DNA of 64,000 nucleotides from Shinella zoogloeoides (GTDB lineage Bacteria > Pseudomonadota > Alphaproteobacteria > Rhizobiales > Rhizobiaceae). Location: assembly GCF_030733845.1 (NCBI RefSeq), contig NZ_CP132312.1, positions 386,501-450,500 on the forward strand, given 5' to 3'. Below are positions 1 through 64,000 of the stretch, piece after piece. Under the pieces are notes generated by a model, which saw only the letters and a program-made list of their open reading frames with translations, made no database searches and was not told the origin of the DNA. A program made the translations under genes and the position numbers. Numbering within the stretch: position 1 is the stretch's first letter; every line of letters begins with the position of its first letter.

Positions 1-409
1 GTTCGAGCACGGTTTTCTCCGCGACGTCGTGCAGTTCGACGGCGATCTCGGGGTAGAGCTTGTTGAAGCCGTGCACGAGCTGCGGCATCATCAGGGCGGC
101 CTGGACCGTGCCGGCCGCCATGGTGACTTTGCCGCGCCTGAGCGCATTCAGTTCCCGTGAGCTTTCCACCATGCCTTCGATGTCGGCAACGGCGCGCGCC
201 GCGATCGGCAGGATGTCCATGCCCGCCTGGGTGAGGCGCAGAAGCCGCGTATGCCGGTCGAATAGGCGCAGGTTCAGGTTGGCTTCCAGCTGCCGGACCA
301 GCGTGCTGACCGCCGATTGCGACGAGCCCAGCTTGTCCGCCGCCAGCGTGAACTGACCGAGATTGGCAACGGTGACGAAGGCTCGAAGCTGCTTCAGCGT
401 GATGTCCAT
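1..409 (-). CDS. LysR-family transcriptional regulator (N-terminal part, cut by window edge)
   Basis: The frame reads leftward from an ATG at 409 and leaves the window, so only about 136 residues are present. It starts MDITLKQLRAFVTVANLG and continues through a winged helix-turn-helix (LGSSQSAVSTLVRQLE), the standard LysR-type DNA-binding domain at residues 3-62, then enters the hinge and the start of the effector domain. It is divergent from the nucleobase-type permease at 571, the usual arrangement of a LysR activator and its target, and a T-N11-A dyad lies just upstream of its own start (418-440). By position it probably controls the permease/hydroxylase operon and itself. The effector is not known. 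The family call is firm; the target is inferred from synteny. Confidence 0.9.
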   Translation of the reverse strand, partial: MDITLKQLRAFVTVANLGQFTLAADKLGSSQSAVSTLVRQLEANLNLRLFDRHTRLLRLTQAGMDILPIAARAVADIEGMVESSRELNALRRGKVTMAAGTVQAALMMPQLVHGFNKLYPEIAVELHDVAEKTVLE

Positions 410-417
410 GCCGACCC

Positions 418-440
418 ATTCATTCAGTTTCTAGATGAAT
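418..440. promoter_or_regulatory. Candidate LysR-type operator (T-N11-A dyad)
   Basis: Perfect inverted repeat ATTCAT-N11-ATGAAT with arms at 418-423 and 435-440. It fits the LysR consensus T-N11-A, is AT-rich in a GC-rich background, and lies 9 bases upstream of the LysR start codon in the 161-base divergent region. It is the likely autoregulatory and activation site shared by the regulator and the permease operon. Confidence 0.5.
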
Positions 441-570
441 AAATATAATTATGCCGATTGTTTGCTGATTTGGCCAGCCGCATGATCCACCTCGTACGGC
501 GTGCGGTGATAAAACATGAGGCCAAGATGCCCCCACCGCGCCGGAACACTGTTCGCTGGGAGGAAAGCGA

Positions 571-1965
571 ATGTCCAATCCTGCAATGACGGATCCCGTC
601 GAGAAGATGTACCCCATCCCGAGCCTTTTTGCTCTGGGCCTGCAACACGTTCTTGTCATGTATGCCGGCGCGGTCGCCGTACCGCTCATCGTCGGCACAG
701 CCCTGCACCTGCCCAAGGAGCAGATCGCGATGCTCGTCAGCGCGGATCTGTTCTGTTGTGGCATCGTCACCATGATTCAGGCGCTCGGCTTCGGCCGTTA
801 TGTCGGGATCCGGCTGCCCATCATGATGGGCATCTCGTTCACCGCCGTCCCGTCGATCATCGCGACGGGCACCAATCCCGATCTTGGCATGCCCGGCGTC
901 ATCGGCGCGGTCATCGGCTCGGGTGTCTTCACCATTCTCGCCGCGCCCTTCTTCGGAAAATGGGTGCGCTTCTTCCCACCGGTCGTCACCGGCACGGTTA
1001 TGCTGGTCATCGGCCTTTCGCTGATGCGCGTCGGCGTCAACTGGGCCGCGGGCGGCCAGCCGATGATCCGCAGTCCCGAAGGCATGATCCCGAACCCCGC
1101 CTACGGCGCGCCGTTCGCGCTTGCCGTCGCTGCGATCGTCCTCGTGTCGATCCTGCTGCTCACCCGTGTGCTGAAGGGCTTCTTGGCGAACCTCGCGGTC
1201 TTGATGGGTATCGGCATCGGATTTGCCATCGCCATCGCCTTCGGCAAGGTGGATTTCCACGGCGTGACGGATGCCGGCTGGGTGCAGATCATCCATCCGC
1301 TCGCCTTCGGCTGGCCGATCTTCGAGTTCTGGTCGATCTTCTCGCTCTGTGCCGTCATGGTGGTGATGATGATCGAATCGACCGGCCAGTTCCTGGCGGT
1401 CGGCGACATGGCCGGGCGCAAGATCACCCAGACCGAACTGACCCGGGGCCTGCGCACCGACGGCGTCGGCAACATCATCGGCGGCCTGCTCAACACCTTC
1501 ACCTACACCACCTATGCGCAGAATGTCGGCCTGCTGCAGATCACCGGCGTGCTCAGCCGCTGGGTCGTGGCCGCGGGCGGCGTCATCCTGATCCTGCTCG
1601 GCTCGCTGCCGAAGGTGGCCTTCGTCAGTGCGTCCATTCCGAGCTACGTCGTCGGCGGTGCCGCTATCGTGATGTTCGGCATGGTCTCGGCGACGGGCGT
1701 GAAGATTCTGGCGAAAGTGGACTTCGCGGCCAACCGGCGCAACCTCTACATCGTCGCGGTCAGCGTCGGCCTCGCCATGGTGCCGGTCGTTGCGGACAAT
1801 ATCTTCGCCCAGCTTCCTGCCGCACTCGGAAAATTCCTGCACAGCGGCGTGCTGGTCGGCACCTTCGCGGCGGCCCTGCTCAACATCCTCTTCAACGGCG
1901 TGCCCGCGAAGGAGACGGATGAGCCCGAGGTCAAGAACGGCGCAGCCGCTGCCGACCTCGCCTGA
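571..1965 (+). CDS. NCS2-family nucleobase/purine permease (uracil-xanthine permease type)
   Basis: A 464-residue polytopic membrane protein of the nucleobase-ascorbate transporter (NAT/NCS2) family, which moves purines or pyrimidines with a cation. Visible family marks are the TM1 QH motif (LQHVLVMYAGAVAVP, near residue 25) and the substrate-site signature QNVGLLQITG near residue 315. Length is normal for the xanthine/urate branch. The ATG at 571 follows a good ribosome site (GGGAGGA). It opens the operon with the molybdenum hydroxylase downstream, so its cargo is probably the substrate of that hydroxylase: a purine, pyrimidine or another small N-heterocycle. The exact substrate cannot be read from sequence. 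Confidence 0.9.
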   Translation: MSNPAMTDPVEKMYPIPSLFALGLQHVLVMYAGAVAVPLIVGTALHLPKEQIAMLVSADLFCCGIVTMIQALGFGRYVGIRLPIMMGISFTAVPSIIATGTNPDLGMPGVIGAVIGSGVFTILAAPFFGKWVRFFPPVVTGTVMLVIGLSLMRVGVNWAAGGQPMIRSPEGMIPNPAYGAPFALAVAAIVLVSILLLTRVLKGFLANLAVLMGIGIGFAIAIAFGKVDFHGVTDAGWVQIIHPLAFGWPIFEFWSIFSLCAVMVVMMIESTGQFLAVGDMAGRKITQTELTRGLRTDGVGNIIGGLLNTFTYTTYAQNVGLLQITGVLSRWVVAAGGVILILLGSLPKVAFVSASIPSYVVGGAAIVMFGMVSATGVKILAKVDFAANRRNLYIVAVSVGLAMVPVVADNIFAQLPAALGKFLHSGVLVGTFAAALLNILFNGVPAKETDEPEVKNGAAAADLA

Positions 1966-1982
1966 AAAGCCACAAATATTAG

Positions 1983-2004
1983 TCCGGCGGCCACGGCCGC
2001 CGGA
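1983..2004. other. Intercistronic hairpin
   Basis: Inverted repeat TCCGGCGGCC / GGCCGCCGGA with a 2-base centre, in the 77-base gap between the permease and the FAD subunit gene. No T-run follows, so it is not a canonical intrinsic terminator; it could stabilise the upstream transcript end or attenuate read-through. Confidence 0.45.
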
Positions 2005-2042
2005 GCCCCGAGCCCGAAGGGCCGAAATCCAAGAGGAACGCC

Positions 2043-2906
2043 ATGAGGCGCTTTGAATACCATCGTGCGGAAACGCTGGAGCAGGCCTCCCGTCTTCTCA
2101 CCGATCTCGGTGACGACACTTTTCTGTTCAACGGCGGCACGGACCTGCTGGTCGAGATCCGGGAGCGGCTGCGCCGCGTGCGCAACGTCGTCGACATCAA
2201 GAGTATCCCCGGCCTGTCCGATATCACCTATGACGAGACGCGCGGGCTGACCTTCGGCGCGCTGGTGACGGTCGGCCGCCTGGAGCGCCTGGCGCTGGTG
2301 CGCGAGCGCTACCCCAACCTGCGCGACGCACTCGCCTCGCTCGGCTCCATCCAGGTGCGCAACCGCGCCACCGTCGTCGGCAATGTCTGTCGCGCCTCGC
2401 CGTCGGCCGATACGATCCCGCCGCTGATCGCGGACGGCGCCTTCATTCACATCTACAGCCCGACGAATATGCGCGTCGTGCCGCTCGCCGAGTTCTTCAC
2501 CGGCCCCGGCAAGACCGTGCTCGCCAAGGGCGAGATCGTTACCGGCATCACCGTGCCGCCGGCCGGCGACAATACCGGCAAGGCCTATCTCAAGCACGGC
2601 CGCCGCAAGGCGATGGAACTGTCCACCGTCGGCGTCGCCGTCAGCCTCTCCATGGAGGACGGCGTGTGCAGCGACATCCGCATCGCGCTCGGCGCCGTCG
2701 GCGCGACCGTGCTGCGCGCTCCCGGGGCGGAAAACATGCTGCGCGGCACCACGCTCGACGCGGCGACCGTCAGGAACGCCGCGAACAAGGCGATGGAGGA
2801 GTGCACGCCGATCAGCAACGTGCGCGCCAGCGCCGATTACCGTCGCGACATGGTCGGCGTCTTGACCGGCCGCGCGATCAAACAGGCATTGGAGACATTC
2901 GCATGA
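2043..2906 (+). CDS. Xanthine dehydrogenase-family FAD-binding (medium) subunit
   Basis: A 287-residue FAD subunit of a molybdenum hydroxylase (CoxM/XdhB-type). The flavin-binding motif FNGGTDLLVEIRER lies near residue 30 and the second flavin motif TVVGNVCRASPSADTIPPL near 110; the C-terminal CO_deh_flav_C domain follows. It passes electrons from the 2Fe-2S subunit to the acceptor. Its stop overlaps the start of the next gene (ATGA at 2903-2906), indicating translational coupling. Length is typical. The order medium-small-large is that of CO-dehydrogenase-like, nicotinate-hydroxylase-like and other substrate-specific hydroxylases, so 'xanthine' should be read as a family name only. Confidence 0.92.
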   Translation: MRRFEYHRAETLEQASRLLTDLGDDTFLFNGGTDLLVEIRERLRRVRNVVDIKSIPGLSDITYDETRGLTFGALVTVGRLERLALVRERYPNLRDALASLGSIQVRNRATVVGNVCRASPSADTIPPLIADGAFIHIYSPTNMRVVPLAEFFTGPGKTVLAKGEIVTGITVPPAGDNTGKAYLKHGRRKAMELSTVGVAVSLSMEDGVCSDIRIALGAVGATVLRAPGAENMLRGTTLDAATVRNAANKAMEECTPISNVRASADYRRDMVGVLTGRAIKQALETFA

Positions 2907-3385
2907 AACGGATCGTGGAATTCACCGTCAACGGCGAGGCGCGCGACATGGCGGTCGATACCTGCCGTTCGCTGCTCGACGCGCTGCGCGACGACGTCGG
3001 CCTCACCGGCACCAAGAAGGGCTGCGACGTTGGCGATTGCGGTGCCTGCACCGTCATCGTCGACGGCGAGCCGGTCAATGCCTGTCTCATGCTCGCCGTC
3101 GAGGCGGAAGGCCGCACGATCGAGACCATCGAAGGGCTCCAGTCGGGCGTCGATACGCTGCATCCCCTGCAGGATGCCTTCATGCGGCACGGCGCCTCGC
3201 AATGCGGCTTCTGCACGCCGGGCATCCTGATGATGGCCAAGAAGCTGATCGACGACAACCCGAACCCGACCGACGAAGACATCCGCTTCGGCCTTTCCGG
3301 CAATATCTGCCGCTGCACGGGCTACACGAAGATTTTCGACGCGATCAAGTCCGCCGCGCGCGAGATGGAGGCAGCAAGATCATGA
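2903..3385 (+). CDS. 2Fe-2S (small) subunit of molybdenum hydroxylase
   Basis: A 160-residue iron-sulfur subunit with two [2Fe-2S] clusters. The plant-ferredoxin-type cluster uses C41, C46, C49 and C61 (GCDVGDCGACTV), and the second uses C101, C104, C136 and C138 (CGFCTPG and ICRCTGY). All eight ligands are present. The ATG at 2903 is preferred to in-frame upstream starts because it gives the standard N-terminus (MKRIVEFTVNGEA) and a 4-base overlap with the FAD subunit. The stop again overlaps the following start (3382-3385). It is the electron relay between the molybdenum centre and FAD. Confidence 0.95.
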   Translation: MKRIVEFTVNGEARDMAVDTCRSLLDALRDDVGLTGTKKGCDVGDCGACTVIVDGEPVNACLMLAVEAEGRTIETIEGLQSGVDTLHPLQDAFMRHGASQCGFCTPGILMMAKKLIDDNPNPTDEDIRFGLSGNICRCTGYTKIFDAIKSAAREMEAARS

Positions 3386-5688
3386 ACATGACGACCCCTA
3401 TCGAGAAGCGCGACTTCAAGATTATCGGCAAGAGCGTCAAGCGCGACGACGTGCTCGAAAAGGTGACGGGCGAGGCCGAATATACCGGCGACATCAAGCT
3501 GTCCGGCATGCTGCACGGCAAGATCAAGCGCGCCGCCATCGCCCATGCCCGCATCAAGAGCATCGACGTCAGCAAGGCGCTTGCCTATCCCGGCGTCAAG
3601 GCAGTGCTGACCCATGAGAACGTGCCGCGCGTGCTGCACTACGGTTCGCCGCATCCGCGCTCGGCCTCCTGCACCAAGGATCAGTACATCCTCGACGACA
3701 AGGTGCGTTTCTGGGGCGAGGGCGTCGCCGCCGTCGCCGCGATTAGCGAAGAGATCGCCGACGAGGCGCTGGATCTGATCGAGGTGGAATACGAGCCCTT
3801 GCCGGCCGTCTTCGAGCCCGAAGACGCCGCGCAGCCCGGCGCGCCGCTCATCCACGACGTCGGGCCGGGCGGCAACCTGGTGCTCGACCCGGTGCGCGTC
3901 AAGCGCGGCGATGTCGATGCGGGCTTTGCCGAGGCGGATTTCGTGCTCGAAGGCACCTTTTCCGGCGGGCGGCCGCATCCGGCCTATATGGAGCCGAATG
4001 TCTGCATCGCCGACTGGGACGGTTCCAACAAGCTGACTTTCTGGACCTCGACGCAGACCTCCTTCATGGTGCGCGGCATCCTTGCCGAAGTGCTCGGCCT
4101 GCCGCTGACCAAGGTACGCGTGCTGGTCGACCACATGGGCGGGGGGTTCGGCGCCAAGCAGGACCTGTTCCAGCATGAATTCCTCTGCGCGCTGCTCGCC
4201 AAGGAGACGCGCCGGCCGGTGAAGATGGAATTCACCCGCCACGAGACCTTCGTCGCTGGCCGCTCGCGTCACCCCTGCAAGATCTGGCTGAAGCAGGGCT
4301 TCAAGAACGACGGCACCCTCGTCGCGCGCGACATGAAGCTGGTGTACGATTCGGGCGCGTACGGCTCGCATGGTCCGGGCGTGACCATCGTCGGCACCAC
4401 CGCGGCCACCTCGCTCTATCGCTGCGAGAACGTGCGTCTGGAAGGACGCTGCGTCTATACCAACACGCCGATCAACGGCGCCTTCCGCGGCTATGGCGTG
4501 GTACAGAGCTACTACGCGCTGGATATCCAGATGGACGAGGCCGCCGAGCGGCTCGGCATGGACCCGGCGGAGCTCAAACTGAAGAACGTGGTGCGCGAGG
4601 GCGACATCGCGCCGTCAGGCCATCCGATCCTCGGGCACGGGCTGGAGATCTGCATCCAGCACGGCGTCGAGAAGATCGGCTGGAAGGCCCTGCGCAACCG
4701 CGACCGCACGCCGGACCCGAAGCGCCCGCATATCCGCAAGGGCTGGGGTATCGGCTGCGAGATGCACGGTTCCTCCGCCTATCCGGGCATCAAGGAACAG
4801 GGCAATGCCACCGTGAAGGTCAACGAGGACGGAACGGTGACGCTGCTGACGGGCGCGGCCGGCCTCGGCACCGGCGCGCATACCGCTCTGGCGCAGATCG
4901 TCGCCGAGGAACTCGGCGTGCGCTTCGAGGATGTCGGCACGATCCACGGCGATACGGACGTGGTGCCGTGGGATATCGGCGCCTTCGCCAGCCACACGAC
5001 CTATCTCGTCGGCACCGCCGCGAAGATGGCCGCCGGCAAGGTCCGCACCGCGGTTCTCGAGCGGGCGGCGATGAAGCTGCAGGTCTCGCCGGCCGAGGTC
5101 GACATGACCGAAGGCAAGGTGTTCCTCATCGCCGATCCCGGCCGCGTCATGTCGGTTGCGGAAGCCATGGGTCCGTCCCGCGGCATTCCCGCCGCCAACA
5201 TCGTCGCGAACGGCACCTACGAGCCGACGAAATCCTATTCCTTCGCTGCGCACTTCACCGAAGTGGACGTCGATACGGAAACCGGCATCGTCGAGGTCAA
5301 GCGCGTGGTACCGGTGCACGATGTCGGCCGGGTCATCCACCCGATCGCGGCCGAAGGCCAGATCGAGGGCGGCATCCAGCAGGGTATCGGCCACACGCTG
5401 ACCGAGGACTATGTGATCGACAAGAAGACCGGCCGGTCGCTCAATGCCGGCCTCGTCGACTACAAGATGCCGCTGTCGATGGACATGCCCGACATCGAGA
5501 CGGTCATCCTGGAAGCCGCGCCCGATCCGGGCGGCCCCTGGGGCGCCAAGGGCGTCGGCGAGGATCCGATCATCGCGATCGGCCCCTCCATCGCCAACGC
5601 CATCCATGACGCCATCGGCGTGCGTTTCCACCACTATCCGATCACCCCGGAAGACATTCTGAAAGCCTTGAGGGAGAAGGGCGCATGA
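3382..5688 (+). CDS. Molybdopterin-binding (large) catalytic subunit of xanthine dehydrogenase-family hydroxylase
   Basis: A 768-residue catalytic subunit carrying the molybdenum-cytosine- or molybdopterin cofactor. The a/b hammerhead domain occupies about residues 15-130, followed by the two Mo-cofactor domains: DHMGGGFGAKQDL near 250, GAFRGYGVVQ near 370, and the C-terminal PWGAKGVGEDP, which holds the conserved glutamate that acts as base in this family. The start at 3382 is preferred because it overlaps the small-subunit stop (ATGA). Such enzymes hydroxylate a ring carbon next to nitrogen or reduce a hydroxybenzoyl-CoA; the nucleobase-type permease and XdhC in the locus favour an N-heterocycle. 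The substrate is undetermined. Confidence 0.92.
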   Translation: MNMTTPIEKRDFKIIGKSVKRDDVLEKVTGEAEYTGDIKLSGMLHGKIKRAAIAHARIKSIDVSKALAYPGVKAVLTHENVPRVLHYGSPHPRSASCTKDQYILDDKVRFWGEGVAAVAAISEEIADEALDLIEVEYEPLPAVFEPEDAAQPGAPLIHDVGPGGNLVLDPVRVKRGDVDAGFAEADFVLEGTFSGGRPHPAYMEPNVCIADWDGSNKLTFWTSTQTSFMVRGILAEVLGLPLTKVRVLVDHMGGGFGAKQDLFQHEFLCALLAKETRRPVKMEFTRHETFVAGRSRHPCKIWLKQGFKNDGTLVARDMKLVYDSGAYGSHGPGVTIVGTTAATSLYRCENVRLEGRCVYTNTPINGAFRGYGVVQSYYALDIQMDEAAERLGMDPAELKLKNVVREGDIAPSGHPILGHGLEICIQHGVEKIGWKALRNRDRTPDPKRPHIRKGWGIGCEMHGSSAYPGIKEQGNATVKVNEDGTVTLLTGAAGLGTGAHTALAQIVAEELGVRFEDVGTIHGDTDVVPWDIGAFASHTTYLVGTAAKMAAGKVRTAVLERAAMKLQVSPAEVDMTEGKVFLIADPGRVMSVAEAMGPSRGIPAANIVANGTYEPTKSYSFAAHFTEVDVDTETGIVEVKRVVPVHDVGRVIHPIAAEGQIEGGIQQGIGHTLTEDYVIDKKTGRSLNAGLVDYKMPLSMDMPDIETVILEAAPDPGGPWGAKGVGEDPIIAIGPSIANAIHDAIGVRFHHYPITPEDILKALREKGA

Positions 5689-6848
5689 ACATGCATATCG
5701 AACCGGCAACCAAGAAACTCCCGATCACGATCCTTACCGGCTTCCTCGGATCGGGAAAGACCACGCTGCTCAACTACATCCTGACCGAGCGCCACGGCCA
5801 CCGGATCGCCGTCATCGAGAACGAGTTCGGCGAAGTGGACGTGGACAGCGACCTCGTGCTCGCCTCCGACGAGGAGATCTTCCAGATGCAGAACGGCTGC
5901 ATCTGCTGCTTCGTCGATGTGCGCAACGACCTGATCGACGTCATGAAGAAGCTGCTCAGCCACAAGGACAAGTTCGACCATATCATCGTCGAGACATCGG
6001 GCCTTGCCGACCCGACGCCTGTCGCCACCGCCTTTTTCGTCGATCGCAGCGTCGCCGAGGAAGTGGAGCTGGACGCCGTCGTGACGTTGGTGGACGCCAT
6101 GCATATCGACCAGCACCTCTACGATCCGGTGCTCGACGGCAGCGACAACCAGGCGGTCAACCAGATCGTTGCGGCCGACCGCATCCTCGTCAACAAGATC
6201 GACCTTGCCTCCGAGGAAGCCCTCGGTTCGCTCGAGGGATCGCTCCGCAAGCTCAACCAGACGGCGCCGATCCTGCGTTCGACCTACGGCAAGGTGGACC
6301 TGTCCAACATCCTCGGCGTAAACGGCTTCCGGCCGTCCTATGTACGCGAGCGGGCGGAAATTCTCGACATCGACATGGACGACGACCGCGATGCGCATGG
6401 CCATCACAGCCACGAATGCCACGACGCGGCCTGCGACCACCCGGACCACGACCACGCGCATCATCACGATTGCCACGACGAGGCCTGCGATCATCCCGAT
6501 CACGACCATGGGCACGGCCACCAGACGGCTTTGCGGCCCCATAGCCATGACGCGACGGTGAAGTCCCATTCGTTCGTTTATCCGCAGTCCTTCGACGGCG
6601 AGAAGCTCGCGGGCTTCCTGAAGGATTATCTCGGCGAGCACGGCGACGACATCTTCCGCACCAAGGGCATCGTCTCGGTGGCGAACGACGACCGCTTCTT
6701 CGTGCTCCAGGCCGTGCACAAGCTGGTCGATTTCCGGCCGGACCACGCCTGGGGCGAGGACACGCCGAAATCGAAATTCGTCTTCATCGGCCGCAATCTC
6801 GACCGTGACGGCATCGACAGAAACTTGCGCGCCTGCCTGGCGGCCTGA
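5685..6848 (+). CDS. CobW/G3E-family P-loop GTPase with duplicated His-rich metal loop
   Basis: A 387-residue G3E GTPase (CobW/ZNG1/YjiA type), a metallochaperone family. The Walker A motif is LTGFLGSGKTTLLNYI near residue 15, the metal-site motif is CICC near 66, then ETSGLADP and the NKIDL guanine-recognition motif. Residues 245-279 hold a His/Cys/Asp-rich segment in two near-identical units (CHDAACDHPDHDH and CHDEACDHPDHDH). The CobW C-terminal domain (from about 300) follows. Its start overlaps the stop of the catalytic Mo subunit, so it is co-translated with that enzyme. It probably delivers or stores a divalent metal for an enzyme of this pathway; the two amidohydrolases downstream are plausible clients. 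Confidence 0.9.
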   Translation: MNMHIEPATKKLPITILTGFLGSGKTTLLNYILTERHGHRIAVIENEFGEVDVDSDLVLASDEEIFQMQNGCICCFVDVRNDLIDVMKKLLSHKDKFDHIIVETSGLADPTPVATAFFVDRSVAEEVELDAVVTLVDAMHIDQHLYDPVLDGSDNQAVNQIVAADRILVNKIDLASEEALGSLEGSLRKLNQTAPILRSTYGKVDLSNILGVNGFRPSYVRERAEILDIDMDDDRDAHGHHSHECHDAACDHPDHDHAHHHDCHDEACDHPDHDHGHGHQTALRPHSHDATVKSHSFVYPQSFDGEKLAGFLKDYLGEHGDDIFRTKGIVSVANDDRFFVLQAVHKLVDFRPDHAWGEDTPKSKFVFIGRNLDRDGIDRNLRACLAA

Positions 6849-6895
6849 CGGCGCTTCTCCCGTCGCAAGACGCCTTGCACAAGTCCTCTGTCTGA

Positions 6896-6940
6896 ACCGC
6901 CCGCGCACCCTCCAGCGCGCGGGCGGTCATTGCTGTTTTT
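6896..6940 (+). terminator. Rho-independent terminator after the CobW gene
   Basis: An 11-bp GC-rich stem (ACCGCCCGCGC, 6896-6906, with GCGCGGGCGGT, 6917-6927), a 10-base loop and a T-run at 6936-6940. It closes the permease/hydroxylase/CobW operon. Confidence 0.85.
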
Positions 6941-7247
6941 CAGAATATCCCTTTAAAAATAATGGCTTAGATTGATTATTTTATTGACATAAAGCGAGTC
7001 GCATGGTCTTCTGGCGCCGAGTAGAAGCACCGACAATTGCTCACCGTCTGTTGGAAGATGAGGCCGCAATGTCGATGCTGACTACGAAAGGAACACCCGT
7101 CGCTCGTGCTCGCTCTGGGCGCGCTGCAGGCCGTTCTTCTCTGTCCTTGGCATTTCCTGAGATCGCGGATCCGTGCCCGGCTTCGGCCGGCATGGCATTG
7201 CCGCGCGGCCCCGCATCGACCGGACCCTCTACGACAGGAGAACAAGA
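6941..7247. other. Gene-free spacer with probable second promoter
   Basis: About 300 bases between the terminator and the first amidohydrolase. The left third is AT-rich and holds a perfect TTGACA at 6984-6989, but no convincing -10 lies 16-18 bases downstream. No open frame here looks like a gene. Because a strong terminator precedes it, the amidohydrolase/ubiD unit almost certainly needs its own promoter in this stretch. Confidence 0.4.
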
Positions 7248-8171
7248 ATGATAATCGACCTAAGCTGCTACCCCACCGATCTGGTGGACCTGGCTTGGCG
7301 CCACGACGGACCGCCGTTCACCGGCGACAAGCTTTTGAAGATGATGGACGGCCCGTACTATGTGAACGGCAAGCCGCGCCGCGTGGACAAGGCCTTCATC
7401 CAGCCGCCGCAGGGCAACACCATCTACACCCATGAAATCATGGACCTGGAAGGCAAGGCCGCCATCCGCCAGTACATGGGCTACACGGAAAAGATGGTGA
7501 CCGAGCATCCCGACCGCTTCCTCGGCTGCTTCGTCTACAATCCGCGTTACGGCGTGCAGAACGGCGTCGACGAAATCGAACGCTACGCCAAGGAATTCGA
7601 TTTCAAGATGGTCCAGCTCCAGGCGAACATGCACGCCTACCGCCCGGACCGCGCGCTCGACTGGCTGCGCCCGGCCATGAAGAAGTGCGCCGAGCTCGGC
7701 CTGATGGTGAAGGTGCATACCGGCGACGGCCCGTACTCGATCCCGACCGAGTTCTACCCGATCATCCGCGAATTCCCGGAGATCAACTTCATCCTCGCCC
7801 ACTTCGGCGTCCAGACGGGCGGCGTCTACGTGTTCGAGCCGATGCAGATGGCCCTCGACACGCCGAGCGTCTACGTCGAATCCGGCTGGTGCCTCCAGTC
7901 GCGTATCGTCGAATTCGCCAAGGTCCTGCCCAAGCACAAGATCCTCTTCGGCTCCGACACCCCGCCGAACGAGCCGGGCATGTGGATCAACCTTCTGGAA
8001 GTCCTCTGCCACGAGCCGCCGCAGGGCCTGAACCTCTCCGAGGACGATCTGGAAGACTACCTGGGCAACAACCTCGCCCGCATGATCGGCCTCGAGCCGA
8101 CCGCGCCGCCGGCAAGCGTCGAGGAAGCCGAGGCGTATCTGCGCCAGCACGGCGTCCAGATCGCCGCGTAA
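7248..8171 (+). CDS. Amidohydrolase-2 family protein, paralogue lacking the HxH metal motif
   Basis: A 307-residue TIM-barrel protein of the amidohydrolase-related family (ACMSD / gamma-resorcylate-decarboxylase-like). The ATG at 7248 follows GGAG. It is clearly a tandem sister of the next gene and aligns with it almost end to end. However, it begins MIIDLSCYPTDL where the sister has MIIDTHLHPTNL: both histidines of the N-terminal HxH metal site are replaced (Ser and Tyr). The later conserved positions (VHTGDGPY, ILAHFG, LFGSDTPPNEP) are kept. It may be a non-catalytic partner subunit of the sister, or an enzyme with an altered metal site. A sequencing error is unlikely because the change spans several codons in an intact frame. 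Confidence 0.88.
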   Translation: MIIDLSCYPTDLVDLAWRHDGPPFTGDKLLKMMDGPYYVNGKPRRVDKAFIQPPQGNTIYTHEIMDLEGKAAIRQYMGYTEKMVTEHPDRFLGCFVYNPRYGVQNGVDEIERYAKEFDFKMVQLQANMHAYRPDRALDWLRPAMKKCAELGLMVKVHTGDGPYSIPTEFYPIIREFPEINFILAHFGVQTGGVYVFEPMQMALDTPSVYVESGWCLQSRIVEFAKVLPKHKILFGSDTPPNEPGMWINLLEVLCHEPPQGLNLSEDDLEDYLGNNLARMIGLEPTAPPASVEEAEAYLRQHGVQIAA

Positions 8172-8187
8172 AAGAACGGAGTGAACA

Positions 8188-9135
8188 ATGATCATCGATA
8201 CCCATCTTCACCCGACCAACCTCGTCGACGAGGCGTGGCGTCATACGGGTACGCCCTTCACGGGCGAGCGCATGCTCAAGCTGATGGACGGCCCCTACAT
8301 GATCAACGGCAAGCCGCGCCGGATCGACATGGGCTTCATCCAGCCGCCGCCGGGCAACACCGGCTACCGTGACGGCAACCGCAAGGGCCGCGAAGGCATC
8401 CGCGACTACATGGCCTATATTGCCGAGCTGTGCGAGAAGTACCCGGACCGCTTCATCGGCAACTTCAACTACAACCCGCGCTGGGGGCCCGAGAACGGCG
8501 CTGCGGAGCTGGAATTCCACGTCAAGGAATACGGCTTCAAGATGCTGAAGCTGCATGCCAACATGCATGGCTATCGTCCCGACCGTGCGCTCGAATGGCT
8601 GCGTCCGGCGATGAAGAAGTGCGCCGAGCTCGGCGTCGTCGTCCTCATCCACACCGGCGACGGCCCCTACACGATCCCGACGATGTTCTACCCGATCATC
8701 CGCGAGTTCCCGATGGTCAACTTCATCATCGGTCACTTCGGCATCCAGACGGGCGGCAACTACTCGTTCGAGTCCTTCTGGATGGCTATGGATACGCCGA
8801 ACGTCTACTGCGAGTCCGGCTGGTGCTTCCAGTCGCGCATCGTCGAGTTCGCCCAGCAGCTGCCGAAGAACAAGATCGTTTTCGGCACGGACAGCCCGCC
8901 GAACGATCCGGGCATGTGGCTGCGTGAGCTGGAAGTGCTCTGCAAGGACCCGCCGCACGGCATCAACCTCTCCGAGGACGATCTGGAAGGCTATCTCGGC
9001 AACAACATCGCCAAGCTCGTCGGCATCGATCCCTCGCCGCCGCCGCGCGACCTGAAGGACGCCCAGGCGCGCCTGACGGACAGCTATGCCGGCGTCGACC
9101 GCGCCACCGGCAAGCATCTGCTGCAGCCGGCTTGA
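8188..9135 (+). CDS. Amidohydrolase-2 family metal-dependent hydrolase or decarboxylase
   Basis: A 315-residue TIM-barrel metalloenzyme of the amidohydrolase-related family. All expected metal or catalytic positions are visible: the N-terminal HxH in MIIDTHLHPT, His in LIHTGDGPY, His in IIGHFGIQ, and the Asp in VFGTDSPPNDP. Members hydrolyse C-N or C-C bonds or perform non-oxidative decarboxylation on aromatic acids. It lies 16 bases after the degenerate sister gene and 62 bases before ubiD, in a second unit of the catabolic island. A role in opening or decarboxylating a hydroxylated heteroaromatic ring is inferred from context. Confidence 0.9.
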   Translation: MIIDTHLHPTNLVDEAWRHTGTPFTGERMLKLMDGPYMINGKPRRIDMGFIQPPPGNTGYRDGNRKGREGIRDYMAYIAELCEKYPDRFIGNFNYNPRWGPENGAAELEFHVKEYGFKMLKLHANMHGYRPDRALEWLRPAMKKCAELGVVVLIHTGDGPYTIPTMFYPIIREFPMVNFIIGHFGIQTGGNYSFESFWMAMDTPNVYCESGWCFQSRIVEFAQQLPKNKIVFGTDSPPNDPGMWLRELEVLCKDPPHGINLSEDDLEGYLGNNIAKLVGIDPSPPPRDLKDAQARLTDSYAGVDRATGKHLLQPA

Positions 9136-9145
9136 TTTGAACACG

Positions 9146-9167
9146 GCGGCGCCCTCCGGGGCGCCGC
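9146..9167. other. Intercistronic hairpin before ubiD
   Basis: A 9-bp GC stem (GCGGCGCCC / GGGCGCCGC) with a 4-base loop, just after the amidohydrolase stop and without a T-run. It may protect the upstream mRNA end or tune read-through into ubiD. Confidence 0.5.
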
Positions 9168-9197
9168 TACCCACCCGCAGTGATCCGAGGCCGAGAC

Positions 9198-10571
9198 ATG
9201 ACAGAGTACCACAAGCAAGACGTCCGCCGTTTCCTGGCCGATTACCGGGCGGAACATCCCGAGGACGTCATTACCATCGCCCGGCCGGTCTCGGACGATC
9301 AGGACGCCACCGCGCTGATCTGGACCCTTGCGGACAAGGGGCAGCATCCCTTGCTGCACCTGAAGAACGTCAGCGGCATCGGCGCCGAGGTCGTCTGCAA
9401 TATCTTCGCCTCGCGCGAGCGCATCGCCCGCCTGCTCGGCTCGACCGCGGAAAACCTGCATGAGGCCTATCAGGCCCGCTCCAACCGGCCGTTCACGCCG
9501 GAAGTTCTGGAAAGCGGCCCCATCACCGAGGAGATCATCTCCGGCGATGACGTCGATCTCCATGCGCTGCCGATGCTCAAGCATTTCGACACGGACCGCG
9601 CGAAATACATCACATCAGGCATCATCATCGGCGAGCACCCTGAAACGGGAGCCGGCAATCTCAGCTATCACCGCGCGATGATCCACTCGAAGAATTCGCT
9701 CGCGACCTCGCTGCATTCGCGCGGCCATCTCTGGCGCCTGATGAACATGGCGAAGGAGAAGGGCAAGCCGATGCCGGTCGCCATGGTGATCGGCGGCCAT
9801 CCGCTGTTCATGATCGCCGCCTCCGCCCGCCTTGCCTTCGGCGAGGACGAGCGCGACGTCGCCGGCGGCCTGATGGGCGAGCCGCTGCAGGTCGTGCGCA
9901 CGCCGAAATACGGCATCCGCGTTCCCGCCCATGCCGAGATCGTGCTGGAAGGCGTGATCGATCCCGAGGCGCACGTCGCGGAAGGCCCGTTCGGCGAGTT
10001 CACCGGCTATTCCTCCGACCGCTCGACCAACAACCTTTTCACCGTCGAAACCATCCTGCGCCGGCGCGATGCCATGCTCGTCTCCGTCGCGGGCGGCAAT
10101 TCGGCCGAGCACCTCAATCTCGGCCGCGTGCCGCGCGAGGCCGAGGTGGTGGAGAAGCTGAAGGCTCGTTTCCCCTCGATCACCGCCGTGCACTATCCGT
10201 CGTCCGGCACCCACTTCCATGCCTATATCGCCATGAACCAGACCCGCGAGGGCGAGGCGCGGCAGGTCATGCTCGGCCTGCTCGGCTGGGACCAGTACCT
10301 GAAGAATGTCGTGGTGGTGGACGCGGACGTCGATATCACCAAGGATTCAGAAGTGCTCTGGGCGCTCGCCACCCATTTCCAGCCGCACAAGGATGTCGTC
10401 ATCATCGAGGGTCTGCCGGGCAATGCGCTCGACCCCTCGGCAAGCGGCATCGGCACGACGTCCCGCATGGGCCTCGATGCGACCCGCGGCCCGAATTTTC
10501 ATGGCGTGCGCGCCCGCATCAGCGACGAGGCGACCGCGCGCGCCGCCGCGCTTCTCAAATCGGCGGGATAA
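9198..10571 (+). CDS. UbiD-family prenylated-FMN-dependent decarboxylase
   Basis: A 457-residue UbiD-type decarboxylase, which reversibly removes carboxylate from aromatic, heteroaromatic or alpha,beta-unsaturated acids using prenylated FMN. Family blocks are visible: NLSYHRAMIHSKN near residue 155, SRGHLWRL near 175, the GPFGEFTGYSSD block with the conserved glutamate near 270, and SGIGTTSRMGLDAT near the C-terminus. The ATG at 9198 after GAGG is preferred to an upstream in-frame start. The cofactor-making UbiX lies 3 bases downstream. This looks like a dedicated catabolic decarboxylase rather than the ubiquinone enzyme, because no ubiquinone genes are nearby. Confidence 0.92.
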   Translation: MTEYHKQDVRRFLADYRAEHPEDVITIARPVSDDQDATALIWTLADKGQHPLLHLKNVSGIGAEVVCNIFASRERIARLLGSTAENLHEAYQARSNRPFTPEVLESGPITEEIISGDDVDLHALPMLKHFDTDRAKYITSGIIIGEHPETGAGNLSYHRAMIHSKNSLATSLHSRGHLWRLMNMAKEKGKPMPVAMVIGGHPLFMIAASARLAFGEDERDVAGGLMGEPLQVVRTPKYGIRVPAHAEIVLEGVIDPEAHVAEGPFGEFTGYSSDRSTNNLFTVETILRRRDAMLVSVAGGNSAEHLNLGRVPREAEVVEKLKARFPSITAVHYPSSGTHFHAYIAMNQTREGEARQVMLGLLGWDQYLKNVVVVDADVDITKDSEVLWALATHFQPHKDVVIIEGLPGNALDPSASGIGTTSRMGLDATRGPNFHGVRARISDEATARAAALLKSAG

Positions 10572-10574
10572 GTC

Positions 10575-11162
10575 ATGTCGATGCGGCCAAGACGCATGAT
10601 CGTCGGCATTTCGGGGGCTTCCGGGGTCATCTACGGCAAGCGCATCCTCGAAGTGCTGCGCGACCTCGAAATCGAGACGCACCTGATCATGTCGCGTGCC
10701 GCCTGCATCACGCTCGCGGCCGAGGCGGATTTCACCAGGCAGGATCTGGAAGCGCTGGCGACGACCACCCATTCCAACAAGGATATCGGTGCGGTCTGTT
10801 CGTCCGGCTCCTACAAGACGCTCGGCATGATCGTCGCGCCCTGCTCGGTGAAGACCATGGCGGAGATCGCCACCGGCACGACGGACAACCTGCTCTCGCG
10901 CGCCGCCGACGTCGTGCTGAAGGAGCGCCGCCGGCTGGTGCTGATGCTGCGCGAGACGCCGCTGCATCTCGGCCATATCAGGAACATGGCGCAGGTGACG
11001 GAAATGGGCGGCATCATCTACCCGCCCGTGCCGGCCTTCTATGCCAGGCCGCAAAGCCTTGAGGAAATGGTCGACCACACCGTCGGCCGGGTGCTCGATC
11101 TCTTCGACCTCGACCCCGGCATCGTCCGCCGCTGGCAGGGAACGCAGGGCGGGGTGGAATAA
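10575..11162 (+). CDS. UbiX-family flavin prenyltransferase
   Basis: A 195-residue flavoprotein that prenylates FMN to make the UbiD cofactor. Hallmarks are VGISGASGVIYGKRI at the N-terminus, the IVAPCSVKTMAEIATG block near residue 95, and the C-terminal RRRLVLMLRETPLHLGH block. Length is normal. It sits 3 bases after ubiD, so enzyme and cofactor synthase are co-expressed. It could serve other UbiD proteins as well, but its placement says it serves this one. Confidence 0.93.
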   Translation: MSMRPRRMIVGISGASGVIYGKRILEVLRDLEIETHLIMSRAACITLAAEADFTRQDLEALATTTHSNKDIGAVCSSGSYKTLGMIVAPCSVKTMAEIATGTTDNLLSRAADVVLKERRRLVLMLRETPLHLGHIRNMAQVTEMGGIIYPPVPAFYARPQSLEEMVDHTVGRVLDLFDLDPGIVRRWQGTQGGVE

Positions 11163-11163
11163 C

Positions 11164-12093
11164 ATGACTGCCCGCATCGCTCCCGACCCGGAAACGCTCG
11201 CGCCCGAACCCCGCGCCGCCTTCCTCTCGGACGATGCGGCGGAAATCCTCGCCTTCGCCGCCGAGGCCATCGACGAGGGCTATCGCGCCGCGCTGGTCAC
11301 GCTCGTCGAAATCCGCGGGGGTGCCGCCCGCGCCATCGGTGCGCAGATGGCAGTGCGGGAGGACGGCCTTTATTGCGGCTTCGTTTCCGGCGGCTGTACC
11401 GAGGCCGCCGTTGCGGCGGACGCCTTGGTCGCGCTCGGGAAAGGCCTGGACCGGAACCTCCGGCTCGGCGAGGGCTCGCCCTTCTTCGACATAGTGCTGC
11501 CCTGCGGCGGCGGCATCACGCTCGCCATCCATGTCCTGCGTGACAGCGCCGTTCTTCGCGAAATCCTGGCGGCTTTGCAGCGGCGCATGCCCGTCCGCCT
11601 GCGTTACCAGCCGGCAGCGCAGACGCTGGCCTTCGAACCGGGCGAGGGGCCGAGCGGCTGGGAAGGGGATTGTTTCGTCCGGGCCTATCGCCCGAAGCCG
11701 AGGCTCCTTATCGGTGGAACGCCGATGGAAGCCGGGGCCGTGGCGCGCATTGCCGCTGCGGCCGGCCACGATGTCCTCGTGGTGGGGCGGGGCCAGACCA
11801 TCTCGGCCGATCAGCTCGACGCTGACACCGCCGTCGCGCTGCTGTTCCACGACATCGATCGTGAGCTGCCCCTCCTCGAAAGTGCGCTCGCTTCCGGCGT
11901 CTTCTATATCGGCGCGCTCGGCAGCCGCCGGACCCACGAGAAGCGCTGCGCCGCCTTGCGGCAGCGGGGTTGCAGCGAAGCCGACCTCGCCCGTATCAAG
12001 GCGCCGATCGGGATTTTCGACAAGGCGCGGGACTCCCATTCGCTCGCGCTTTCGGTCGTCGCGGATATTGCCGCGGCCCGGTCGTCCTGCTGA
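11164..12093 (+). CDS. XdhC/CoxI-family molybdenum hydroxylase maturation factor
   Basis: A 309-residue XdhC-type protein. Family members bind and protect the molybdenum cofactor and aid its sulfuration and insertion into xanthine-dehydrogenase-type enzymes. Marks seen are the N-terminal XdhC_CoxI block with CGFVSGGCTEAAV near residue 77, CGGGITLAIHVL near 117, and the C-terminal Rossmann-like domain beginning LLIGGTPMEAGAVA near 183 and ending IGALGSRRTHEKR. It starts one base after the UbiX stop. Its presence in the second transcription unit ties that unit to the molybdenum hydroxylase encoded upstream. Confidence 0.9.
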   Translation: MTARIAPDPETLAPEPRAAFLSDDAAEILAFAAEAIDEGYRAALVTLVEIRGGAARAIGAQMAVREDGLYCGFVSGGCTEAAVAADALVALGKGLDRNLRLGEGSPFFDIVLPCGGGITLAIHVLRDSAVLREILAALQRRMPVRLRYQPAAQTLAFEPGEGPSGWEGDCFVRAYRPKPRLLIGGTPMEAGAVARIAAAAGHDVLVVGRGQTISADQLDADTAVALLFHDIDRELPLLESALASGVFYIGALGSRRTHEKRCAALRQRGCSEADLARIKAPIGIFDKARDSHSLALSVVADIAAARSSC

Positions 12094-12129
12094 CGGCGCC
12101 CAAACCCGCCAAATAGTACGGGCCGGCGG

Positions 12130-13116
12130 TCAGACCGGCGCCGGCGCGGTCTCCGCGGACTTCTGCCTATCGGCATAGACGCGGGCGAGCCAGGCGCAGA
12201 CCATGAGCTGGATCTGGTGAAACAGCATGAGCGGCAGAACGATCGCGCCGATCGACTGGCCGGCGAAAATGACGCTCGCCATCGGCACGCCGCTCGCCAG
12301 ACTCTTTTTCGAGCCGCAGAAGACGGCGGTGATGCGGTCCTCGCGGTTGAAGCCGAGCAGCTTGCCGCCGACGCTGGTGATGACGAGGACCACGGCGAGC
12401 AGGAGGCTGTCGACGAGGATGAGAAGCGCGAGATCTTCCAACGCGACCCTGTGCCAGATTCCCTCCGTTACCGCTTCGGAAAAGGCGAGATAGACGACCA
12501 TGAGGATTGAGCCGCGGTCGAAGGGCGTCAGCAGGCTCTTCTTCGAGCGCACCCATTTGCCGATGAACGGCTGCAGCACCTGACCCGCGACGAAGGGCAG
12601 GAAGAGCTGCAGCATGATCTTCCAGACCATGTCGAAGGACATGCCGACATGGCCGCCGGCCGAGAAGAGCAGGGCGACGAGGGCGGGCGTGAGGAAAATG
12701 CCGAGAATGTTCGAGGTCGAGGCGGCGCAGATCGCGGCCGGCACGTTGCCGCCGGCAATCGACGTGAAGGCGATCGACGACTGGACCGTGGAGGGCAGGA
12801 CGCAGAGGAACAGCAGCCCGAGATAGATCGGCTGCTCGATCAGCCAGGGCGAAAAGAGGCCGAGCCCGAGGCCGAGCAATGGAAACACCGCGAAGGTCGT
12901 GACGAGGATGAAGAGCTGGAGGCGCCAGTGCAGGAAGCCCGCGATCACCACATCCGTGGAAAGGCGCGCGCCATGCAGGAAGAAAAGGAGGGCGATCGCG
13001 ACATTGGTGGCGATGCCGAACCACGCCGCCGGCTCGCCGGAGATCGGCAGGAGCGAGGCGAGGATGACGGCGGCGACAAGGAGCCAGGTGAAAGTATCGG
13101 GGAGAAGTTTTTTCAT
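12130..13116 (-). CDS. Bile acid:sodium symporter-family (SBF-like, YfeH-type) transporter
   Basis: A 328-residue membrane protein with about ten hydrophobic segments, of the SBF-like subgroup. It carries the family blocks LCVLPSTVQSSIAF near residue 105 and FCGSKKSLASGVPMAS near 265. Members carry organic anions, but most bacterial substrates are unknown. It is convergent with xdhC (36 bases apart) and divergent from the LysR gene at 13206, which probably regulates it. It may export or import an organic acid; no sequence feature connects it firmly with the catabolic island on its left. Confidence 0.85.
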   Translation of the reverse strand: MKKLLPDTFTWLLVAAVILASLLPISGEPAAWFGIATNVAIALLFFLHGARLSTDVVIAGFLHWRLQLFILVTTFAVFPLLGLGLGLFSPWLIEQPIYLGLLFLCVLPSTVQSSIAFTSIAGGNVPAAICAASTSNILGIFLTPALVALLFSAGGHVGMSFDMVWKIMLQLFLPFVAGQVLQPFIGKWVRSKKSLLTPFDRGSILMVVYLAFSEAVTEGIWHRVALEDLALLILVDSLLLAVVLVITSVGGKLLGFNREDRITAVFCGSKKSLASGVPMASVIFAGQSIGAIVLPLMLFHQIQLMVCAWLARVYADRQKSAETAPAPV

Positions 13117-13180
13117 CGCTACTCGATTGGTGGGCCTCGACAGGCCTGTAAGTTTAGCTATCCTGTTTCTCGATGCAAAC

Positions 13181-13193
13181 GATAAGGCTTATC
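13181..13193. promoter_or_regulatory. 13-base palindrome in the divergent LysR/transporter promoter
   Basis: GATAAG-G-CTTATC, a perfect 6-1-6 palindrome, 12 bases upstream of the LysR start codon in the 89-base divergent region. A plausible operator for the adjacent LysR protein; binding is inferred from position. Confidence 0.35.
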
Positions 13194-13205
13194 TAGCTTT
13201 GTGAT

Positions 13206-14060
13206 ATGCTTGATCTCGTCCAGTTGCGCAGTTTCGTGATGGTGGCGCAGACGAAGAGCTTCACGCTCTCCGCCGAGCGGCTGAATCTTGGCCAATCGAC
13301 GGTCAGCCAGCACCTCCAGCGGCTGGAGCGGGGGCTCGGCCGGCGGCTCATCGACCGGGATACCCATGCCGTCCGGCTGACGGCGGAAGGGGAGGCGCTG
13401 CTGCCGCATGCGCGCCAGCTTCTAGCGCTCGAGCGGCAGGCGGTCGCACAGTTCGATGCGGATGCGCCGCGCGGCCCCTTCCGTCTTGGCATTTCGGAGG
13501 ATCTGGTGAGCGGGCAATTGCCGGGCCTTCTTGAGGATTTCATCGCGGATTATCCCTCGGTCGACCTCCAGCTCTCCGTCGCGCTCTCCAAGACGCTTGC
13601 CGGAATGCAGGATCGTGGTGAACTCGATCTCGTCATGGCCAAGCGCCGGATCGGCGAGCAGCGCGGCGATGCCATTCTGCGCGAGCCGCTCGTCTGGCTT
13701 GCGAGCGATCCGGAGGCGGTGCTAGCGAAGCCGGAACTGCCGCTGATCGTCTTCCCGCCGCCGAGCCTCACGCGCCAACTCCTGATGGAGGCATTGGAGC
13801 GCGGCCGGACGCCCTGGCGCATCGTCTGCTCCTGTCAGAGCCTCAGCGGGCTGACGGCTGCCGCGCGGGCAGGCATGGGCGTGCTGGTGCAGCCGCGCAG
13901 CCTGGCGCCGGCGGGCCTTCGCGAAATACCGCCGCCCTTGCTGCCGGCGCTCGAAGATGTGGAATTCGTCCTCGTCACCGCGCGCTCGGCCGACCATGCC
14001 ACCATCTCGGCCTTCTCCCGCAAGGCGCGCGAGCGTTTCGGCAAGGGCTTCCTGACATAA
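13206..14060 (+). CDS. LysR-family transcriptional regulator
   Basis: A 284-residue LysR-type regulator. The winged HTH occupies residues 1-60 (LVQLRSFVMVAQTKSFTLSA, then LGQSTVSQHLQRLE) and the effector-binding domain about 90-280. Divergent orientation and short spacing make the SBF-like transporter gene its likely target. The gamma-glutamyltransferase gene follows 27 bases downstream on the same strand and may be co-transcribed. The start at 13206 has only a weak ribosome site but gives the canonical N-terminus. The effector is unknown. Confidence 0.92.
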   Translation: MLDLVQLRSFVMVAQTKSFTLSAERLNLGQSTVSQHLQRLERGLGRRLIDRDTHAVRLTAEGEALLPHARQLLALERQAVAQFDADAPRGPFRLGISEDLVSGQLPGLLEDFIADYPSVDLQLSVALSKTLAGMQDRGELDLVMAKRRIGEQRGDAILREPLVWLASDPEAVLAKPELPLIVFPPPSLTRQLLMEALERGRTPWRIVCSCQSLSGLTAAARAGMGVLVQPRSLAPAGLREIPPPLLPALEDVEFVLVTARSADHATISAFSRKARERFGKGFLT

Positions 14061-14087
14061 CGAACGACAGCCTGGAGGACGAAGAGC

Positions 14088-15680
14088 ATGCGCAATTTCG
14101 AAAAGGCGACGCGGTCCGTCGCCGTGTCCCGCCATGCCATGGCGGCGACCTCGCATCCCTCCGCCACGCTGGTGGCGCTCCAGATCATGGAGGCGGGCGG
14201 CAATGCCATGGACGCGGCTATCGCTGCCTCGGCGGTGCAATGTGCCGTCGAGCCGGGTTCGACCGGCATCGGCGGCGACTGCTTCGTGCTCTTTTCGCCC
14301 GGTGGTTCCGACAAGGTCATCGCCTACAACGGCTCCGGCCGCACGCCGGCCGCCTTGACCCTCGAATGGTTCAATGAGCGGGGCCTTACGGAAGTACCGC
14401 GCCAGTCGCCGTCGGCGGTCACCATTCCGGGCGCGATCGATGCCTGGACCCGGCTCCACGCCGATCACGGCCGGCTCGCTTTCGATAAGGTGCTTGCGCC
14501 TGCCATCCGCTTCGCCGAGGAAGGCTATGCGATCAGCCCGCGGGTTCACCGCGACTGGCTGCTGGAGGAGGAGGTCCTCGCCGCCGATGAGAATGCCGCC
14601 CGCATCTTCCTGCCGGCCGGCCGGGCGCCGCGCATCGGCGAGGTCCACCGGCAGCCGGAGCTTGCGGCGACGCTGAGGCGCATCGCGGCCGAGGGACGCG
14701 ACGGCTTTTATACCGGGCCGGTCGCGGAGGACATGGTGTCCTATCTCCGCTCCCTCGGCGGGCTGCACACGATGGAGGATTTTGCCGCCGCGCGCGGGGA
14801 CTATGTCACGCCCGTGGCCACGGATTTCCGCGGCTACACCATTCACGAATGCCCGCCGAACGGCCAGGGCATCATCGCGCTGCTCATCCTCAACATCCTC
14901 AGCCGCTTCGAGGCCAAGGGCGACCCGCAATCGCCGGACCGGCTGCATATCGAGATCGAGGCGACGCGGCTTGCCTATGCCGCGCGCGATGCCCTGGTCG
15001 CCGATCCGGACAAGGCGGACGTACCCATGGACGAATTGCTCTCGGACGGCCTCGCCGACCGGCTGGCGGCGATGATCGACCTGCGCCATGCGCTCACCGA
15101 TCTCCCGCCCTTCGAAATGCCGCTGCACCGCGACACGGTCTACATCTCCGTGGTCGACCGTGACCGCAACGCAGTCAGCTTCATCAACTCGGTGTTCGAC
15201 AGCTTCGGCACCGGCCTCGTTGCGCCGCGCTCCGGCGTGGTCCTGCACAATCGCGGCCAGAGCTTTTCGCTGAAGGCCGGCCATCCGAACGTGGTGGCAC
15301 CGCTCAAGCGCCCGCTGCACACGATCATCCCGGGCATGGTGACCCGCGGCGGCCGCGTCGAGATGCCCTTCGGCGTGATGGGCGGCTACTATCAGGCGCT
15401 GGGCCATGCGCATCTCATCTCGAAAGTCTTCGACTACGGCATGGACCTGCAGGAGGCGATCGACCTGCCGCGTCTCATTCCGCGTTCAGGTGGTACGTTC
15501 GTCGAGGCCGAACACACCTTGCCGGCGGCGAGCGCGCAGGAACTGGAACGCCGCGGCTTCTCGATCGTCCCGGCGGAAGGCCCCATCGGCGGCGCGCAGG
15601 CGATCTGCATCGACTGGGAGAACGGCACGCTGATCGGCGGCTCGGAATCGCGCAAGGATGGAATCGCACTGGGCCTGTGA
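14088..15680 (+). CDS. Gamma-glutamyltransferase family protein
   Basis: A 530-residue N-terminal-nucleophile hydrolase of the GGT family, which is synthesised as one chain and self-cleaves. The likely nucleophile is Thr350 in HRDTVYISVVD, followed by the family block NAVSFINSVFDSFG and the C-terminal MGGYYQALGHAHLIS block. No clear signal peptide is present (it starts MRNFEKATRSVAVS), so it is probably cytoplasmic. Many such cytoplasmic GGT-like proteins act as amidases or acylases on glutamyl or related amides rather than on glutathione. The substrate is open. Confidence 0.9.
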   Translation: MRNFEKATRSVAVSRHAMAATSHPSATLVALQIMEAGGNAMDAAIAASAVQCAVEPGSTGIGGDCFVLFSPGGSDKVIAYNGSGRTPAALTLEWFNERGLTEVPRQSPSAVTIPGAIDAWTRLHADHGRLAFDKVLAPAIRFAEEGYAISPRVHRDWLLEEEVLAADENAARIFLPAGRAPRIGEVHRQPELAATLRRIAAEGRDGFYTGPVAEDMVSYLRSLGGLHTMEDFAAARGDYVTPVATDFRGYTIHECPPNGQGIIALLILNILSRFEAKGDPQSPDRLHIEIEATRLAYAARDALVADPDKADVPMDELLSDGLADRLAAMIDLRHALTDLPPFEMPLHRDTVYISVVDRDRNAVSFINSVFDSFGTGLVAPRSGVVLHNRGQSFSLKAGHPNVVAPLKRPLHTIIPGMVTRGGRVEMPFGVMGGYYQALGHAHLISKVFDYGMDLQEAIDLPRLIPRSGGTFVEAEHTLPAASAQELERRGFSIVPAEGPIGGAQAICIDWENGTLIGGSESRKDGIALGL

Positions 15681-15783
15681 GAGAATAAAAACCATGCGGC
15701 GGGCAAAATTCTTGCGGCAAAAGAGGAAGAAACGGGTTAGTCGATCGTCTAAGCTATAAGACGATACCGAAAGCCTGCTTCCC

Positions 15784-17541
15784 ATGTCCGATCTCCTGAA
15801 GCGTTTTGCCGCCTACTACCGCCCGCACCGGCGCCTGTTCGCGCTGGACTTTACGTCCGCGGTGGCGGCGGGCCTGCTGGAGCTTGCCTTTCCGGTGGCG
15901 GTGACGCTCTTTATCGACCGCCTGCTGCCGACCGGCCAGCTCGACGTCATCGCGCTTGCCGCGGTCGGGCTTTTCCTGATCTATCTGCTCAATGCCGGCC
16001 TGCAGGTCATCGTCACCTATTGGGGCCACATGCTCGGCGTGCGCATCGAGGCGGAGATGCGCCGCAAAGCGTTCGACCACCTGCAAAAGCTCTCCTTCGG
16101 CTTCTTCGACAACCAGAAGACCGGCCATCTCGTCGCAAGGCTCACCAAGGACCTGGAAGAGATCGGCGAGGTCGCCCATCATGGCCCCGAAGACCTCTTC
16201 ATCGCCGTCATGACGCTGATCGGCGCCTTCGTGCTCATGCTCTGGGTGCATGTGCCGCTGGCGCTGATCACCGTCGTCATCGTGCCGCTGACGGCCTGGG
16301 TGACGACGCATTACGGCTCCCGCATGACGACCACCTGGCATGCGCTCTATGGCCGCGTCGCCGATTTCAACGCGCGCATCGAGGAGAATGTCGGCGGCAT
16401 CCGCGTCGTGCAGGCGTTTGCCAACGAGGATCACGAGCGCAAGCTCTTTGCCGAGAGCAACAGTAACTATCTCGTCACCAAGATGCAGGCCTATAGGGTC
16501 ATGGCGGCCTCCGCCTCGCTCTCCTACCTCTCCATGCGCTTCGTGCAGGTGGTGGTGATGCTGGCCGGTGCCTGGTTCGTGGTGCACGGCGATCTTTCCC
16601 CGGGCGGCTTCGTCGGCTTCCTGCTGCTGATCAACGTTTTCTTCCGGCCGATCGACAAGATCAACTCGATCATCGAGACCTATCCGAAGGGCATTGCCGG
16701 CTTCACGCGCTATACGCAGTTCCTCGATACCGAGCCCGACATCCGGGATGGCGAGGGGGCAAGGGATGCGGGCCGGCTTCGCGGCGACATCGCCTACCGC
16801 GACGTGCATTTCGGCTACCGCGACGACAAGCCGATCTTCGACGGGCTGGACCTCGCCATCAGGGCGGGGGAGACCATTGCCTTCGTCGGCCCCTCGGGTG
16901 CCGGCAAGACGACGATCTGCTCGCTTTTGCCGCGCTTCTACGAGATCGCGTCGGGCGCGATCGCCATCGACGGCATCGACATCAGGGACATGACGCTGCG
17001 GTCGCTGCGCTCCAATATCGGCATCGTGCAGCAGGACGTCTTCCTGTTCGCCGGCACGATCCGCGAGAACATCGCCTATGGCCGGCTCGAGGCCAGCGAG
17101 GCGGAGATCCGCGATGCCGCCCGCCGGGCGCGCCTCGACGACGTGATCGCCAACCTGCCGGAGGGTCTGGACACCGTCATCGGCGAGCGCGGCGTCAAAC
17201 TCTCGGGCGGCCAGAAGCAGCGCCTCGCGATTGCCCGTATCTTCCTGAAGAACCCGCCGATCCTCATCCTCGACGAGGCGACCTCGGCGCTGGACACGGA
17301 AACCGAACGGGCCATCCAGCAATCGCTGGCCGAACTTTCCGAAGGCCGCACGACCCTCGTCATCGCCCACCGCCTCGCCACCATCGCGAACGCCGATCGC
17401 ATCCTCGTCGTCGACGACGGCCGCATCGTCGAGAGCGGCAGCCACGCCGATCTCATCGCCAGGAAGAATGGGCGCTACAGGAACCTCCAAGCCGCCCAGA
17501 CGGAGAGCGGATCGGTTCATCCATTCCAGCTCAAGGGATAG
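15784..17541 (+). CDS. ABC exporter half-transporter (membrane domain fused to ATPase)
   Basis: A 585-residue type-IV ABC exporter subunit. Six hydrophobic segments lie in residues 15-310, then the nucleotide-binding domain: Walker A FVGPSGAGKTTI near 376, Q-loop VQQDVF, signature LSGGQKQRLAIAR near 476, Walker B ILILDEATSALD near 497 and the switch His in IAHRL. It is a homodimer-type exporter of lipids, peptides or drugs, and its cargo cannot be told from sequence. It follows the GGT gene by 103 bases and is closed by a strong terminator at 17596. Confidence 0.92.
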   Translation: MSDLLKRFAAYYRPHRRLFALDFTSAVAAGLLELAFPVAVTLFIDRLLPTGQLDVIALAAVGLFLIYLLNAGLQVIVTYWGHMLGVRIEAEMRRKAFDHLQKLSFGFFDNQKTGHLVARLTKDLEEIGEVAHHGPEDLFIAVMTLIGAFVLMLWVHVPLALITVVIVPLTAWVTTHYGSRMTTTWHALYGRVADFNARIEENVGGIRVVQAFANEDHERKLFAESNSNYLVTKMQAYRVMAASASLSYLSMRFVQVVVMLAGAWFVVHGDLSPGGFVGFLLLINVFFRPIDKINSIIETYPKGIAGFTRYTQFLDTEPDIRDGEGARDAGRLRGDIAYRDVHFGYRDDKPIFDGLDLAIRAGETIAFVGPSGAGKTTICSLLPRFYEIASGAIAIDGIDIRDMTLRSLRSNIGIVQQDVFLFAGTIRENIAYGRLEASEAEIRDAARRARLDDVIANLPEGLDTVIGERGVKLSGGQKQRLAIARIFLKNPPILILDEATSALDTETERAIQQSLAELSEGRTTLVIAHRLATIANADRILVVDDGRIVESGSHADLIARKNGRYRNLQAAQTESGSVHPFQLKG

Positions 17542-17595
17542 TCACGCGCCTCGGTCAGCGGGCCGAGTTCACCCTTACAAGATGCCCTGAATGGC

Positions 17596-17636
17596 AAATT
17601 GCTGAGCAGGCCTTTGGAACCTGCTCAGCAATTTTT
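17596..17636. terminator. Strong intrinsic terminator
   Basis: A 15-bp perfect stem (17596-17610 with 17620-17634; core TTGCTGAGCAGG / CCTGCTCAGCAA), a 9-base loop and T-run 17632-17636. The AAA at the left base would also serve as a U-tract for leftward transcription. It ends the ABC transporter transcript, 55 bases after the stop. Confidence 0.9.
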
Positions 17637-17721
17637 CTCCGTCATCGCCAGGCCGATCGTGGTGATCGGCTAAAATCAAGGCTTTGGCATTTCCCACCGG
17701 TGCCGATAAGCTTGCTGATCC

Positions 17722-17823
17722 GCTAAAGCATTTCCGCTTTTCTCCTTATCGCGAAAAGGCTCTTTCTTTTGTTTTTATGCAATTCCGGACGCAAAACTGC
17801 TGTGCTTTTCTGGAATTGCTCTA
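17722..17823. repeat. Rhizobiaceae-type intergenic palindromic repeat
   Basis: A stretch that resembles the dispersed intergenic palindromic elements common in Rhizobium, Agrobacterium and Sinorhizobium genomes. It contains the characteristic inverted ends GCAATTCC (17779-17786) and GGAATTGC (17812-17819), separated by 25 bases. Its right end touches the stop codon (17821-17823) of the leftward LuxR-type gene. The attribution is by recognition of the pattern; no second copy is seen in this window. Confidence 0.55.
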
Positions 17824-18579
17824 GGCATCGAGCGGAAACAGCTCGTTGAGTTTGTAGGCCACCTCGGTCCGGTTGGTCGCCTTCATCTTCTTCATGATGT
17901 TTCTTATGTGCACCTTGACGGTGCTTTCTCTCAGATTGAGTTCGTAGGCGATGATCTTGTTCGCCTTGCCGCGGCGCAGCGCATTCACGACTTCGATCTG
18001 CCGGGTCGTGAACATGCTGTCGAGCGGGCGCAGAGGCGGGGTCTCGGTCACGAGCACCTGGCGCATCGCAAGCACGCTGCTTGCGGGGAGGAAGACGCCT
18101 CCCGCCAGTGATAATGCTATGGCCTCGATACAGACGTCGATCGTTACCGATGACGGGATGTAGCCTCTTGCACCGAATTCCAAGGCTTTCATGATCTGCA
18201 GGAGGTCCACGGAATCCGCAAGAAGGATTACGGGAACTCCAAATTCCATCGAAAGTGCTCTCACCTTCTCGGCGACGGACGGATCACCGGCGCTCTCCCC
18301 TCCAATATTGAGGAGGATAGCGGCGAGGGGAGATACATCGTCCTTCAAGGATTTCCAGTTCTCGGTCGATGTAACTGCGATGAATTCCATTTCAACTTTT
18401 TGCGATGCCAGGCATCTTGCCAGGCACTGCCCGTCCAGGGCCCTCCGGTCCAGTATCATGACGGATTTTTCCCGCGGGGAAAAACCTATCGGAAGGGATC
18501 TCCCGTTCACTGCAGAGATGTCTTTGAATCTATGATCGGAAAGCTTTGTCCCACCTGTATTTATCTGTGTTGATGTCAT
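17821..18579 (-). CDS. LuxR/NarL-type regulator with degenerate receiver domain
   Basis: A 252-residue protein from the ATG at 18579 (GGAG 10 bases upstream; a TTG seven codons earlier is less likely). Residues about 38-155 fold like a response-regulator receiver, and 185-245 form a LuxR helix-turn-helix (FTTRQIEVVNALRRGKANK, then STVKVHIRNIMKKM). The receiver lacks its phosphorylation chemistry: the phospho-Asp position reads Asn91 (AAILLNIGGE), and the conserved Lys is Ser near 143 (GYIPSS). It therefore probably works without phosphorylation. It stands at the left border of the exopolysaccharide locus, so control of that locus is likely, by position only. Confidence 0.85.
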   Translation of the reverse strand: MTSTQINTGGTKLSDHRFKDISAVNGRSLPIGFSPREKSVMILDRRALDGQCLARCLASQKVEMEFIAVTSTENWKSLKDDVSPLAAILLNIGGESAGDPSVAEKVRALSMEFGVPVILLADSVDLLQIMKALEFGARGYIPSSVTIDVCIEAIALSLAGGVFLPASSVLAMRQVLVTETPPLRPLDSMFTTRQIEVVNALRRGKANKIIAYELNLRESTVKVHIRNIMKKMKATNRTEVAYKLNELFPLDA

Positions 18580-19659
18580 GATCACGATACTCCACGCCAA
18601 GACACATGGTCTGACCTTTACTTTTCACGATGTGATTTGTACCCACCCAAGGCCTGCGTTTTGCCGCGTCATTTCGAAACTTTTTAGTTAAAAAACCAGA
18701 TGGCGGCTAAATACTAATTCCAAAAGATATCCCTAATTTATCGTAAATCACTTGGCCTGTATAGCTCCTTCGTATCGGTTCTTGGTTTCGGTTAATTTCG
18801 ATGCCGATAAGTCGCGTTACGCAGGAGTTCCAATATACCATTGGAGTTTAATTGGATAATAATAGTATAGAAATGCGTTGGGCGAAATATCAATTTCCGC
18901 CTCCAAGATGCTGTAATTAATGGCGTGTTTCTTCATATTTCTTCTTGATCTGTTGGTATCAGGCGCTACATACCTGAATTATTTTGGGTCTATGCTGATC
19001 TCCCCGGCTGTTATGTGCGGTTGGGTCGCAGATATAGCTTGGCTGCGACGGCTGACGATGGTCTCGAAAAGGCGAGGCGTTTCATTTCTGAACGCATTGC
19101 ACTATGTCGAGGACGTTTGCCGGATGAGATTCATTCGGTGGCCAGACGCCGAAGACGGCTGTTTTCCCCTACCGCTTTAGAGGTAACCGTGGCTAAGCCT
19201 CGGGCACGGCCCATACTTCTTTTGTCCATGAGTTGCGTTCGCATCCGCCAATATCCGTAGCGGTATGGTCGTTGTCGCGCATGGTCGCCAGCTTGTCCGT
19301 TAAGCCTTTTTCTATCGGAAGGCATGGGAAACAGGACGGGCAATCCGGCGAAGGCGATCAGTCACGGGAGCTACTTCAATCGGAATAGTCTGCTCGCGCA
19401 TTTTTTCGCTCCCTGCCGCTTTCATTTACGGCTCGCGGCTTCAAGTAAGCGCAGCGCACCGGTTTGAAAGAACAAGCCGGATCATCCGACCATCTCCGCA
19501 TGCTTTCCTATCCGAAAGACGTATGCGGGTGCCAATTTTACCACCCAGCGTGTGTAAATCTACTTCGATCGATTTCTTGACGATTGCGGTCGAGTTGCCA
19601 TTTCATTCCCCTCTATCAACACACGCGCGTGGACATTATTTCCGGTTCCGGGTGATGCA
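18580..19659. other. One-kilobase AT-rich region without a supported gene
   Basis: About 1,080 bases separate the LuxR-type gene from the acyltransferase. From 18640 to 18960 the sequence is clearly richer in A and T than anywhere else in the window. Open frames near 18920-19260 are short, lack ribosome sites, overlap in two frames and match nothing I recognise. The region probably holds promoters for the flanking genes and perhaps the remains of a decayed gene or a small RNA; none can be placed exactly. Confidence 0.4.
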
Positions 19660-21783
19660 ATGAGCTTGTTCGATTTGCTGGGCTCCCGACGACAGTCCGC
19701 GCATGGCGCGGCACCCTTGTTCCTGCCGCGGGAAGTGCAGACGGATGCCCGGAGCGCGGGACACCGCCGCGAGATCGACGGGCTCAGGGCCATCGCCGTT
19801 CTGGCGGTGGTCTTCTATCATTTCCGCCTGCCGGGCTTTGGCGGCGGATTTGTCGGCGTCGATATCTTCTTCGTCATTTCGGGTTTTCTGATCGGCGGGA
19901 TTCTCTGGCGCGAACTTTGCGAGCAGGGCACGATTTCGCTGAAGATGTTCTATGTCCGGCGCATCCTGCGGATTGCGCCGGCCTATGTGGCGATGGCGGC
20001 CGCGACGAGCCTGGTCGGCTACATCGTCCTGCTGCCTTTCGAATTCCGCGAATTCGGAAAGTACCTCATCGCGTCCGTGGCCTATCTGTCCAATGTGCAG
20101 TTCTTTCGCGATGCCGGCTATTTCGACGCCGCCGCCGAAAGCAAGATCCTGCTGCACACATGGTCGCTGTCCCTCGAGGAGCAGTTCTATATTCTCCTGC
20201 CGCTGCTGATGCTGCTGTTGCGCCGGCGGCGCGCTCTACTCGTGGCAGCGCTCGGTGTCGTCTTTACTGTATCGCTGGTCTTATGCGTCCTCGTCACGCC
20301 GCTTGCGCATGTCGCGACCTTCTATCTGCTGCCGTTCCGCCTTTGGGAGCTGCTCGCCGGGGTCCTGCTGGCGATGTTCGTCCATCGCGTGGGGGAGGAT
20401 CGAAAGCGTTCTCCGGCTATATCCTGGGTCGGGCTGGCGCTGCTGTGCGGAGCGATCGTGTTTGGTACGGCCGGCCCGGGCTTTCCCGGCGCGCAGGCCC
20501 TTGTCCCGGTCGGCGGCGCGGTGCTGATCATTCTGGGCGGTCGCGGCGACAATGTCGTCAACCGCATGCTCTCGTCGCCGCCTGCGGTGTTTTTCGGCCT
20601 GATTTCTTACTCTCTTTATCTATGGCATTGGCCCGTCCTGACGCTTTTGCAATATTACCTCGACGCGCCCATCGCGGGGCCGTTCCAGGTCACGGTCCTG
20701 TTTGCCGCGTTGGTCGCCCTGTCCTGGCTGTCCTTCCGCTTTATCGAGCGCCCGTTCCGGCAAATGCGGTTCAGAAGGCCTCCGGCTATTTTTGCCGGTG
20801 TTGCCGTATCCTCGGTCATCCTGCTGGCGGCAGGCGCGGGTGCCTACCTTCGTGACGGCATGGCGGAGCGTTTCGCCCCGTCCATTCGCATGCATATCGA
20901 TGCTTCCGCAGACTTCCTGCAGGATTGGAGCCGATGCTACGTTCCCGCCTCAGGCGCGCTGGAGGGTGTGGAAGTCTGCCCGATCGGCCCGGAAAAGGCC
21001 CCGACATTCGTGGTCTGGGGCGATTCCCATGTCCGGGCGTTCAAGGAAGGGCTGGCCAGGCTTGCCGACGAGAAGGACCGCGCGGGCTTGATCATCTGGC
21101 GGGCAGGCTGCCCACCGCTTTTCGACATCCGCAAGGAGGAAAGCGCCGCCACCCGCAGTCAGGACGAGGATTGCACGCGGGCCAATGACCGCATCCGCAA
21201 GGGACTTGTCCAGCTCAACGGCGTCGACAAGCTGCTGCTGATCGGCCGGTGGGCCTATTATGCAGAGGGCTCCGGCGTGGGGCGCGACGTCGCCAACACG
21301 ATCCGCCTTATGTCGAATGAGGGCGAGCCCGCCGGCAATGCCGGGCAGCACGCGATTTTCGAGCAGACCGTGCTTGCCACCGTCGACGAACTGACGCGGC
21401 GGTTCGACGTCTTCGTGCTGCAGCAGGTGCCGGAGGTCTCGCTTTACGATTCACGCGAAGTGGCGCGCATGCTGGCGCATTCGGGCCGCGACGCGCAAGC
21501 GGACGCGGCCACGCGGTTCACGGTCTCGAAATCCGACCTGACGCGGCGTACCGCGCCTTCGGAACGGCCGTTCCAGACGCTGGCTGCGGAAAACAGGATC
21601 ACCTGGCTCCCTTCCTGGGAGAGGCTTTGCACCGCCGACCGCTGCTCGGTGCTACACAATGGCCGATCCTACTACTTCGACAACAATCACATCACCAATT
21701 CCGCCGCGATCGATCTTCGACATATGTTCGATCCCGTCATGGACGACGCCGGGCAAGTTGCCATGCAAACAAGGACGCGATGA
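19660..21783 (+). CDS. OafA/YrhL-type O-acyltransferase with C-terminal SGNH domain
   Basis: A 707-residue membrane enzyme that O-acylates (usually O-acetylates) cell-surface sugars. The acyltransferase-3 domain spans about residues 35-390 with some ten membrane segments; it starts REIDGLRAIAVLAVVFYHF and includes FVGVDIFFVISGFLI. The periplasmic SGNH domain runs from about 440 to the end, with block I FVVWGDSHVRAF and block V YYFDNNHITNSAA. Together these match the fused OafA-SGNH layout. It is the first rightward gene of the EPS locus and overlaps the next gene by 4 bases, so it probably decorates the exported polysaccharide or its lipid-linked repeat. Confidence 0.92.
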   Translation: MSLFDLLGSRRQSAHGAAPLFLPREVQTDARSAGHRREIDGLRAIAVLAVVFYHFRLPGFGGGFVGVDIFFVISGFLIGGILWRELCEQGTISLKMFYVRRILRIAPAYVAMAAATSLVGYIVLLPFEFREFGKYLIASVAYLSNVQFFRDAGYFDAAAESKILLHTWSLSLEEQFYILLPLLMLLLRRRRALLVAALGVVFTVSLVLCVLVTPLAHVATFYLLPFRLWELLAGVLLAMFVHRVGEDRKRSPAISWVGLALLCGAIVFGTAGPGFPGAQALVPVGGAVLIILGGRGDNVVNRMLSSPPAVFFGLISYSLYLWHWPVLTLLQYYLDAPIAGPFQVTVLFAALVALSWLSFRFIERPFRQMRFRRPPAIFAGVAVSSVILLAAGAGAYLRDGMAERFAPSIRMHIDASADFLQDWSRCYVPASGALEGVEVCPIGPEKAPTFVVWGDSHVRAFKEGLARLADEKDRAGLIIWRAGCPPLFDIRKEESAATRSQDEDCTRANDRIRKGLVQLNGVDKLLLIGRWAYYAEGSGVGRDVANTIRLMSNEGEPAGNAGQHAIFEQTVLATVDELTRRFDVFVLQQVPEVSLYDSREVARMLAHSGRDAQADAATRFTVSKSDLTRRTAPSERPFQTLAAENRITWLPSWERLCTADRCSVLHNGRSYYFDNNHITNSAAIDLRHMFDPVMDDAGQVAMQTRTR

Positions 21784-24182
21784 TGACAGCAGAGGTCGTG
21801 GAGAAACTCTGGGACGTCATCGTCATTGGAACGGGCATTGGCGGCGGCACAATCGGACGCTGCCTCGCCGAAAAGGGCCTTTCCGTCCTGATGGTCGAAA
21901 AGGGGCCCTTCGGCCCCAGGGCCGAGCAGCAATCGCTGAGAAGCGATGTCGAGGACGAGCAAGCCCGGCATGTGCGGGGTTATTGGCCCAAGCCGCTGAA
22001 CGCCATGATCGACGGTCGGGAATCGCTGTTCCATGGCCCGTTGGGCGCCGGGGTCGGCGGCTCGTCGGCCTTTTACGCGGCGACGCTGGAGCGGCCCGAA
22101 CGGCATGATATCGACCATACGGAGGAACGGCCGCATCCGAGCGGCGGATGGCCGGAACGCTACGATGCCTTTCTGCCCTATTTCGAGAGAACGGAGCAGA
22201 TGTATCACGTCTGCGGAAGCGTCGATCCTCTGTCCAGCGAGCCGGATTCCAATCTGCTGCCCGCCCCCGAGCTTCCCCGGGGCGACAGCGAGATGCAGCA
22301 AACGTTCCAAAAGATCGGCCTGCACCCCTATCACATCCATCTCGGGGTCCGTTTCCTGTCCGGCTGTACCATGTGCTTCGGCTACAAATGTCCCCGTTCC
22401 TGCAAGATGGATGGGCGCTCGGCCGGCGTCGAGCCGGCCCTGAGGCGGGAGAACGCCGCGCTGCTCGACAATTGCGAGATCAAGGCCATTCACGGCGAAA
22501 GAGATAGCGTGACCCATATCGTGGCGCAGCGGGGCGGCGAAATCCTGAACCTGCGGGCGAGGCGGTATGTATTGTCGGCGGGCGCGCTCGGCTCGCCCCG
22601 GCTGCTTCTGGCGTCGAAATCGGAGGCCTGGCCGGAGGGCTGCGCCAACAGCAGCGGGCTGGTGGGCCGCAACCTCATGTTCCATCTCTCCGAGATGATC
22701 GCCATCTGGCCGAAGCGCGATGCCCCATCCGATGGACCGACCCGCTCCCTGGCTATGCGGGATTTCTATTATGCCAAGGGCCAGAGGTTCGGTTCGTTCC
22801 AGGCCATGGGAGTGGACGCCTCCTACGGCGAGATCACGCACTACCTGAAAAATCTCTTCGACCGGTCGATCGTGCGCCGGCTGAAGGCGATCCGGCCGTT
22901 CCTGCGCATTCCCGCCTTTCTCGCCGCACGGTTCTTCGGCCGTGCGAAGGTCTTCGTCGGCATCCTCGAGGACCTTCCTCATGCGGAAAACCGGGTCGTG
23001 CTGGACGAAGAGGATCCCGGCCGCCTGCGTTTCGAATATCGTATTCCCAACGAGCTGAAGGAACGGCGCCGCGCCTACCGGCAGATGGTCAAGCGCAAGT
23101 TGCGGGGGCTGCGCTTCATGTTCCTTTCCTTTCAGCCGGAGCTGAACTTCGCGCATTGCTGCGGCACGCTGCGTTTCGGCGACGATCCCCGCACCAGCGT
23201 TCTCGACCGCGATTGCCGGTCGCACGACGTGCGCAACCTCTATGTCGTCGACGCCTCCTTCATGCCGACTTCGATGGGGATCAATCCCAGCCTGACGATC
23301 GCGGCGAACGCGTTGAGGGTGGGCGACAGGCTGGCGGCCGAACTGGCCAGCGAGAAACTTTCCGATGCGACGCCGATGGAGAGCCCGATGCTGATGAAAA
23401 ATTCCAATGCGGGTGTGCGCGGCGACGTGGCCGTGGTGACGGGGGCAGGTGCCGGGCTCGGACAGGCCCTGGCGATCGAGCTGGCGGAGCGCGGCGTTCG
23501 TGTCGTCGGCTTGGGCCGCCGGCAGGCGGCGCTCGAGGAAACCACGAGCCGAGCGGCTGAAGGTCTGTTCATTCCCAGGGTCGTCGATGTCGGCGACGCC
23601 GCGGCGGTTCAAAACACTTTCGCCGAGATCGCGCAGACGATCGGTGACGTGACGATCCTCATCAACAACGCCGCCGTCTATCCCCGCCGTGATTTCATGG
23701 ACGAGACGCCGGAGAGCTTCATGAAGACGGTGGCCGTCAACCTGGGCGGCGTGGTGGCCTGCACGCATGCGGCCTTGACCGGCATGACACGCTCCGGCGT
23801 GGGGCGCATCGTGAATGTGGGCAGTTTTGCGGACCTCGCGCCGCAGCCGGCAAGCTCCGCCTACAGCGTTTCCAAGGGCGCCGCGCGGATCCTGATGAAG
23901 GCGCTGGCGGCCGATCTTTCCGACCGCTTTCCGGATATCGTGATGACGACATGGATGCCGGGCATATTGGCAACGGAAATGGGCAGGCCCGACGGACTGG
24001 ATCCAAGGGAAGCTGCACGCTGGGGCGTCGAACTGGCGCTTTGGCGCGACCGGTCGCTGAACGGGGCGCTTTTTGAGCGCGACCGCGAGATCCTGGAGCC
24101 GCGTTCGCTCAAGCGCCGCATTCGCGATCGCATCCTGATGCGGCAGCAGGCCGCCCCTCGGCAGTTGCTGCTGACGACATGA
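21780..24182 (+). CDS. GMC-family oxidoreductase fused to short-chain dehydrogenase
   Basis: An 800-residue fusion. Residues 1-535 form a GMC flavoenzyme: FAD motif VIVIGTGIGGGTIGRCLAEK, and the C-terminal block SMGINPSLTIAANALR. Residues about 548-800 form a complete SDR: cofactor motif TGAGAGLGQALA, NNAAVYP, and catalytic Tyr695 and Lys699 (YSVSK). The ATG at 21780 overlaps the acyltransferase stop. Upstream of the SDR part an in-frame ATG at 23388 is preceded by GGAG, so a free SDR may also be made. The pair suggests an alcohol oxidation coupled to, or followed by, a ketone reduction on a sugar or lipid of the EPS pathway; substrates are unknown. Confidence 0.88.
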   Translation: MMTAEVVEKLWDVIVIGTGIGGGTIGRCLAEKGLSVLMVEKGPFGPRAEQQSLRSDVEDEQARHVRGYWPKPLNAMIDGRESLFHGPLGAGVGGSSAFYAATLERPERHDIDHTEERPHPSGGWPERYDAFLPYFERTEQMYHVCGSVDPLSSEPDSNLLPAPELPRGDSEMQQTFQKIGLHPYHIHLGVRFLSGCTMCFGYKCPRSCKMDGRSAGVEPALRRENAALLDNCEIKAIHGERDSVTHIVAQRGGEILNLRARRYVLSAGALGSPRLLLASKSEAWPEGCANSSGLVGRNLMFHLSEMIAIWPKRDAPSDGPTRSLAMRDFYYAKGQRFGSFQAMGVDASYGEITHYLKNLFDRSIVRRLKAIRPFLRIPAFLAARFFGRAKVFVGILEDLPHAENRVVLDEEDPGRLRFEYRIPNELKERRRAYRQMVKRKLRGLRFMFLSFQPELNFAHCCGTLRFGDDPRTSVLDRDCRSHDVRNLYVVDASFMPTSMGINPSLTIAANALRVGDRLAAELASEKLSDATPMESPMLMKNSNAGVRGDVAVVTGAGAGLGQALAIELAERGVRVVGLGRRQAALEETTSRAAEGLFIPRVVDVGDAAAVQNTFAEIAQTIGDVTILINNAAVYPRRDFMDETPESFMKTVAVNLGGVVACTHAALTGMTRSGVGRIVNVGSFADLAPQPASSAYSVSKGAARILMKALAADLSDRFPDIVMTTWMPGILATEMGRPDGLDPREAARWGVELALWRDRSLNGALFERDREILEPRSLKRRIRDRILMRQQAAPRQLLLTT

Positions 24183-24187
24183 GACGA

Positions 24188-25504
24188 TCACGCCTGGAGC
24201 GAGATCGCCGACAGGAGCAGGCGGTACGATGTCGGGGCCGATGGACGGAGATTTGCGGTGGAGCTGTAGATACCCAGCATGACCTCGACCTTGGCGTCCC
24301 AGGAATAGTCCTGAAGAATACGCGTTCTGCCGGCCTCGCCCATCGCCCTGCGCAGGTCCGGATCAGCGGCCAGCCGGTCCATGGCCGCAGCAAAGCCTGA
24401 GATCATCGCTTCGCGCGAGGTCGGGGGAATCAGAATGCCACAGCCCTCGTCGAGGTAATCCAGCGGCCCCCCCCAGGCGGTCGCAATGACGGGACGGGCG
24501 CAGGACATGGCCTCGAGCACGACCGCGCCGCCGCATTCGTAGATACTGGGCAACAGAAGCGCATCCGCCGTATCCAGCTTTTCGACACAATCGGCCTGGG
24601 ACAGCCAGCCGGAAAAGCGTAGCCTGTCTTTCAGTCCGAGCCTCTCCCCCAGCGCCATCAGGGCCGGACGCATCGGCCCGTCGCCGATGATCTCGAAGGT
24701 GGCGTCCGGGTGCTCCATCCTCGCAAGCGCAGAGATGGCGATATCCACCGCCTTCCAGTCCACCAGCCGGCCCATGAAGACGAAGTGCGGCGGGCGCTTC
24801 GCGTTGCGCTCCTGCCCATGCTGGCCACGAGGGGTCCAGACCGTCAGGTCGACGCCGTTCTCGACCAGCTTGCGCACCTCGCCCCGGACTGCCTTCGGCA
24901 GGCCGTTCTGTGTGCGGGCATTGGCCACGATGATCATCTGCGCGCGTATCTTGCCGGGCATCAGCCGATGAAAGAGGTCCGAGATGCGGCGCGCCGCGCC
25001 GATGATGCGGCTCAGCATGGACTGTCCCCAGACCGATCCCCGGAAGGCGGCGGGATAGGCCATGTTGCCATTCATCGGCCCGATGATCACCGGCGCCCCC
25101 ATATCGTAGAGCAGCGAGGGCTCCCGCGGGGAGACCGGGGTCGGCTGATGCACGACGGTCACGCGGCGCTCGCGCACAAGGGCACGGGTGAGGCGTTGCG
25201 CGGTGCGCTGGGTGGCGAGGCGACTGATCCAGCCGAGCGTCAAGTACGAAACCTGTGCGGGCAGGAATCGGCCGAGCTTCCAGCAGATCAAATGGATGGC
25301 CCGATCGGGAATGAAAGTGACGCGGTCGATATCCGCTCCCAGCAAGGCGGTCAATTCGGCACGGGTCCGTTCGTGAACGATCAGCCAGGCCTCGATCCCG
25401 CGCCGCCGCAGGCCCATGAAATGATGTAGCGGCAGTGAAGCCTCGCCACCGAAGTGGAACGAGGCATTGTCGCCGACAATGACCACGCGAGGTTCTTCCG
25501 CCAC
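24188..25504 (-). CDS. Glycosyltransferase family 4 (GT-B)
   Basis: A glycosyltransferase of about 438 residues with GT4 features: a glycine-rich N-terminal NASFHFGGEAS motif, VFMGRLVDWKAVDIAI at the start of the C-terminal domain, FEIIGDGPMRP, and the EX7E motif in YECGGAVVLEAM. It transfers a sugar from a nucleotide donor, presumably during assembly of the EPS repeat on the cytoplasmic side. The GTG at 25504 is preferred (GGGGA 6 bases upstream); a GTG at 25576 is an alternative adding 24 residues. It is convergent with the GMC-SDR gene (5 bases between stops) and downstream of the polymerase gene on the same strand. Confidence 0.88.
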   Translation of the reverse strand: MAEEPRVVIVGDNASFHFGGEASLPLHHFMGLRRRGIEAWLIVHERTRAELTALLGADIDRVTFIPDRAIHLICWKLGRFLPAQVSYLTLGWISRLATQRTAQRLTRALVRERRVTVVHQPTPVSPREPSLLYDMGAPVIIGPMNGNMAYPAAFRGSVWGQSMLSRIIGAARRISDLFHRLMPGKIRAQMIIVANARTQNGLPKAVRGEVRKLVENGVDLTVWTPRGQHGQERNAKRPPHFVFMGRLVDWKAVDIAISALARMEHPDATFEIIGDGPMRPALMALGERLGLKDRLRFSGWLSQADCVEKLDTADALLLPSIYECGGAVVLEAMSCARPVIATAWGGPLDYLDEGCGILIPPTSREAMISGFAAAMDRLAADPDLRRAMGEAGRTRILQDYSWDAKVEVMLGIYSSTANLRPSAPTSYRLLLSAISLQA

Positions 25505-25656
25505 GTTTGTTCCCCAGTTTCGGGCCGGGCAGCCGCCGACCGATTTGTCCAGTGTATTCGCGGCGAAACGATACACAATGCAGGCATCCGCAGCGGTCCT
25601 TCATGAAAAAGGCGTATGAATCCTTGTATTCGTGTAGGAAATCGCCGCGAGGCGGG

Positions 25657-27186
25657 TCACGTCCGGTATTTGCCGAGAATGCGGGAAGGCGGCGTCGACA
25701 CCATGCGCGAGGCATCCTTGGAAGCGCTCGCCGCGTGCTCTGGCGCGACCTTGAGAGCGGCGACGCAAAGGCCGGAAAAGGCCCAGTACACATAGGGTAT
25801 GAAGGTGACGCTGCTGGTTGTGGAGATCGTGAACAGCATGCCGACGAGGATGCCGAGAAGGGCGGCGTGGTTGATGTCGGTCGTTTCCCCGGCCCGGAAC
25901 GCCACGGCAAGCTTCACGGCAATGTAGGCGAAGTATCCGGTGAAAAGGACAAGGCCGGCAAGACCGAATTCCAGCGCGACCTGCAGGTAGCTGTTCACGA
26001 TGTCGATGATGCCCTGCCCCTGGATCATCCGCTGCATTTCTGGCTCGTTGAGGAAGGTGATCGAGCCGAACAGGGGAGAGCGCTCGATGACGATCAGGGC
26101 ATTTTCGAAAAGCTCCGATCGGTAGCTGACGGTTCCCGGATCGGCATTGCCGATGAACGGCAGGAGATTGAGGAAGCGGTCGATGCCGCGTCCGAGGACG
26201 AAGACCAGCGCCAACGCCGGCAGCGCGGCGGCAATCATGATCTTGAGGCTGAATTTCGGTTTGGCGAGCGCCATGACCAGGCAGCAGACGGTGAAGCCGA
26301 GCCAGGGACCGCGCGAAATGCTTGCCAGCAATCCCCCGACCAGCACGCCCAATGCACCGAGGCGCCAGAAGGTGGAAACGGCGTTGGCCCGCACGGCAAG
26401 CAGGCACCCGGCGCCGGCCATGCAGACGAAGCCGAAGGCGATCGGCTCGATGGCGGTCACGGCGGCGCGAAGCATGCCGTCGCGGAAAAGGTAGGGCACG
26501 GTAAGGAAGCTGCCCCAGTTTTCCGCAGCGATATTGTAGAGGCGCCAGCTTCTCAAGACCTCGAATGCGCCGATGGCCGCGAAGGGCATCGTCGCGACGG
26601 CGAAGGCCAACAACGCCCTGTTGATGTCCTGCGCGTTGCGCAGGCCGCGGCTGAACACGAAATAGGGCAGCGCGATGTCGAGAAGATAGCCGATCACGAT
26701 GCGCATGATGGAGGTCGGAAGCGGGTCGCGTATGGCGAGGAGCGAAATGAGCGCGACGAACGCGCCCACCGGCATGTCGGCGGGGGCTAGAATCCGGTTC
26801 CTCTTGTCCTGCCATAGTTCGACGGCGACGGGCAAAAGGATGAACAGTGCGAGAAGGCGAGGCGGATTGACGTCGAGGATCTTGCCGAAGAGACCGGGAA
26901 TCCCTGCGGCTACCGTAATGCAGGGCGTCACGAACAGCAGGACGATGTAGAGATGCAGCGGATTGGCGGAACGCTTCAGAATGACCACGCTGAGCACAAG
27001 CATGCCAAGGGCGAAGAGCAGGAAATTGCTGGCGAGAAAGACCGCACAGGTCGCGGCGTACCAGCAGTTGCGCCACAGGCGGAATTCGGAAAGCGGTACG
27101 AACGGGACGGCCACTTTCCTCGCCAGCATGAAGACCGGCGTGGAAATGATCAGGATGTAGATCAGCGCTTTCAAGTAGTCCGGCAT
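25657..27186 (-). CDS. O-antigen ligase/polymerase-like membrane protein (Wzy/WaaL type)
   Basis: A 509-residue protein with 10-12 hydrophobic segments and a large periplasmic loop near residues 310-400, the layout of Wzy polymerases and WaaL ligases. It carries the short motif SRGPWLGF near residue 285 that is common in this superfamily. Inside an EPS locus with Wza/Wzz-like genes it is most likely the repeat-unit polymerase. The ATG at 27186 follows AAGG. No sequence feature separates polymerase from ligase, so the polymerase role is inferred from the setting. Confidence 0.82.
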   Translation of the reverse strand: MPDYLKALIYILIISTPVFMLARKVAVPFVPLSEFRLWRNCWYAATCAVFLASNFLLFALGMLVLSVVILKRSANPLHLYIVLLFVTPCITVAAGIPGLFGKILDVNPPRLLALFILLPVAVELWQDKRNRILAPADMPVGAFVALISLLAIRDPLPTSIMRIVIGYLLDIALPYFVFSRGLRNAQDINRALLAFAVATMPFAAIGAFEVLRSWRLYNIAAENWGSFLTVPYLFRDGMLRAAVTAIEPIAFGFVCMAGAGCLLAVRANAVSTFWRLGALGVLVGGLLASISRGPWLGFTVCCLVMALAKPKFSLKIMIAAALPALALVFVLGRGIDRFLNLLPFIGNADPGTVSYRSELFENALIVIERSPLFGSITFLNEPEMQRMIQGQGIIDIVNSYLQVALEFGLAGLVLFTGYFAYIAVKLAVAFRAGETTDINHAALLGILVGMLFTISTTSSVTFIPYVYWAFSGLCVAALKVAPEHAASASKDASRMVSTPPSRILGKYRT

Positions 27187-27434
27187 GAGACCTTTGTCCC
27201 CTGAAGCGTTCGGGAAGGCTCCCGCTCACAAGGCTACCGTCCGCGATCCTATCGCAAGCGGGCTCCCGCCAGCACCTTGACCAAATGAAGTAGGGCGGAT
27301 CGTCCCCATGGATAAGCCGATGGGCAGCCGCGGTGCTTGCCTTGACGGAGGCGTGGCTTCTTAATCAGGGAGCGGCGGGCTGGCGTTGAGATCCCAACGC
27401 GCCGGCGGTGGTTCATGGCGAAGGAGAATCGACG

Positions 27435-28961
27435 ATGGACCGGCGAACCTTTCTGACGCAACTGGGTGTGGCCGGCCTTCTGCCGTTTCTCCCGGTGAGC
27501 AAGGCTGCGGCCGCGCCGGCCGCTACCGGAACGCGACCGCTTGGGCTCAATCTTGCCGGCCTGTCCTACTGGGCGAGCGAGCGCCCGTTCTCCAATCTCG
27601 CCTATGGCGCTTCCCGGTGGCGCGTTCAGGTAAAGGGAGCACCCTTTACCTGGGACGCCGAATTGCCGCCGATGACGGTGAAACGGTATCCCAAGGTCAT
27701 CCCGGCCAATGCCGTTCTGGAGAGCTTCCTCGTCTGGAACCGCCGGGAGCACCTGCCGGACGAGCTGTTCGTCCTGTATGACGGCAAGGGCAAGCTCGAA
27801 TATCTCGGCGGCGCGCGGCTGGAAGCGCGTCGGCCCGGCATCGACCGGGTGAGAAACATTCACAACGAAGCAGCCTTCACTGCGCAATTGGTCGCTACGG
27901 ACGAAAACGATCCGCTGCGTGACCTGCGCGTACAGGAAGGGGAAGGCAAGCCGGCTTCGACTTTTCGAGATGTCTTTCTCGATCGCCTCACCGGCATGAC
28001 GGCCCTGCGCTTCATGGACTGGATGAATACCAACAAATCCAAGCAGCGCGATTGGCGAGAACGTCCGATGCGCGGGGTTTTCGGGCACGTGGACGAACTT
28101 GGCGTTCCCGTCGAGGACATGGTGGAGCTGTGCAATCTCCAGCAGGCCCGCCCTTGGTTCAACATGCCCCATCTGGCGGATGACGGCTATATCCGTGGTT
28201 TCGCCGAACTGGTTCGCGACAAGCTCGACCCTAACCTTTCGGTCTATGTCGAATATTCGAACGAGCTGTGGAATTCGATGTTCCCGCAGGCCGCTTATGC
28301 CGCCGAGCAGGGCCTGAAGCTCGGGCTGTCGCCCCATGCATACGAGGCGCAACTGAGGTTCTACGCGCGGCGGACGACGCAAATTCTTTCCATCTGGGAG
28401 GATGTCTTCGGCGCGGCCCGCGACCGTGTGATCGGTGTCTACGCGGCGCATTCCGCCAACGAGTGGACGAGCACGACGATCCTGTCCTTCGAGGGCGTGA
28501 AAGACCATGCCGACGTTCTGGCGATCGCGCCCTATTTCGGGGCAGGACTGGGCGCGCCAGAGCGGGTCCGGGAGGTCGGCGCATGGTCGCTCGATACGCT
28601 GTTCGACGCGCTCACCCAGGAGGTGGCGGGAGAAAACAAACGCCTGATCCACGCCCAGGCCGGCATTGCGCGGCAATTCGGTGTCGAACTGGTCGCCTAT
28701 GAGGGTGGACAGCATCTGGCCGGGTTCGGCGGCGCGGAAGAGGATGAAAGGCTGACTGCGCTCTTCATCGCGGCCAATCGCGATCCTCGCATGGGCGTGC
28801 TCTACGCCGCCCATCTCGAGAACTGGTGGAATGCCGGCGGCGGCGTATATGCCCTGTTCTCCTCCATGTCCGAACCGAGCAAATGGGGAAGCTGGGGACT
28901 TCTGGAATATGAAGGTGGCTCCCATGTGAAATGGGAGGCGGCACGTTCCTTCCTGCGGTGA
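27435..28961 (+). CDS. Tat-exported glycosidase-like protein of the EPS locus
   Basis: A 508-residue protein from the ATG at 27435 (AAGGAG upstream). It begins MDRRTFLTQLGVAGLLPFLP, a twin-arginine signal peptide with cleavage likely after the AAAA stretch near residue 27. The mature part resembles large TIM-barrel 'cellulose-binding' or glycosidase-like proteins. Asn276-Glu277 in YVEYSNELWN and Glu423 in VAYEGGQH are placed like the acid/base and nucleophile of clan-A glycoside hydrolases. It probably trims or releases the exported polysaccharide in the periplasm. Catalytic activity is inferred, not shown. Confidence 0.75.
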   Translation: MDRRTFLTQLGVAGLLPFLPVSKAAAAPAATGTRPLGLNLAGLSYWASERPFSNLAYGASRWRVQVKGAPFTWDAELPPMTVKRYPKVIPANAVLESFLVWNRREHLPDELFVLYDGKGKLEYLGGARLEARRPGIDRVRNIHNEAAFTAQLVATDENDPLRDLRVQEGEGKPASTFRDVFLDRLTGMTALRFMDWMNTNKSKQRDWRERPMRGVFGHVDELGVPVEDMVELCNLQQARPWFNMPHLADDGYIRGFAELVRDKLDPNLSVYVEYSNELWNSMFPQAAYAAEQGLKLGLSPHAYEAQLRFYARRTTQILSIWEDVFGAARDRVIGVYAAHSANEWTSTTILSFEGVKDHADVLAIAPYFGAGLGAPERVREVGAWSLDTLFDALTQEVAGENKRLIHAQAGIARQFGVELVAYEGGQHLAGFGGAEEDERLTALFIAANRDPRMGVLYAAHLENWWNAGGGVYALFSSMSEPSKWGSWGLLEYEGGSHVKWEAARSFLR

Positions 28962-29010
28962 TGGCGGATTGCCGGCATGCGAATGCTGTTCGAAAGGATG
29001 ATGCCTATTC

Positions 29011-29028
29011 ACCGCGCGGCCGCGCGGT
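29011..29028. promoter_or_regulatory. Perfect 18-base palindrome upstream of the export gene
   Basis: ACCGCGCGGCCGCGCGGT reads the same on both strands. It lies between the glycosidase-like gene and the Wza-like gene, about 140 bases before the latter's start. It could be an operator or a short terminator-like hairpin; there is no T-run. Confidence 0.35.
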
Positions 29029-29153
29029 ACCGCTTCCTGAGGACCTGAACCTACGCCATTGGGCTTTGTTTTCAGGGACGGCAGACGGACATACGATCTA
29101 GATGTGCCTATCCAGGCTCTAGAGCGGGAAAGATGGCTGATCCGGGGTGTGCT

Positions 29154-30413
29154 ATGCGTTGGATGCTAGGTTTGGCGGGAATGCTTCTCTGTCTGATGAC
29201 GGCGAGTGCGAGCGGCCAGAGTGCCTATCGTCTGCAACCCGGCGACACGATCGCAATCTGGGTATCCGAGCAGGAAGGCCTTCGCCGGCAGGTCGTCGTC
29301 GGCCCGGATGGCTGGCTGTCTTTCCCTCTGGCGGGCCACCTGAAGGGGGAAGGGCTTTCCCTGGAAGAACTGGAAGTCGCCCTTTCCGATAGGCTGCGCG
29401 TCTATTTCAAGAATTCGGTGAACCTGACGATCATGCTGCAACCCAATCCGCAGCATCTCCAGACGATCTATGTCGTGGGAGACGTCATGACCCCCGGCTC
29501 CTATCCCTATCGCGCGGGCATGACGGTGCTGCACACGATCAGCGTCGCCGGCGGGCGTTATCGCGCTGTCGTGTCGGCAACGGATCAGGACCGGGTGGTG
29601 ACCGTCCGTCGCGCGATCGAGGTGGCCCGCGAGCAGGAGCGGATGCTTGGCGCCCGGATCATGCGGCTGGAGGCCGAGATCAGAGGGGAGACCTCCATTA
29701 TCAGCCAGTCGGGAAGCAGCGATCCGTTGCTGATGCAGGAGCAGATGCTGATGGATGCCCGCCGCCAGGCCCTGGCTACGCAGGAGGATGCCCGCCAGCT
29801 TGCAGGGCGATTGGGCGGTGAAGGCAATGCCGCGCTGCGCGAGCAGATCGAAGCGGTCGAGCGGCGGATTAGCCTGGCCAAGCAGCGCTACGACACCACC
29901 GCGAAACTGATCGCAAAAGGTGGAATGGAGGCTTCCCGGCTGATTGAGCGGGAAAGCGAGGTCGCCGAACTGGAAGGCCGGCTCAGCCAGCTGAAAGCGG
30001 AAATGGCGACCGCCGACCGTACGATCGCCGCCGAGGAAGCACTTTTCAAGACACGGATGGAAGAGCGGCAGACGCAGCTGCTTGTCGAAATTCAGGAGGC
30101 GCGCCGCCTGATGGAGGAAACGCGCGCCGGCATCATCAACAACGAAGGCATCCTGGGAATCTATGGCGAGAGCGCGGGGTCGGGCTCGGGTTCGCAAGGC
30201 GTAACGCAGGAGCTCGCCTATAGCATCATTCGCTCGATCGACGGGAAGACAACGGAGTTCCCGGCCGCAGAGACAACCCTGGTCGAAGCCGGCGACCTTG
30301 TGCGGGTGCATTACATGAGCGTCGGCGAAGCCAGTCAGCAGGTCGGGGCGCAATCGGACGGGACGTTGGGAACCGCAAGCGCAGAACCGGTCGATACGTC
30401 GAAGACACAGTAG
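29154..30413 (+). CDS. Polysaccharide export protein (Wza/ExoF-like) with coiled coil
   Basis: A 419-residue periplasmic or outer-membrane export protein. From the ATG at 29154 it starts MRWMLGLAGMLLCLMTASAS, a signal peptide; an ATG at 29133 is possible but puts an Asp before the signal. The Poly_export domain (YRLQPGDTIAIWVSEQ, VGPDGWLSFPLAGHL) is followed by an SLBB-type segment (YVVGDVMTPGSYPY) and then a long charged coiled coil (about residues 150-330). This resembles the rhizobial ExoF type rather than E. coli Wza. It forms the export conduit together with the Wzz-like protein 44 bases downstream. Confidence 0.9.
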   Translation: MRWMLGLAGMLLCLMTASASGQSAYRLQPGDTIAIWVSEQEGLRRQVVVGPDGWLSFPLAGHLKGEGLSLEELEVALSDRLRVYFKNSVNLTIMLQPNPQHLQTIYVVGDVMTPGSYPYRAGMTVLHTISVAGGRYRAVVSATDQDRVVTVRRAIEVAREQERMLGARIMRLEAEIRGETSIISQSGSSDPLLMQEQMLMDARRQALATQEDARQLAGRLGGEGNAALREQIEAVERRISLAKQRYDTTAKLIAKGGMEASRLIERESEVAELEGRLSQLKAEMATADRTIAAEEALFKTRMEERQTQLLVEIQEARRLMEETRAGIINNEGILGIYGESAGSGSGSQGVTQELAYSIIRSIDGKTTEFPAAETTLVEAGDLVRVHYMSVGEASQQVGAQSDGTLGTASAEPVDTSKTQ

Positions 30414-30456
30414 AACGATTTTCGCTTTTCAGACTACGGGATCAGGCGAGGCTTGC

Positions 30457-31929
30457 ATGAACGAGATAGTCCGCAACATCTACTACTATATCGAAGTGGC
30501 TATCAAACGGCCTCTGTATTTCATATTGCCGGTCGCGGTCGTTCTCGCTGCGGGCGCATTCTTCATGTCCAATATGTCGCGGAACTATTATTCCGAAGGT
30601 CTGCTGAGCATGGAATTCCAGCAGATGCCGACCACGCTCGTCAACCCCACGGTGGCGAATGAGCGGCTGCAACTCATCGAGCAGCGCCTGCTGACGCGCG
30701 AGAGCCTGCTTTCCCTTGCGATCAAGTTCAATCTCTTTCCCGAGGCACGGGCGACGCTTCCGAAGGTCAAGGTGGCCGAACTCGTGCGCGACCACCTCGT
30801 CCTCAACACGATGGTCGCGGAAGCGACGGCGCAATATGGCGGCAGCGCCTCGATCCGCATCGGCTTCAACTACAATGATCCGCAGGTCGCGGCGAATGTG
30901 GCGAAAGACCTGACGGATCGCATCATCGACGAGCACAGGCGTGCCCGCGTGGCGCGTGCTGCCGAGGCCGTGGAATTCCTCGGACAGGAGGTGAAGAAGC
31001 TCAGCGCCCGTATGGCGGCGCGGGAGGCCGAGTGGACGCGCTACCTGACGGCCAATCAGGACGCCTTGCCGAACAGGATTTCCGCCGTGCTGGTCGAGTT
31101 GCAGGCCAAGGGCCAGGAACTGACCACGCTGGAGCAATCGATCTCCGCGCTCAATGCGGAGCGCAGCCTTCTGGAGGGACAGTTGCGGCTGGGCATAGAG
31201 CAATCCAGCCTGCCGTCCCGCGCGCGCACGCAGCTTGTCGCCGTGCAGGAGGAAATCGCGCAGAAATCGCTGACCTACTCGCCGACCCACCCCGAACTGG
31301 TCGCTCTGAAGCAGAAGGCAATGGAGCTGGAAATCCAGGTCGGCCGGGAAAAGCCGGGCGAGGAGCCGGTTCTGCCCACGAACGCGCAGGTATCGGATCT
31401 GCCGGAGGCGCTGGCACTGATCGCCGAGCGGGTCAGCAACACCGGCATCCGACAGGATGCGTTGAACGAACAGCGCCAGCGCCTGGTCGCGCGCATCGCC
31501 GAACTCAATGCATCCGTCGCGCGCGCGCCGGAAGTCGGGGCCCAGTTCGACACGATCCGCGCCGAGAAGGAAAGCCTGTCGCGCAGCCTGCAGGACATGA
31601 CCAACAGGTATGAAACGGCCCGCCTCGGTGAACGGCTGGAGCAAAGCGAGACGGCTTCACCCATCGAACTGATCGAGGCGCCCTACGTGCCGGTCTATTC
31701 GACCAATTCCTGGCGGGTGGTGGCCATCGTCGTTTTGGGATTGGCGGGCCTTGCGGGCCTTGCCGGCCTCTATCTCGCGGACGCCATGCGCAAAACGGTG
31801 CGCGGCGCGTTCGATCTTGAAGAGTTGCTCCAGGGGCGGGCTCTCGTGCTGATACCGGAATGGGATCCCAAGCGACCGGGCCTGTTTCGGTCTTGGTTCG
31901 GCGGCAAGCGCGCACCGCGAGGCATATGA
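30457..31929 (+). CDS. Polysaccharide chain-length determinant / Wzc-like membrane protein without kinase domain
   Basis: A 490-residue inner-membrane protein with a TM segment near residues 20-38 (YFILPVAVVLAAGAFFMSNM) and another near 417-438 (VVAIVVLGLAGLAGLAGLYL), and long periplasmic coiled coils between. This is the Wzz/GumC layout. It stops about 50 residues after the second TM, so the tyrosine-kinase domain of a one-piece Wzc/ExoP is absent; a separate CpsD-like ATPase follows 42 bases downstream. It sets chain length and links polymerase to the export channel. Confidence 0.9.
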   Translation: MNEIVRNIYYYIEVAIKRPLYFILPVAVVLAAGAFFMSNMSRNYYSEGLLSMEFQQMPTTLVNPTVANERLQLIEQRLLTRESLLSLAIKFNLFPEARATLPKVKVAELVRDHLVLNTMVAEATAQYGGSASIRIGFNYNDPQVAANVAKDLTDRIIDEHRRARVARAAEAVEFLGQEVKKLSARMAAREAEWTRYLTANQDALPNRISAVLVELQAKGQELTTLEQSISALNAERSLLEGQLRLGIEQSSLPSRARTQLVAVQEEIAQKSLTYSPTHPELVALKQKAMELEIQVGREKPGEEPVLPTNAQVSDLPEALALIAERVSNTGIRQDALNEQRQRLVARIAELNASVARAPEVGAQFDTIRAEKESLSRSLQDMTNRYETARLGERLEQSETASPIELIEAPYVPVYSTNSWRVVAIVVLGLAGLAGLAGLYLADAMRKTVRGAFDLEELLQGRALVLIPEWDPKRPGLFRSWFGGKRAPRGI

Positions 31930-31971
31930 GCGTTCAATGCGTTATTCCGCTTGATCCGGGAGTGCGGATTT

Positions 31972-32784
31972 ATGGACACGACGACAAAAATCTTGCTTCG
32001 GCCCAGACTGGAATCGCTGTCGGCGGAGACCGACTTTGCCCGGCTCGGGGCAACCAATACCGAAGGTTTCGGGGCTCTCGTCGCAACGGACGGTTCGCCC
32101 GTGGGGCGCGGCGCGCCCGAGATCACGCGGCCGTCCGTGACCTTCCTGAAATCCCAGCGGGTGATTGCCTTCGACAACAGCCACCGGATGACGCGCTATT
32201 ACGACATGCTGCGTAATCTGCTGCGGGACAATGCCGAGGGGCAGCCGCCATACACGATCGCCGTCACATCGCCCACGGCCGGCTGCGGCACGACGGTTTC
32301 CGCCTTCAATCTCGCACTGAGTTTTGCCCGTATTCCCGATGCCAACGTGCTTCTCGTGGACGCCAACATGCGCGACCCGGCGCTGGGCCGCCTGCTGGGA
32401 TTGCCTTCTCCGATCACCAGGCTGGCCGACGACGAGGCAATGACGGGCATGCTGACCACGCTGGAATTCGGCAATATGCGAACGCATTTCCTGCTTCCCT
32501 GCTGGGGAGACGGACGCTTGTCCGCGGCTGCTGCCCTGCAGCGCTTCAAGACGCAGATCGAGCATGCCAAGCAATTTCTGAAGCCGACGATGATCATTTT
32601 CGACGTCGCGCCGGTGCTGGAGACGGATGAAACGGTTCCCCTCGTTCTGGAGGCCGATTCCATCGTCATGGTGCTGGCGACGGGCGGTTCGAAACTTTCC
32701 GATATCGAAGTCTGCGAAACACTGCTCGGGGCCAGGAAGAACATCCAGTTCGTGCTGAACAAGAGCGGCAAACATGGGCTTTGA
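31972..32784 (+). CDS. CpsD/CapB-like ATPase partner with degenerate Walker A
   Basis: A 270-residue cytoplasmic protein of the BY-kinase/MinD-like fold. The ATG at 31972 follows GGGAG. The Walker A' motif VLLVDANMRDP (near residue 122) and a Walker-B-like MIIFDVAP (near 205) are intact. The Walker A loop, however, reads TSPTAGCGTTVSAF: Thr107 stands where the phosphate-binding lysine is normally found. No tyrosine cluster is present at the C-terminus (it ends KSGKHGL). It may bind nucleotide weakly or act as a pseudokinase that only regulates the Wzz-like protein encoded upstream. Confidence 0.82.
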   Translation: MDTTTKILLRPRLESLSAETDFARLGATNTEGFGALVATDGSPVGRGAPEITRPSVTFLKSQRVIAFDNSHRMTRYYDMLRNLLRDNAEGQPPYTIAVTSPTAGCGTTVSAFNLALSFARIPDANVLLVDANMRDPALGRLLGLPSPITRLADDEAMTGMLTTLEFGNMRTHFLLPCWGDGRLSAAAALQRFKTQIEHAKQFLKPTMIIFDVAPVLETDETVPLVLEADSIVMVLATGGSKLSDIEVCETLLGARKNIQFVLNKSGKHGL

Positions 32785-32832
32785 GCGCCACAAGTGGTTC
32801 GCTAGGGCATCGACCCAACTTGCGGAGGTCTC

Positions 32833-33801
32833 ATGAATTCCTCTCCGAAACTGGCTGTCGTCATCGTCAACTACCGGACTGCGTCCATGGTGGTGGACTG
32901 TCTCGCCGCGCTCGCCGTATCCGGAACCGTTCCTGACAATACGGGGGTCGTTGTCGTCGATGGTGCCTCGGGGGACGATTCCTGCGAGATCATCGCGACC
33001 GCCATCCAGCGGAACGGCTGGTCGGATCGGGTCGGCTTCCTGCCGCTTTCCGTCAATGGCGGTTTCGCCTATGGCAACAACCGCGGCCTGGAACATGCCA
33101 TCGCCCGGTTCGGCCGGCCGGATTACGTGTTGTTTCTCAATCCCGACACGGTGCCGCGCGCCGGCGGACTGGCGCCGCTCGTCGCATTCATGGACGCTTC
33201 ACCGCGGGCTGGCATCGCCGGGAGCCGGCTGGAGGATCCCGACGAAACGCAGCAGGCATGCGCTTTCCGGTTTCCCTCGCCGATAAATGAATTCGAGAGC
33301 CAGATCCGTTTCGGCCCCATGACCCGGCTTTTCCAGCGCTGGCGCGTCGTGCGGGAGTTCAGCAAGGAACCCATCGCCGTCGACTGGGTGTCTGGCGCCA
33401 GCATGATCGTGCGCATGCAGGTGATCGACGAGATCGGCGTCATGGACGAGGATTTCTTCCTCTACTATGAGGAACTGGATTTCTGCCGGCGTGCCGCGCA
33501 GCGCGGATGGGAATGCTGGCATGTGCCGCAGAGCCGCGTGGTGCATCTCGTCGGGCAGTCGACCGGCGTGACCCTCCGTCACGGAAAGCGGCCGCGTCGT
33601 CCGCCCTACTGGTTCGAATCCCGCCGCCGCTATTACGCCAAGCATCACGGCCGCCTTTATGCGGCGGGTGCGGACCTGGCCTGGATCGGGGGGCAGTTCC
33701 TGTGGCAGGTGCGGCAATGGATCCAGCGCAGACCCGTCACCGATCCTCCCTATCTCCTCAGCGATTTCCTGCGCCATCTCGGCCTGCCGAAAGCGCCCTG
33801 A
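32833..33801 (+). CDS. Glycosyltransferase family 2 (rhamnosyltransferase-like)
   Basis: A 322-residue GT-A enzyme. It has the opening VVIVNYRTASMV, the nucleotide-binding VVDGASGDDS, the metal-site equivalent LFLNPDTVP near residue 100, and the acceptor-side FLYYEELDFCRRA near 215. These mark the WbbL/rhamnosyltransferase-like branch of GT2. It ends the rightward export-gene run and is convergent with the Gfo-epimerase fusion, with only 4 bases between the two stops. It probably adds one sugar of the EPS repeat unit; donor and acceptor are not known. Confidence 0.9.
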   Translation: MNSSPKLAVVIVNYRTASMVVDCLAALAVSGTVPDNTGVVVVDGASGDDSCEIIATAIQRNGWSDRVGFLPLSVNGGFAYGNNRGLEHAIARFGRPDYVLFLNPDTVPRAGGLAPLVAFMDASPRAGIAGSRLEDPDETQQACAFRFPSPINEFESQIRFGPMTRLFQRWRVVREFSKEPIAVDWVSGASMIVRMQVIDEIGVMDEDFFLYYEELDFCRRAAQRGWECWHVPQSRVVHLVGQSTGVTLRHGKRPRRPPYWFESRRRYYAKHHGRLYAAGADLAWIGGQFLWQVRQWIQRRPVTDPPYLLSDFLRHLGLPKAP

Positions 33802-33805
33802 CCCT

Positions 33806-35899
33806 TCACCAGAAAAGATGCGCCTCGTCGATGGCGCGGCGCAGGAAGGCCTCCCTATCGGCCTCTGGCCGCCAGCCGAGCAGGCGCTTGGGCTTTTCAT
33901 TGTTAAACGGCGAGAGGTGCCCGCGCGATTTCCAGTCGGCGAGCGAGGGGCGCACGGCATCCTTGCGCCGCAATCCATATCGCTTGAGCAGATACTTGCC
34001 GCCATCCGCCAGCCAGAGGGCGGTAAGGCTGGACTCTTTGACGTTGAGCTTCGCACCCGCGCGGCGATGGATGGCCGCGAAATAATCGCGGCCGGTGAAG
34101 AGCGGCTCGCCGGTCAGGTTGAAGCTCTCGTTGATGGCTTCCGGCCGTTCCATCATGGCGATCAGACCATCTGAGACGTCGTCGGCCAGTACGAAGGGCA
34201 GGATGTTGGTGCCGTTCCCCCAAAGCTTCACGGCACCGGGGCCATGCCAGCGGCCGATGCCCCAGTGCTGCAACGGCCCGCCGTCGCCGACGACGATGCC
34301 CGGGCGGGCGATGACGAGCGGCAGCCCGTCCGTGTGCCGCATTTCCATGAGCCGCCGCTCGCATTCCGCCTTGGAGCGGGCGTAGAGATTGCGCGAAGAC
34401 AGGTCGCCGAAGGGCGTGTCCTCGGTGATCGGGCGCTGCTGTTCGGACATGTCATAGGACGCGATGGTGCCGGTATAGACCAGGCGGGCCACGCCGGCTC
34501 TCCGGCACGCGCGGGCCACGCGCAGGGCGATGCCGACGTCGTTTTCGAGTGCTGCATCCCAGCTCTTGTCCATGGACTTGGCAAGGTTGAAGACGCATGT
34601 GATGCCCTCCATCGCGCGCACCAGCGCATCCTCGTCCCTCAGCGAGGCGCCAACGGTTTCGACATGGTCGGCGATATCGGCGAAGGGGCCGAGCCTGCCG
34701 CGCGACAGCACGCGCACATCGATCCCCCTTTGCACGAGACGCCGGGTCAGATTGCGGCCGATGAAGCCGGTGCCGCCGATGACGAGGACGCTCGGGTTGG
34801 GCCGGTGCGGAGAGGCCGGGACCGGTGCCTGCGCGGCGGGCAGCTTTTCAAGGCTGGCATCGATTGCCTGCATGACCTTCAGGGCCGCCTCCGGGCAAAA
34901 GCGCCTGTCCGGCACGCCGCGCTGAACCCCCTGGTAGAAGGCCTCGATCGTGTTGCGGAAGCTCAGTCCGTAGGGGCTTTTCCGGTTGAGCGAGGCGGTC
35001 TGGCGCAAACCGTTGACGAAGGCCTCGCGCAAATGGGATCCGGCCTTGCCGATCTCCTTAAGGAAGGCGTTCGCCACGAGATCGGCGGTGTTGTCGGCCG
35101 AGACGACAAGGGTATCGGCCGCATAGTCGAGGCGGGCTATGGCGGAAGAGCCGCGCACCGTGACCGACCGGTCGTCCACCGTCTCCACGAGGGACAGCGC
35201 GATGGTGACGTCGACCTTGCCGGCTTTCGCCAGGATCCGCCAGCTTTGCGGCCTGCGCTCGCCGCCCGGCAGCGTGATCCATTGCCCGAGGCTTACATGT
35301 TCGATGTCGAGCGAGCCAAAGAGGTCGACGGCGAAGGAGAAGGGGTGCGGCCCGAGTTCCAGCAGGAGATTGCGCGTGTCGCGCATGAGCCAGATGCCGT
35401 GCGGGCCAGAGCGCAGCGGCGCGAGCGGCAGCGACCAGTTGATCTGGGCGCTGGAGACAAGGCCGAGCTCTCCCGCCTCCTTCAGCCGTTGCAGCCTTTC
35501 ATAGGCGGGAAGGCCGAGGAAATTGTGGCTGGCGCCGAAGCTGCGGCCCGCCGCCTGCGCGGCGGCGGCGATGGTTTCCACTTCGCCCGCAGACAAGGCG
35601 ACCGGTTTTTCGACGAGCACATGCAGCCCGGCCTTGAGGCACTTCACGGCGAGGTCGCAATGCAGATTCGGCGGTGTCAGGATATGCACCGCATCGCACA
35701 CCCCGGAGGCGATCATCGCATCCAGATCCGTGAAGGCGGGCACGCCGTAGGTACGGGCCATCTGCCCGGCGGCATCCTCGGCCGGGTCGCAGACGGCGGC
35801 AAGGCGTGCGCTGGCGGTCGCGCGAATGGCATCGGCATGCCAAGTCGAGATATATCCTGCGCCGATCATTCCAACTCTGATTGCTGTCCGGGCGGGCAT
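33806..35899 (-). CDS. Gfo/Idh/MocA oxidoreductase fused to NAD-dependent epimerase/dehydratase
   Basis: A 697-residue fusion from the ATG at 35899 (AGGAA upstream). Residues 1-355 form a Gfo/Idh/MocA dehydrogenase (VGMIGAGYISTWHADAI; catalytic-type VEKPVAL near 97). A proline-rich linker (APVPASPHRPNPS) leads to residues about 370-697, an extended SDR/epimerase with VIGGTGFIGRNLTRRL and the catalytic YARSK. Both cofactor motifs are intact. It likely performs two successive steps on a nucleotide sugar, such as oxidation followed by epimerisation or reduction. The next gene upstream on the same strand is the GT4-GT2 fusion, 8 bases away. Confidence 0.88.
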   Translation of the reverse strand: MPARTAIRVGMIGAGYISTWHADAIRATASARLAAVCDPAEDAAGQMARTYGVPAFTDLDAMIASGVCDAVHILTPPNLHCDLAVKCLKAGLHVLVEKPVALSAGEVETIAAAAQAAGRSFGASHNFLGLPAYERLQRLKEAGELGLVSSAQINWSLPLAPLRSGPHGIWLMRDTRNLLLELGPHPFSFAVDLFGSLDIEHVSLGQWITLPGGERRPQSWRILAKAGKVDVTIALSLVETVDDRSVTVRGSSAIARLDYAADTLVVSADNTADLVANAFLKEIGKAGSHLREAFVNGLRQTASLNRKSPYGLSFRNTIEAFYQGVQRGVPDRRFCPEAALKVMQAIDASLEKLPAAQAPVPASPHRPNPSVLVIGGTGFIGRNLTRRLVQRGIDVRVLSRGRLGPFADIADHVETVGASLRDEDALVRAMEGITCVFNLAKSMDKSWDAALENDVGIALRVARACRRAGVARLVYTGTIASYDMSEQQRPITEDTPFGDLSSRNLYARSKAECERRLMEMRHTDGLPLVIARPGIVVGDGGPLQHWGIGRWHGPGAVKLWGNGTNILPFVLADDVSDGLIAMMERPEAINESFNLTGEPLFTGRDYFAAIHRRAGAKLNVKESSLTALWLADGGKYLLKRYGLRRKDAVRPSLADWKSRGHLSPFNNEKPKRLLGWRPEADREAFLRRAIDEAHLFW

Positions 35900-35907
35900 G
35901 GGCGTTC

Positions 35908-38115
35908 CTATTTGTATTCGATGATGCGCATGTCTCGCCCGGCCCAGCTGCGCCGGTAGTAGGTGAGCATTCCCAGGAGATTGGGCAGTTTCGACAAGGT
36001 CAGGAAAGCCGCCTGCTTGATCGCGAGGCTCCGGCCGAGGCCCTTCCGGTTGAGGTCGCGGGCCGTCTTGGTGAAGGAGAGTGCATAGGCCGAGAGGGCG
36101 AGGAGCGACAGCCACGGCGTCGTGAAATAGCCCAAAAGGAAGACCAGCGGCAGGATCGGGCCGTAGAGCCAGACACGCAGCCTTTCCCGCTGGAGATGCG
36201 GCGGGTGCATGTCGCCGAGCTGGGCGAAGCCGTGACCGTTGCGCACCGAGCGCTTCCACCACTGGCCGAACCGGCTCATGGCCGCATCGTGCAGCGTCAT
36301 GGAGACGGGCAGGCGTTGCAATCGCCAGCCGGCCTTGCCGAGCCGCAGGCAGAATTCGTCGTCCTCCGCCGCGATCACGGCCGGGTTGAAACCGCCGATG
36401 GCGGTGAACGCCTGCGTCCGCACCATCATGTCGCCCCCGCAGGTGGAAATCTCGCCGGCGGGCCGGTGCCACTCGACCTCGCACATGGCGTTGTAGACGC
36501 TCGCCTGCGGATACCGTTCCGAGCGCCAGCCGGTGACGAGGCCCAGTTGCGGGTTTTCGGCCAGGGCCGCCGCACCGGCCTTCAGCCATTCCGCCATCAC
36601 CACGCAGTCACCGTCGACGAACTGCACGAGATCGATCGGCCCGCCTGCAAGGAGGGCCTGAAAGCCTGCATTGCGCGCCTTTGCGGCGGAAAACGGGGCT
36701 GCCGGATCGAGTTCGACGACCGTGATGCCGAGATCGCGGGCAAAGGTGGTGCTGTCGTCGCTGGAGCCGCTGTCGACATAGACCACGCGCCGGCAGAGCG
36801 GCACCAGCGACGTGAGGCAGGCCTTCAGCCGCTCCCCTTCGTTCCGGCCGATCACCACGGCGCCCAGCGTCAGGTCTTCGGCGCGGTTCGTGTCCGGTAC
36901 GGGCTGTTCCACAAGTTCTGTCGTGGCGGCGCTCGCCTCGATAAGGCGCATCATCTTTGCCGCCTCGGTCACGCTGTTGAAGTCCTGCGCCACGCGCTTG
37001 CGCCCGTTCTCGCCCATGCGGCGCGCTTCGGCGCCGTCGGCGAAAACGCGCCGGATGGCGGCGGCGAGCGATGCGGCATCGCCCGGCGGCACCAGGGCGC
37101 CGGTCACGCCTTCCTGAACGAGCTCCGGAATGCCGGCGATCTGCGGGGCGATGACCGGCAGGCGTGCCGCCAGAGCCTCCATGAGCACGACCGGCAGCCC
37201 TTCGGCGAAGGAGGCGAGCACGAAGGCATCCGCCTCGGCCAGCGCGTCCGCCACCTCGTCCTGCGAGCGGTAGCCGAGAAACCGCACAGGCAGGCCCGCC
37301 GCCTGTGCCTCCAGTGCCTTGCGGTCCGGCCCGTCGCCGATCACCGTCAGGCGGAGGCCGTCGAGATCCGGGAGCCGGCGCATCGCCTCGAGCAGCACCG
37401 GCAGTCCCTTGACCGCCGCCAGGCGGCCGACGAACAGCAGCTCACGACCGGAAGTAGCCCTTGATCGTTCGTAGCGCGCGGGATCGACGCCGCAATGAAC
37501 GATATGCAGCTTGTCCCAGTGTTCCGAAGCCGAAAACAGCATGGCTTGCGACCGGCAGAATTCGGAAATGCAGGCCACGAAGCGGGCGCGTGCGATCTTC
37601 GCGTCAAGCCGCCAGTGATAGGGTTCGAAGAAGATGTCCGGTCCGTGCAGCGTGAAGGAGTAGGGAATGCAGGAAATCGCGCTCGCCAGCATGGCGACGG
37701 TGCAGCTCGATTTGGCGATATGGTTGTGCAGATGGGTGACGCCGTTCTTCGCCATCCACTCGGCCAGCACGACGGCTTCGGCGAAGTAGATCAGATTGTA
37801 GAGGCGGCCTTTCACGCCCTTGGGCGCTGTCTCCCAAGCCAGCCGCAGACCCTGGACATAGCGCAGCGGATGCTGCAGGGCGGCAAGATGCGCCTTGAGG
37901 AGCGTCAGGGGACGCGAAGTGGCTTCCAGCACATGGAAGGTGCCTTCGGCCTCGGCCTTCTGCTCCGGCCCGACCAGATGTTCGGGGCCCGTTCGGCGGA
38001 TGGAACAGGTGCGGATCGTGAGGCCGTGGTGGCGCAGGGCCGCCACCTCGCGCTGGATGAAGGTATCGGTGGCGCGGGGATATTCCCCGGTCAGGAAGGC
38101 GATGACGGCGGTCAT
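35908..38115 (-). CDS. Bifunctional glycosyltransferase: GT4 fused to GT2
   Basis: A 735-residue fusion. Residues 1-400 form a GT4 enzyme (FLTGEYPRATDTFIQREV at the N-terminus, LLFVGRLAAVKGLPVLLEA near 230, EX7E in AEGLPVVLMEAL). Residues about 420-735 form a GT2 enzyme (GAVVIGRNEGERLKACL, VYVDSGSSDDST, FVDGDCVV with the DxD) ending in hydrophobic membrane-associated segments. The ATG at 38115 overlaps the stop of the upstream epimerase gene (ATGA) and has GGAGG before it. One chain could add two consecutive sugars; both active sites look intact. Confidence 0.9.
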   Translation of the reverse strand: MTAVIAFLTGEYPRATDTFIQREVAALRHHGLTIRTCSIRRTGPEHLVGPEQKAEAEGTFHVLEATSRPLTLLKAHLAALQHPLRYVQGLRLAWETAPKGVKGRLYNLIYFAEAVVLAEWMAKNGVTHLHNHIAKSSCTVAMLASAISCIPYSFTLHGPDIFFEPYHWRLDAKIARARFVACISEFCRSQAMLFSASEHWDKLHIVHCGVDPARYERSRATSGRELLFVGRLAAVKGLPVLLEAMRRLPDLDGLRLTVIGDGPDRKALEAQAAGLPVRFLGYRSQDEVADALAEADAFVLASFAEGLPVVLMEALAARLPVIAPQIAGIPELVQEGVTGALVPPGDAASLAAAIRRVFADGAEARRMGENGRKRVAQDFNSVTEAAKMMRLIEASAATTELVEQPVPDTNRAEDLTLGAVVIGRNEGERLKACLTSLVPLCRRVVYVDSGSSDDSTTFARDLGITVVELDPAAPFSAAKARNAGFQALLAGGPIDLVQFVDGDCVVMAEWLKAGAAALAENPQLGLVTGWRSERYPQASVYNAMCEVEWHRPAGEISTCGGDMMVRTQAFTAIGGFNPAVIAAEDDEFCLRLGKAGWRLQRLPVSMTLHDAAMSRFGQWWKRSVRNGHGFAQLGDMHPPHLQRERLRVWLYGPILPLVFLLGYFTTPWLSLLALSAYALSFTKTARDLNRKGLGRSLAIKQAAFLTLSKLPNLLGMLTYYRRSWAGRDMRIIEYK

Positions 38116-39044
38116 GCGGGCTCCTCCATGGCGGCGTGCCAGTCGGCGGTGGAGAGGGGGCCGAGCCGCGCCTGCATGCGCCGGTTGGGATAGGTGAGGG
38201 GCTTCAGTCGGGCGGCGACCACCGGCCGCCGCAACAGGCCGGGGCCGCGGTCCCGCACGAGGCCTGCGAGAAAATAGGGCACGCTCCATCCGACCGGCAA
38301 ATGACGGCTGACGTCGCCGCGCGCCCTCAGCGCGGCGATATAGACCCCGCGCTCCGGTAACTGATCGTCGAGAACGTTGACGATCTCGATGCCGCGCGGG
38401 GCCTGTTCGGCACCCCGGACCAGCGCGGCGGCCGCCGTTCGCACATGGCAGAGCGGCAACTGTCCGCCGGCAGGGCCGATGACGAGCCGACCGAGGCGGA
38501 GGCCTAGATGGGCGTTCCAGAGCCGGCCCTGTCCGTAGAGAATGCCGATCCGTAAAATCCAGGCATTGGTCCCGGATTGCAGGACAAGGGTCTCCTGCGC
38601 CAGCTTCGCGCGGCAATAGGCGTCGCGCAGGTTTGGCCTCCGCTCGGTCCTGCAGGTTTCGTCAAGCGCATCGTGCGGCGGCAGTGCCGTGGCGTCGTAG
38701 ACCGAAAGCGAGCTTGCGAGAACGAAACGGCGGGGCTGCAGGGCAAGCAGGGCGCGGGTGGGCGCGAGCGTGCCCGCGCGCATTTGCGCATCGTCTCCCC
38801 GCATGCGGGCGGCAAGATGCAGCAGGCTGTCGGCTTCCGCGACAGCCTGCTGCACGGACCTTCCGGGTTTTGAAAGATCGGCCTCGACGACCCTGATCGC
38901 CGGATCGGCCGCCCATGCAAGTGGAACCTGGGATATGTGGCGAACGACGGCGCACACGCCATGGCCGCGCCGCCGGGCCTCGCTGACCGCCGCCTGCCCG
39001 AGAAAACCGGCCGCCCCGGTGATGCAGACCTTCAGACCGCCCAT
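38112..39044 (-). CDS. NAD-dependent epimerase/dehydratase (extended SDR)
   Basis: A 310-residue extended SDR with cofactor motif VCITGAAGFLGQAAV, SSLSVYDAT around the catalytic Ser, and YCRAK as the YxxxK pair. The ATG at 39044 follows GGAG and overlaps the end of the upstream Gfo/Idh/MocA gene by 13 bases. It is likely to modify a nucleotide-linked sugar for the EPS repeat. It forms a translationally coupled chain with the genes on both sides. Confidence 0.88.
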   Translation of the reverse strand: MGGLKVCITGAAGFLGQAAVSEARRRGHGVCAVVRHISQVPLAWAADPAIRVVEADLSKPGRSVQQAVAEADSLLHLAARMRGDDAQMRAGTLAPTRALLALQPRRFVLASSLSVYDATALPPHDALDETCRTERRPNLRDAYCRAKLAQETLVLQSGTNAWILRIGILYGQGRLWNAHLGLRLGRLVIGPAGGQLPLCHVRTAAAALVRGAEQAPRGIEIVNVLDDQLPERGVYIAALRARGDVSRHLPVGWSVPYFLAGLVRDRGPGLLRRPVVAARLKPLTYPNRRMQARLGPLSTADWHAAMEEPA

Positions 39045-40174
39045 GGCATCGGCTCCATCGGCGCGCAGCTCGTCTGCATCTTCTTCGCCCCGCCCCATTG
39101 GCCGGCCGACTGGATGGCAAGGGTGACCTCGTTGAGATGCAGGGCGAAGTCGGCGGTGAGGCGGCAGGGCCGCCCTTCGTGCAGCGCCGCCAGCATCTCG
39201 GCGGGCCCGAGTGCGAAATTCATCGAGGCCGCGCCGCGACGCCCGACTTTGGGATGGGTCGGGCCCTTCAGCCGCAGCCGCGAGCGAAACGGGCTCTCCA
39301 CCAGCCGCCGGCGCAGCGCGAAGCGGCGGCGAAAGCGGAGGGGAGCGGAATTGTCCCAGGCGCGGTCGAGTTCCAGCACGCCCTTGTCGGTGAAGACCCT
39401 GATCCGGTGGTCGTGGCTCGCCGTGATAGAGCAGGTCAGCCGCGCGACGATGCCGTCCTTGAAAAAGAGCGTCGCCGTCGAGAAATCGGGGGCGCAATCG
39501 CTCACGCCCCGCTTGTCCGGCTGGGTGGTAGCCGAAGCGGCCGTGACGCTCTCGACCGGCCCGAAGAACGCGATGAGCCAGCTGAGATAGTAACCCGCAT
39601 GTTCCAGCGTGCAGCCCGTCCTGAATTCATCCTGATAGTGCCAGGGCGCGCCGCTTTCGCTGTGCCACTTCTCAAGCGGGGCCTGGGGAATGAAGCCGTC
39701 GTCCAGCTCGGCATAGATGAGGCGCGGCTGGCCGGCGAGATCGTGGCGCAGGGCGTGGCCGAGGGTTTGCGCCGCTTCGCCCAGCACGGAGCAGGGGGCG
39801 GAAGCGAGCATGAGCCGCTTCTTTTCGGCAAGCGCATGGAGCGCTTCTGCCTCCGGCATGGCCATTGCCAGCGGCTTCTCCGACCAGCAGGCGAACCCGG
39901 CTTCGAGAATGGCGCGGTTCACCGCATAATGCTCGGCGGGGTTCGTGAGATTGAGGAAAACGGTCTTTTCGTCTGCCGCGGCAAAGGCATCTTCGAGTGT
40001 TGCGAAGGGCGGGATGTTCCATTGCCGACAGAAGGCGGCCAACCGCTCCGGCTGCCGGTCATAGGCGCCGAGCGGAACGATGTCCGGAAAACTTGCGAAC
40101 GAGCGCATGTAGAGGTCGGCGACGAAGCCGCAGCCGGTCAACATGACAGATTTGCGCGCCCGCCCGTTCTGCAT
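39032..40174 (-). CDS. Gfo/Idh/MocA-family oxidoreductase
   Basis: A 380-residue NAD(P)-dependent sugar dehydrogenase-like protein: N-terminal Rossmann motif VMLTGCGFVADLYM, SEKPLAMAMPEAEAL with the conserved EKP lysine near residue 98, and the C-terminal GFO_IDH_MocA_C domain. The ATG at 40174 is chosen; a start 21 codons upstream is possible but lacks a better ribosome site. It is the first gene of the leftward sugar-modifying run (39032 to 33806) that also holds two epimerases and the GT4-GT2 fusion. Its exact sugar is unknown. Confidence 0.87.
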   Translation of the reverse strand: MQNGRARKSVMLTGCGFVADLYMRSFASFPDIVPLGAYDRQPERLAAFCRQWNIPPFATLEDAFAAADEKTVFLNLTNPAEHYAVNRAILEAGFACWSEKPLAMAMPEAEALHALAEKKRLMLASAPCSVLGEAAQTLGHALRHDLAGQPRLIYAELDDGFIPQAPLEKWHSESGAPWHYQDEFRTGCTLEHAGYYLSWLIAFFGPVESVTAASATTQPDKRGVSDCAPDFSTATLFFKDGIVARLTCSITASHDHRIRVFTDKGVLELDRAWDNSAPLRFRRRFALRRRLVESPFRSRLRLKGPTHPKVGRRGAASMNFALGPAEMLAALHEGRPCRLTADFALHLNEVTLAIQSAGQWGGAKKMQTSCAPMEPMPWAV

Positions 40175-40387
40175 GAACCCCACTCTTGTGACCCCTGCGG
40201 AACCGATGATCGGGATGATGGCGTGGGGCCGACGCACCTGCTGAACGCTGCCCCAGACCAGTAGCCCCGTCTCGGTTCTCGATTAAATGATGTATACCAA
40301 AACGCCGTGACGGCGGGGGGCTGCACAAAAGGGTAAGGCGGCCGTGCCGGGCTCCCTCAAAGGTGGATGCCTACCCGCGGCGGAGCC

Positions 40388-40645
40388 TTACCGACGGGCG
40401 GACCACCAGCGCCGCACCATTGCGCCGAGAAGGTAGCTGACATTCAGGATGACGAGGTAGAGGGCGGAAAGCATGAGCTTTTCCATGTCGAGATCGTCGG
40501 CGAGGGCCCAGAGGCCTGCTGCTATCGCAAGGAATGTAGCGGAAACCGGAACGAGCGCGATCGGCGCAAAATAGAAGCCAGTCAACATGCCAACGAGGAA
40601 GGCGAGGAACATCGTGTTAGCCGGTAGAGTTGCTGACTTTGGCAC
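40388..40645 (-). CDS. Small membrane protein of unknown function
   Basis: About 85 residues from a GTG at 40645 that follows GAGG with 8-base spacing; ATGs at 40684 and 40612 are alternatives. Three hydrophobic stretches are visible (MFLAFLVGMLTGFYFAP, SATFLAIAAGLWAL, LMLSALYLVILNVSYLLGAM), ending RRWWSARR. I do not recognise a family. In size and layout it recalls the small ExoX-type inhibitors encoded in rhizobial EPS loci, but no residue-level match can be claimed. It lies just downstream of the initiating sugar transferase gene on the same strand. Confidence 0.6.
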   Translation of the reverse strand: MPKSATLPANTMFLAFLVGMLTGFYFAPIALVPVSATFLAIAAGLWALADDLDMEKLMLSALYLVILNVSYLLGAMVRRWWSARR

Positions 40646-40791
40646 GTGCCGTACCTCTATCTCTATAGGCCGTTTGGTTAACATAGGGTTATGAAATACG
40701 TCGCCTGCGTCGAGCATCGGGGAACCGCCATCATTCGGCAGCCTGCATGGATGATCTTGCGAAGGCCGCAGGGCCGGGTTTCGGAGGAGTG

Positions 40792-42231
40792 TCAGTAGAC
40801 CTTGCTGATGTCCTGGATGCAGACGACCGTGCGACAGATGATCTTCACGTCCAGCCAGAACGACCAGTTGTTGATGTACCAGAGGTCATGGTTGATGCGC
40901 TGCTCCATCCGGTCGACCGTCGGCGTCTCGCCGCGGCATCCGTTCACCTGGGCCCAGCCGGTGAGGCCCGGCTTCACATGCCGGCGGAAGGCGTATTGCT
41001 CGATCAGGCTGCTGTAGAGATCGTCATGGGCAAGGGCATGCGGGCGAGGACCGACCACGGACATGTCGCCGCGCAGCACGTTCCAGAGCTGCGGCAGTTC
41101 GTCGATGCTGGTCGAGCGGATGAACCGGCCGATCCGGGTCACGCGCTTGTCGTTCCTCGTTACCTGCTGCACCTCGCTGCCGTCTTCCATCACGGTCATG
41201 CTGCGGAATTTCAGGATGCGGAAAGGACGGTTGCCGTGTCCGTTACGGGACTGGACGAACAGGACCGGCCCGCGGCTCTCGATCTTGACCGCCAGCGCCA
41301 CGATGAGAAGCATCGGGCAAAGGGCGATCAGGGACACCAGCGCGAAGGCGATGTCGAAGCTCCTCTTCAGGCAGCGTTCGAGGAATGTCAGCGGCGGGCG
41401 CTGCGTCTGGAAGGCCGCCATGCCGCCGATACGCTCACAGCCGTAGCACACGATGCCGCCGAGAATGCCGTCGAAGACCACGTTGACGGGAAGGCTCGAG
41501 CGCCGGAGCGCCGTCAGGCAGGATTCCAACGCCGTGCTGTCGGCCTCGCTCCAGACGATCAGGATCTCGTCGATGTCGCCCGAGCCGACGCTCCGGAGAA
41601 TCTCGCCGGGAACAGGGTTTGCCGCATCCTCATCTGAAAGACGAATGATCTGCGTGATCGCCAGTCCGCTCTCCGCAGCCTTCTTCTCCAGACCATCGAC
41701 GGAAAAATCGCTGCGGCAGACCAGCAGCACCTGCTTCATCAGGAACGTGCCGTGGGCGATCGCATGCGGCAGGCGGTAGTGCCAGAGATAGCGGATGCAC
41801 ACGAGACCCGCCAGCGCCCCGGATGCGCCGAACAGCGTGGCGCCGCGCGAAAAAGTCGCGCCGAGTTTCAGGAAGAAGAGGACGGTGAACAGGAAAGCCA
41901 GCGTGCCGGTGAAGAGCACGCAGATGCTGAAGATCTGCTGTCCCGGCACGATCAGCTTTTCGGGCTGATAGGCCTGCGCGCAGCTCATGGCGAGGACAAA
42001 GATGGTGGCGACCACCAGTCCGATCCCGACATGCAGCGACCAGTCTTCATAGATGCCGAAGGCAAGGTATTCGTAGGTGAAGTAACCGAGCGTGCTGGCG
42101 CCGAATAGCCATATGAAATCAACCGCGGCGGCGATGTAGGCAATAGCCTCGTAGCTCAGCGCGCGCCGTGCGCGCAGCTGTCGGAGCGACGAATAGGGAA
42201 GCCCTGCTACAGGGTCGATATGCATAACCAT
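40792..42231 (-). CDS. Undecaprenyl-phosphate sugar phosphotransferase (WbaP/ExoY/WcaJ family)
   Basis: A 479-residue polyprenyl glycosylphosphotransferase that starts the repeat unit by moving a sugar-1-phosphate to undecaprenyl phosphate. There are four or five N-terminal membrane segments (residues 30-150), a central Rossmann-like domain, then the catalytic bacterial sugar transferase domain from about 285: LKFRSMTVMEDGSE, STSIDELPQLWNVLRGDMS, VGPRPHA, and KPGLTGWAQVNGCRGET. All family blocks are intact. Sugar specificity (glucose or galactose are usual) cannot be decided here. Confidence 0.93.
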   Translation of the reverse strand: MVMHIDPVAGLPYSSLRQLRARRALSYEAIAYIAAAVDFIWLFGASTLGYFTYEYLAFGIYEDWSLHVGIGLVVATIFVLAMSCAQAYQPEKLIVPGQQIFSICVLFTGTLAFLFTVLFFLKLGATFSRGATLFGASGALAGLVCIRYLWHYRLPHAIAHGTFLMKQVLLVCRSDFSVDGLEKKAAESGLAITQIIRLSDEDAANPVPGEILRSVGSGDIDEILIVWSEADSTALESCLTALRRSSLPVNVVFDGILGGIVCYGCERIGGMAAFQTQRPPLTFLERCLKRSFDIAFALVSLIALCPMLLIVALAVKIESRGPVLFVQSRNGHGNRPFRILKFRSMTVMEDGSEVQQVTRNDKRVTRIGRFIRSTSIDELPQLWNVLRGDMSVVGPRPHALAHDDLYSSLIEQYAFRRHVKPGLTGWAQVNGCRGETPTVDRMEQRINHDLWYINNWSFWLDVKIICRTVVCIQDISKVY

Positions 42232-42613
42232 TTATTAACCCCCACACTCGAAGCCAAGATTATCATGGGCTCTGGAGGGCCAACAACGCGGCGAGCGCTA
42301 CGCCTTAAGGGGCGACGTTTACCTTGCTGGGAAGCACGAGGCGCTCAGCCTCTACGGAGGCGGAGGGCAGGATCAGGCTTTCGGTGGATGGCAGGATGCC
42401 GCGCAATATCAAAAGGAGAAGAAGCGCCCCACGGCCTGCAGGAAATTGCTACTTCCGAGGTAGCTGCGCCGAAGGAAACCACCGTCAAGAGAGCTATGCG
42501 CCGGTGTTTGAGGGCGCGCGCGGCGGCTATGTGCGGTCTATTCCCGTTCCACCGGGCACTTGTCGAGAAGGCGCGGCGCCCGCTCCACAGGGGAGTGGAC
42601 GATAACCGGCCTC
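42232..42613. other. Intergenic region upstream of the sugar transferase gene
   Basis: About 380 bases between the sugar transferase start and the stop of the next leftward glycosyltransferase gene. Short open frames here have no ribosome site and no recognisable product. It presumably holds the promoter of the sugar transferase gene; no clear operator or terminator was found. Confidence 0.4.
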
Positions 42614-43813
42614 TCAGCGGCCATCGTGCCGCGCGCGGTCCGTCCTGATCCAGCCGTCCCGAACCCGGCCCAGCATGAGACGTGGATAGAGGCCTATTTT
42701 CCCGAAGACATAGGCCGGAATGGACAGCAGCGAACGGGCGGGCAGCGTCTTGCGGCCGAATGCCGACCAGGCAAGCGCCGTTGCGCCGAGAAGCAGGGCC
42801 AGGTTGAAGGCGGCGATCGCCAGCGGCGCCAGCGAAAAGCCCATCATCGCCAGTCCGGCTGTGGCAAGCAGCACGGCGGCGAGAAGCAGGGCGAGAAGCG
42901 ATAGCGGCGGCACGATCACATCGAGCAGCATGGCGAAATAGTTTGGCTTTCGGTAGGTGGTCCCATCCAGCAGGGCCATGAGCGCGAAGCGCCCCATGCC
43001 GAGATGTCCGGCCTCCCAGCGCTGCCGCTGGGTTTGCGTTCCCTTCAGCGACGCCGGAAACTGGCTGGTGATCTGAGCATCGTCGCAAAAGCGCGGTGCA
43101 TGGCCTGCGCGGGCCAGATCGAGCCCGAGCTTCATGTCTTCGACCAGATGCGCATTGGCAAGCCGGGCCTTGGCGAGCACCGCCCAGGGAAAGGCCATGC
43201 CCGACCCGGTGAGCTGGCAAGGCAAACCGAGCGCCTTCAGCCCCAGTGGCCTTACCCGGTTCTTGACGAGGAAGGCGAAGGCTGCGACCGCCTGCCGGAC
43301 CGAAGCCCCGGGAGGGGCCGTCAGCAGGTAACGGGCCTGAATGGGTCGACCGTAAGCCAGCGCCGCGCGTGCCAATATGTCGATTGCATCCGGGCCGACG
43401 CGGCAATCGGCATCGATCAGGATGACCACCGGCGGCGGCGCTTCGGCCAAGGCGCTAATTCCGGCCGCGAGCGCATAGCCCTTGCCGCGATGCACCAGGT
43501 CCTGCCGCTCGATGACCCGCGCCCCGGCGCCGCGCGCCAGCACCGCCGTGCGGTCGTCGCAGTTGTCGGCGACGACGACCAGCCGGTCTTCGGCGCGCAG
43601 TTGCGGCCGGATGCTCGCCAGCGTCCGGCATATCTCGCTCTCCTCGTTATGGGCAGGCACGACCACGGCCACGGCAGGGCGGTCGCCCGCTCTCGGGGCA
43701 GGCCTGCGGGGAAGGGCAACCGCCGCGGTACATTCGGCGGCGTAGACCATTGTCGGAACGGACAGGGACGCCGACAGGAAAACGGCGACGGTGTTGAGGA
43801 GAGCATCCAGCAT
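42614..43813 (-). CDS. Processive-type glycosyltransferase family 2 membrane protein
   Basis: A 399-residue enzyme with an N-terminal TM segment, a GT2 domain and three or four C-terminal TM segments (about 295-375). It shows VAVVVPAHNEESEI, VVADNCDDRT, the DxD-type LIDADCR, TGSGMAFPW, and QRQRW, the (Q/R)xxRW motif seen in processive or membrane-embedded GT2 enzymes. The ATG at 43813 follows GGGGG; a farther upstream start is unlikely. It probably adds a beta-linked sugar of the repeat. Divergent from the WecG-like gene. Confidence 0.88.
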   Translation of the reverse strand: MLDALLNTVAVFLSASLSVPTMVYAAECTAAVALPRRPAPRAGDRPAVAVVVPAHNEESEICRTLASIRPQLRAEDRLVVVADNCDDRTAVLARGAGARVIERQDLVHRGKGYALAAGISALAEAPPPVVILIDADCRVGPDAIDILARAALAYGRPIQARYLLTAPPGASVRQAVAAFAFLVKNRVRPLGLKALGLPCQLTGSGMAFPWAVLAKARLANAHLVEDMKLGLDLARAGHAPRFCDDAQITSQFPASLKGTQTQRQRWEAGHLGMGRFALMALLDGTTYRKPNYFAMLLDVIVPPLSLLALLLAAVLLATAGLAMMGFSLAPLAIAAFNLALLLGATALAWSAFGRKTLPARSLLSIPAYVFGKIGLYPRLMLGRVRDGWIRTDRARHDGR

Positions 43814-44060
43814 ACGAACCCCCGGCCCGCATGGTTCTGCGGGTTCCACGAAGGAGAGTGTAAGAGGATGCGAAAATACCCCTCAATGCTCCCGGCTAAG
43901 ACCTTCGGGTGAAGCGAAGCTAGTGCTTTCTTGTCGGTGACGGTGCGTGTTGCGCCTTGCTCACCCGTTTTGATGCGGCCCGGGAGAATTGAGCCGGCCA
44001 CCCCGAAAGTTAGACTTTTATCGAACGCGGCGGCGGGCCGCAGGTCGGGGAGTCTGGTTG

Positions 44061-44855
44061 ATGGCAATCGTAGAGACGCATCCGCATGCCATGGCGTTTT
44101 CCGGTAAACGGGAGCGCATCTCGTTCCTCGGCGCGCCCTTCGATCCGCTCACGTCCGAAACCGTCGTGGATCTCCTCAAGGCCTCGGGCCCGGGCGTCCG
44201 CTTCCGCTACGTGGTGACACCCAATGTCGATCATGTCGTGCGGCTGAACAAGGATCGCACACTGGGCCGATACTATGACAAGGCCTGGCTGTCCCTGTGC
44301 GACAGCCGGCCGATCGCGGCGCTCGGCCGCCTCGTTTCCGTCCGGCTGCCGCTGGTGACGGGGTCCGACCTGACCGCTACCCTGTTCAGGTCAGTGATCG
44401 AGAGCGGCGACGTCATCAGCGTCATCGCCCCCAATCAGGCCCTGATGCGGGCATTGGAACGGACCTATCCCGGCATCCGGTTCCGCTCTTTCGTGCCGCC
44501 TTCGGGCGTCCTCACCAATGAGCAGGCGTTGCGCGATTGCGTGGAGTTCGTCGCCGGCGACGAGGCGCGATTCATCTTCATCTGCATCGGTTCGCCGCAA
44601 TCGGAGAAGATCGCTTCCGCGCTCGCCTTGCGGCCGGATGCGAGCGGAACGGCCTTCTGCGTCGGCGCCGCACTGGAATTCCTGGTGGGATCGAAGAGAC
44701 GCGCGCCGCTCTGGATGCGGCGGGTGGGGCTTGAATGGATGCACCGGCTCCTGTCCGATCCCGCGCGCCTCTGGCACCGCTATGCGTCCTCGGTATTGCC
44801 GCTGCTTATGCTGTTCACGGGCGAACTCGTCGGGCGGCCGAAACGGCCGGGATAG
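44061..44855 (+). CDS. WecG/TagA/CpsF-family glycosyltransferase
   Basis: A 264-residue GT26-type enzyme. Motifs: VTPNVDHVVRL with the catalytic-type Asp near residue 60, ICIGSPQSEKIA near 176, and the C-terminal WMRRVGLEWMHRLLSDPARL signature. The ATG at 44061 follows GGGGAG. Family members add N-acetylmannosaminuronic acid, N-acetylmannosamine or glucose to a lipid-linked sugar, commonly the second sugar of the repeat. It is convergent with the phosphopantetheinyl transferase gene (14 bases between stops). Confidence 0.92.
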   Translation: MAIVETHPHAMAFSGKRERISFLGAPFDPLTSETVVDLLKASGPGVRFRYVVTPNVDHVVRLNKDRTLGRYYDKAWLSLCDSRPIAALGRLVSVRLPLVTGSDLTATLFRSVIESGDVISVIAPNQALMRALERTYPGIRFRSFVPPSGVLTNEQALRDCVEFVAGDEARFIFICIGSPQSEKIASALALRPDASGTAFCVGAALEFLVGSKRRAPLWMRRVGLEWMHRLLSDPARLWHRYASSVLPLLMLFTGELVGRPKRPG

Positions 44856-44869
44856 GCCGGAAGCGCTGT

Positions 44870-45520
44870 TCAGGCGATCGACATCGCCGACACGATGTGG
44901 GCGCTCCGTAGGCGAATGCGGCCGGCCAGGCGGTCGCCGCGCCTGAAGGGCGGTACATCTCTCAGGAAATGTGCCGTGAAGCGCTCCTCGCCGAGATCCA
45001 TATCGACCGCGAGATCCTGGAAATCGAGCAGGGCGCCGCTGAGCGCATACTGGCATTTGTAGGCGCATTCCTTCGCGCTGAAGAGCGCCTTCAGCAGCAG
45101 GCCGCGGTGGTGGGAGGGTTGCCCGGCCAGCCAGGCGCGTTCCTGCGGCGTGCAGATTTCCTCGGCAAAGTCTTCGTCCAGCGGCTCGGCCTCCTCGATA
45201 TCGAGGCCAAGCGCAAGGAAACCGTCGGATCGCAGGGCCGCCGCCGCCGCGCAATGGGAACGGCTGTGGCTGATGCTGCCGACAAGGCCGTCCGGCCAGA
45301 GGGGTGCCCGGTCTCTGCCCATCGGCAGCGGCATCGGCGGCCGGCCGAGTTGCCCGATGGCATCGCGCGCACAGGCCCGGCCCGTTGCGAATTCATGGCG
45401 ACGGCGCGCGATGGCGCCCGCCATGGCGATCTCTTCTTCCGGAAACGGCGTTCCCTCCACGGCGGCGATCTCACGCTCGTCCGTGCGGATTGCCGCGGAG
45501 AACATACCCTTTAGCAGCAT
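44870..45520 (-). CDS. 4'-phosphopantetheinyl transferase (Sfp/EntD type)
   Basis: A 216-residue enzyme that arms carrier proteins with the phosphopantetheine arm of coenzyme A. Visible motifs: VGSISHSRSHCAAA, LGLDIEEAEPLDEDF with the metal-binding Asp-x-Glu, and LFSAKECAYKCQ, the KExxxK block. The ATG at 45520 lies one base after the NRPS stop, so it is translated with the NRPS. Its partners are clearly the carrier domains of the NRPS (Ser1470) and the PKS (Ser1811). Confidence 0.92.
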   Translation of the reverse strand: MLLKGMFSAAIRTDEREIAAVEGTPFPEEEIAMAGAIARRRHEFATGRACARDAIGQLGRPPMPLPMGRDRAPLWPDGLVGSISHSRSHCAAAAALRSDGFLALGLDIEEAEPLDEDFAEEICTPQERAWLAGQPSHHRGLLLKALFSAKECAYKCQYALSGALLDFQDLAVDMDLGEERFTAHFLRDVPPFRRGDRLAGRIRLRSAHIVSAMSIA

Positions 45521-45521
45521 G

Positions 45522-48500
45522 TCACACCATATCGCGGATGCGCTGCTGATCCGCACGGCGCTGACCGAGCGCGTTGCGGCGCATGGCGGCGCGATCCGCG
45601 ACCTTGCTGAGTTCTTCGCTGGCTTTGCCGCGATCGGAAAGATGGGCGGCGAGCGCCGATACGGTCGGGAAGCGGAAGATGTCGGTGATGGTGAGGTCAG
45701 GCGCGACGTTCGCCTTCAGGTCGCGATGGACCTGGACGGCGAGCAGCGAATGGCCGCCAAGCGCGAAGAAGCTGTCGAAAATGCCGACGCGCTCAAGCCC
45801 GAGCGCCCGCCGGAAGGTCTCGGCAATCGTTTGCTGCAAGGCATCGGTGGGTGGGGTGAAGATCGCCGCCGTCGATGCCTTGCTGACATCCTCGGGCCTC
45901 GGAAGCTGCTTGCGGTCCACCTTGGCGTTCGGCGTCAGCGGGAATTCCGCAAGCGTGATGAAATGGCCGGGGATCATGTAGTCCGGCAAAGACGCCGCCA
46001 GATGCTGCCGCAGGGCTTCGTCATCGACGGTGCCCGATGCGGTGCGCAGATAGGCCGCGAGACGCACGTCGCCCGCCTTGTCCTCCCGCGACATCACCAC
46101 CGTTTCGAGAATGCCGGGGAAGGCGGCGATCTTCGCCTCGATCTCGCCAAGCTCGATACGGTAGCCGCGCACCTTGACCTGATGGTCGGCCCGGCCGAGG
46201 AATTGCAACTGCCCGTCATCGGTGAAGCGCACGAGGTCGCCGGTGCGGTAGATGCGGCCGGGTGCGAAGGGGTTGGGCAGGAAGCGCTCGGCGGTCAGCT
46301 GCGCACGATTGAGGTAGCCGCGGGTCACCCCGTCACCGCCGATGTAAAGCTCTCCAGGCGTGCCTGGCGGAACCGGGTTTCGCGCTTCGTCCAGCACGTA
46401 GAGCTGGGTGTTGGCGATCGGCCTGCCGAGCGGCACGACGCCGTCCGTCGGCTTCGCCGTACCGGTGGACGACCATATGGTCGTCTCGGTCGGCCCATAC
46501 ATGTTCTCGACGTCGGCATCGGTGACATCGGCCAGTTCCGCCAGCAGCGAGCCGGGCAACGCCTCGCCGCCGATGAACAGGTGTTCCACCCCACCCAGCG
46601 CCTTGCGATCCTCCGGCGTGATCATGAACATGCGCGCCATGGAGGGCGTGCATTGCAGGTGGGTCACGCCATGCCTGCCGATCTGCTCCGACAGGGGCAC
46701 AGCGGCCTCCGCGTCCTCATGGCGCGGCGCGCGGACGTCTCTGACCACCTGTGCCAGCGGTTCCAGCCGTTCGAGCACGACATCGGACGGCAGGCCGAAA
46801 TCGATCAGGCAGGCGATGTCGTCCACGCCGATGGCCGCCATCTGCTCGATGCGCGTTCTTGCATCCTCCACGGTGCCGAACAGGCCGCTGTCCTCGAAAT
46901 AGCGCAGGAACGCGAATTCGAGGATGGCGTCCATCTCCTCCGGCGCCAGCGACTGGAGGTCGATGTCCATCGGCTGGGAAACGCCCTGCGGCTTCTTGAA
47001 GGCGGGGAAGGCCCAGGCATATTGCTTGATGAGCGCGGCGGCGCTGCGCAGGTAGTCCTTCATCGGCTCGCGCGCCAGTTCGCGCACCTCCTCCCGGTCA
47101 TCCCCGAGAAGCGTGTGCAGCATGACGGTGACGCTATGGTTCGCCGGGTTGCGCCCGACCTCGACGAGCGTTTCACGGTAGATGCGGATCTTGTCCGCCA
47201 GCTCGTCGATGGACTGGCCGAGAAGATGCGTCAGGACATTGGCGCCTAGGCGGGCGGCTTCCCGATAGGTTTCCGGATTGCCCGCCGTCGTCAGCCAGAT
47301 CGGCAATTCCTTCTGGACGGGACGCGGCTGGGTGACGACGCCGACCTGGCCGGTGCCGAAATCGAAATCGACACTTTCGCCGCGCCACAATTTGCGCACC
47401 GTTTCTATGTCGCGGATCATGCTCGCCTTGTTGTGCGGCGGGGCGTTTTCGGGGCGCAACACGAAATCCTCGGGCATCCAGCCGGAGGCGAAGGCAAGGG
47501 CGACGCGGCCGTTGCTGATATTGTCGATGACCGCCCATTCCTCGGCGACGCGCAAGGGATGATGCAGCGGCAGGACGCAGCTGCCGGCGCGGATCGAAAG
47601 GTTGCTCGTCACGGCGGCCACGGCCGCGCCGGTGACGGAAGGGTTCGGATAGGGGCCGCCGAAGGCGTGGAAATGCCGCTCGGGCGTCCAGACGGACTGC
47701 AAGCCGTTGCGGTCGGCGAACTTCGCGCCTTCGAGCAGCAGGCGATATTTCGCCGGGCCCGCACCCGCGTCGTTGCCCCAGTAGAACAGGCCAAAGTCCA
47801 TGGGCCTGCCGGCGGCGGTGCGGGGCGAGCGCGCCGCCTTGCCGCGGCTTGCCTCGTTGACGTGGACGACCACCTTGAAGCCCCGCGCCAGCGTCCAGAA
47901 GAGTTCCAGGACCGAGATGTCGAAGGAGAGGCTGGTTACCGCCAGCCATACGTCCTGACGATCGCCGCCACGCGCGATGCGCTCGTCCATACCGGCGAAG
48001 AAATTGACGACGTTGCGATGCTCGACCATCACGCCCTTCGGCAGGCCCGTCGAGCCGGACGTGTAGATCACATAGGCAAGGTTCTCCGGCGCCGCGCCGC
48101 CCGCGGGACGCTCTGTCCGCCGCTCGCTTGCCAGCACGTCCTCGATGCAGAGCGTATCCACGCCGGAAAGCGCCGCGAAACCGGCATGGCTGCGCTCGGT
48201 CAGCACGATCTTCGCGCCGGAATCCTTGACCATGAAGGCGAGCCGGTCCGCGGGGAAATCGGGATCGAGCGGCACATAGGCCCCGCCCGCCTTCTGGATC
48301 GCCAGCGCGCCGATCACGAGATCGGGTGAGCGCGGCAGGTGCAGCCCTACCGGGACATCCGGCCCTACGCCGCGCGCGATGAGCGCATGGGCGATGCGGT
48401 TCGCCCGTTCATCCATTTCGCGATAGGTCAGGGAGCGGTCACCGAAGCAGAGGGCGGCCGCCTCGGGCATGCGATCGACCTGCCGTTCGATCAGGCCATG

Positions 48501-50156
48501 CACGCAGGCGGTGCGCTCATAGGTGCAGTCCGTGCTGTTCCAGTCGTAGAGGATTTTCTGCCGTTCTTCCGATGACAGAAGCGGCAGTTCGGCTATTTGC
48601 GTGGAGCCCTCGTCGAAATGTGCGGCGAGAACGCCGAGACGCCGCGCAAGGGCCGCTACCCGCTCTTCGCTGAGACGGGTGGCGTCATAGACAAGTCGGC
48701 TGCCTTCCGCGCCGAAGTGGAAGACGAGGGCGCATGTGCCCAGTGGCTCGCTGCCATTGGCACTTTCACCATCCATGATGCCGACGGAAAGGCGCGGCTC
48801 CCGCAGGTGCGGATAACGTTCCACGATGTCGCCGAGACAGGTTTTCCGCGTCCTCGCCTTGTCGAGGGCATCCTGCACGGCATTCTTGAAGTCGGCGACC
48901 ATAACGCCCTCGGCGGCCTCGACGCGCAAGGGTGTGGAGCCAGCGAAATGGCCGGGATGTCGGGCGCAGAGGTCGAGGATTTCGTCGCTGGTATAGGCGA
49001 GATCGAATTTTTTCTGTCCCGTCAGCCGAACGAGCAGCGCGGCGAGCAGTGCGGTGCGCGCTGCCGTGTCCATTCCCGCCGGCAAGGGCAGGGGCATGCT
49101 GCGGATTTGCGGCGCGACGGCCGGATCGTGTGCCTTCACGTCGTTGAGGTCGACATCCTCTGGGGTCTCCAGCGACCGCCGGAGAGCGGCCTCATGCGGC
49201 ACCACGATGGCGATGGCGGCGGTCAGGGCCTCGACCTCGGCTTCGTCGGGGATCGGAAGCCTCATGCCCGGAGCGACGACGGAGGAGAGCGAGACGATGT
49301 CGTTCCCCCTGCGAAGCCTGCCTTCTAGTGAAATGGCCTTGTCCGCCGTCGCGATAACCGCCTCGTCCGCGCCGGTCGAGATGACCGTTCCCGGTGCCTC
49401 GGCGCAGGCGTCGAGAACCCGCAGCCGCGTGATCGTGAACAGGTCCGCCCCGGCGCGTAGCTTGGGGAGCACCAGCCGGTTGATGTAGCCCGGGCCGAAG
49501 TCGAGCGCCCGCACGAGGCGGGAAAGCTCTTCGGCCGGCCGGTCGAGGCGCAGGAGCGGAGAGGGGCGGTCGTGCCGCCCGAAATAGGCGCGCCCGGCGG
49601 TGTCCTGCCGGCGCGGGGCCGGCATGCCATGTTCGAGATCGGCGAGCATGGTGTTGAAGGTCGCAATGCCGGCCTCGAAGCATTTCGTGTTGAGCGTCAG
49701 CGCCGTCTCGTCGGGGCCGATGTCGAATTCCTGCGAGGCGTATATGTCCCCCTCGTCGATGCCGGCGGTGATGGCGTGCCAGCGGACGCCATGGCTTGTC
49801 GCACCCTTGAGGATCGCCCAGCTCGGCGTGTTGAGACCTGCAAGCTCCGGCAACGGGCCGTCGTGGAAATTGACCGCTCCGCAGCGCGCCTTGCGCCAGA
49901 CGGCTTCGGGCACGAGCCGCAGGTTGGCGATGCTGAAAAGCCAGTCATACTGGAATGGGCCAAGGCGGTCGGCAAGATCGCTGCCGGGCTCGATGGTGGG
50001 GATCGCCTTTTCCGTCGCCCATTGGCGGACCCTCGGGCTGGCGGTCACGACCACCGCGATGGCGTGCCCGCGAGAAAGGAGGGTTTGCGCGCATTGCGCC
50101 AGCAGCAACTCGTCGCCGATCACGGCGCAGGTCAGCTTTGTCATCTCTGTCACCAT
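45522..50156 (-). CDS. NRPS: formyltransferase - half condensation - adenylation (with inserted luciferase-like monooxygenase) - carrier
   Basis: A 1,544-residue multidomain protein. Residues 1-290: formyltransferase fold with the Asn-His-Asp set N96, H98, D134 ([16 protein letters not shown] and GIDEGDIY). About 300-530: only the C-terminal half of a condensation domain, without HHxxxDG. About 535-785: first part of an adenylation domain ([15 protein letters not shown]). About 786-1135: a complete FMN-dependent luciferase-like monooxygenase (begins [13 protein letters not shown]; MupA/Atu3671 type). From 1140: rest of the adenylation domain ([13 protein letters not shown] near 1217, NAKVDRKQL). 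Carrier domain with Ser1470 (GGHSL). It probably loads one amino acid, formylates and oxidises it, then passes it to the PKS. An ATG at 50144 is an alternative start. Confidence 0.9.
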
Positions 50157-50472
50157 CCAAAGCCTGAAACATGATCGTTTCGATGAAATCTTCCGACGGT
50201 GGAAAGATCAACATGCACGACCCTGCGCATAAGGTTTAGCCCGCCAAGAGGATGGGAGGAGAGCGATACGCCCCCCCTTTCTTTGGGAGTAGCACGCACC
50301 CCGCCCGCTGACCGAAAGACGTAATTGTGCTTGTGCAGTTGCAGGTCACAATCGAAGACTGCAGCAGGTCTCCTGCCGCACAGGTTTTCTATGAATCCGG
50401 TCACGAAAGAGGGGGCCGCAAGCTGGCGGTGGTTCATCAAGAATACCCGCGGCAGTTCGGCGGTCGAGTAAC
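50157..50472. promoter_or_regulatory. Divergent NRPS/PKS promoter region
   Basis: A 316-base region between two divergent assembly-line genes, with no open frame that looks coding. It must contain the promoters of both; I could not place -35/-10 boxes with confidence. Sharing it implies joint control of NRPS and PKS. Confidence 0.45.
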
Positions 50473-53400
50473 ATGCTGGACAGTTCAGGTCAGGATACCA
50501 TCAGCGACATCGCGGTCGTCGGCATGGCGTTGCGTGTGCCGGGAGCCCGCAATGTCGGGGAATTCTGGCGCAATCTGCGCGATGGCGTGGAATCCATCCG
50601 CAGCCTTACACCGGACGAGCTTGCCCAGGCGGGCGAGGCGCCGGACCGCATCCATCATCCGAACTATGTGCGCCGCACGGCGGACCTGCCCGACATGGAC
50701 CAGTTCGACGCCGATTTCTTCGGTCTCAGCCCGAAGGAAGCCGCGATCATGGACCCGCAGCACCGCCAATTCCTCGAATGCGCCTGGGAGGCGATGGAGG
50801 ATGCCAACCGGACGCCGGACAGGAGCAACGGCCCCGTCGGCGTCTTTGCCGGCTGCGGCATGGGCAGCTACTTTTATTTCAACGTCTGCAGCAACCGCCA
50901 GCTCGTCGACCAGGTCGGCATGTTCCTGCTGCGCCATACCGGCAACGACAAGGACTTCCTGGCGACGCGCGCGTCCTTCACGTTCAACCTGCGCGGCCCG
51001 AGCGTCAACGTCCAGACGGCCTGCTCCACATCGCTCGTCGCCATCCATTACGCCAGCCAGAGCCTGCTGAACGGCGAATGCGACATGGCGCTGGCGGGCG
51101 GTGTGACCGTCGAGTTCCCGCATGCCAGAGGCTATCTCTACCAGGAGGGTGAGATTCTTTCGCCCGATGGCCATTGCCGCGCCTTCGACCATCGCGCCGC
51201 CGGAACCGTGTTCGGCAGCGGCGTCGGCATCGTCGTCCTGCGGCGTCTGGCGGATGCGCTCGCCGACGGCGACGTCATCCATGCGGTCATCAAGAGTTCG
51301 GCGATCAACAACGACGGCGGCAACAAGGCCGGCTATCTGGCGCCGAGCGTGACGGGACAGGCGGAGGCGATCATCGAGGCGCAGGCGCTCGGCGGTATTT
51401 CGGCGGATTCCATCCAGTATGTCGAATGCCACGGCACCGGCACGGCCATCGGCGATCCGATCGAGATCCAGGCCCTGACGGAGGCTTTCCGGCAGAGCAC
51501 GAAACGGACCGGTTTCTGCCGTGTCGGCTCCGTCAAGACCAATATCGGGCATCTCGATACGGCGGCCGGCGTGGTCGGCCTGATCAAGGCGGCGCTGGCG
51601 CTCAAGCATGGGGAAATCCCGCCCACGCTGGGTTTCGAAAAACCCATTCCGGCCATCGATTTCGAGGCCAGCCCTTTCCTGGTGGCCGACAGGCTGACCG
51701 AATGGCCCGCCGGGAGCGGTCCGCGGCGGGCGGCGGTCAATTCGCTCGGCGTCGGCGGCACCAATGCCCATATCATCCTGGAACAGGCGCCCGCTCGCCA
51801 GATCCGCCGGGCGGCGGCGGAAGAACCGCTGCTGCTGTTTCTCTCCGCCCGCCAGCGCAAGGCGGTGGAACAGGCTGCCGGGCAATTGGCCACGAGGCTT
51901 TCGGACGAGCCGGATATCGCGCTCGGCGATGTCGCCCACACGCTGTTTTCCGGCCGCCGGCATTTCGAGCATCGCATGGTGCTGGCGGCCGGCAACCGGG
52001 AGGAGGCGATCGCAATCCTTTCCGATCCTAAATCCAAGCGCGCCTTCGTGCATTCGCCGGTCGAAGCCAATGCGGGTGCGGTCTTCCTGTTCCCCGGCGG
52101 TGGCGCCCAGCACACGGGCATGGCCCGATGCCTCTATCAGGGGGACGCCGCCTTCCGTGCCACCATCGACGAGGGGCTGTCCTATCTTCCGCCCGAAGCG
52201 GCGGAGGAAATCCGTTCCGTCTGGCTCGGCGCGGGCGGTGCGGACGCTGCCAAGGCCTTTCAACAGCCCTCGGTGCAATTGCCCGCGATCCTGATCCTCG
52301 AAATCGCGCTCGCCCGCCTGTGGATGTCCTGGGGCGTCGCGCCGGTCGCCCTTCACGGCCATTCGATGGGGGAGAACGCGGCGGCCTGCGTCGCCGGCGT
52401 GATGAGCTTGCGCGATGCCGTGCGGCTGGTGCGCCTCCGCGGCGAGCTTTTCGACAGCATCGAACCGGGCGGGATGCTCAGCGTTCCGATGGACCATGAA
52501 AGCCTGCTGGCGCTGCTGCCGCCCGAACTCGACGTCGCATCCGTGAACGCCCCGGGCCTTTGCGTCGTGTCGGGCCGCAACGGCGATCTGGAAGCTTTCC
52601 GTGCCAGCCTTGAAAAACGCGGCGTGGAGGCGTCCCGCATCCCCATCGATATCGCGGCGCATTCGCGCATGCTGGATACGATCCTGCCGCGCTTCGAGGC
52701 CTTCCTGCGCAGCATTTCCCTGCATGCGCCGGCCATCCCGATCATTTCCAACCGCAGCGGCGGCTGGCTGACGGCGGCAGAGGCCACCGATCCCTCCTAT
52801 TGGGCGCTTCACCTGCGCTCGACGGTGCTGTTTGCCAAGGGCATGGAAACGCTCGGGCAAAGGGCGGGACACATCTATATCGAGGTGGGGCCGGGACGCG
52901 TACTCTCCTCGCTCGCCAAGGCGCAGGGCAGCATCGAAACGAACCGGATCATCAACAGCCTGCCGCACCCGGATGAAGACTGCGACGACCGGCAGCATTT
53001 CACCTGCGCGCTCGGGCGTGCCTGGGCGACGGGCCTTCCCGCCGCGGTGTCCCGCCTCATCGAAAGGCACAAGCCCAATCTGGTGACGCTGCCGACCTAT
53101 CCGTTCCAGCACCGGCGCTACTTCATCGAAAGGACCGCAAGCACGGGGTCGCAGGATGCGGACGAAAAGCCCGTCATCAAGGAAGCGGACATGACCCGCT
53201 GGGGCTACCGGCCGGCCTGGAAACAGGCGCTTGCCGACTATGTCAGCGGGGCCGAGGCGACGATCCGCACATGGCTGTTCTTCCTCGACGAAGCCGGCGT
53301 CGGTGCGCAACTGGCCGAGCGGCTGCGCGGGCTTGGGCATCGCGCCGTCACGGTTTCCCTCGGCGACGCCTTTTTCCGGCGTGATGCCGATCATTACGTG

Positions 53401-56400
53401 CTGTGCGCGGAAGCGGGAAGGGCGGGTTACGATGCGCTCTTCTCCGGGCTGGCGGCCGATGGCGCCCTGCCGAGCCGCATCGTCCATATGTGGCTGCTGA
53501 CGGAAACGGAAAGCTTCCGTCCCGGCTCGAACTTCTTCCACCGCAATCAGGAATGCGGCTTCTACAGTCTGCTGCATCTCGCGCAGGCGCTGGGTGGCGT
53601 CGCGACGGCCGACGACCTGCATGTCACCGTCGTGACCAACGGCATGCAGCGCGTGGCGGACGAGGGGCTTGCCTATCCCGAAAAGGCCACCGTGCTCGGC
53701 CCCGGCCTCGTCATGCCCAGGGAGATGCCGGGCGTGACGGTCAGGTTCGTCGATGCCGAACTGGACAAGCCCGCCGAAAGGCAGTCCTTCATCGACCGAT
53801 GGAGAAATAAGCGCCGCGACCGGCCGGACCGGAACGGCCGACCGCTTGCCGAAACCCTTTGGGACGACCTGCTAGCAGTGCCGGCATCGGAAGTGATTGC
53901 CTATCGCAAGGATCGCCGCTGGCTGCGCGTCCATGACAGGCTGCCATTGCAGGATGGCGCCGGCGGCGAGGCGATGTTCCGGGAGAAGGGCGTCTATCTC
54001 TTCACGGGCGGCCTCGGCGACCTCGCCTTCGTCATGGAGAATGAACTGGCGGAGCGCTTCAAGGCAAGGCTCGTGCTCGTCGGACGCACCCGTCTTCCGC
54101 CGCGCGGCGAATGGCAGGCCTATGATCTTCTGCATGGCTACGACGCTGTGCGCCGCGCGACCTCCGTCATCCGCCGGCTGGAGGCGAAGGGTGCGCAGGT
54201 CCTCTACCTCACGGGCGACGTCACCAATCCGCAGGATATGGAGGACGTCGTCGAAAAGGCGCTGGCGCGGTTCGGCGAAATCAACGGTGTCTTCCACGCC
54301 GCCGGCATGGTGGACGACGACCTCATGCAGTCCAAGTCCGAGGACCGCATCGAGCGCGTGCTGGCGCCCAAGGCGCTCGGCACGACGGTCCTGGATGCGG
54401 CCTTCGAAAAGGTCGCCCTGGATTTCGTCATCCTGTTTTCCTCGACCAGTACCGATATCGCGCCGGCCGGGCAGGCGGACTATGTCGCCGCCAATACCTA
54501 TCTCAATGCCTATGCCGAAAGCCGGGCGCACAGGACGGACCGGCGGACGGTCGCCGTTCACTGGGGCATCTGGAACGAGGTGGGGATCGCCGCGCGCGCG
54601 TCGCATGCGGCGCCTGCCGCAGGTGCCGCCCTGCCGGTATCCGGCGCGGCGAAGGGACCGTTCTTCCAGCACTGGGTGGAGGATGCGGACGGCGTGCCGT
54701 GGCTGGAAGCCGTGGTCGGTCCGGGGACCCATTGGGTACTGGACGAACACCGGCTCGTTTCCGGCCAGTCTGTCATGCCCGGCGCGGCCTATGTCGATCT
54801 TATCGCGCAGGCCGCGCGGGAATACGACCTGCCCGGCGCGCTGGAGATCAAGGATCTGGTCTTTCTGCGCCCGCTCGTCGTGAACGACGGCGAGACCCGG
54901 ACGATCCGGCTGCGCTATGTGCAGCTTCCCGAAGGATATCGCGTCCTCCTGACGGCGGCGCGCGAGGGCGGCGGATTCGAGAAATATGTCGAGGCGGAGG
55001 TGAAGGCGAGCCCGGACGGCACCCACCGCGTTCGGGACATCGCTCCGGTTATGGCGCGCTGTGGTACCTGGCAAATGGCCGAGGCAGGGGGCAGCCTGCG
55101 CGCCGCGCAGGAAGATCACATCCGTTTCGGGCCGCGCTGGGGCGTGTTGAAATCCATCGCCTACGGGCGCGGGGAAGCTTTGGCCGAGCTGCAGCTGGCG
55201 GCCGCCTTCAAGGGCGACAACGAGGCCGGCGTCCTCATCCACCCCGCGCTGCTCGATCTTGCGACCGGCTTTGCGATGGGCCTGATCGCGGACTACGATC
55301 CGGCGTCCGTGCTGTGGGCGCCCGCCACCTATGGGCATATCGTGGTTGCCAAGCCGCTCCCGACCCGCATCCTGAGCTGGGTCCGGCTTGCCGACAGCAG
55401 CGATTTCGGCAGTGATTATGCCGCGTTCGACGTCACCATCGTCGCGCCGGATGGCGAAATCCTGATCGACATCAAGAACTTCGTCATCCGCCGTCTCGGC
55501 CACGACCTGAGTTTCGCCGAGCCGTCATCACTGGCGGACATCCGTTCGCCGGAGGACCCGGTGCGGCGGCCACCGCCGTCGCCCGCCCTTTTGAAGCTGG
55601 AGGCCATGGTGCGGCAGGGCATTCTGCCCGCCGAGGGCTTCGAGGCGCTGGTGCGGGCGCTCGGCACGCGCGAAGTGCAGCCGATTCTCAGCTCGATCGG
55701 CCTAGAAACGCTCTGCGCCCGCGCAAGGCAGGCCGAGGAGCAGCTTTCCGCGCCAAGCATCGGCTTCGAGCGCCCCGAACTGGAAAGCGAGTATGTCGCG
55801 CCGCGCAACCCGGTCGAGGAGACGCTTGCCGGCTATTGGCGGGAGTTGCTCGGCGTCGGACAGATCGGCATCCATGACAGCTTCTTCGACATGGGCGGCC
55901 ACTCGCTGATTGCCGTTCGGCTTTTCCGCATGATCAAGGGGCAGTACGGCATCGACTTTCCGATTTCCGTGCTGTTCGAAGCGCCGACCATTGCCCAGTG
56001 CGCCGATCTCATTCTGGCGCAGAAGCCGGGGGCAGGAGAAACGGACGCGGCGGATTCGGAGGTGCGCGAAGCGGCGCCCACCAAGAGCACGCTCACCCAT
56101 CTCGTTCTCATGCATCCGGGCAAGAACAGGGTGGGCATTCCGCTGTTCGTCTGCGCCGGCATGTTCGGCAACGTGCTCAATCTGCGGCATCTGGCGTTGA
56201 CGCTCGGTGCCGACCGGCCGGTCTATGGCTTGCAGGCGCGGGGGCTCTACGGGGACCACGAGCCGCATGAAACCTTCGAGGAGATGGCGCGCGACTACAT
56301 CGCCGAAATCCGGACCGTGCAGCCGGCAGGTCCCTATCTCCTGGCGGGCTATTCCGGCGGCGGCATCGTCGCCTATGAGATCGCCCAGCAACTGGTGGCG

Positions 56401-56994
56401 CAGGGAGAAGAAGTCTCCCATCTGGTAATGCTGGATACGCCCCTGCCGACACAGCCGCCCCTCCATCTGCACGACCGCGTGCTGATGAAGCTGCAGGACA
56501 TACGTCGCCACAGGGGGGCGTTCGTCCGCAACTGGCTGAACGATCGTCGGCGCTGGGAAACGGAGAAGCGGGAAAAACGCCTGGCGGAGGCCCGCGATGT
56601 CGCGCCCGAGCAGTTCAACAACAGCAGGATCGAAAGCGCGTTCCTGCGGGCGCTGCGCTGCTACGAGCTGAAGCCATATGGCGGGGAGGTCACCCTCCTG
56701 CGGCCGAAGCCGGCGGTGCATTACCGCCTCACCGGCGGGCGCTGCCTGCAGCAGAACCGTAACATTCTGCTCGCCGACAACGGCTGGACGCCGCATGTCC
56801 CGAGCCTCAGCGTGCACGAGGTTCCCGGCGACCACGACAGCATGGTCCTGGAGCCCTACGTGCGGGTGCTTGCGGAGAAGATAGCCACGAGCGTCAGAAC
56901 GACAATGCCTGTCCCCGGTATCGAGCCCGGCGAAGGGGCCGGATGCGAAACGCAGGTTCGTGCCCGGTCGAGAAGACTTGGCGAGCCTGCCTGA
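50473..56994 (+). CDS. Type I polyketide synthase, KS-AT-KR-DH-ACP-TE
   Basis: A 2,173-residue single-module PKS. Ketosynthase (residues 12-440): Cys184 in TACSTSL, His320 in ECHGTG and His360 in NIGH. Acyltransferase (about 535-850): Ser631 in GHSMGE, with specificity block IAAHS instead of HAFH or YASH. Ketoreductase: LFTGGLGD near 1175 and Tyr1337 (ADYVAANTYLN). Dehydratase: His1426 (DEHRLVSGQSVMPG) and Asp1595 (HPALLDL). Carrier: Ser1811 (GGHSL). Thioesterase: Ser1961 (GYSGGG) and His2121. All reductive active sites look usable; no enoylreductase. It likely extends the NRPS-bound acyl unit by two carbons to an alpha,beta-unsaturated acid and releases it. Confidence 0.92.
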   Translation: MLDSSGQDTISDIAVVGMALRVPGARNVGEFWRNLRDGVESIRSLTPDELAQAGEAPDRIHHPNYVRRTADLPDMDQFDADFFGLSPKEAAIMDPQHRQFLECAWEAMEDANRTPDRSNGPVGVFAGCGMGSYFYFNVCSNRQLVDQVGMFLLRHTGNDKDFLATRASFTFNLRGPSVNVQTACSTSLVAIHYASQSLLNGECDMALAGGVTVEFPHARGYLYQEGEILSPDGHCRAFDHRAAGTVFGSGVGIVVLRRLADALADGDVIHAVIKSSAINNDGGNKAGYLAPSVTGQAEAIIEAQALGGISADSIQYVECHGTGTAIGDPIEIQALTEAFRQSTKRTGFCRVGSVKTNIGHLDTAAGVVGLIKAALALKHGEIPPTLGFEKPIPAIDFEASPFLVADRLTEWPAGSGPRRAAVNSLGVGGTNAHIILEQAPARQIRRAAAEEPLLLFLSARQRKAVEQAAGQLATRLSDEPDIALGDVAHTLFSGRRHFEHRMVLAAGNREEAIAILSDPKSKRAFVHSPVEANAGAVFLFPGGGAQHTGMARCLYQGDAAFRATIDEGLSYLPPEAAEEIRSVWLGAGGADAAKAFQQPSVQLPAILILEIALARLWMSWGVAPVALHGHSMGENAAACVAGVMSLRDAVRLVRLRGELFDSIEPGGMLSVPMDHESLLALLPPELDVASVNAPGLCVVSGRNGDLEAFRASLEKRGVEASRIPIDIAAHSRMLDTILPRFEAFLRSISLHAPAIPIISNRSGGWLTAAEATDPSYWALHLRSTVLFAKGMETLGQRAGHIYIEVGPGRVLSSLAKAQGSIETNRIINSLPHPDEDCDDRQHFTCALGRAWATGLPAAVSRLIERHKPNLVTLPTYPFQHRRYFIERTASTGSQDADEKPVIKEADMTRWGYRPAWKQALADYVSGAEATIRTWLFFLDEAGVGAQLAERLRGLGHRAVTVSLGDAFFRRDADHYVLCAEAGRAGYDALFSGLAADGALPSRIVHMWLLTETESFRPGSNFFHRNQECGFYSLLHLAQALGGVATADDLHVTVVTNGMQRVADEGLAYPEKATVLGPGLVMPREMPGVTVRFVDAELDKPAERQSFIDRWRNKRRDRPDRNGRPLAETLWDDLLAVPASEVIAYRKDRRWLRVHDRLPLQDGAGGEAMFREKGVYLFTGGLGDLAFVMENELAERFKARLVLVGRTRLPPRGEWQAYDLLHGYDAVRRATSVIRRLEAKGAQVLYLTGDVTNPQDMEDVVEKALARFGEINGVFHAAGMVDDDLMQSKSEDRIERVLAPKALGTTVLDAAFEKVALDFVILFSSTSTDIAPAGQADYVAANTYLNAYAESRAHRTDRRTVAVHWGIWNEVGIAARASHAAPAAGAALPVSGAAKGPFFQHWVEDADGVPWLEAVVGPGTHWVLDEHRLVSGQSVMPGAAYVDLIAQAAREYDLPGALEIKDLVFLRPLVVNDGETRTIRLRYVQLPEGYRVLLTAAREGGGFEKYVEAEVKASPDGTHRVRDIAPVMARCGTWQMAEAGGSLRAAQEDHIRFGPRWGVLKSIAYGRGEALAELQLAAAFKGDNEAGVLIHPALLDLATGFAMGLIADYDPASVLWAPATYGHIVVAKPLPTRILSWVRLADSSDFGSDYAAFDVTIVAPDGEILIDIKNFVIRRLGHDLSFAEPSSLADIRSPEDPVRRPPPSPALLKLEAMVRQGILPAEGFEALVRALGTREVQPILSSIGLETLCARARQAEEQLSAPSIGFERPELESEYVAPRNPVEETLAGYWRELLGVGQIGIHDSFFDMGGHSLIAVRLFRMIKGQYGIDFPISVLFEAPTIAQCADLILAQKPGAGETDAADSEVREAAPTKSTLTHLVLMHPGKNRVGIPLFVCAGMFGNVLNLRHLALTLGADRPVYGLQARGLYGDHEPHETFEEMARDYIAEIRTVQPAGPYLLAGYSGGGIVAYEIAQQLVAQGEEVSHLVMLDTPLPTQPPLHLHDRVLMKLQDIRRHRGAFVRNWLNDRRRWETEKREKRLAEARDVAPEQFNNSRIESAFLRALRCYELKPYGGEVTLLRPKPAVHYRLTGGRCLQQNRNILLADNGWTPHVPSLSVHEVPGDHDSMVLEPYVRVLAEKIATSVRTTMPVPGIEPGEGAGCETQVRARSRRLGEPA

Positions 56995-57053
56995 GCATCG
57001 AGATGGCGCCCGCCCGCGAAGGGACGCGTAGATGAGGAATAGGGAGAGAGGGA

Positions 57054-58553
57054 TTGGCGTCTGTCATACGTTCCACCACGGGCGCCGATAAGCACTCCTC
57101 AAGCGACGAGGCACGGGAACAGTCTGACGTCTCCAGCCCGGCCTCCGTGGCCGAAGAGCCGCCGGCCGCGCCCGCTCGAGGAGGTTTTCGGGGTCCGATT
57201 CTTCAGGCGGCAAGCTGGTCCATGGGCGGCTATATCGCCTCCCAGTTCCTGCGGATTTTCAGCAATCTCATCCTGACGCGGCTGCTCGTGCCCGAAATGT
57301 TCGGCCTTATGGCCGTCGCGACCATGGTGCAGATCATCATCTTCATGCTGTCCGACATCGGGCTGCGGCAGGCGGTCATTCAGAGCAAGAGCGGCGACTC
57401 CCGCGATTTCCTCGATACGGCCTGGACGCTGCAGGCGATCCGCGGCTTCCTGATCTGGTTTATCTGCATCGCCGTTGCGCTTGCCTTCGCCGAGGCGAAC
57501 CGGCTGGGGGCCTTCGCGGCCGGGTCCGTCTATACATCGACAGAGCTACCCTCGATCATCATCACCGTGGCCTTCACCTCCGTCATCGGCGGCTTCCAGT
57601 CGACGAAGCTCATCTCCTGCGCCCGCCATCTCGATCTCGGGCGCGTGACGGCCATCGAGATGCTTTCGCAGATCGTGGGCCTCATCGTCGCGATCGCGCT
57701 GGCGTGGCTGACCCGCTCGATCTGGTCTTTCGTCGCGTCCGCGCTGGTCTCCTCGCTCGTCCTCACCATCCTCAGCCACACGCATATTTCGGGCTACGCC
57801 AACCGTTTCCGTCTTGAGCCGAAGGCGACCGGGGAACTCCTGCGGTTCGGCCGTTGGATCATGCTGTCGTCGACCTTTTCGGTGTTCGCGTCCAATGGCG
57901 ACCGCGTGTTGCTTGCGGGCTGGATCAGCCAGGCCTCGCTCGGTCTCTACGTCCTTGCCTACAGCCTCGTCGCGATCCTCGAGGGCGCTGGCGGCCGCCT
58001 GTTTACCTCCGTGGCCTCGCCGACGCTCAGCAAGGTGACGCGCGAACGTCCGGAAATGCTGCGCAGCGTCTATTACAAGTTCCGTTTGCCGTTCGACATG
58101 TTCTTCGTCGGTGGCGCCGGTCTCCTCTATGGATCAGGTGAGGCGATTATCGATGTTCTCTATGACGATCGATATTCCGGGGCCGCAATCATTCTTCAGA
58201 TATTGTCCTGTGGATTGTTGGTTTCAAGATTTACAGTATTTTCATTGGTTTACATCGCGTTGGACGAAGTCCGTTACCTGAGTTTTCTAAATATCGTCAA
58301 GGCAATATGCCTTTTTACAATCGTTCCTGTTTGTTATTGGCTTTTCGGGTTCAACGGTGCGTTGTGGGCGATTGCCCTGCATGCATTGCCGACTGTACCG
58401 ATGATCCTATACCTAAATAGACGATATGGGCTAAATAGCCTCTTCTTCGAAGCCGCAATTCTGTTATTATGGCCCGTGGGATATGTATTGGGAAGTCTAT
58501 TTTCCCACGCGCTGGAAAGCCTTTACGGACTGGGGGATGCCTTCCTTCGGTGA
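57054..58553 (+). CDS. Oligosaccharide flippase (Wzx-like, MATE/MOP superfamily)
   Basis: A 499-residue polytopic protein with about 12 hydrophobic segments (from residue 50 onward) and the N-terminal block ILTRLLVPEMFGLMAVATM typical of polysaccharide flippases. It moves the lipid-linked repeat across the inner membrane. The start is a TTG at 57054, chosen because it follows a very strong ribosome site (AGGGAGAGAGGGA) and the next ATG would remove the first membrane helix. It has an unusual hydrophilic N-terminal tail of about 45 residues. The final 120 codons are markedly richer in A/T than the rest. It sits 59 bases after the PKS. Confidence 0.9.
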   Translation: MASVIRSTTGADKHSSSDEAREQSDVSSPASVAEEPPAAPARGGFRGPILQAASWSMGGYIASQFLRIFSNLILTRLLVPEMFGLMAVATMVQIIIFMLSDIGLRQAVIQSKSGDSRDFLDTAWTLQAIRGFLIWFICIAVALAFAEANRLGAFAAGSVYTSTELPSIIITVAFTSVIGGFQSTKLISCARHLDLGRVTAIEMLSQIVGLIVAIALAWLTRSIWSFVASALVSSLVLTILSHTHISGYANRFRLEPKATGELLRFGRWIMLSSTFSVFASNGDRVLLAGWISQASLGLYVLAYSLVAILEGAGGRLFTSVASPTLSKVTRERPEMLRSVYYKFRLPFDMFFVGGAGLLYGSGEAIIDVLYDDRYSGAAIILQILSCGLLVSRFTVFSLVYIALDEVRYLSFLNIVKAICLFTIVPVCYWLFGFNGALWAIALHALPTVPMILYLNRRYGLNSLFFEAAILLLWPVGYVLGSLFSHALESLYGLGDAFLR

Positions 58554-58687
58554 GCGGTGATTTTCAGAAAGGTCCCTGAAACCTGTGCGTGGGGTCGTTG
58601 GAGCGGTCGGAACCGGAAAACCGGTTCGTGACCTCGCCGTCGATCTTGCGCCCTGTTCCCGTTGTTTTGCAAGGTGGCGTCGTTGCG

Positions 58688-59737
58688 ATGACTGGTACGT
58701 TTCACGTTTTGGAAGAAAGCAGCGACGAGAGCCTGGAACCTGCCGTCGCTGCGGGATATCAAAGCCAGCCGCCCGCTCTTGGCAGTGTCCCTGGTTTCTG
58801 GACCAAGGTTGTGTCCTTCGTCTGGATGGTCGGGCTGGTCAGCCGGGCGCTGACGCGCATCGCCTTCCGGCAGAATATGGGGCATCTCAAATTGCGGGTG
58901 CGGCTTCTGTTCGCTACCCTTTGTCATGCTCCGCAGGTCGGGGCTCTTTTTCGCCAGGGGCCGCCGGCGTTGCAACGCATTGCGCGCGAACGCCCGGAGA
59001 CCGTGATCGGTCCGCTGCTTTGGCCTTATCTGTGTGCAAGCTGGAGCGTCGAGGAACGGTTGCACTGCATCAGCGATCATTATCGGATCATCGGCGGGTT
59101 GGAGGGTCCCTTTCCCTTCGCAGTCGACGAAAGGCTGGTGCTTGCCACACTGGATGAGGTTTTCCCCGGCCTGCGTATCGTCATAGACCAGCCGCTCTGG
59201 CTTATTCGCGAAGGCGGCCTCACGCTCAGCCTGTTCGTCGACGATTTTCGCGCCTATTCATTGGCCTTCTCCTTCATGGAGGCCCCCATGAGCATGGGCA
59301 TCTATTGCCTGATCGGGTCGGTCCAGGGCCGCAGCACCAGTGACGCCATGGAGCTTTATCGCCAATTGACCAAGGCGGCGCATGGCCTTCGTCCGCGGGA
59401 CCTGTTGATCGAACTCTGCCGGATCCTCTGCCGCCACTGGGAGGTGAAGCGGCTGCTCGGCGTGCGCGACAGCGAGCGCTATGACCGTCATCCGTTCTTT
59501 GGCGGGAAAACCGCCACGGCGCAGGATTACGATGCCATATGGCAGGATCGCGGCGGTGTGCTGGATAATCCCTATTTCTATTTCCTGCCCTTGGCCGCCG
59601 AACGTCGGGACGAAGCGGACATCAAGCCCAACAAGCGATCCCTGTATCGGGGCCGCTATCGCTTCCTCGATCAGCTGGAAGTCGAAGTAACCCAGCGCCT
59701 GCCGAGCCTTCAGCCGCAATGGTTTGCGGACCGCTGA
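58688..59737 (+). CDS. VirK/YbjX-family (DUF535) protein
   Basis: About 349 residues from the ATG at 58688; GTG starts farther upstream are possible but have no better ribosome site. The protein matches the DUF535 layout by its aromatic-rich central and C-terminal blocks (HYRIIGGLEGPFPF, SLAFSFME, LLGVRDSERYDRHPFF, YDAIWQDRGG). Family members such as VirK and YbjX affect surface or virulence traits, but their biochemical role is unknown. It lies between the flippase and the type I secretion genes; a link with EPS is inferred from position only. Confidence 0.8.
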   Translation: MTGTFHVLEESSDESLEPAVAAGYQSQPPALGSVPGFWTKVVSFVWMVGLVSRALTRIAFRQNMGHLKLRVRLLFATLCHAPQVGALFRQGPPALQRIARERPETVIGPLLWPYLCASWSVEERLHCISDHYRIIGGLEGPFPFAVDERLVLATLDEVFPGLRIVIDQPLWLIREGGLTLSLFVDDFRAYSLAFSFMEAPMSMGIYCLIGSVQGRSTSDAMELYRQLTKAAHGLRPRDLLIELCRILCRHWEVKRLLGVRDSERYDRHPFFGGKTATAQDYDAIWQDRGGVLDNPYFYFLPLAAERRDEADIKPNKRSLYRGRYRFLDQLEVEVTQRLPSLQPQWFADR

Positions 59738-59776
59738 AGAGCCCGTTTTCTGAACAGCGCTTTTTGCCGTCGGAAG

Positions 59777-59802
59777 AGCCACCCGGTCCGGGCCGGGTGG
59801 CT
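59777..59802. terminator. Hairpin between convergent genes
   Basis: A 10-bp stem (AGCCACCCGG / CCGGGTGGCT) with a 6-base loop between the DUF535 and HlyD stop codons. It has no adjacent T-run, so termination, if any, may be Rho-assisted and could serve both strands. Confidence 0.5.
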
Positions 59803-59819
59803 GTATCCCAAAGGCGTTG

Positions 59820-61160
59820 TCAGCGTTCGGTGAAGGCGCGTGACATGCTGTCGGTGATCGGCTTTACGATATAGCTCAGGAAGGTTCGTTCATGCGTCTG
59901 TATCATGGCTTCAACCGGCATTCCGGGATGCGGAGAGAACCCCCTGACGCGTCCGAGCTCCTCGGCCGAAACGTTGATCCGCGCGATGTAGACGTCATGG
60001 GTCGTCAGGCCCGCCTTGCTGTCTTCCAGCGCGTCGGCCGAGACGTAGAACACCGAGCCCGTAAGAACGGGCGTGGTGCGCTGGTTCAGTGCGACGAGAC
60101 GGACGCTTGCCATCTGGCCGATCTTGACGTTGTCGATCTCGTTGCGCGAGATCTTCGCCTCGATGATGAGCGGCACGCCCGCCGGCAATATCTCCATGAT
60201 GCCCTTGCCGCTTTCGATCACCCCGCCGGTCGTGTGGTAGTAGGTCCTCACGACCGTACCGGACACCGGGGCGAGGATGGTGGCGCGGCGCAGGACGTCG
60301 TCAGCCTCGCGTGACTGTTCACGCGCGGCGTCCCGGTCGCCCTGGATCGATTGCAGCCGGTCGAGCGCATCCTCCCGGTAGTTGTCCTCAGCCTGGGCCA
60401 CCTCGCGCTGTTCCTTGAGCAGTTGGGCTCCGGTTTCAGCTATTTCGGCTTCCAGCCGCCCGATCTGCCCTTCCGCGTCGACGATCGCGCGTTGCAGCGT
60501 CCTAACTTCGGTCGCGCGCAACAGGCCTTTGGTCAGCAGCTTGCGCTTGCTCGCATATTCCTCCTTGAGCAATTCGACCTGCCGAGCGATGGCCTCCTTC
60601 TGGTTGGTGTACCCGTCGCCGCGGAATTCCAGCGCCTTTGCATTCTGCTTGAGGAGCGAGATTTCCGTGGAGAGCTTGATGCGCTGTGCCTTGAAGTTGA
60701 GCTGCTGCGTCAAAACGATCTCGGCGACGTCAGGATCGTGCTTGAACTCGGCGACGAAATCCGGGACGGTCATAATCTCCGCGTTCTCGGACTGCGCGGA
60801 AAGACGCGCCGCCGTCACCTCCAGCCGGACACGGCGGAGGAAGATCTCGCGTTTCCTGGAAAGCGCGGCCGTCTCGTCGAGGCGCACGACCGGCTGGTTC
60901 TTCACCACCTGGTCGCCTTCCTTGACGATCAGCTCCTTTATGATGCCGCCCTCGAAATGCTGGACGATCTTGTTGCGGCCGGTCGCCACGAAGCTGCCCT
61001 GGGCGATCACCGCGGCGGCCAGCGGCGCCGTCGCGGCCCAGGTGCCGAACCCGCCGAAGGCGACGCCCGCCAGCACCATTCCGGCGACCGTCTGTTTCCA
61101 GATCGCCCGCGGGACCTCCGAATACCACTCGATATCATGCAATCTGGCAGTGTCGGTCAT
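59820..61160 (-). CDS. HlyD-family type I secretion membrane fusion protein
   Basis: A 446-residue periplasmic adaptor: one N-terminal TM (residues 24-44), a barrel/lipoyl-type segment (VQHFEGGIIKELIVKEGDQV near 67), long helical hairpin (about 100-280), then the HlyD signature region (ILAPVSGTVVRTYYHTTGG near 292). It bridges the inner-membrane ABC transporter and an outer-membrane TolC-like channel, which is not encoded in the window. It lies 10 bases after the ABC transporter gene, in one operon. Confidence 0.93.
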   Translation of the reverse strand: MTDTARLHDIEWYSEVPRAIWKQTVAGMVLAGVAFGGFGTWAATAPLAAAVIAQGSFVATGRNKIVQHFEGGIIKELIVKEGDQVVKNQPVVRLDETAALSRKREIFLRRVRLEVTAARLSAQSENAEIMTVPDFVAEFKHDPDVAEIVLTQQLNFKAQRIKLSTEISLLKQNAKALEFRGDGYTNQKEAIARQVELLKEEYASKRKLLTKGLLRATEVRTLQRAIVDAEGQIGRLEAEIAETGAQLLKEQREVAQAEDNYREDALDRLQSIQGDRDAAREQSREADDVLRRATILAPVSGTVVRTYYHTTGGVIESGKGIMEILPAGVPLIIEAKISRNEIDNVKIGQMASVRLVALNQRTTPVLTGSVFYVSADALEDSKAGLTTHDVYIARINVSAEELGRVRGFSPHPGMPVEAMIQTHERTFLSYIVKPITDSMSRAFTER

Positions 61161-61170
61161 GATCTGGTTC

Positions 61171-63342
61171 CTATTCCAACTGATGGCCGAACGAGCCGGT
61201 ATCGATGCTGATGCCGCGCGCCTCGATGGCGCTGAGCACGTCCGTGCGCATGCCGAACAGGGCGACGGTTCCGTTGACCAGCAGCAGGATCTTGTCGACG
61301 GTGCTCAGCAATGTCGGGCGCTGCGTGATCGTGGCGACGGTGATCTTGTTCTCCTTGGCGTGCCGGAGCGCCCGCAGAAGCGCGGCGTCGCCGGCATTGT
61401 CGAGGTTCGAATTCGGCTCGTCCAGGATGACCAGGCGGGGATCGCCGAAGAATGCGCGGGCAAGCGCGATCCGCTGCTTCTGCCCGCCGGAAAGCGGAGC
61501 GCCGTCCGCCGCGACCACCGTTTCATAGCCGTGCGGAAGGTTCGCGATCATCTCGTGGACATCCGCCAGCATGGCCGCGCGGTATATCTGCTCGTCCGAG
61601 GCGTCCGTGCGCATCCTTGCGATATTGGCCTTGATCGTGCCGGGAAAGAGCTGGACGTCCTGCGGAAGGTAGCCGATGTTTTCGCCGAACTGCCGCTGGT
61701 CCCAGTTGCGGATGTCCATGAGATCCAGCCGCACATTCCCCGAGGTCGGCAGGATGGAGCCGACCAGCATCTTGCCGAGCGTGGTCTTCCCGGCCCCCGA
61801 GTTCCCGATGATGGCGAGCGAATCGCCGGGCTGCAGCGAGAAGGAGATGCCGTTGAGCACGACGCGCTTGGTGCCCTGCGGCACATAGAGCAGCCGTTCG
61901 ACATCGAGCTTGCCCTGCGGCTTCGGCAGGTTGAGGCGCTCGAAATTGAACGGGGACGATTTCAGGAGGGCGGATATCCGGCCATAGGCGGCGCGCGACT
62001 GGCTGTACTGGTTCCAGCCCTCGATCGCGCCCTCGATCGGCGCGAGCGCGCGGCCGGCGACGATGGATGCGGCAATGACCATGCCGCCCGTCATCTGCCC
62101 CTCGATCGCAAGATAGGCGCCCCAGCCGAGCATGCCGATCTGCGTCATCAGGCGGAAGGCCTTGGAAATGGCCGCGATCGCGATGTTGCGATCCTGCGCG
62201 ATGACCTGCGACTTGAGCGAGGAGGCCGTATCCTTGCCCCAGATCTGCACGGTCTCCGGAATCATCGCCAGTGCATTGATGATCTGCGAATTGCGCGACA
62301 TGGATTCCAGGTGGAGATTGGCCTTCACCTGGTCCCTGTTTGCTTCGGCAAAGGGTTCTGCCGTGACGCGCTGGTTGAACAGCGTGAAGGCCAGCAGCAA
62401 CAGGGCCGTGACCACGACGATCAAGCCGAGATGGGGATGGATCAGGAAGACGGCCAGCACGAAAAGCGGGGCGATCGGCGCATCGAGGAAGGACAGCAGG
62501 GTGCGCGAGACGAGGAAAGAGCGGACCTGCTGAAGATCGTTGAGGACCTGGTACTCCCGTCCGTTGCTGTGAAGCGAGGCGCGGGCCGCCGCGCTCAGGA
62601 TGGGCGCCCCGAGCTGGGCGGCCACTTCCACGGCGGTTCGCATGAGGATGAAGCGGCGCAGGGCATCGAAGGCGGCCTGAAGGATGACGGCCATGACGAT
62701 GACGATGGTCAGCATCACGAGCGTATCGAGGGAGCGGCTGGTCAGCACCCGGTCCGATATCTGGAAGAGATAGACCGGAATGGCCAGAACGAGGATATTG
62801 CTGGCGATGGTGAACAGCATCACGATCGACAGGTTGAACCGGACCGCCTTGACCCCGGCCCGCAGGCTGGCGGAAAAATCCACCGGCGGAAGGCGTTTGT
62901 GAAACGTGCCGCCGCCCGTTCCCGACCCGGATCCGCCGCCGGTATCGCCCGGCATCTTCTTGTCGGAGTCCCGGGCCTCGGTTCGCAGCGGACCGGTATT
63001 GCCGTCGATGGTGATCATCCCTTCAGGCCCCTTGGCCTGGGGGGTGTCGCGTCCCGTTGGCCTGGCGCGGGCTTCGCGGATGGGATCAGCCGTCTTCGCG
63101 CTGCGCGGTATGTCGACGACATCGGCGACGACGACCTGTTCGGGCGGCGTTGGCTGGGTTTTCTGGGGATTGGGGGCCGGACCTGGCCTTGCGGATGTAG
63201 AGAAAGTGCTCGTGGACGACAGTTTCACGCATTCTTCCACGGCCCGCTCCAGTCTCATGTAGGTGTCATCGCTCTCAGGCTGCCGACCGGCTCCCGTATC
63301 CCGGGCCGGCGAAAGCTCTGCCCGCCTTCCTATTTCGGCCAT
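61171..63342 (-). CDS. Type I secretion ABC transporter (PrtD family) with long N-terminal extension
   Basis: A 723-residue exporter. The ATG at 63342 follows GAGGGGA. Residues 1-150 are a low-complexity, probably disordered extension rich in Pro, Ser, Thr and Gly (such as GGGSGSGTGGG), not found in standard PrtD proteins of about 570 residues. Then a six-TM domain (about 165-440) and the nucleotide-binding domain: AIIGNSGAGKTTLG near 513, LSGGQKQRIALAR near 618, VILDEPNSNLD near 641. It powers export of a specific protein without a Sec signal, probably the product of the adjacent upstream gene. Confidence 0.92.
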   Translation of the reverse strand: MAEIGRRAELSPARDTGAGRQPESDDTYMRLERAVEECVKLSSTSTFSTSARPGPAPNPQKTQPTPPEQVVVADVVDIPRSAKTADPIREARARPTGRDTPQAKGPEGMITIDGNTGPLRTEARDSDKKMPGDTGGGSGSGTGGGTFHKRLPPVDFSASLRAGVKAVRFNLSIVMLFTIASNILVLAIPVYLFQISDRVLTSRSLDTLVMLTIVIVMAVILQAAFDALRRFILMRTAVEVAAQLGAPILSAAARASLHSNGREYQVLNDLQQVRSFLVSRTLLSFLDAPIAPLFVLAVFLIHPHLGLIVVVTALLLLAFTLFNQRVTAEPFAEANRDQVKANLHLESMSRNSQIINALAMIPETVQIWGKDTASSLKSQVIAQDRNIAIAAISKAFRLMTQIGMLGWGAYLAIEGQMTGGMVIAASIVAGRALAPIEGAIEGWNQYSQSRAAYGRISALLKSSPFNFERLNLPKPQGKLDVERLLYVPQGTKRVVLNGISFSLQPGDSLAIIGNSGAGKTTLGKMLVGSILPTSGNVRLDLMDIRNWDQRQFGENIGYLPQDVQLFPGTIKANIARMRTDASDEQIYRAAMLADVHEMIANLPHGYETVVAADGAPLSGGQKQRIALARAFFGDPRLVILDEPNSNLDNAGDAALLRALRHAKENKITVATITQRPTLLSTVDKILLLVNGTVALFGMRTDVLSAIEARGISIDTGSFGHQLE

Positions 63343-63353
63343 GTGCTTCCCCT

Positions 63354-64000
63354 CTATCCAAGCATGTGTTGCAGCCCGTCGCCCTGATCGTAATGGTCGT
63401 GCCCGGACGAGATCGGCGTGCTCGTCTCCTGCACGTCGTCGCCGAGCATCGAATTGTCGAGAAACGCGATCGCCTCGTTGACCAGCGCATCGGGGTCGCA
63501 GGCGGCGAGTTCCGGCTGGTCGGTGACCAGTCCCGCCTGAAACAGCGTTTCCTGGGAATATTGCCCGCCGCCGACATAGGTCTTGCCGATGGAATCCAGG
63601 TCGAGGATCGCGGCGTTGTTGATAAGCGCATTGCCGCCGGTAGAAACCGACCAATCTGCACCCGGTTGCGGCGCGACGGCGTTCATGGCGAGCGCGATCT
63701 GGTCGTTGTCGCCCATGATGCTGACCTGCTTGATGTACTGCGTGTTCACCAGGTCGCCGTGCACGTAGAGCACGCGAAGCCCCGCAAGGCCGGCAAAGGC
63801 TGGATCCTGCAGCACCCCGTTCGAAAGCGACATGTTTCCCGCCGCCATGTCCTGCGCCGTGTCCAGGTAGGCGGAGGGCAGGGTGTCGAACCGGTCCGCG
63901 CTGCCGATGTTCTGGATATGGGCATGGTTCCATAGAAGGTTGCCGGAACTTGCGATCGTGCCGGCGCCCGTCGTCGCGAAATTCGAGACCGCGCCCACGA
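63354..64000 (-). CDS. C-terminal part of a large protein, probable type I secretion substrate (cut by window edge)
   Basis: An open frame entering from the right edge and ending with TAG at 63354, 11 bases before the ABC transporter start. About 214 residues are visible. They are rich in Asn, Gly, Asp and Ala with beta-type stretches (NALINNAAILDLDSIGKTY, SIMGDNDQIALAMN) and end in an acidic tail (DNSMLGDDVQETS, SSGHDHYDQGDGLQ), as is common in type I exported proteins that carry a C-terminal signal. No catalytic motif is visible. The substrate role is inferred from its place in the operon and its composition. Confidence 0.7.
   Translation of the reverse strand, partial: VGAVSNFATTGAGTIASSGNLLWNHAHIQNIGSADRFDTLPSAYLDTAQDMAAGNMSLSNGVLQDPAFAGLAGLRVLYVHGDLVNTQYIKQVSIMGDNDQIALAMNAVAPQPGADWSVSTGGNALINNAAILDLDSIGKTYVGGGQYSQETLFQAGLVTDQPELAACDPDALVNEAIAFLDNSMLGDDVQETSTPISSGHDHYDQGDGLQHMLG

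Follow-up and report, generated by a model that had tools for sequence, protein, structure and literature searches.

The NRPS and PKS encoded inside an exopolysaccharide locus of Shinella zoogloeoides form a two-protein assembly line which, in our assessment, fairly likely supplies the surface polysaccharide specified by that locus with a small building block other than a sugar (Table 1). Within the window, the whole stretch of 64,000 nucleotides that was analysed, a priming transferase, glycosyltransferases, a flippase, a polymerase and an export protein were all found, as in a Wzx/Wzy-dependent locus. The original prediction had placed PPTase, NRPS and PKS genes between a WecG-like gene and a Wzx flippase, and profile matches of the Pfam/TIGRFAM type recovered every one of these parts there. 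Its claim that exopolysaccharide genes flank the block on both sides holds on the left (Wza, Wzy_C, glycosyltransferases, and a WbaP-type protein), and on the right it depends on the flippase, because the genes scanned further right encode a DUF535 protein and an HlyD/ABC exporter pair. The GMC-SDR fusion and the OafA-type protein named with them are real, and the secreted protein upstream of the Wza gene gave no Pfam match above cut-off and no solved-structure match. If the unit becomes part of the polysaccharide repeat, assembly-line chemistry would be joined to glycan assembly in Rhizobiales, Rhodobacterales, and beyond, and the unit could supply the coat with metal-binding or cross-linking groups.

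Table 1. Features of the polysaccharide locus and its assembly line, with positions in the window.
Feature	Position	Strand	Remarks
OafA-type acyltransferase, AT3 + SGNH domain	19660..21783	+	PF01757, PF19040
GMC oxidoreductase-SDR fusion	21627..24182	+	part has homologues in Neorhizobium loci
GT4 glycosyltransferase	24188..25576	-	PF00534, 106 bits
Wzy-type polymerase/ligase (Wzy_C)	25657..27186	-	PF04932, 49 bits
Secreted protein, Tat-like signal, glycan-hydrolase look by eye	27408..28961	+	homologues in 10/59 related loci clustered
Wza-type export protein	29133..30413	+	PF02563, 60 bits
Wzz/GumC-like chain-length protein	30457..31929	+	assigned by position; no Pfam match above cut-off
BY-kinase-like P-loop protein	31951..32784	+	by eye, without Pfam match
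GT2a, family 2 glycosyltransferase, NRPS-PKS partner	32833..33801	+	Pfam GT2; co-occurrence
Long open frame, Gfo/Idh/MocA domain + sugar epimerase domain	33806..36589	-	homologous block in several Rhodobacterales loci
Long open frame, GT4 + GT2 domains	35908..38616	-	overlaps adjoining frame, start uncertain
SDR/epimerase-type frame	38112..39497	-	PF01370, 60 bits; overlaps neighbours, start uncertain; dropped by gene caller
Gfo/Idh/MocA oxidoreductase	39032..40237	-	
WbaP/ExoY-type priming sugar transferase	40792..42231	-	PF02397, 234 bits
GT2b, family 2 glycosyltransferase	42614..43849	-	
WecG/TagA/CpsF-like glycosyltransferase	43989..44855	+	TIGR00696, 64.5 bits, slightly below cut-off 69
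Sfp-type phosphopantetheinyl transferase (PPTase)	44870..45556	-	Pfam 4PPT_N 85 bits, ACPS 56 bits
NRPS, 1544 aa	45522..50156	-	formyltransferase, adenylation domain interrupted by MupA/Atu3671-type luciferase-like monooxygenase (LLM), carrier
PKS, 2173 aa, one elongation module	50473..56994	+	KS-AT-KR-DH-ACP-TE (Pfam)
Wzx-type flippase	57054..58553	+	PF13440, 145 bits; homologue adjoins PKS in many loci

The PPTase gene overlaps the 3′ end of the NRPS gene by 35 bases and is one of two ACPS-family matches in a search of the genome (the other is a 203-aa frame on contig C2), which fits the description of the assembly line as having its own PPTase. The predicted formylating, monooxygenase-bearing NRPS with a single PKS module was likewise borne out, with Formyl_trans_N at NRPS residues 53–163 (48.6 bits, Pfam cut-off 26.1), TIGR04020 at residues 788–1137 (471.6 bits, cut-off 244.45), which identifies the insert as a MupA/Atu3671 LLM, and one PKS module. 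AMP-binding was matched in two stretches and PP-binding at residues 1442–1506 (Pfam), and the LLM is flanked by a motif near residues 745–754 and by MYGPTE near residues 1219–1224, presumably between adenylation motifs A4 and A5 in the numbering that we assume. The formyltransferase, with its N-H-D triad, stands ahead of A and T as in a formylating NRPS initiation module, and formyl transfer is predicted from this sequence; the carrier serine is also present. Among 72 aligned NRPSs (the window's and 71 relatives), the triad is found in 71, with HHE in L049. The adenylation code of the window NRPS, DILQFGMIWK, is of the glycine type, as are the codes of all 72, three of which end before the last position. 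Codes of this kind are read as glycine (parts of PMC4169593 and PMC12283262), and by this code the assembly line probably starts from glycine.

Among solved structures, LgrA (6mfz, 807 bits) is the top match for the NRPS taken as a whole; this linear gramicidin synthetase has an initiation module (formyltransferase, A, and T) that is likewise a formylating start module. The LgrA initiation module uses valine, whereas the window NRPS has a glycine code, carries a monooxygenase inside its A domain, and is followed by a PKS. The combination of a glycine code with a flavin monooxygenase between A4 and A5 is that of the glycine A-MOX modules of myxothiazol and melithiazol, which we take to be MtaG and MelG. 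In these systems, the flavin monooxygenase, inserted in the glycine A domain between A4 and A5, the same place as in the window, α-hydroxylates glycine (part of PMC10204066), and four glycine MOX domains have the common code DILQLGMIWK (part of PMC12283262); however, the myxothiazol/melithiazol A-MOX stands at the end of its line and cleaves the chain to a terminal amide, whereas the window module comes first and is followed by a PKS. An oxime-forming glycine primer with an oxygenase domain and a DH has been proposed for necroxime and, by cluster comparison, for oximidine and lobatamide, but these lines are large and multimodular, make benzolactones, include a methyltransferase, and are described with no formyltransferase named in the part of the source consulted (PMC7318616), whereas the window line has one PKS module. 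MupA and PuwE are LLMs of the same TIGR04020 family as the window insert, which PuwE (6ket) matches at 359 bits; MupA is free-standing and hydroxylates β-ketoacyl-ACP (part of PMC10952193), whereas the window LLM is embedded in the NRPS adenylation domain. Nothing on Atu3671 was found in the open-access literature. The top NCBIfam match was SolG, and in the Sol system, the monooxygenase resides in SolF, not in SolG (part of PMC9765074).

The PKS, in which the KR (residues 1173–1369) comes before the DH (residues 1401–1677), has the KS, AT, KR, DH, and ACP of a reducing modular type I PKS with their catalytic residues. The KS Cys and both His, AT Ser, KR Tyr and Asn, DH His and Asp, and ACP Ser are present in all 52 sequences and the thioesterase Ser in 50 of them. 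The KR nucleotide motif in the window, TGGLGDLA, holds one glycine fewer than the usual nucleotide-binding motif, and ketoreduction by this PKS is therefore not assured.

From the gene content, the glycine-type code, the catalytic residues, and the co-inheritance of PKS, GT2a, SGNH-like, and polysaccharide genes, we infer a reaction order, a product, and a route of attachment. After arming of the carriers by the PPTase, glycine would be loaded by the NRPS and then N-formylated, and the glycyl unit would be oxidised by the inserted LLM, most likely through α-hydroxylation and alternatively through N-hydroxylation. The PKS would add one malonyl unit, which would be reduced and dehydrated, and the thioesterase would release a C4 acid of the 4-formamido-crotonate type with one extra oxygen. 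The acid could be joined to the glycan either in the cytoplasm, by GT2a, or in the periplasm, through acyl transfer of the SGNH type, and the finished product would be exported by Wzx/Wza. It is conceivable, though doubtful in this full form, that a glycosyltransferase dedicated to this step attaches sugar to the N-formylated, oxidised C4 acid derived from glycine (present as an N-acyl hemiaminal or as a hydroxamate), so that the acid becomes part of the polysaccharide repeat.

Among the points against a glycan-bound product are the terminal thioesterase, which fits free-acid release, and the joining of acid to sugar, for which GT2a and the SGNH-like protein are candidate enzymes only. The line might instead make a free product for secretion (a metal chelator, a signal, or an antibiotic) and have only its location, and perhaps its regulation, in common with the polysaccharide genes. 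Such a free product would agree with a line terminated by a TE, with the free products that NRPS-PKS-PPTase sets normally yield, with the hydroxamate that an N-hydroxylated formyl-glycine would be, and with the 9/11 long loci of distant relatives that hold fewer than two polysaccharide genes. We nevertheless regard it as rather unlikely given the close pairing of PKS with NRPS, the near confinement of GT2a and the SGNH-like protein to NRPS-bearing genomes, and the recurrence of the pattern across clades with different gene order; in addition, no siderophore receptor or uptake gene turned up in those window proteins that were run against Pfam. A unit used once per chain as a cap or anchor (for example, tying the glycan to the envelope) instead of as a repeated decoration appears improbable; the block is bordered by a WecG-like gene and a flippase, and rhizobial rkp-type PKS genes are lipid-related, but one module gives a C4 chain only, too short for a lipid anchor. 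The rhizobial rkp region (K antigen), in which PKS/FAS-like genes lie inside a surface polysaccharide locus, resembles the window in this respect and is not known to contain an NRPS, formyltransferase, or LLM.

The building-block reading draws on comparison of relatives, in which the idea that the NRPS-PKS line serves the polysaccharide locus was partly supported, holding by its gene content in the clade of the window. At least two polysaccharide genes (GT2a left out of the counts) occur in 42/47 long loci of the window's NRPS clade vs. 2/19 random stretches (p ∼1e-9), for loci of at least 16 kb, with a gene caller trained on NRPS/PKS genes and labels at E < 1e-6; the controls were 20-kb stretches, all from the window's own genus, one of which (L098) gave three genes in a first gene-calling pass. 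Chance association is made unlikely by this random-stretch control and by the co-occurrence counts. Distant relatives with the same domains have at least two polysaccharide genes in only 2/11 loci (flanks up to 10 kb), and the gene-order check proposed with the original prediction, on whether line and polysaccharide genes go together, was thus passed in the clade and failed in these. The association recurs in clades of differing gene order, and a Deinococcus plasmid carries capsule genes together with a PKS and an NRPS relative that does not align across the formyltransferase region. Since line and polysaccharide genes usually travel together in relatives, the coat probably owes an unusual chemical decoration to the line. 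Mere gathering of polysaccharide loci and NRPS-PKS genes on accessory replicons could also make them neighbours, as the location of the window on a 514 kb replicon and of several relatives on plasmids would allow, but the Shinella sp. PSBB067 copy lies on a 4.6 Mb replicon, nearly all long loci of one clade keep the association, and the partner genes are specific, which makes such a coincidence very improbable.

Annotation usually treats assembly lines separately from polysaccharide loci, and in our judgement, loci of this kind would pass as orphan small-molecule clusters. Should the line indeed serve the glycan, a large NRPS family would have to be re-read, and soil and marine bacteria would offer a new class of surface chemistry that can be tested by simple gene deletion. 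The candidate family comprises 6744 proteins at E ≤ 1e-100 over NRPS residues 1–1160 among 7998 scored, many of which may be other NRPSs. No paper tying an NRPS-PKS to a polysaccharide locus was found in the open-access literature, going by titles and the opening lines of abstracts, among them those of Pseudovibrio papers with a hybrid NRPS-PKS; one source describes a polysaccharide plasmid, without an NRPS in the part consulted (PMC3764935).

Of 297 family genomes, 14 carry the close NRPS, and these same 14 and no others have the close PKS, where "close" means identities of at least 56% (NRPS) and 58% (PKS), cut-offs chosen after the lists were inspected and followed by gaps to the next NRPS at 47% and the next PKS at 46%. 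Under the search cut-off alone, PKS matches were obtained in 29/297 genomes; besides these 14, four genomes pair a PKS of 39–40% with an NRPS of 43–47% (in G161, the NRPS match spans only residues 551–1534), and 11 have PKS matches at 37–46% without an NRPS match. NRPS and PKS distances correlate across 51 loci (r 0.95), and no PKS was found within 9 kb on either side at L031, L052, and L070.

GT2a, 12 kb from the NRPS-PKS genes in the window, is present in 9/14 close-NRPS genomes of the family vs. 2/283 others and, in a class sample, in 4/5 NRPS genomes vs. 0/284 others. Matches above 120 bits occur in 22 of the 23 Rhodobacterales loci of the tree, and GT2a sits between PKS and NRPS in many loci of this order. 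The specificity of GT2a hangs on the cut-off, since a profile finds weaker GT2 relatives in 10/10 scanned NRPS-bearing genomes that have no strong match. A secreted SGNH-like protein was detected in 7/14 close-NRPS genomes vs. 0/283 others, with no match in the window's own genome. In single-sequence searches, GT2a or the SGNH-like protein is found in every one of the 14 genomes (9 + 7 − 2; chance ∼0.01), but strict complementarity was dropped, and mutual exclusion is not claimed, because profile searches widened both distributions, the SGNH-like profile being found in 7/18 further genomes scanned. Among 141 family genomes, this profile gave four positives, all NRPS-bearing. The SGNH-like protein keeps GHSL, G, and DxxH invariant in 17/17 sequences, which could correspond to the Ser, Gly, and D-x-x-H of SGNH blocks I, II, and V; in Pfam, it matched DUF4886 only (4/17 sequences, best E 0.0026), and its matches to solved structures were weak (E 0.0089 and 0.44). 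Both partner genes offer direct handles on the attachment step, and the SGNH-like genes found by profile lie near the NRPS or GT2a in five genomes (G191, G253, G323, G490, and G588); the copy of G001 is separated from the NRPS by ∼20 kb, and that of G261 is on a different contig.

Family searches recovered every part of the NRPS-PKS-PPTase block that the original prediction had placed in a polysaccharide locus, at the positions collected in the table below. The NRPS is one protein in which an N-terminal formyltransferase is followed by an adenylation domain interrupted by a luciferase-like monooxygenase (LLM) of the MupA/Atu3671 type and by a carrier, and its region ~300-540, between the formyltransferase and the adenylation domain, resembles by eye the C-terminal half of a condensation domain. 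The PKS is a single module with the order KS-AT-KR-DH-ACP-TE. The surroundings form a Wzx/Wzy-type polysaccharide locus with a priming transferase, glycosyltransferases, the flippase, a Wzy_C protein, and Wza, on a 514,212-base contig of a 5.18 Mb genome. The NRPS was found in one of the 20 other genomes of the genus searched (G001, 78% identity), whose locus holds homologues of at least 10 of the window's locus genes, including the glycosyltransferase GT2a. A DUF535 protein lies between the flippase and an exporter that adjoins the locus; Ensifer plasmids carry DNA resembling this exporter, with a match that spans the exporter part of the query only, so the exporter is probably a separate unit. 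The left part of the window carries a separate, catabolic-looking set of genes.

Coordinates of the features discussed in the window and in compared sequences
Feature	Sequence	Coordinates	Strand	Content
Catabolic-looking set	Window	571-17541		Xanthine permease, molybdopterin oxidoreductase, amidohydrolases, UbiD, flavoprotein, gamma-glutamyltransferase, ABC transporter
GT2a	Window	32833-33801	+	Family 2 glycosyltransferase
Recurring block	Window	33806-40237		Gfo-SDR, GT fusion, SDR, Gfo
PPTase	Window	44870-45556	-	
NRPS	Window	45522-50156	-	1544 aa
PKS	Window	50473-56994	+	2173 aa
Wzx-type flippase	Window	57054-58553	+	
DUF535 protein	Window	58589-59737		
Exporter	Window	59820-63933		HlyD-type adaptor and ABC exporter (type I secretion)
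Row beside locus	L105 (Ruegeria plasmid)	24799-28713		UbiA-type prenyltransferase, GtrA, FAD oxidoreductase, SDR
NRPS relative	L107 (Deinococcus)	10933-15096		
GT2a match	G109:C127	4025-4906		37%

A scan of genome contigs gave 98 candidate loci from several phyla, of which the best 80 were taken, and 72 NRPS sequences were placed in a tree with a midpoint root for drawing only. A branch with SH-aLRT 99 divides this tree. The window's side holds 59 of the 72 rows, chiefly Hyphomicrobiales and Rhodobacterales but also two Myxococcota and a few further Alphaproteobacteria; the 13 rows on the other side include Chloroflexi, Ramlibacter, Omnitrophota, and a planctomycete. When polysaccharide genes were labelled with profiles grown from the window proteins, 42 of 47 loci on the window side had at least two, compared with 2 of 11 loci across the branch and 2 of 19 control stretches (random, 20 kb, from the genus). 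These figures cover loci 16 kb or longer, omit the window, G001, and one member of an identical pair of loci, and leave GT2a uncounted. With GT2a included, at least two such genes occurred in 47 of all 63 long loci and none in 12. The association supports a functional tie of the assembly line to surface polysaccharide on the window's side of the tree. The main point of the original prediction, that the assembly line belongs with the polysaccharide locus, is right on that side and mostly fails on the other, and this boundary, a glycine-derived C4 unit, and two partner genes sharpen the earlier idea.

The window-side exceptions are L011, L018, L035, L038, and L075, and in L035 and L038 GT2a still adjoins the NRPS. 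On the other side, the Sphingomonas locus L061 is a complete polysaccharide locus that includes GT2a; in L036 and L068, GT2a lies beside the NRPS-PKS pair. The neighbours in loci without polysaccharide genes were ABC transporters, dehydrogenases, and similar families among the Pfam matches listed for 28 proteins (L046, L056, and L059) and 33 proteins (L065, L067, L069, L043, and L057), 25 of 52 families being listed each time, so that a single glycosyltransferase could escape notice. Since the same module type lacks polysaccharide genes in the majority of the distant relatives, the assembly line can serve other ends and may perhaps make free products there. Annotated plasmids of Ruegeria, Aminobacter, and Deinococcus concur on the polysaccharide setting: in Ruegeria, PKS, GT2, and NRPS genes lie amid glycosyltransferases and acyltransferases, and in Deinococcus the NRPS relative adjoins capsule genes, its match spanning the adenylation, LLM, and carrier part with the formyltransferase part unaligned.

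Beside the Ruegeria locus, a row of genes resembles a prenyl-phosphate-sugar pathway. The recurring block of the window is found in several NRPS-PKS-bearing Rhodobacterales loci at 55-66% identity (SDR, 34-41%), a hint that these loci may build a common repeat unit. Neorhizobium-type loci, including L003, L004, and L005, carry an AMP-dependent ligase and a PLP-dependent decarboxylase near the WbaP gene (families assigned on L003 only), a pair that occurs in exosortase-linked polysaccharide loci. A single Ectorhizobium genome has the locus on two contigs with identical NRPSs (L015 and L071), through either duplication or an assembly artefact.

The NRPS and PKS largely occur together. A PKS match was present in 65 of the 80 loci; in nine of the other 15, one flank of the NRPS is shorter than 2 kb, and no PKS match was detected in L031, L052, and L070 despite at least 9 kb on both sides. 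The NRPS query matched 19 of 297 genomes of the family, 14 of them closely (at least 56% identity); in four more (43-47%) the NRPS is paired with a larger PKS of another kind, and G193 (46%) is an assembly of ~930 contigs. PKS matches of at least 58% identity occurred in exactly the 14 close-NRPS genomes, the cut-offs having been chosen after the lists were seen, both of which show a gap there, and 11 genomes lacking the NRPS gave weaker PKS matches (37-46%). NRPS and PKS distances correlate with r 0.95 (51 loci), to which the organisms' shared ancestry contributes, and those of other locus genes correlate at 0.67-0.94.

The NRPS specificity code of the window is DILQFGMIWK, and the 72 aligned NRPSs share DILQ-x-G-[ML]-[IV]-W-K, with L014, L023, and L073 stopping before the last position. 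DILQVGLIWK has been reported as a code predicted for glycine (PMC4169593), and DILQLGMIWK is common to four glycine domains that carry a MOX insertion (PMC12283262). The monooxygenase is inserted between motifs A4 and A5, as reported for the myxothiazol and melithiazol domains that hydroxylate glycine at the alpha position and unlike solanimycin SolF, whose domain lies between A8 and A9 (PMC10204066). MupA is reported to hydroxylate a beta-ketoacyl-ACP at its alpha carbon (PMC10952193), and the glycine primer of necroxime has been proposed to become an oxime via oxygenase, dehydratase, and methyltransferase domains (PMC7318616). Because of these precedents, the glycyl unit would most likely be oxidized at the alpha carbon, with nitrogen a serious alternative. 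The N-H-D formyltransferase triad is kept in 71 of 72 aligned NRPSs; a Myxococcales NRPS (L049) has H-H-E, yet still lies among polysaccharide genes. PKS catalytic residues are kept in 52 of 52 sequences compared, save a TE serine absent in two, and one extension, reduction, and dehydration are therefore predicted, the extender presumably being malonyl to judge by the AT motifs. In the window, the nucleotide motif of the KR (TGGLGDLA) is one glycine short of the usual form, so that reduction is likely, not assured. The product would be a C4 acid of the formamido-crotonate type bearing one additional oxygen; this product and its attachment to the glycan are proposed.

GT2a (E <= 1e-50) occurred in 11 of the 297 family genomes, namely nine of the 14 close-NRPS genomes, G193, and G109, and in NRPS genomes it always lay on the same contig within ~24 kb of the NRPS. 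G109, of the same genus as G193 and with a fragmented assembly, is the sole GT2a-bearing genome without an NRPS match. Similarly, among 289 genomes of the class, the NRPS was found in five and GT2a (E <= 1e-40) in four, all within those five, and GT2a adjoins the NRPS in the three outside the order that carry both. A GT2a match above 120 bits was present in 22 of the 23 Rhodobacterales loci of the tree. By profile, GT2a is similar to GT2 enzymes, for example chondroitin synthase domains (E 4e-20); the single sequence gave no solved-structure match.

Among 59 loci not belonging to the mixed set, clustering of neighbouring proteins yielded a secreted SGNH-like family, present in 17, with invariant GHSL, Gly, and DxxH and a signature supported by weak matches only. 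It occurs in 7 of the 14 close-NRPS genomes versus 0 of the 283 others, including all five close-NRPS genomes without a strong GT2a match, which also show weaker GT2 relatives with the GT2a profile. With the SGNH profile, no match was obtained in the window's own genome, and further NRPS genomes show the protein near the NRPS or GT2a. The window's genome encodes an OafA protein that includes an SGNH domain.
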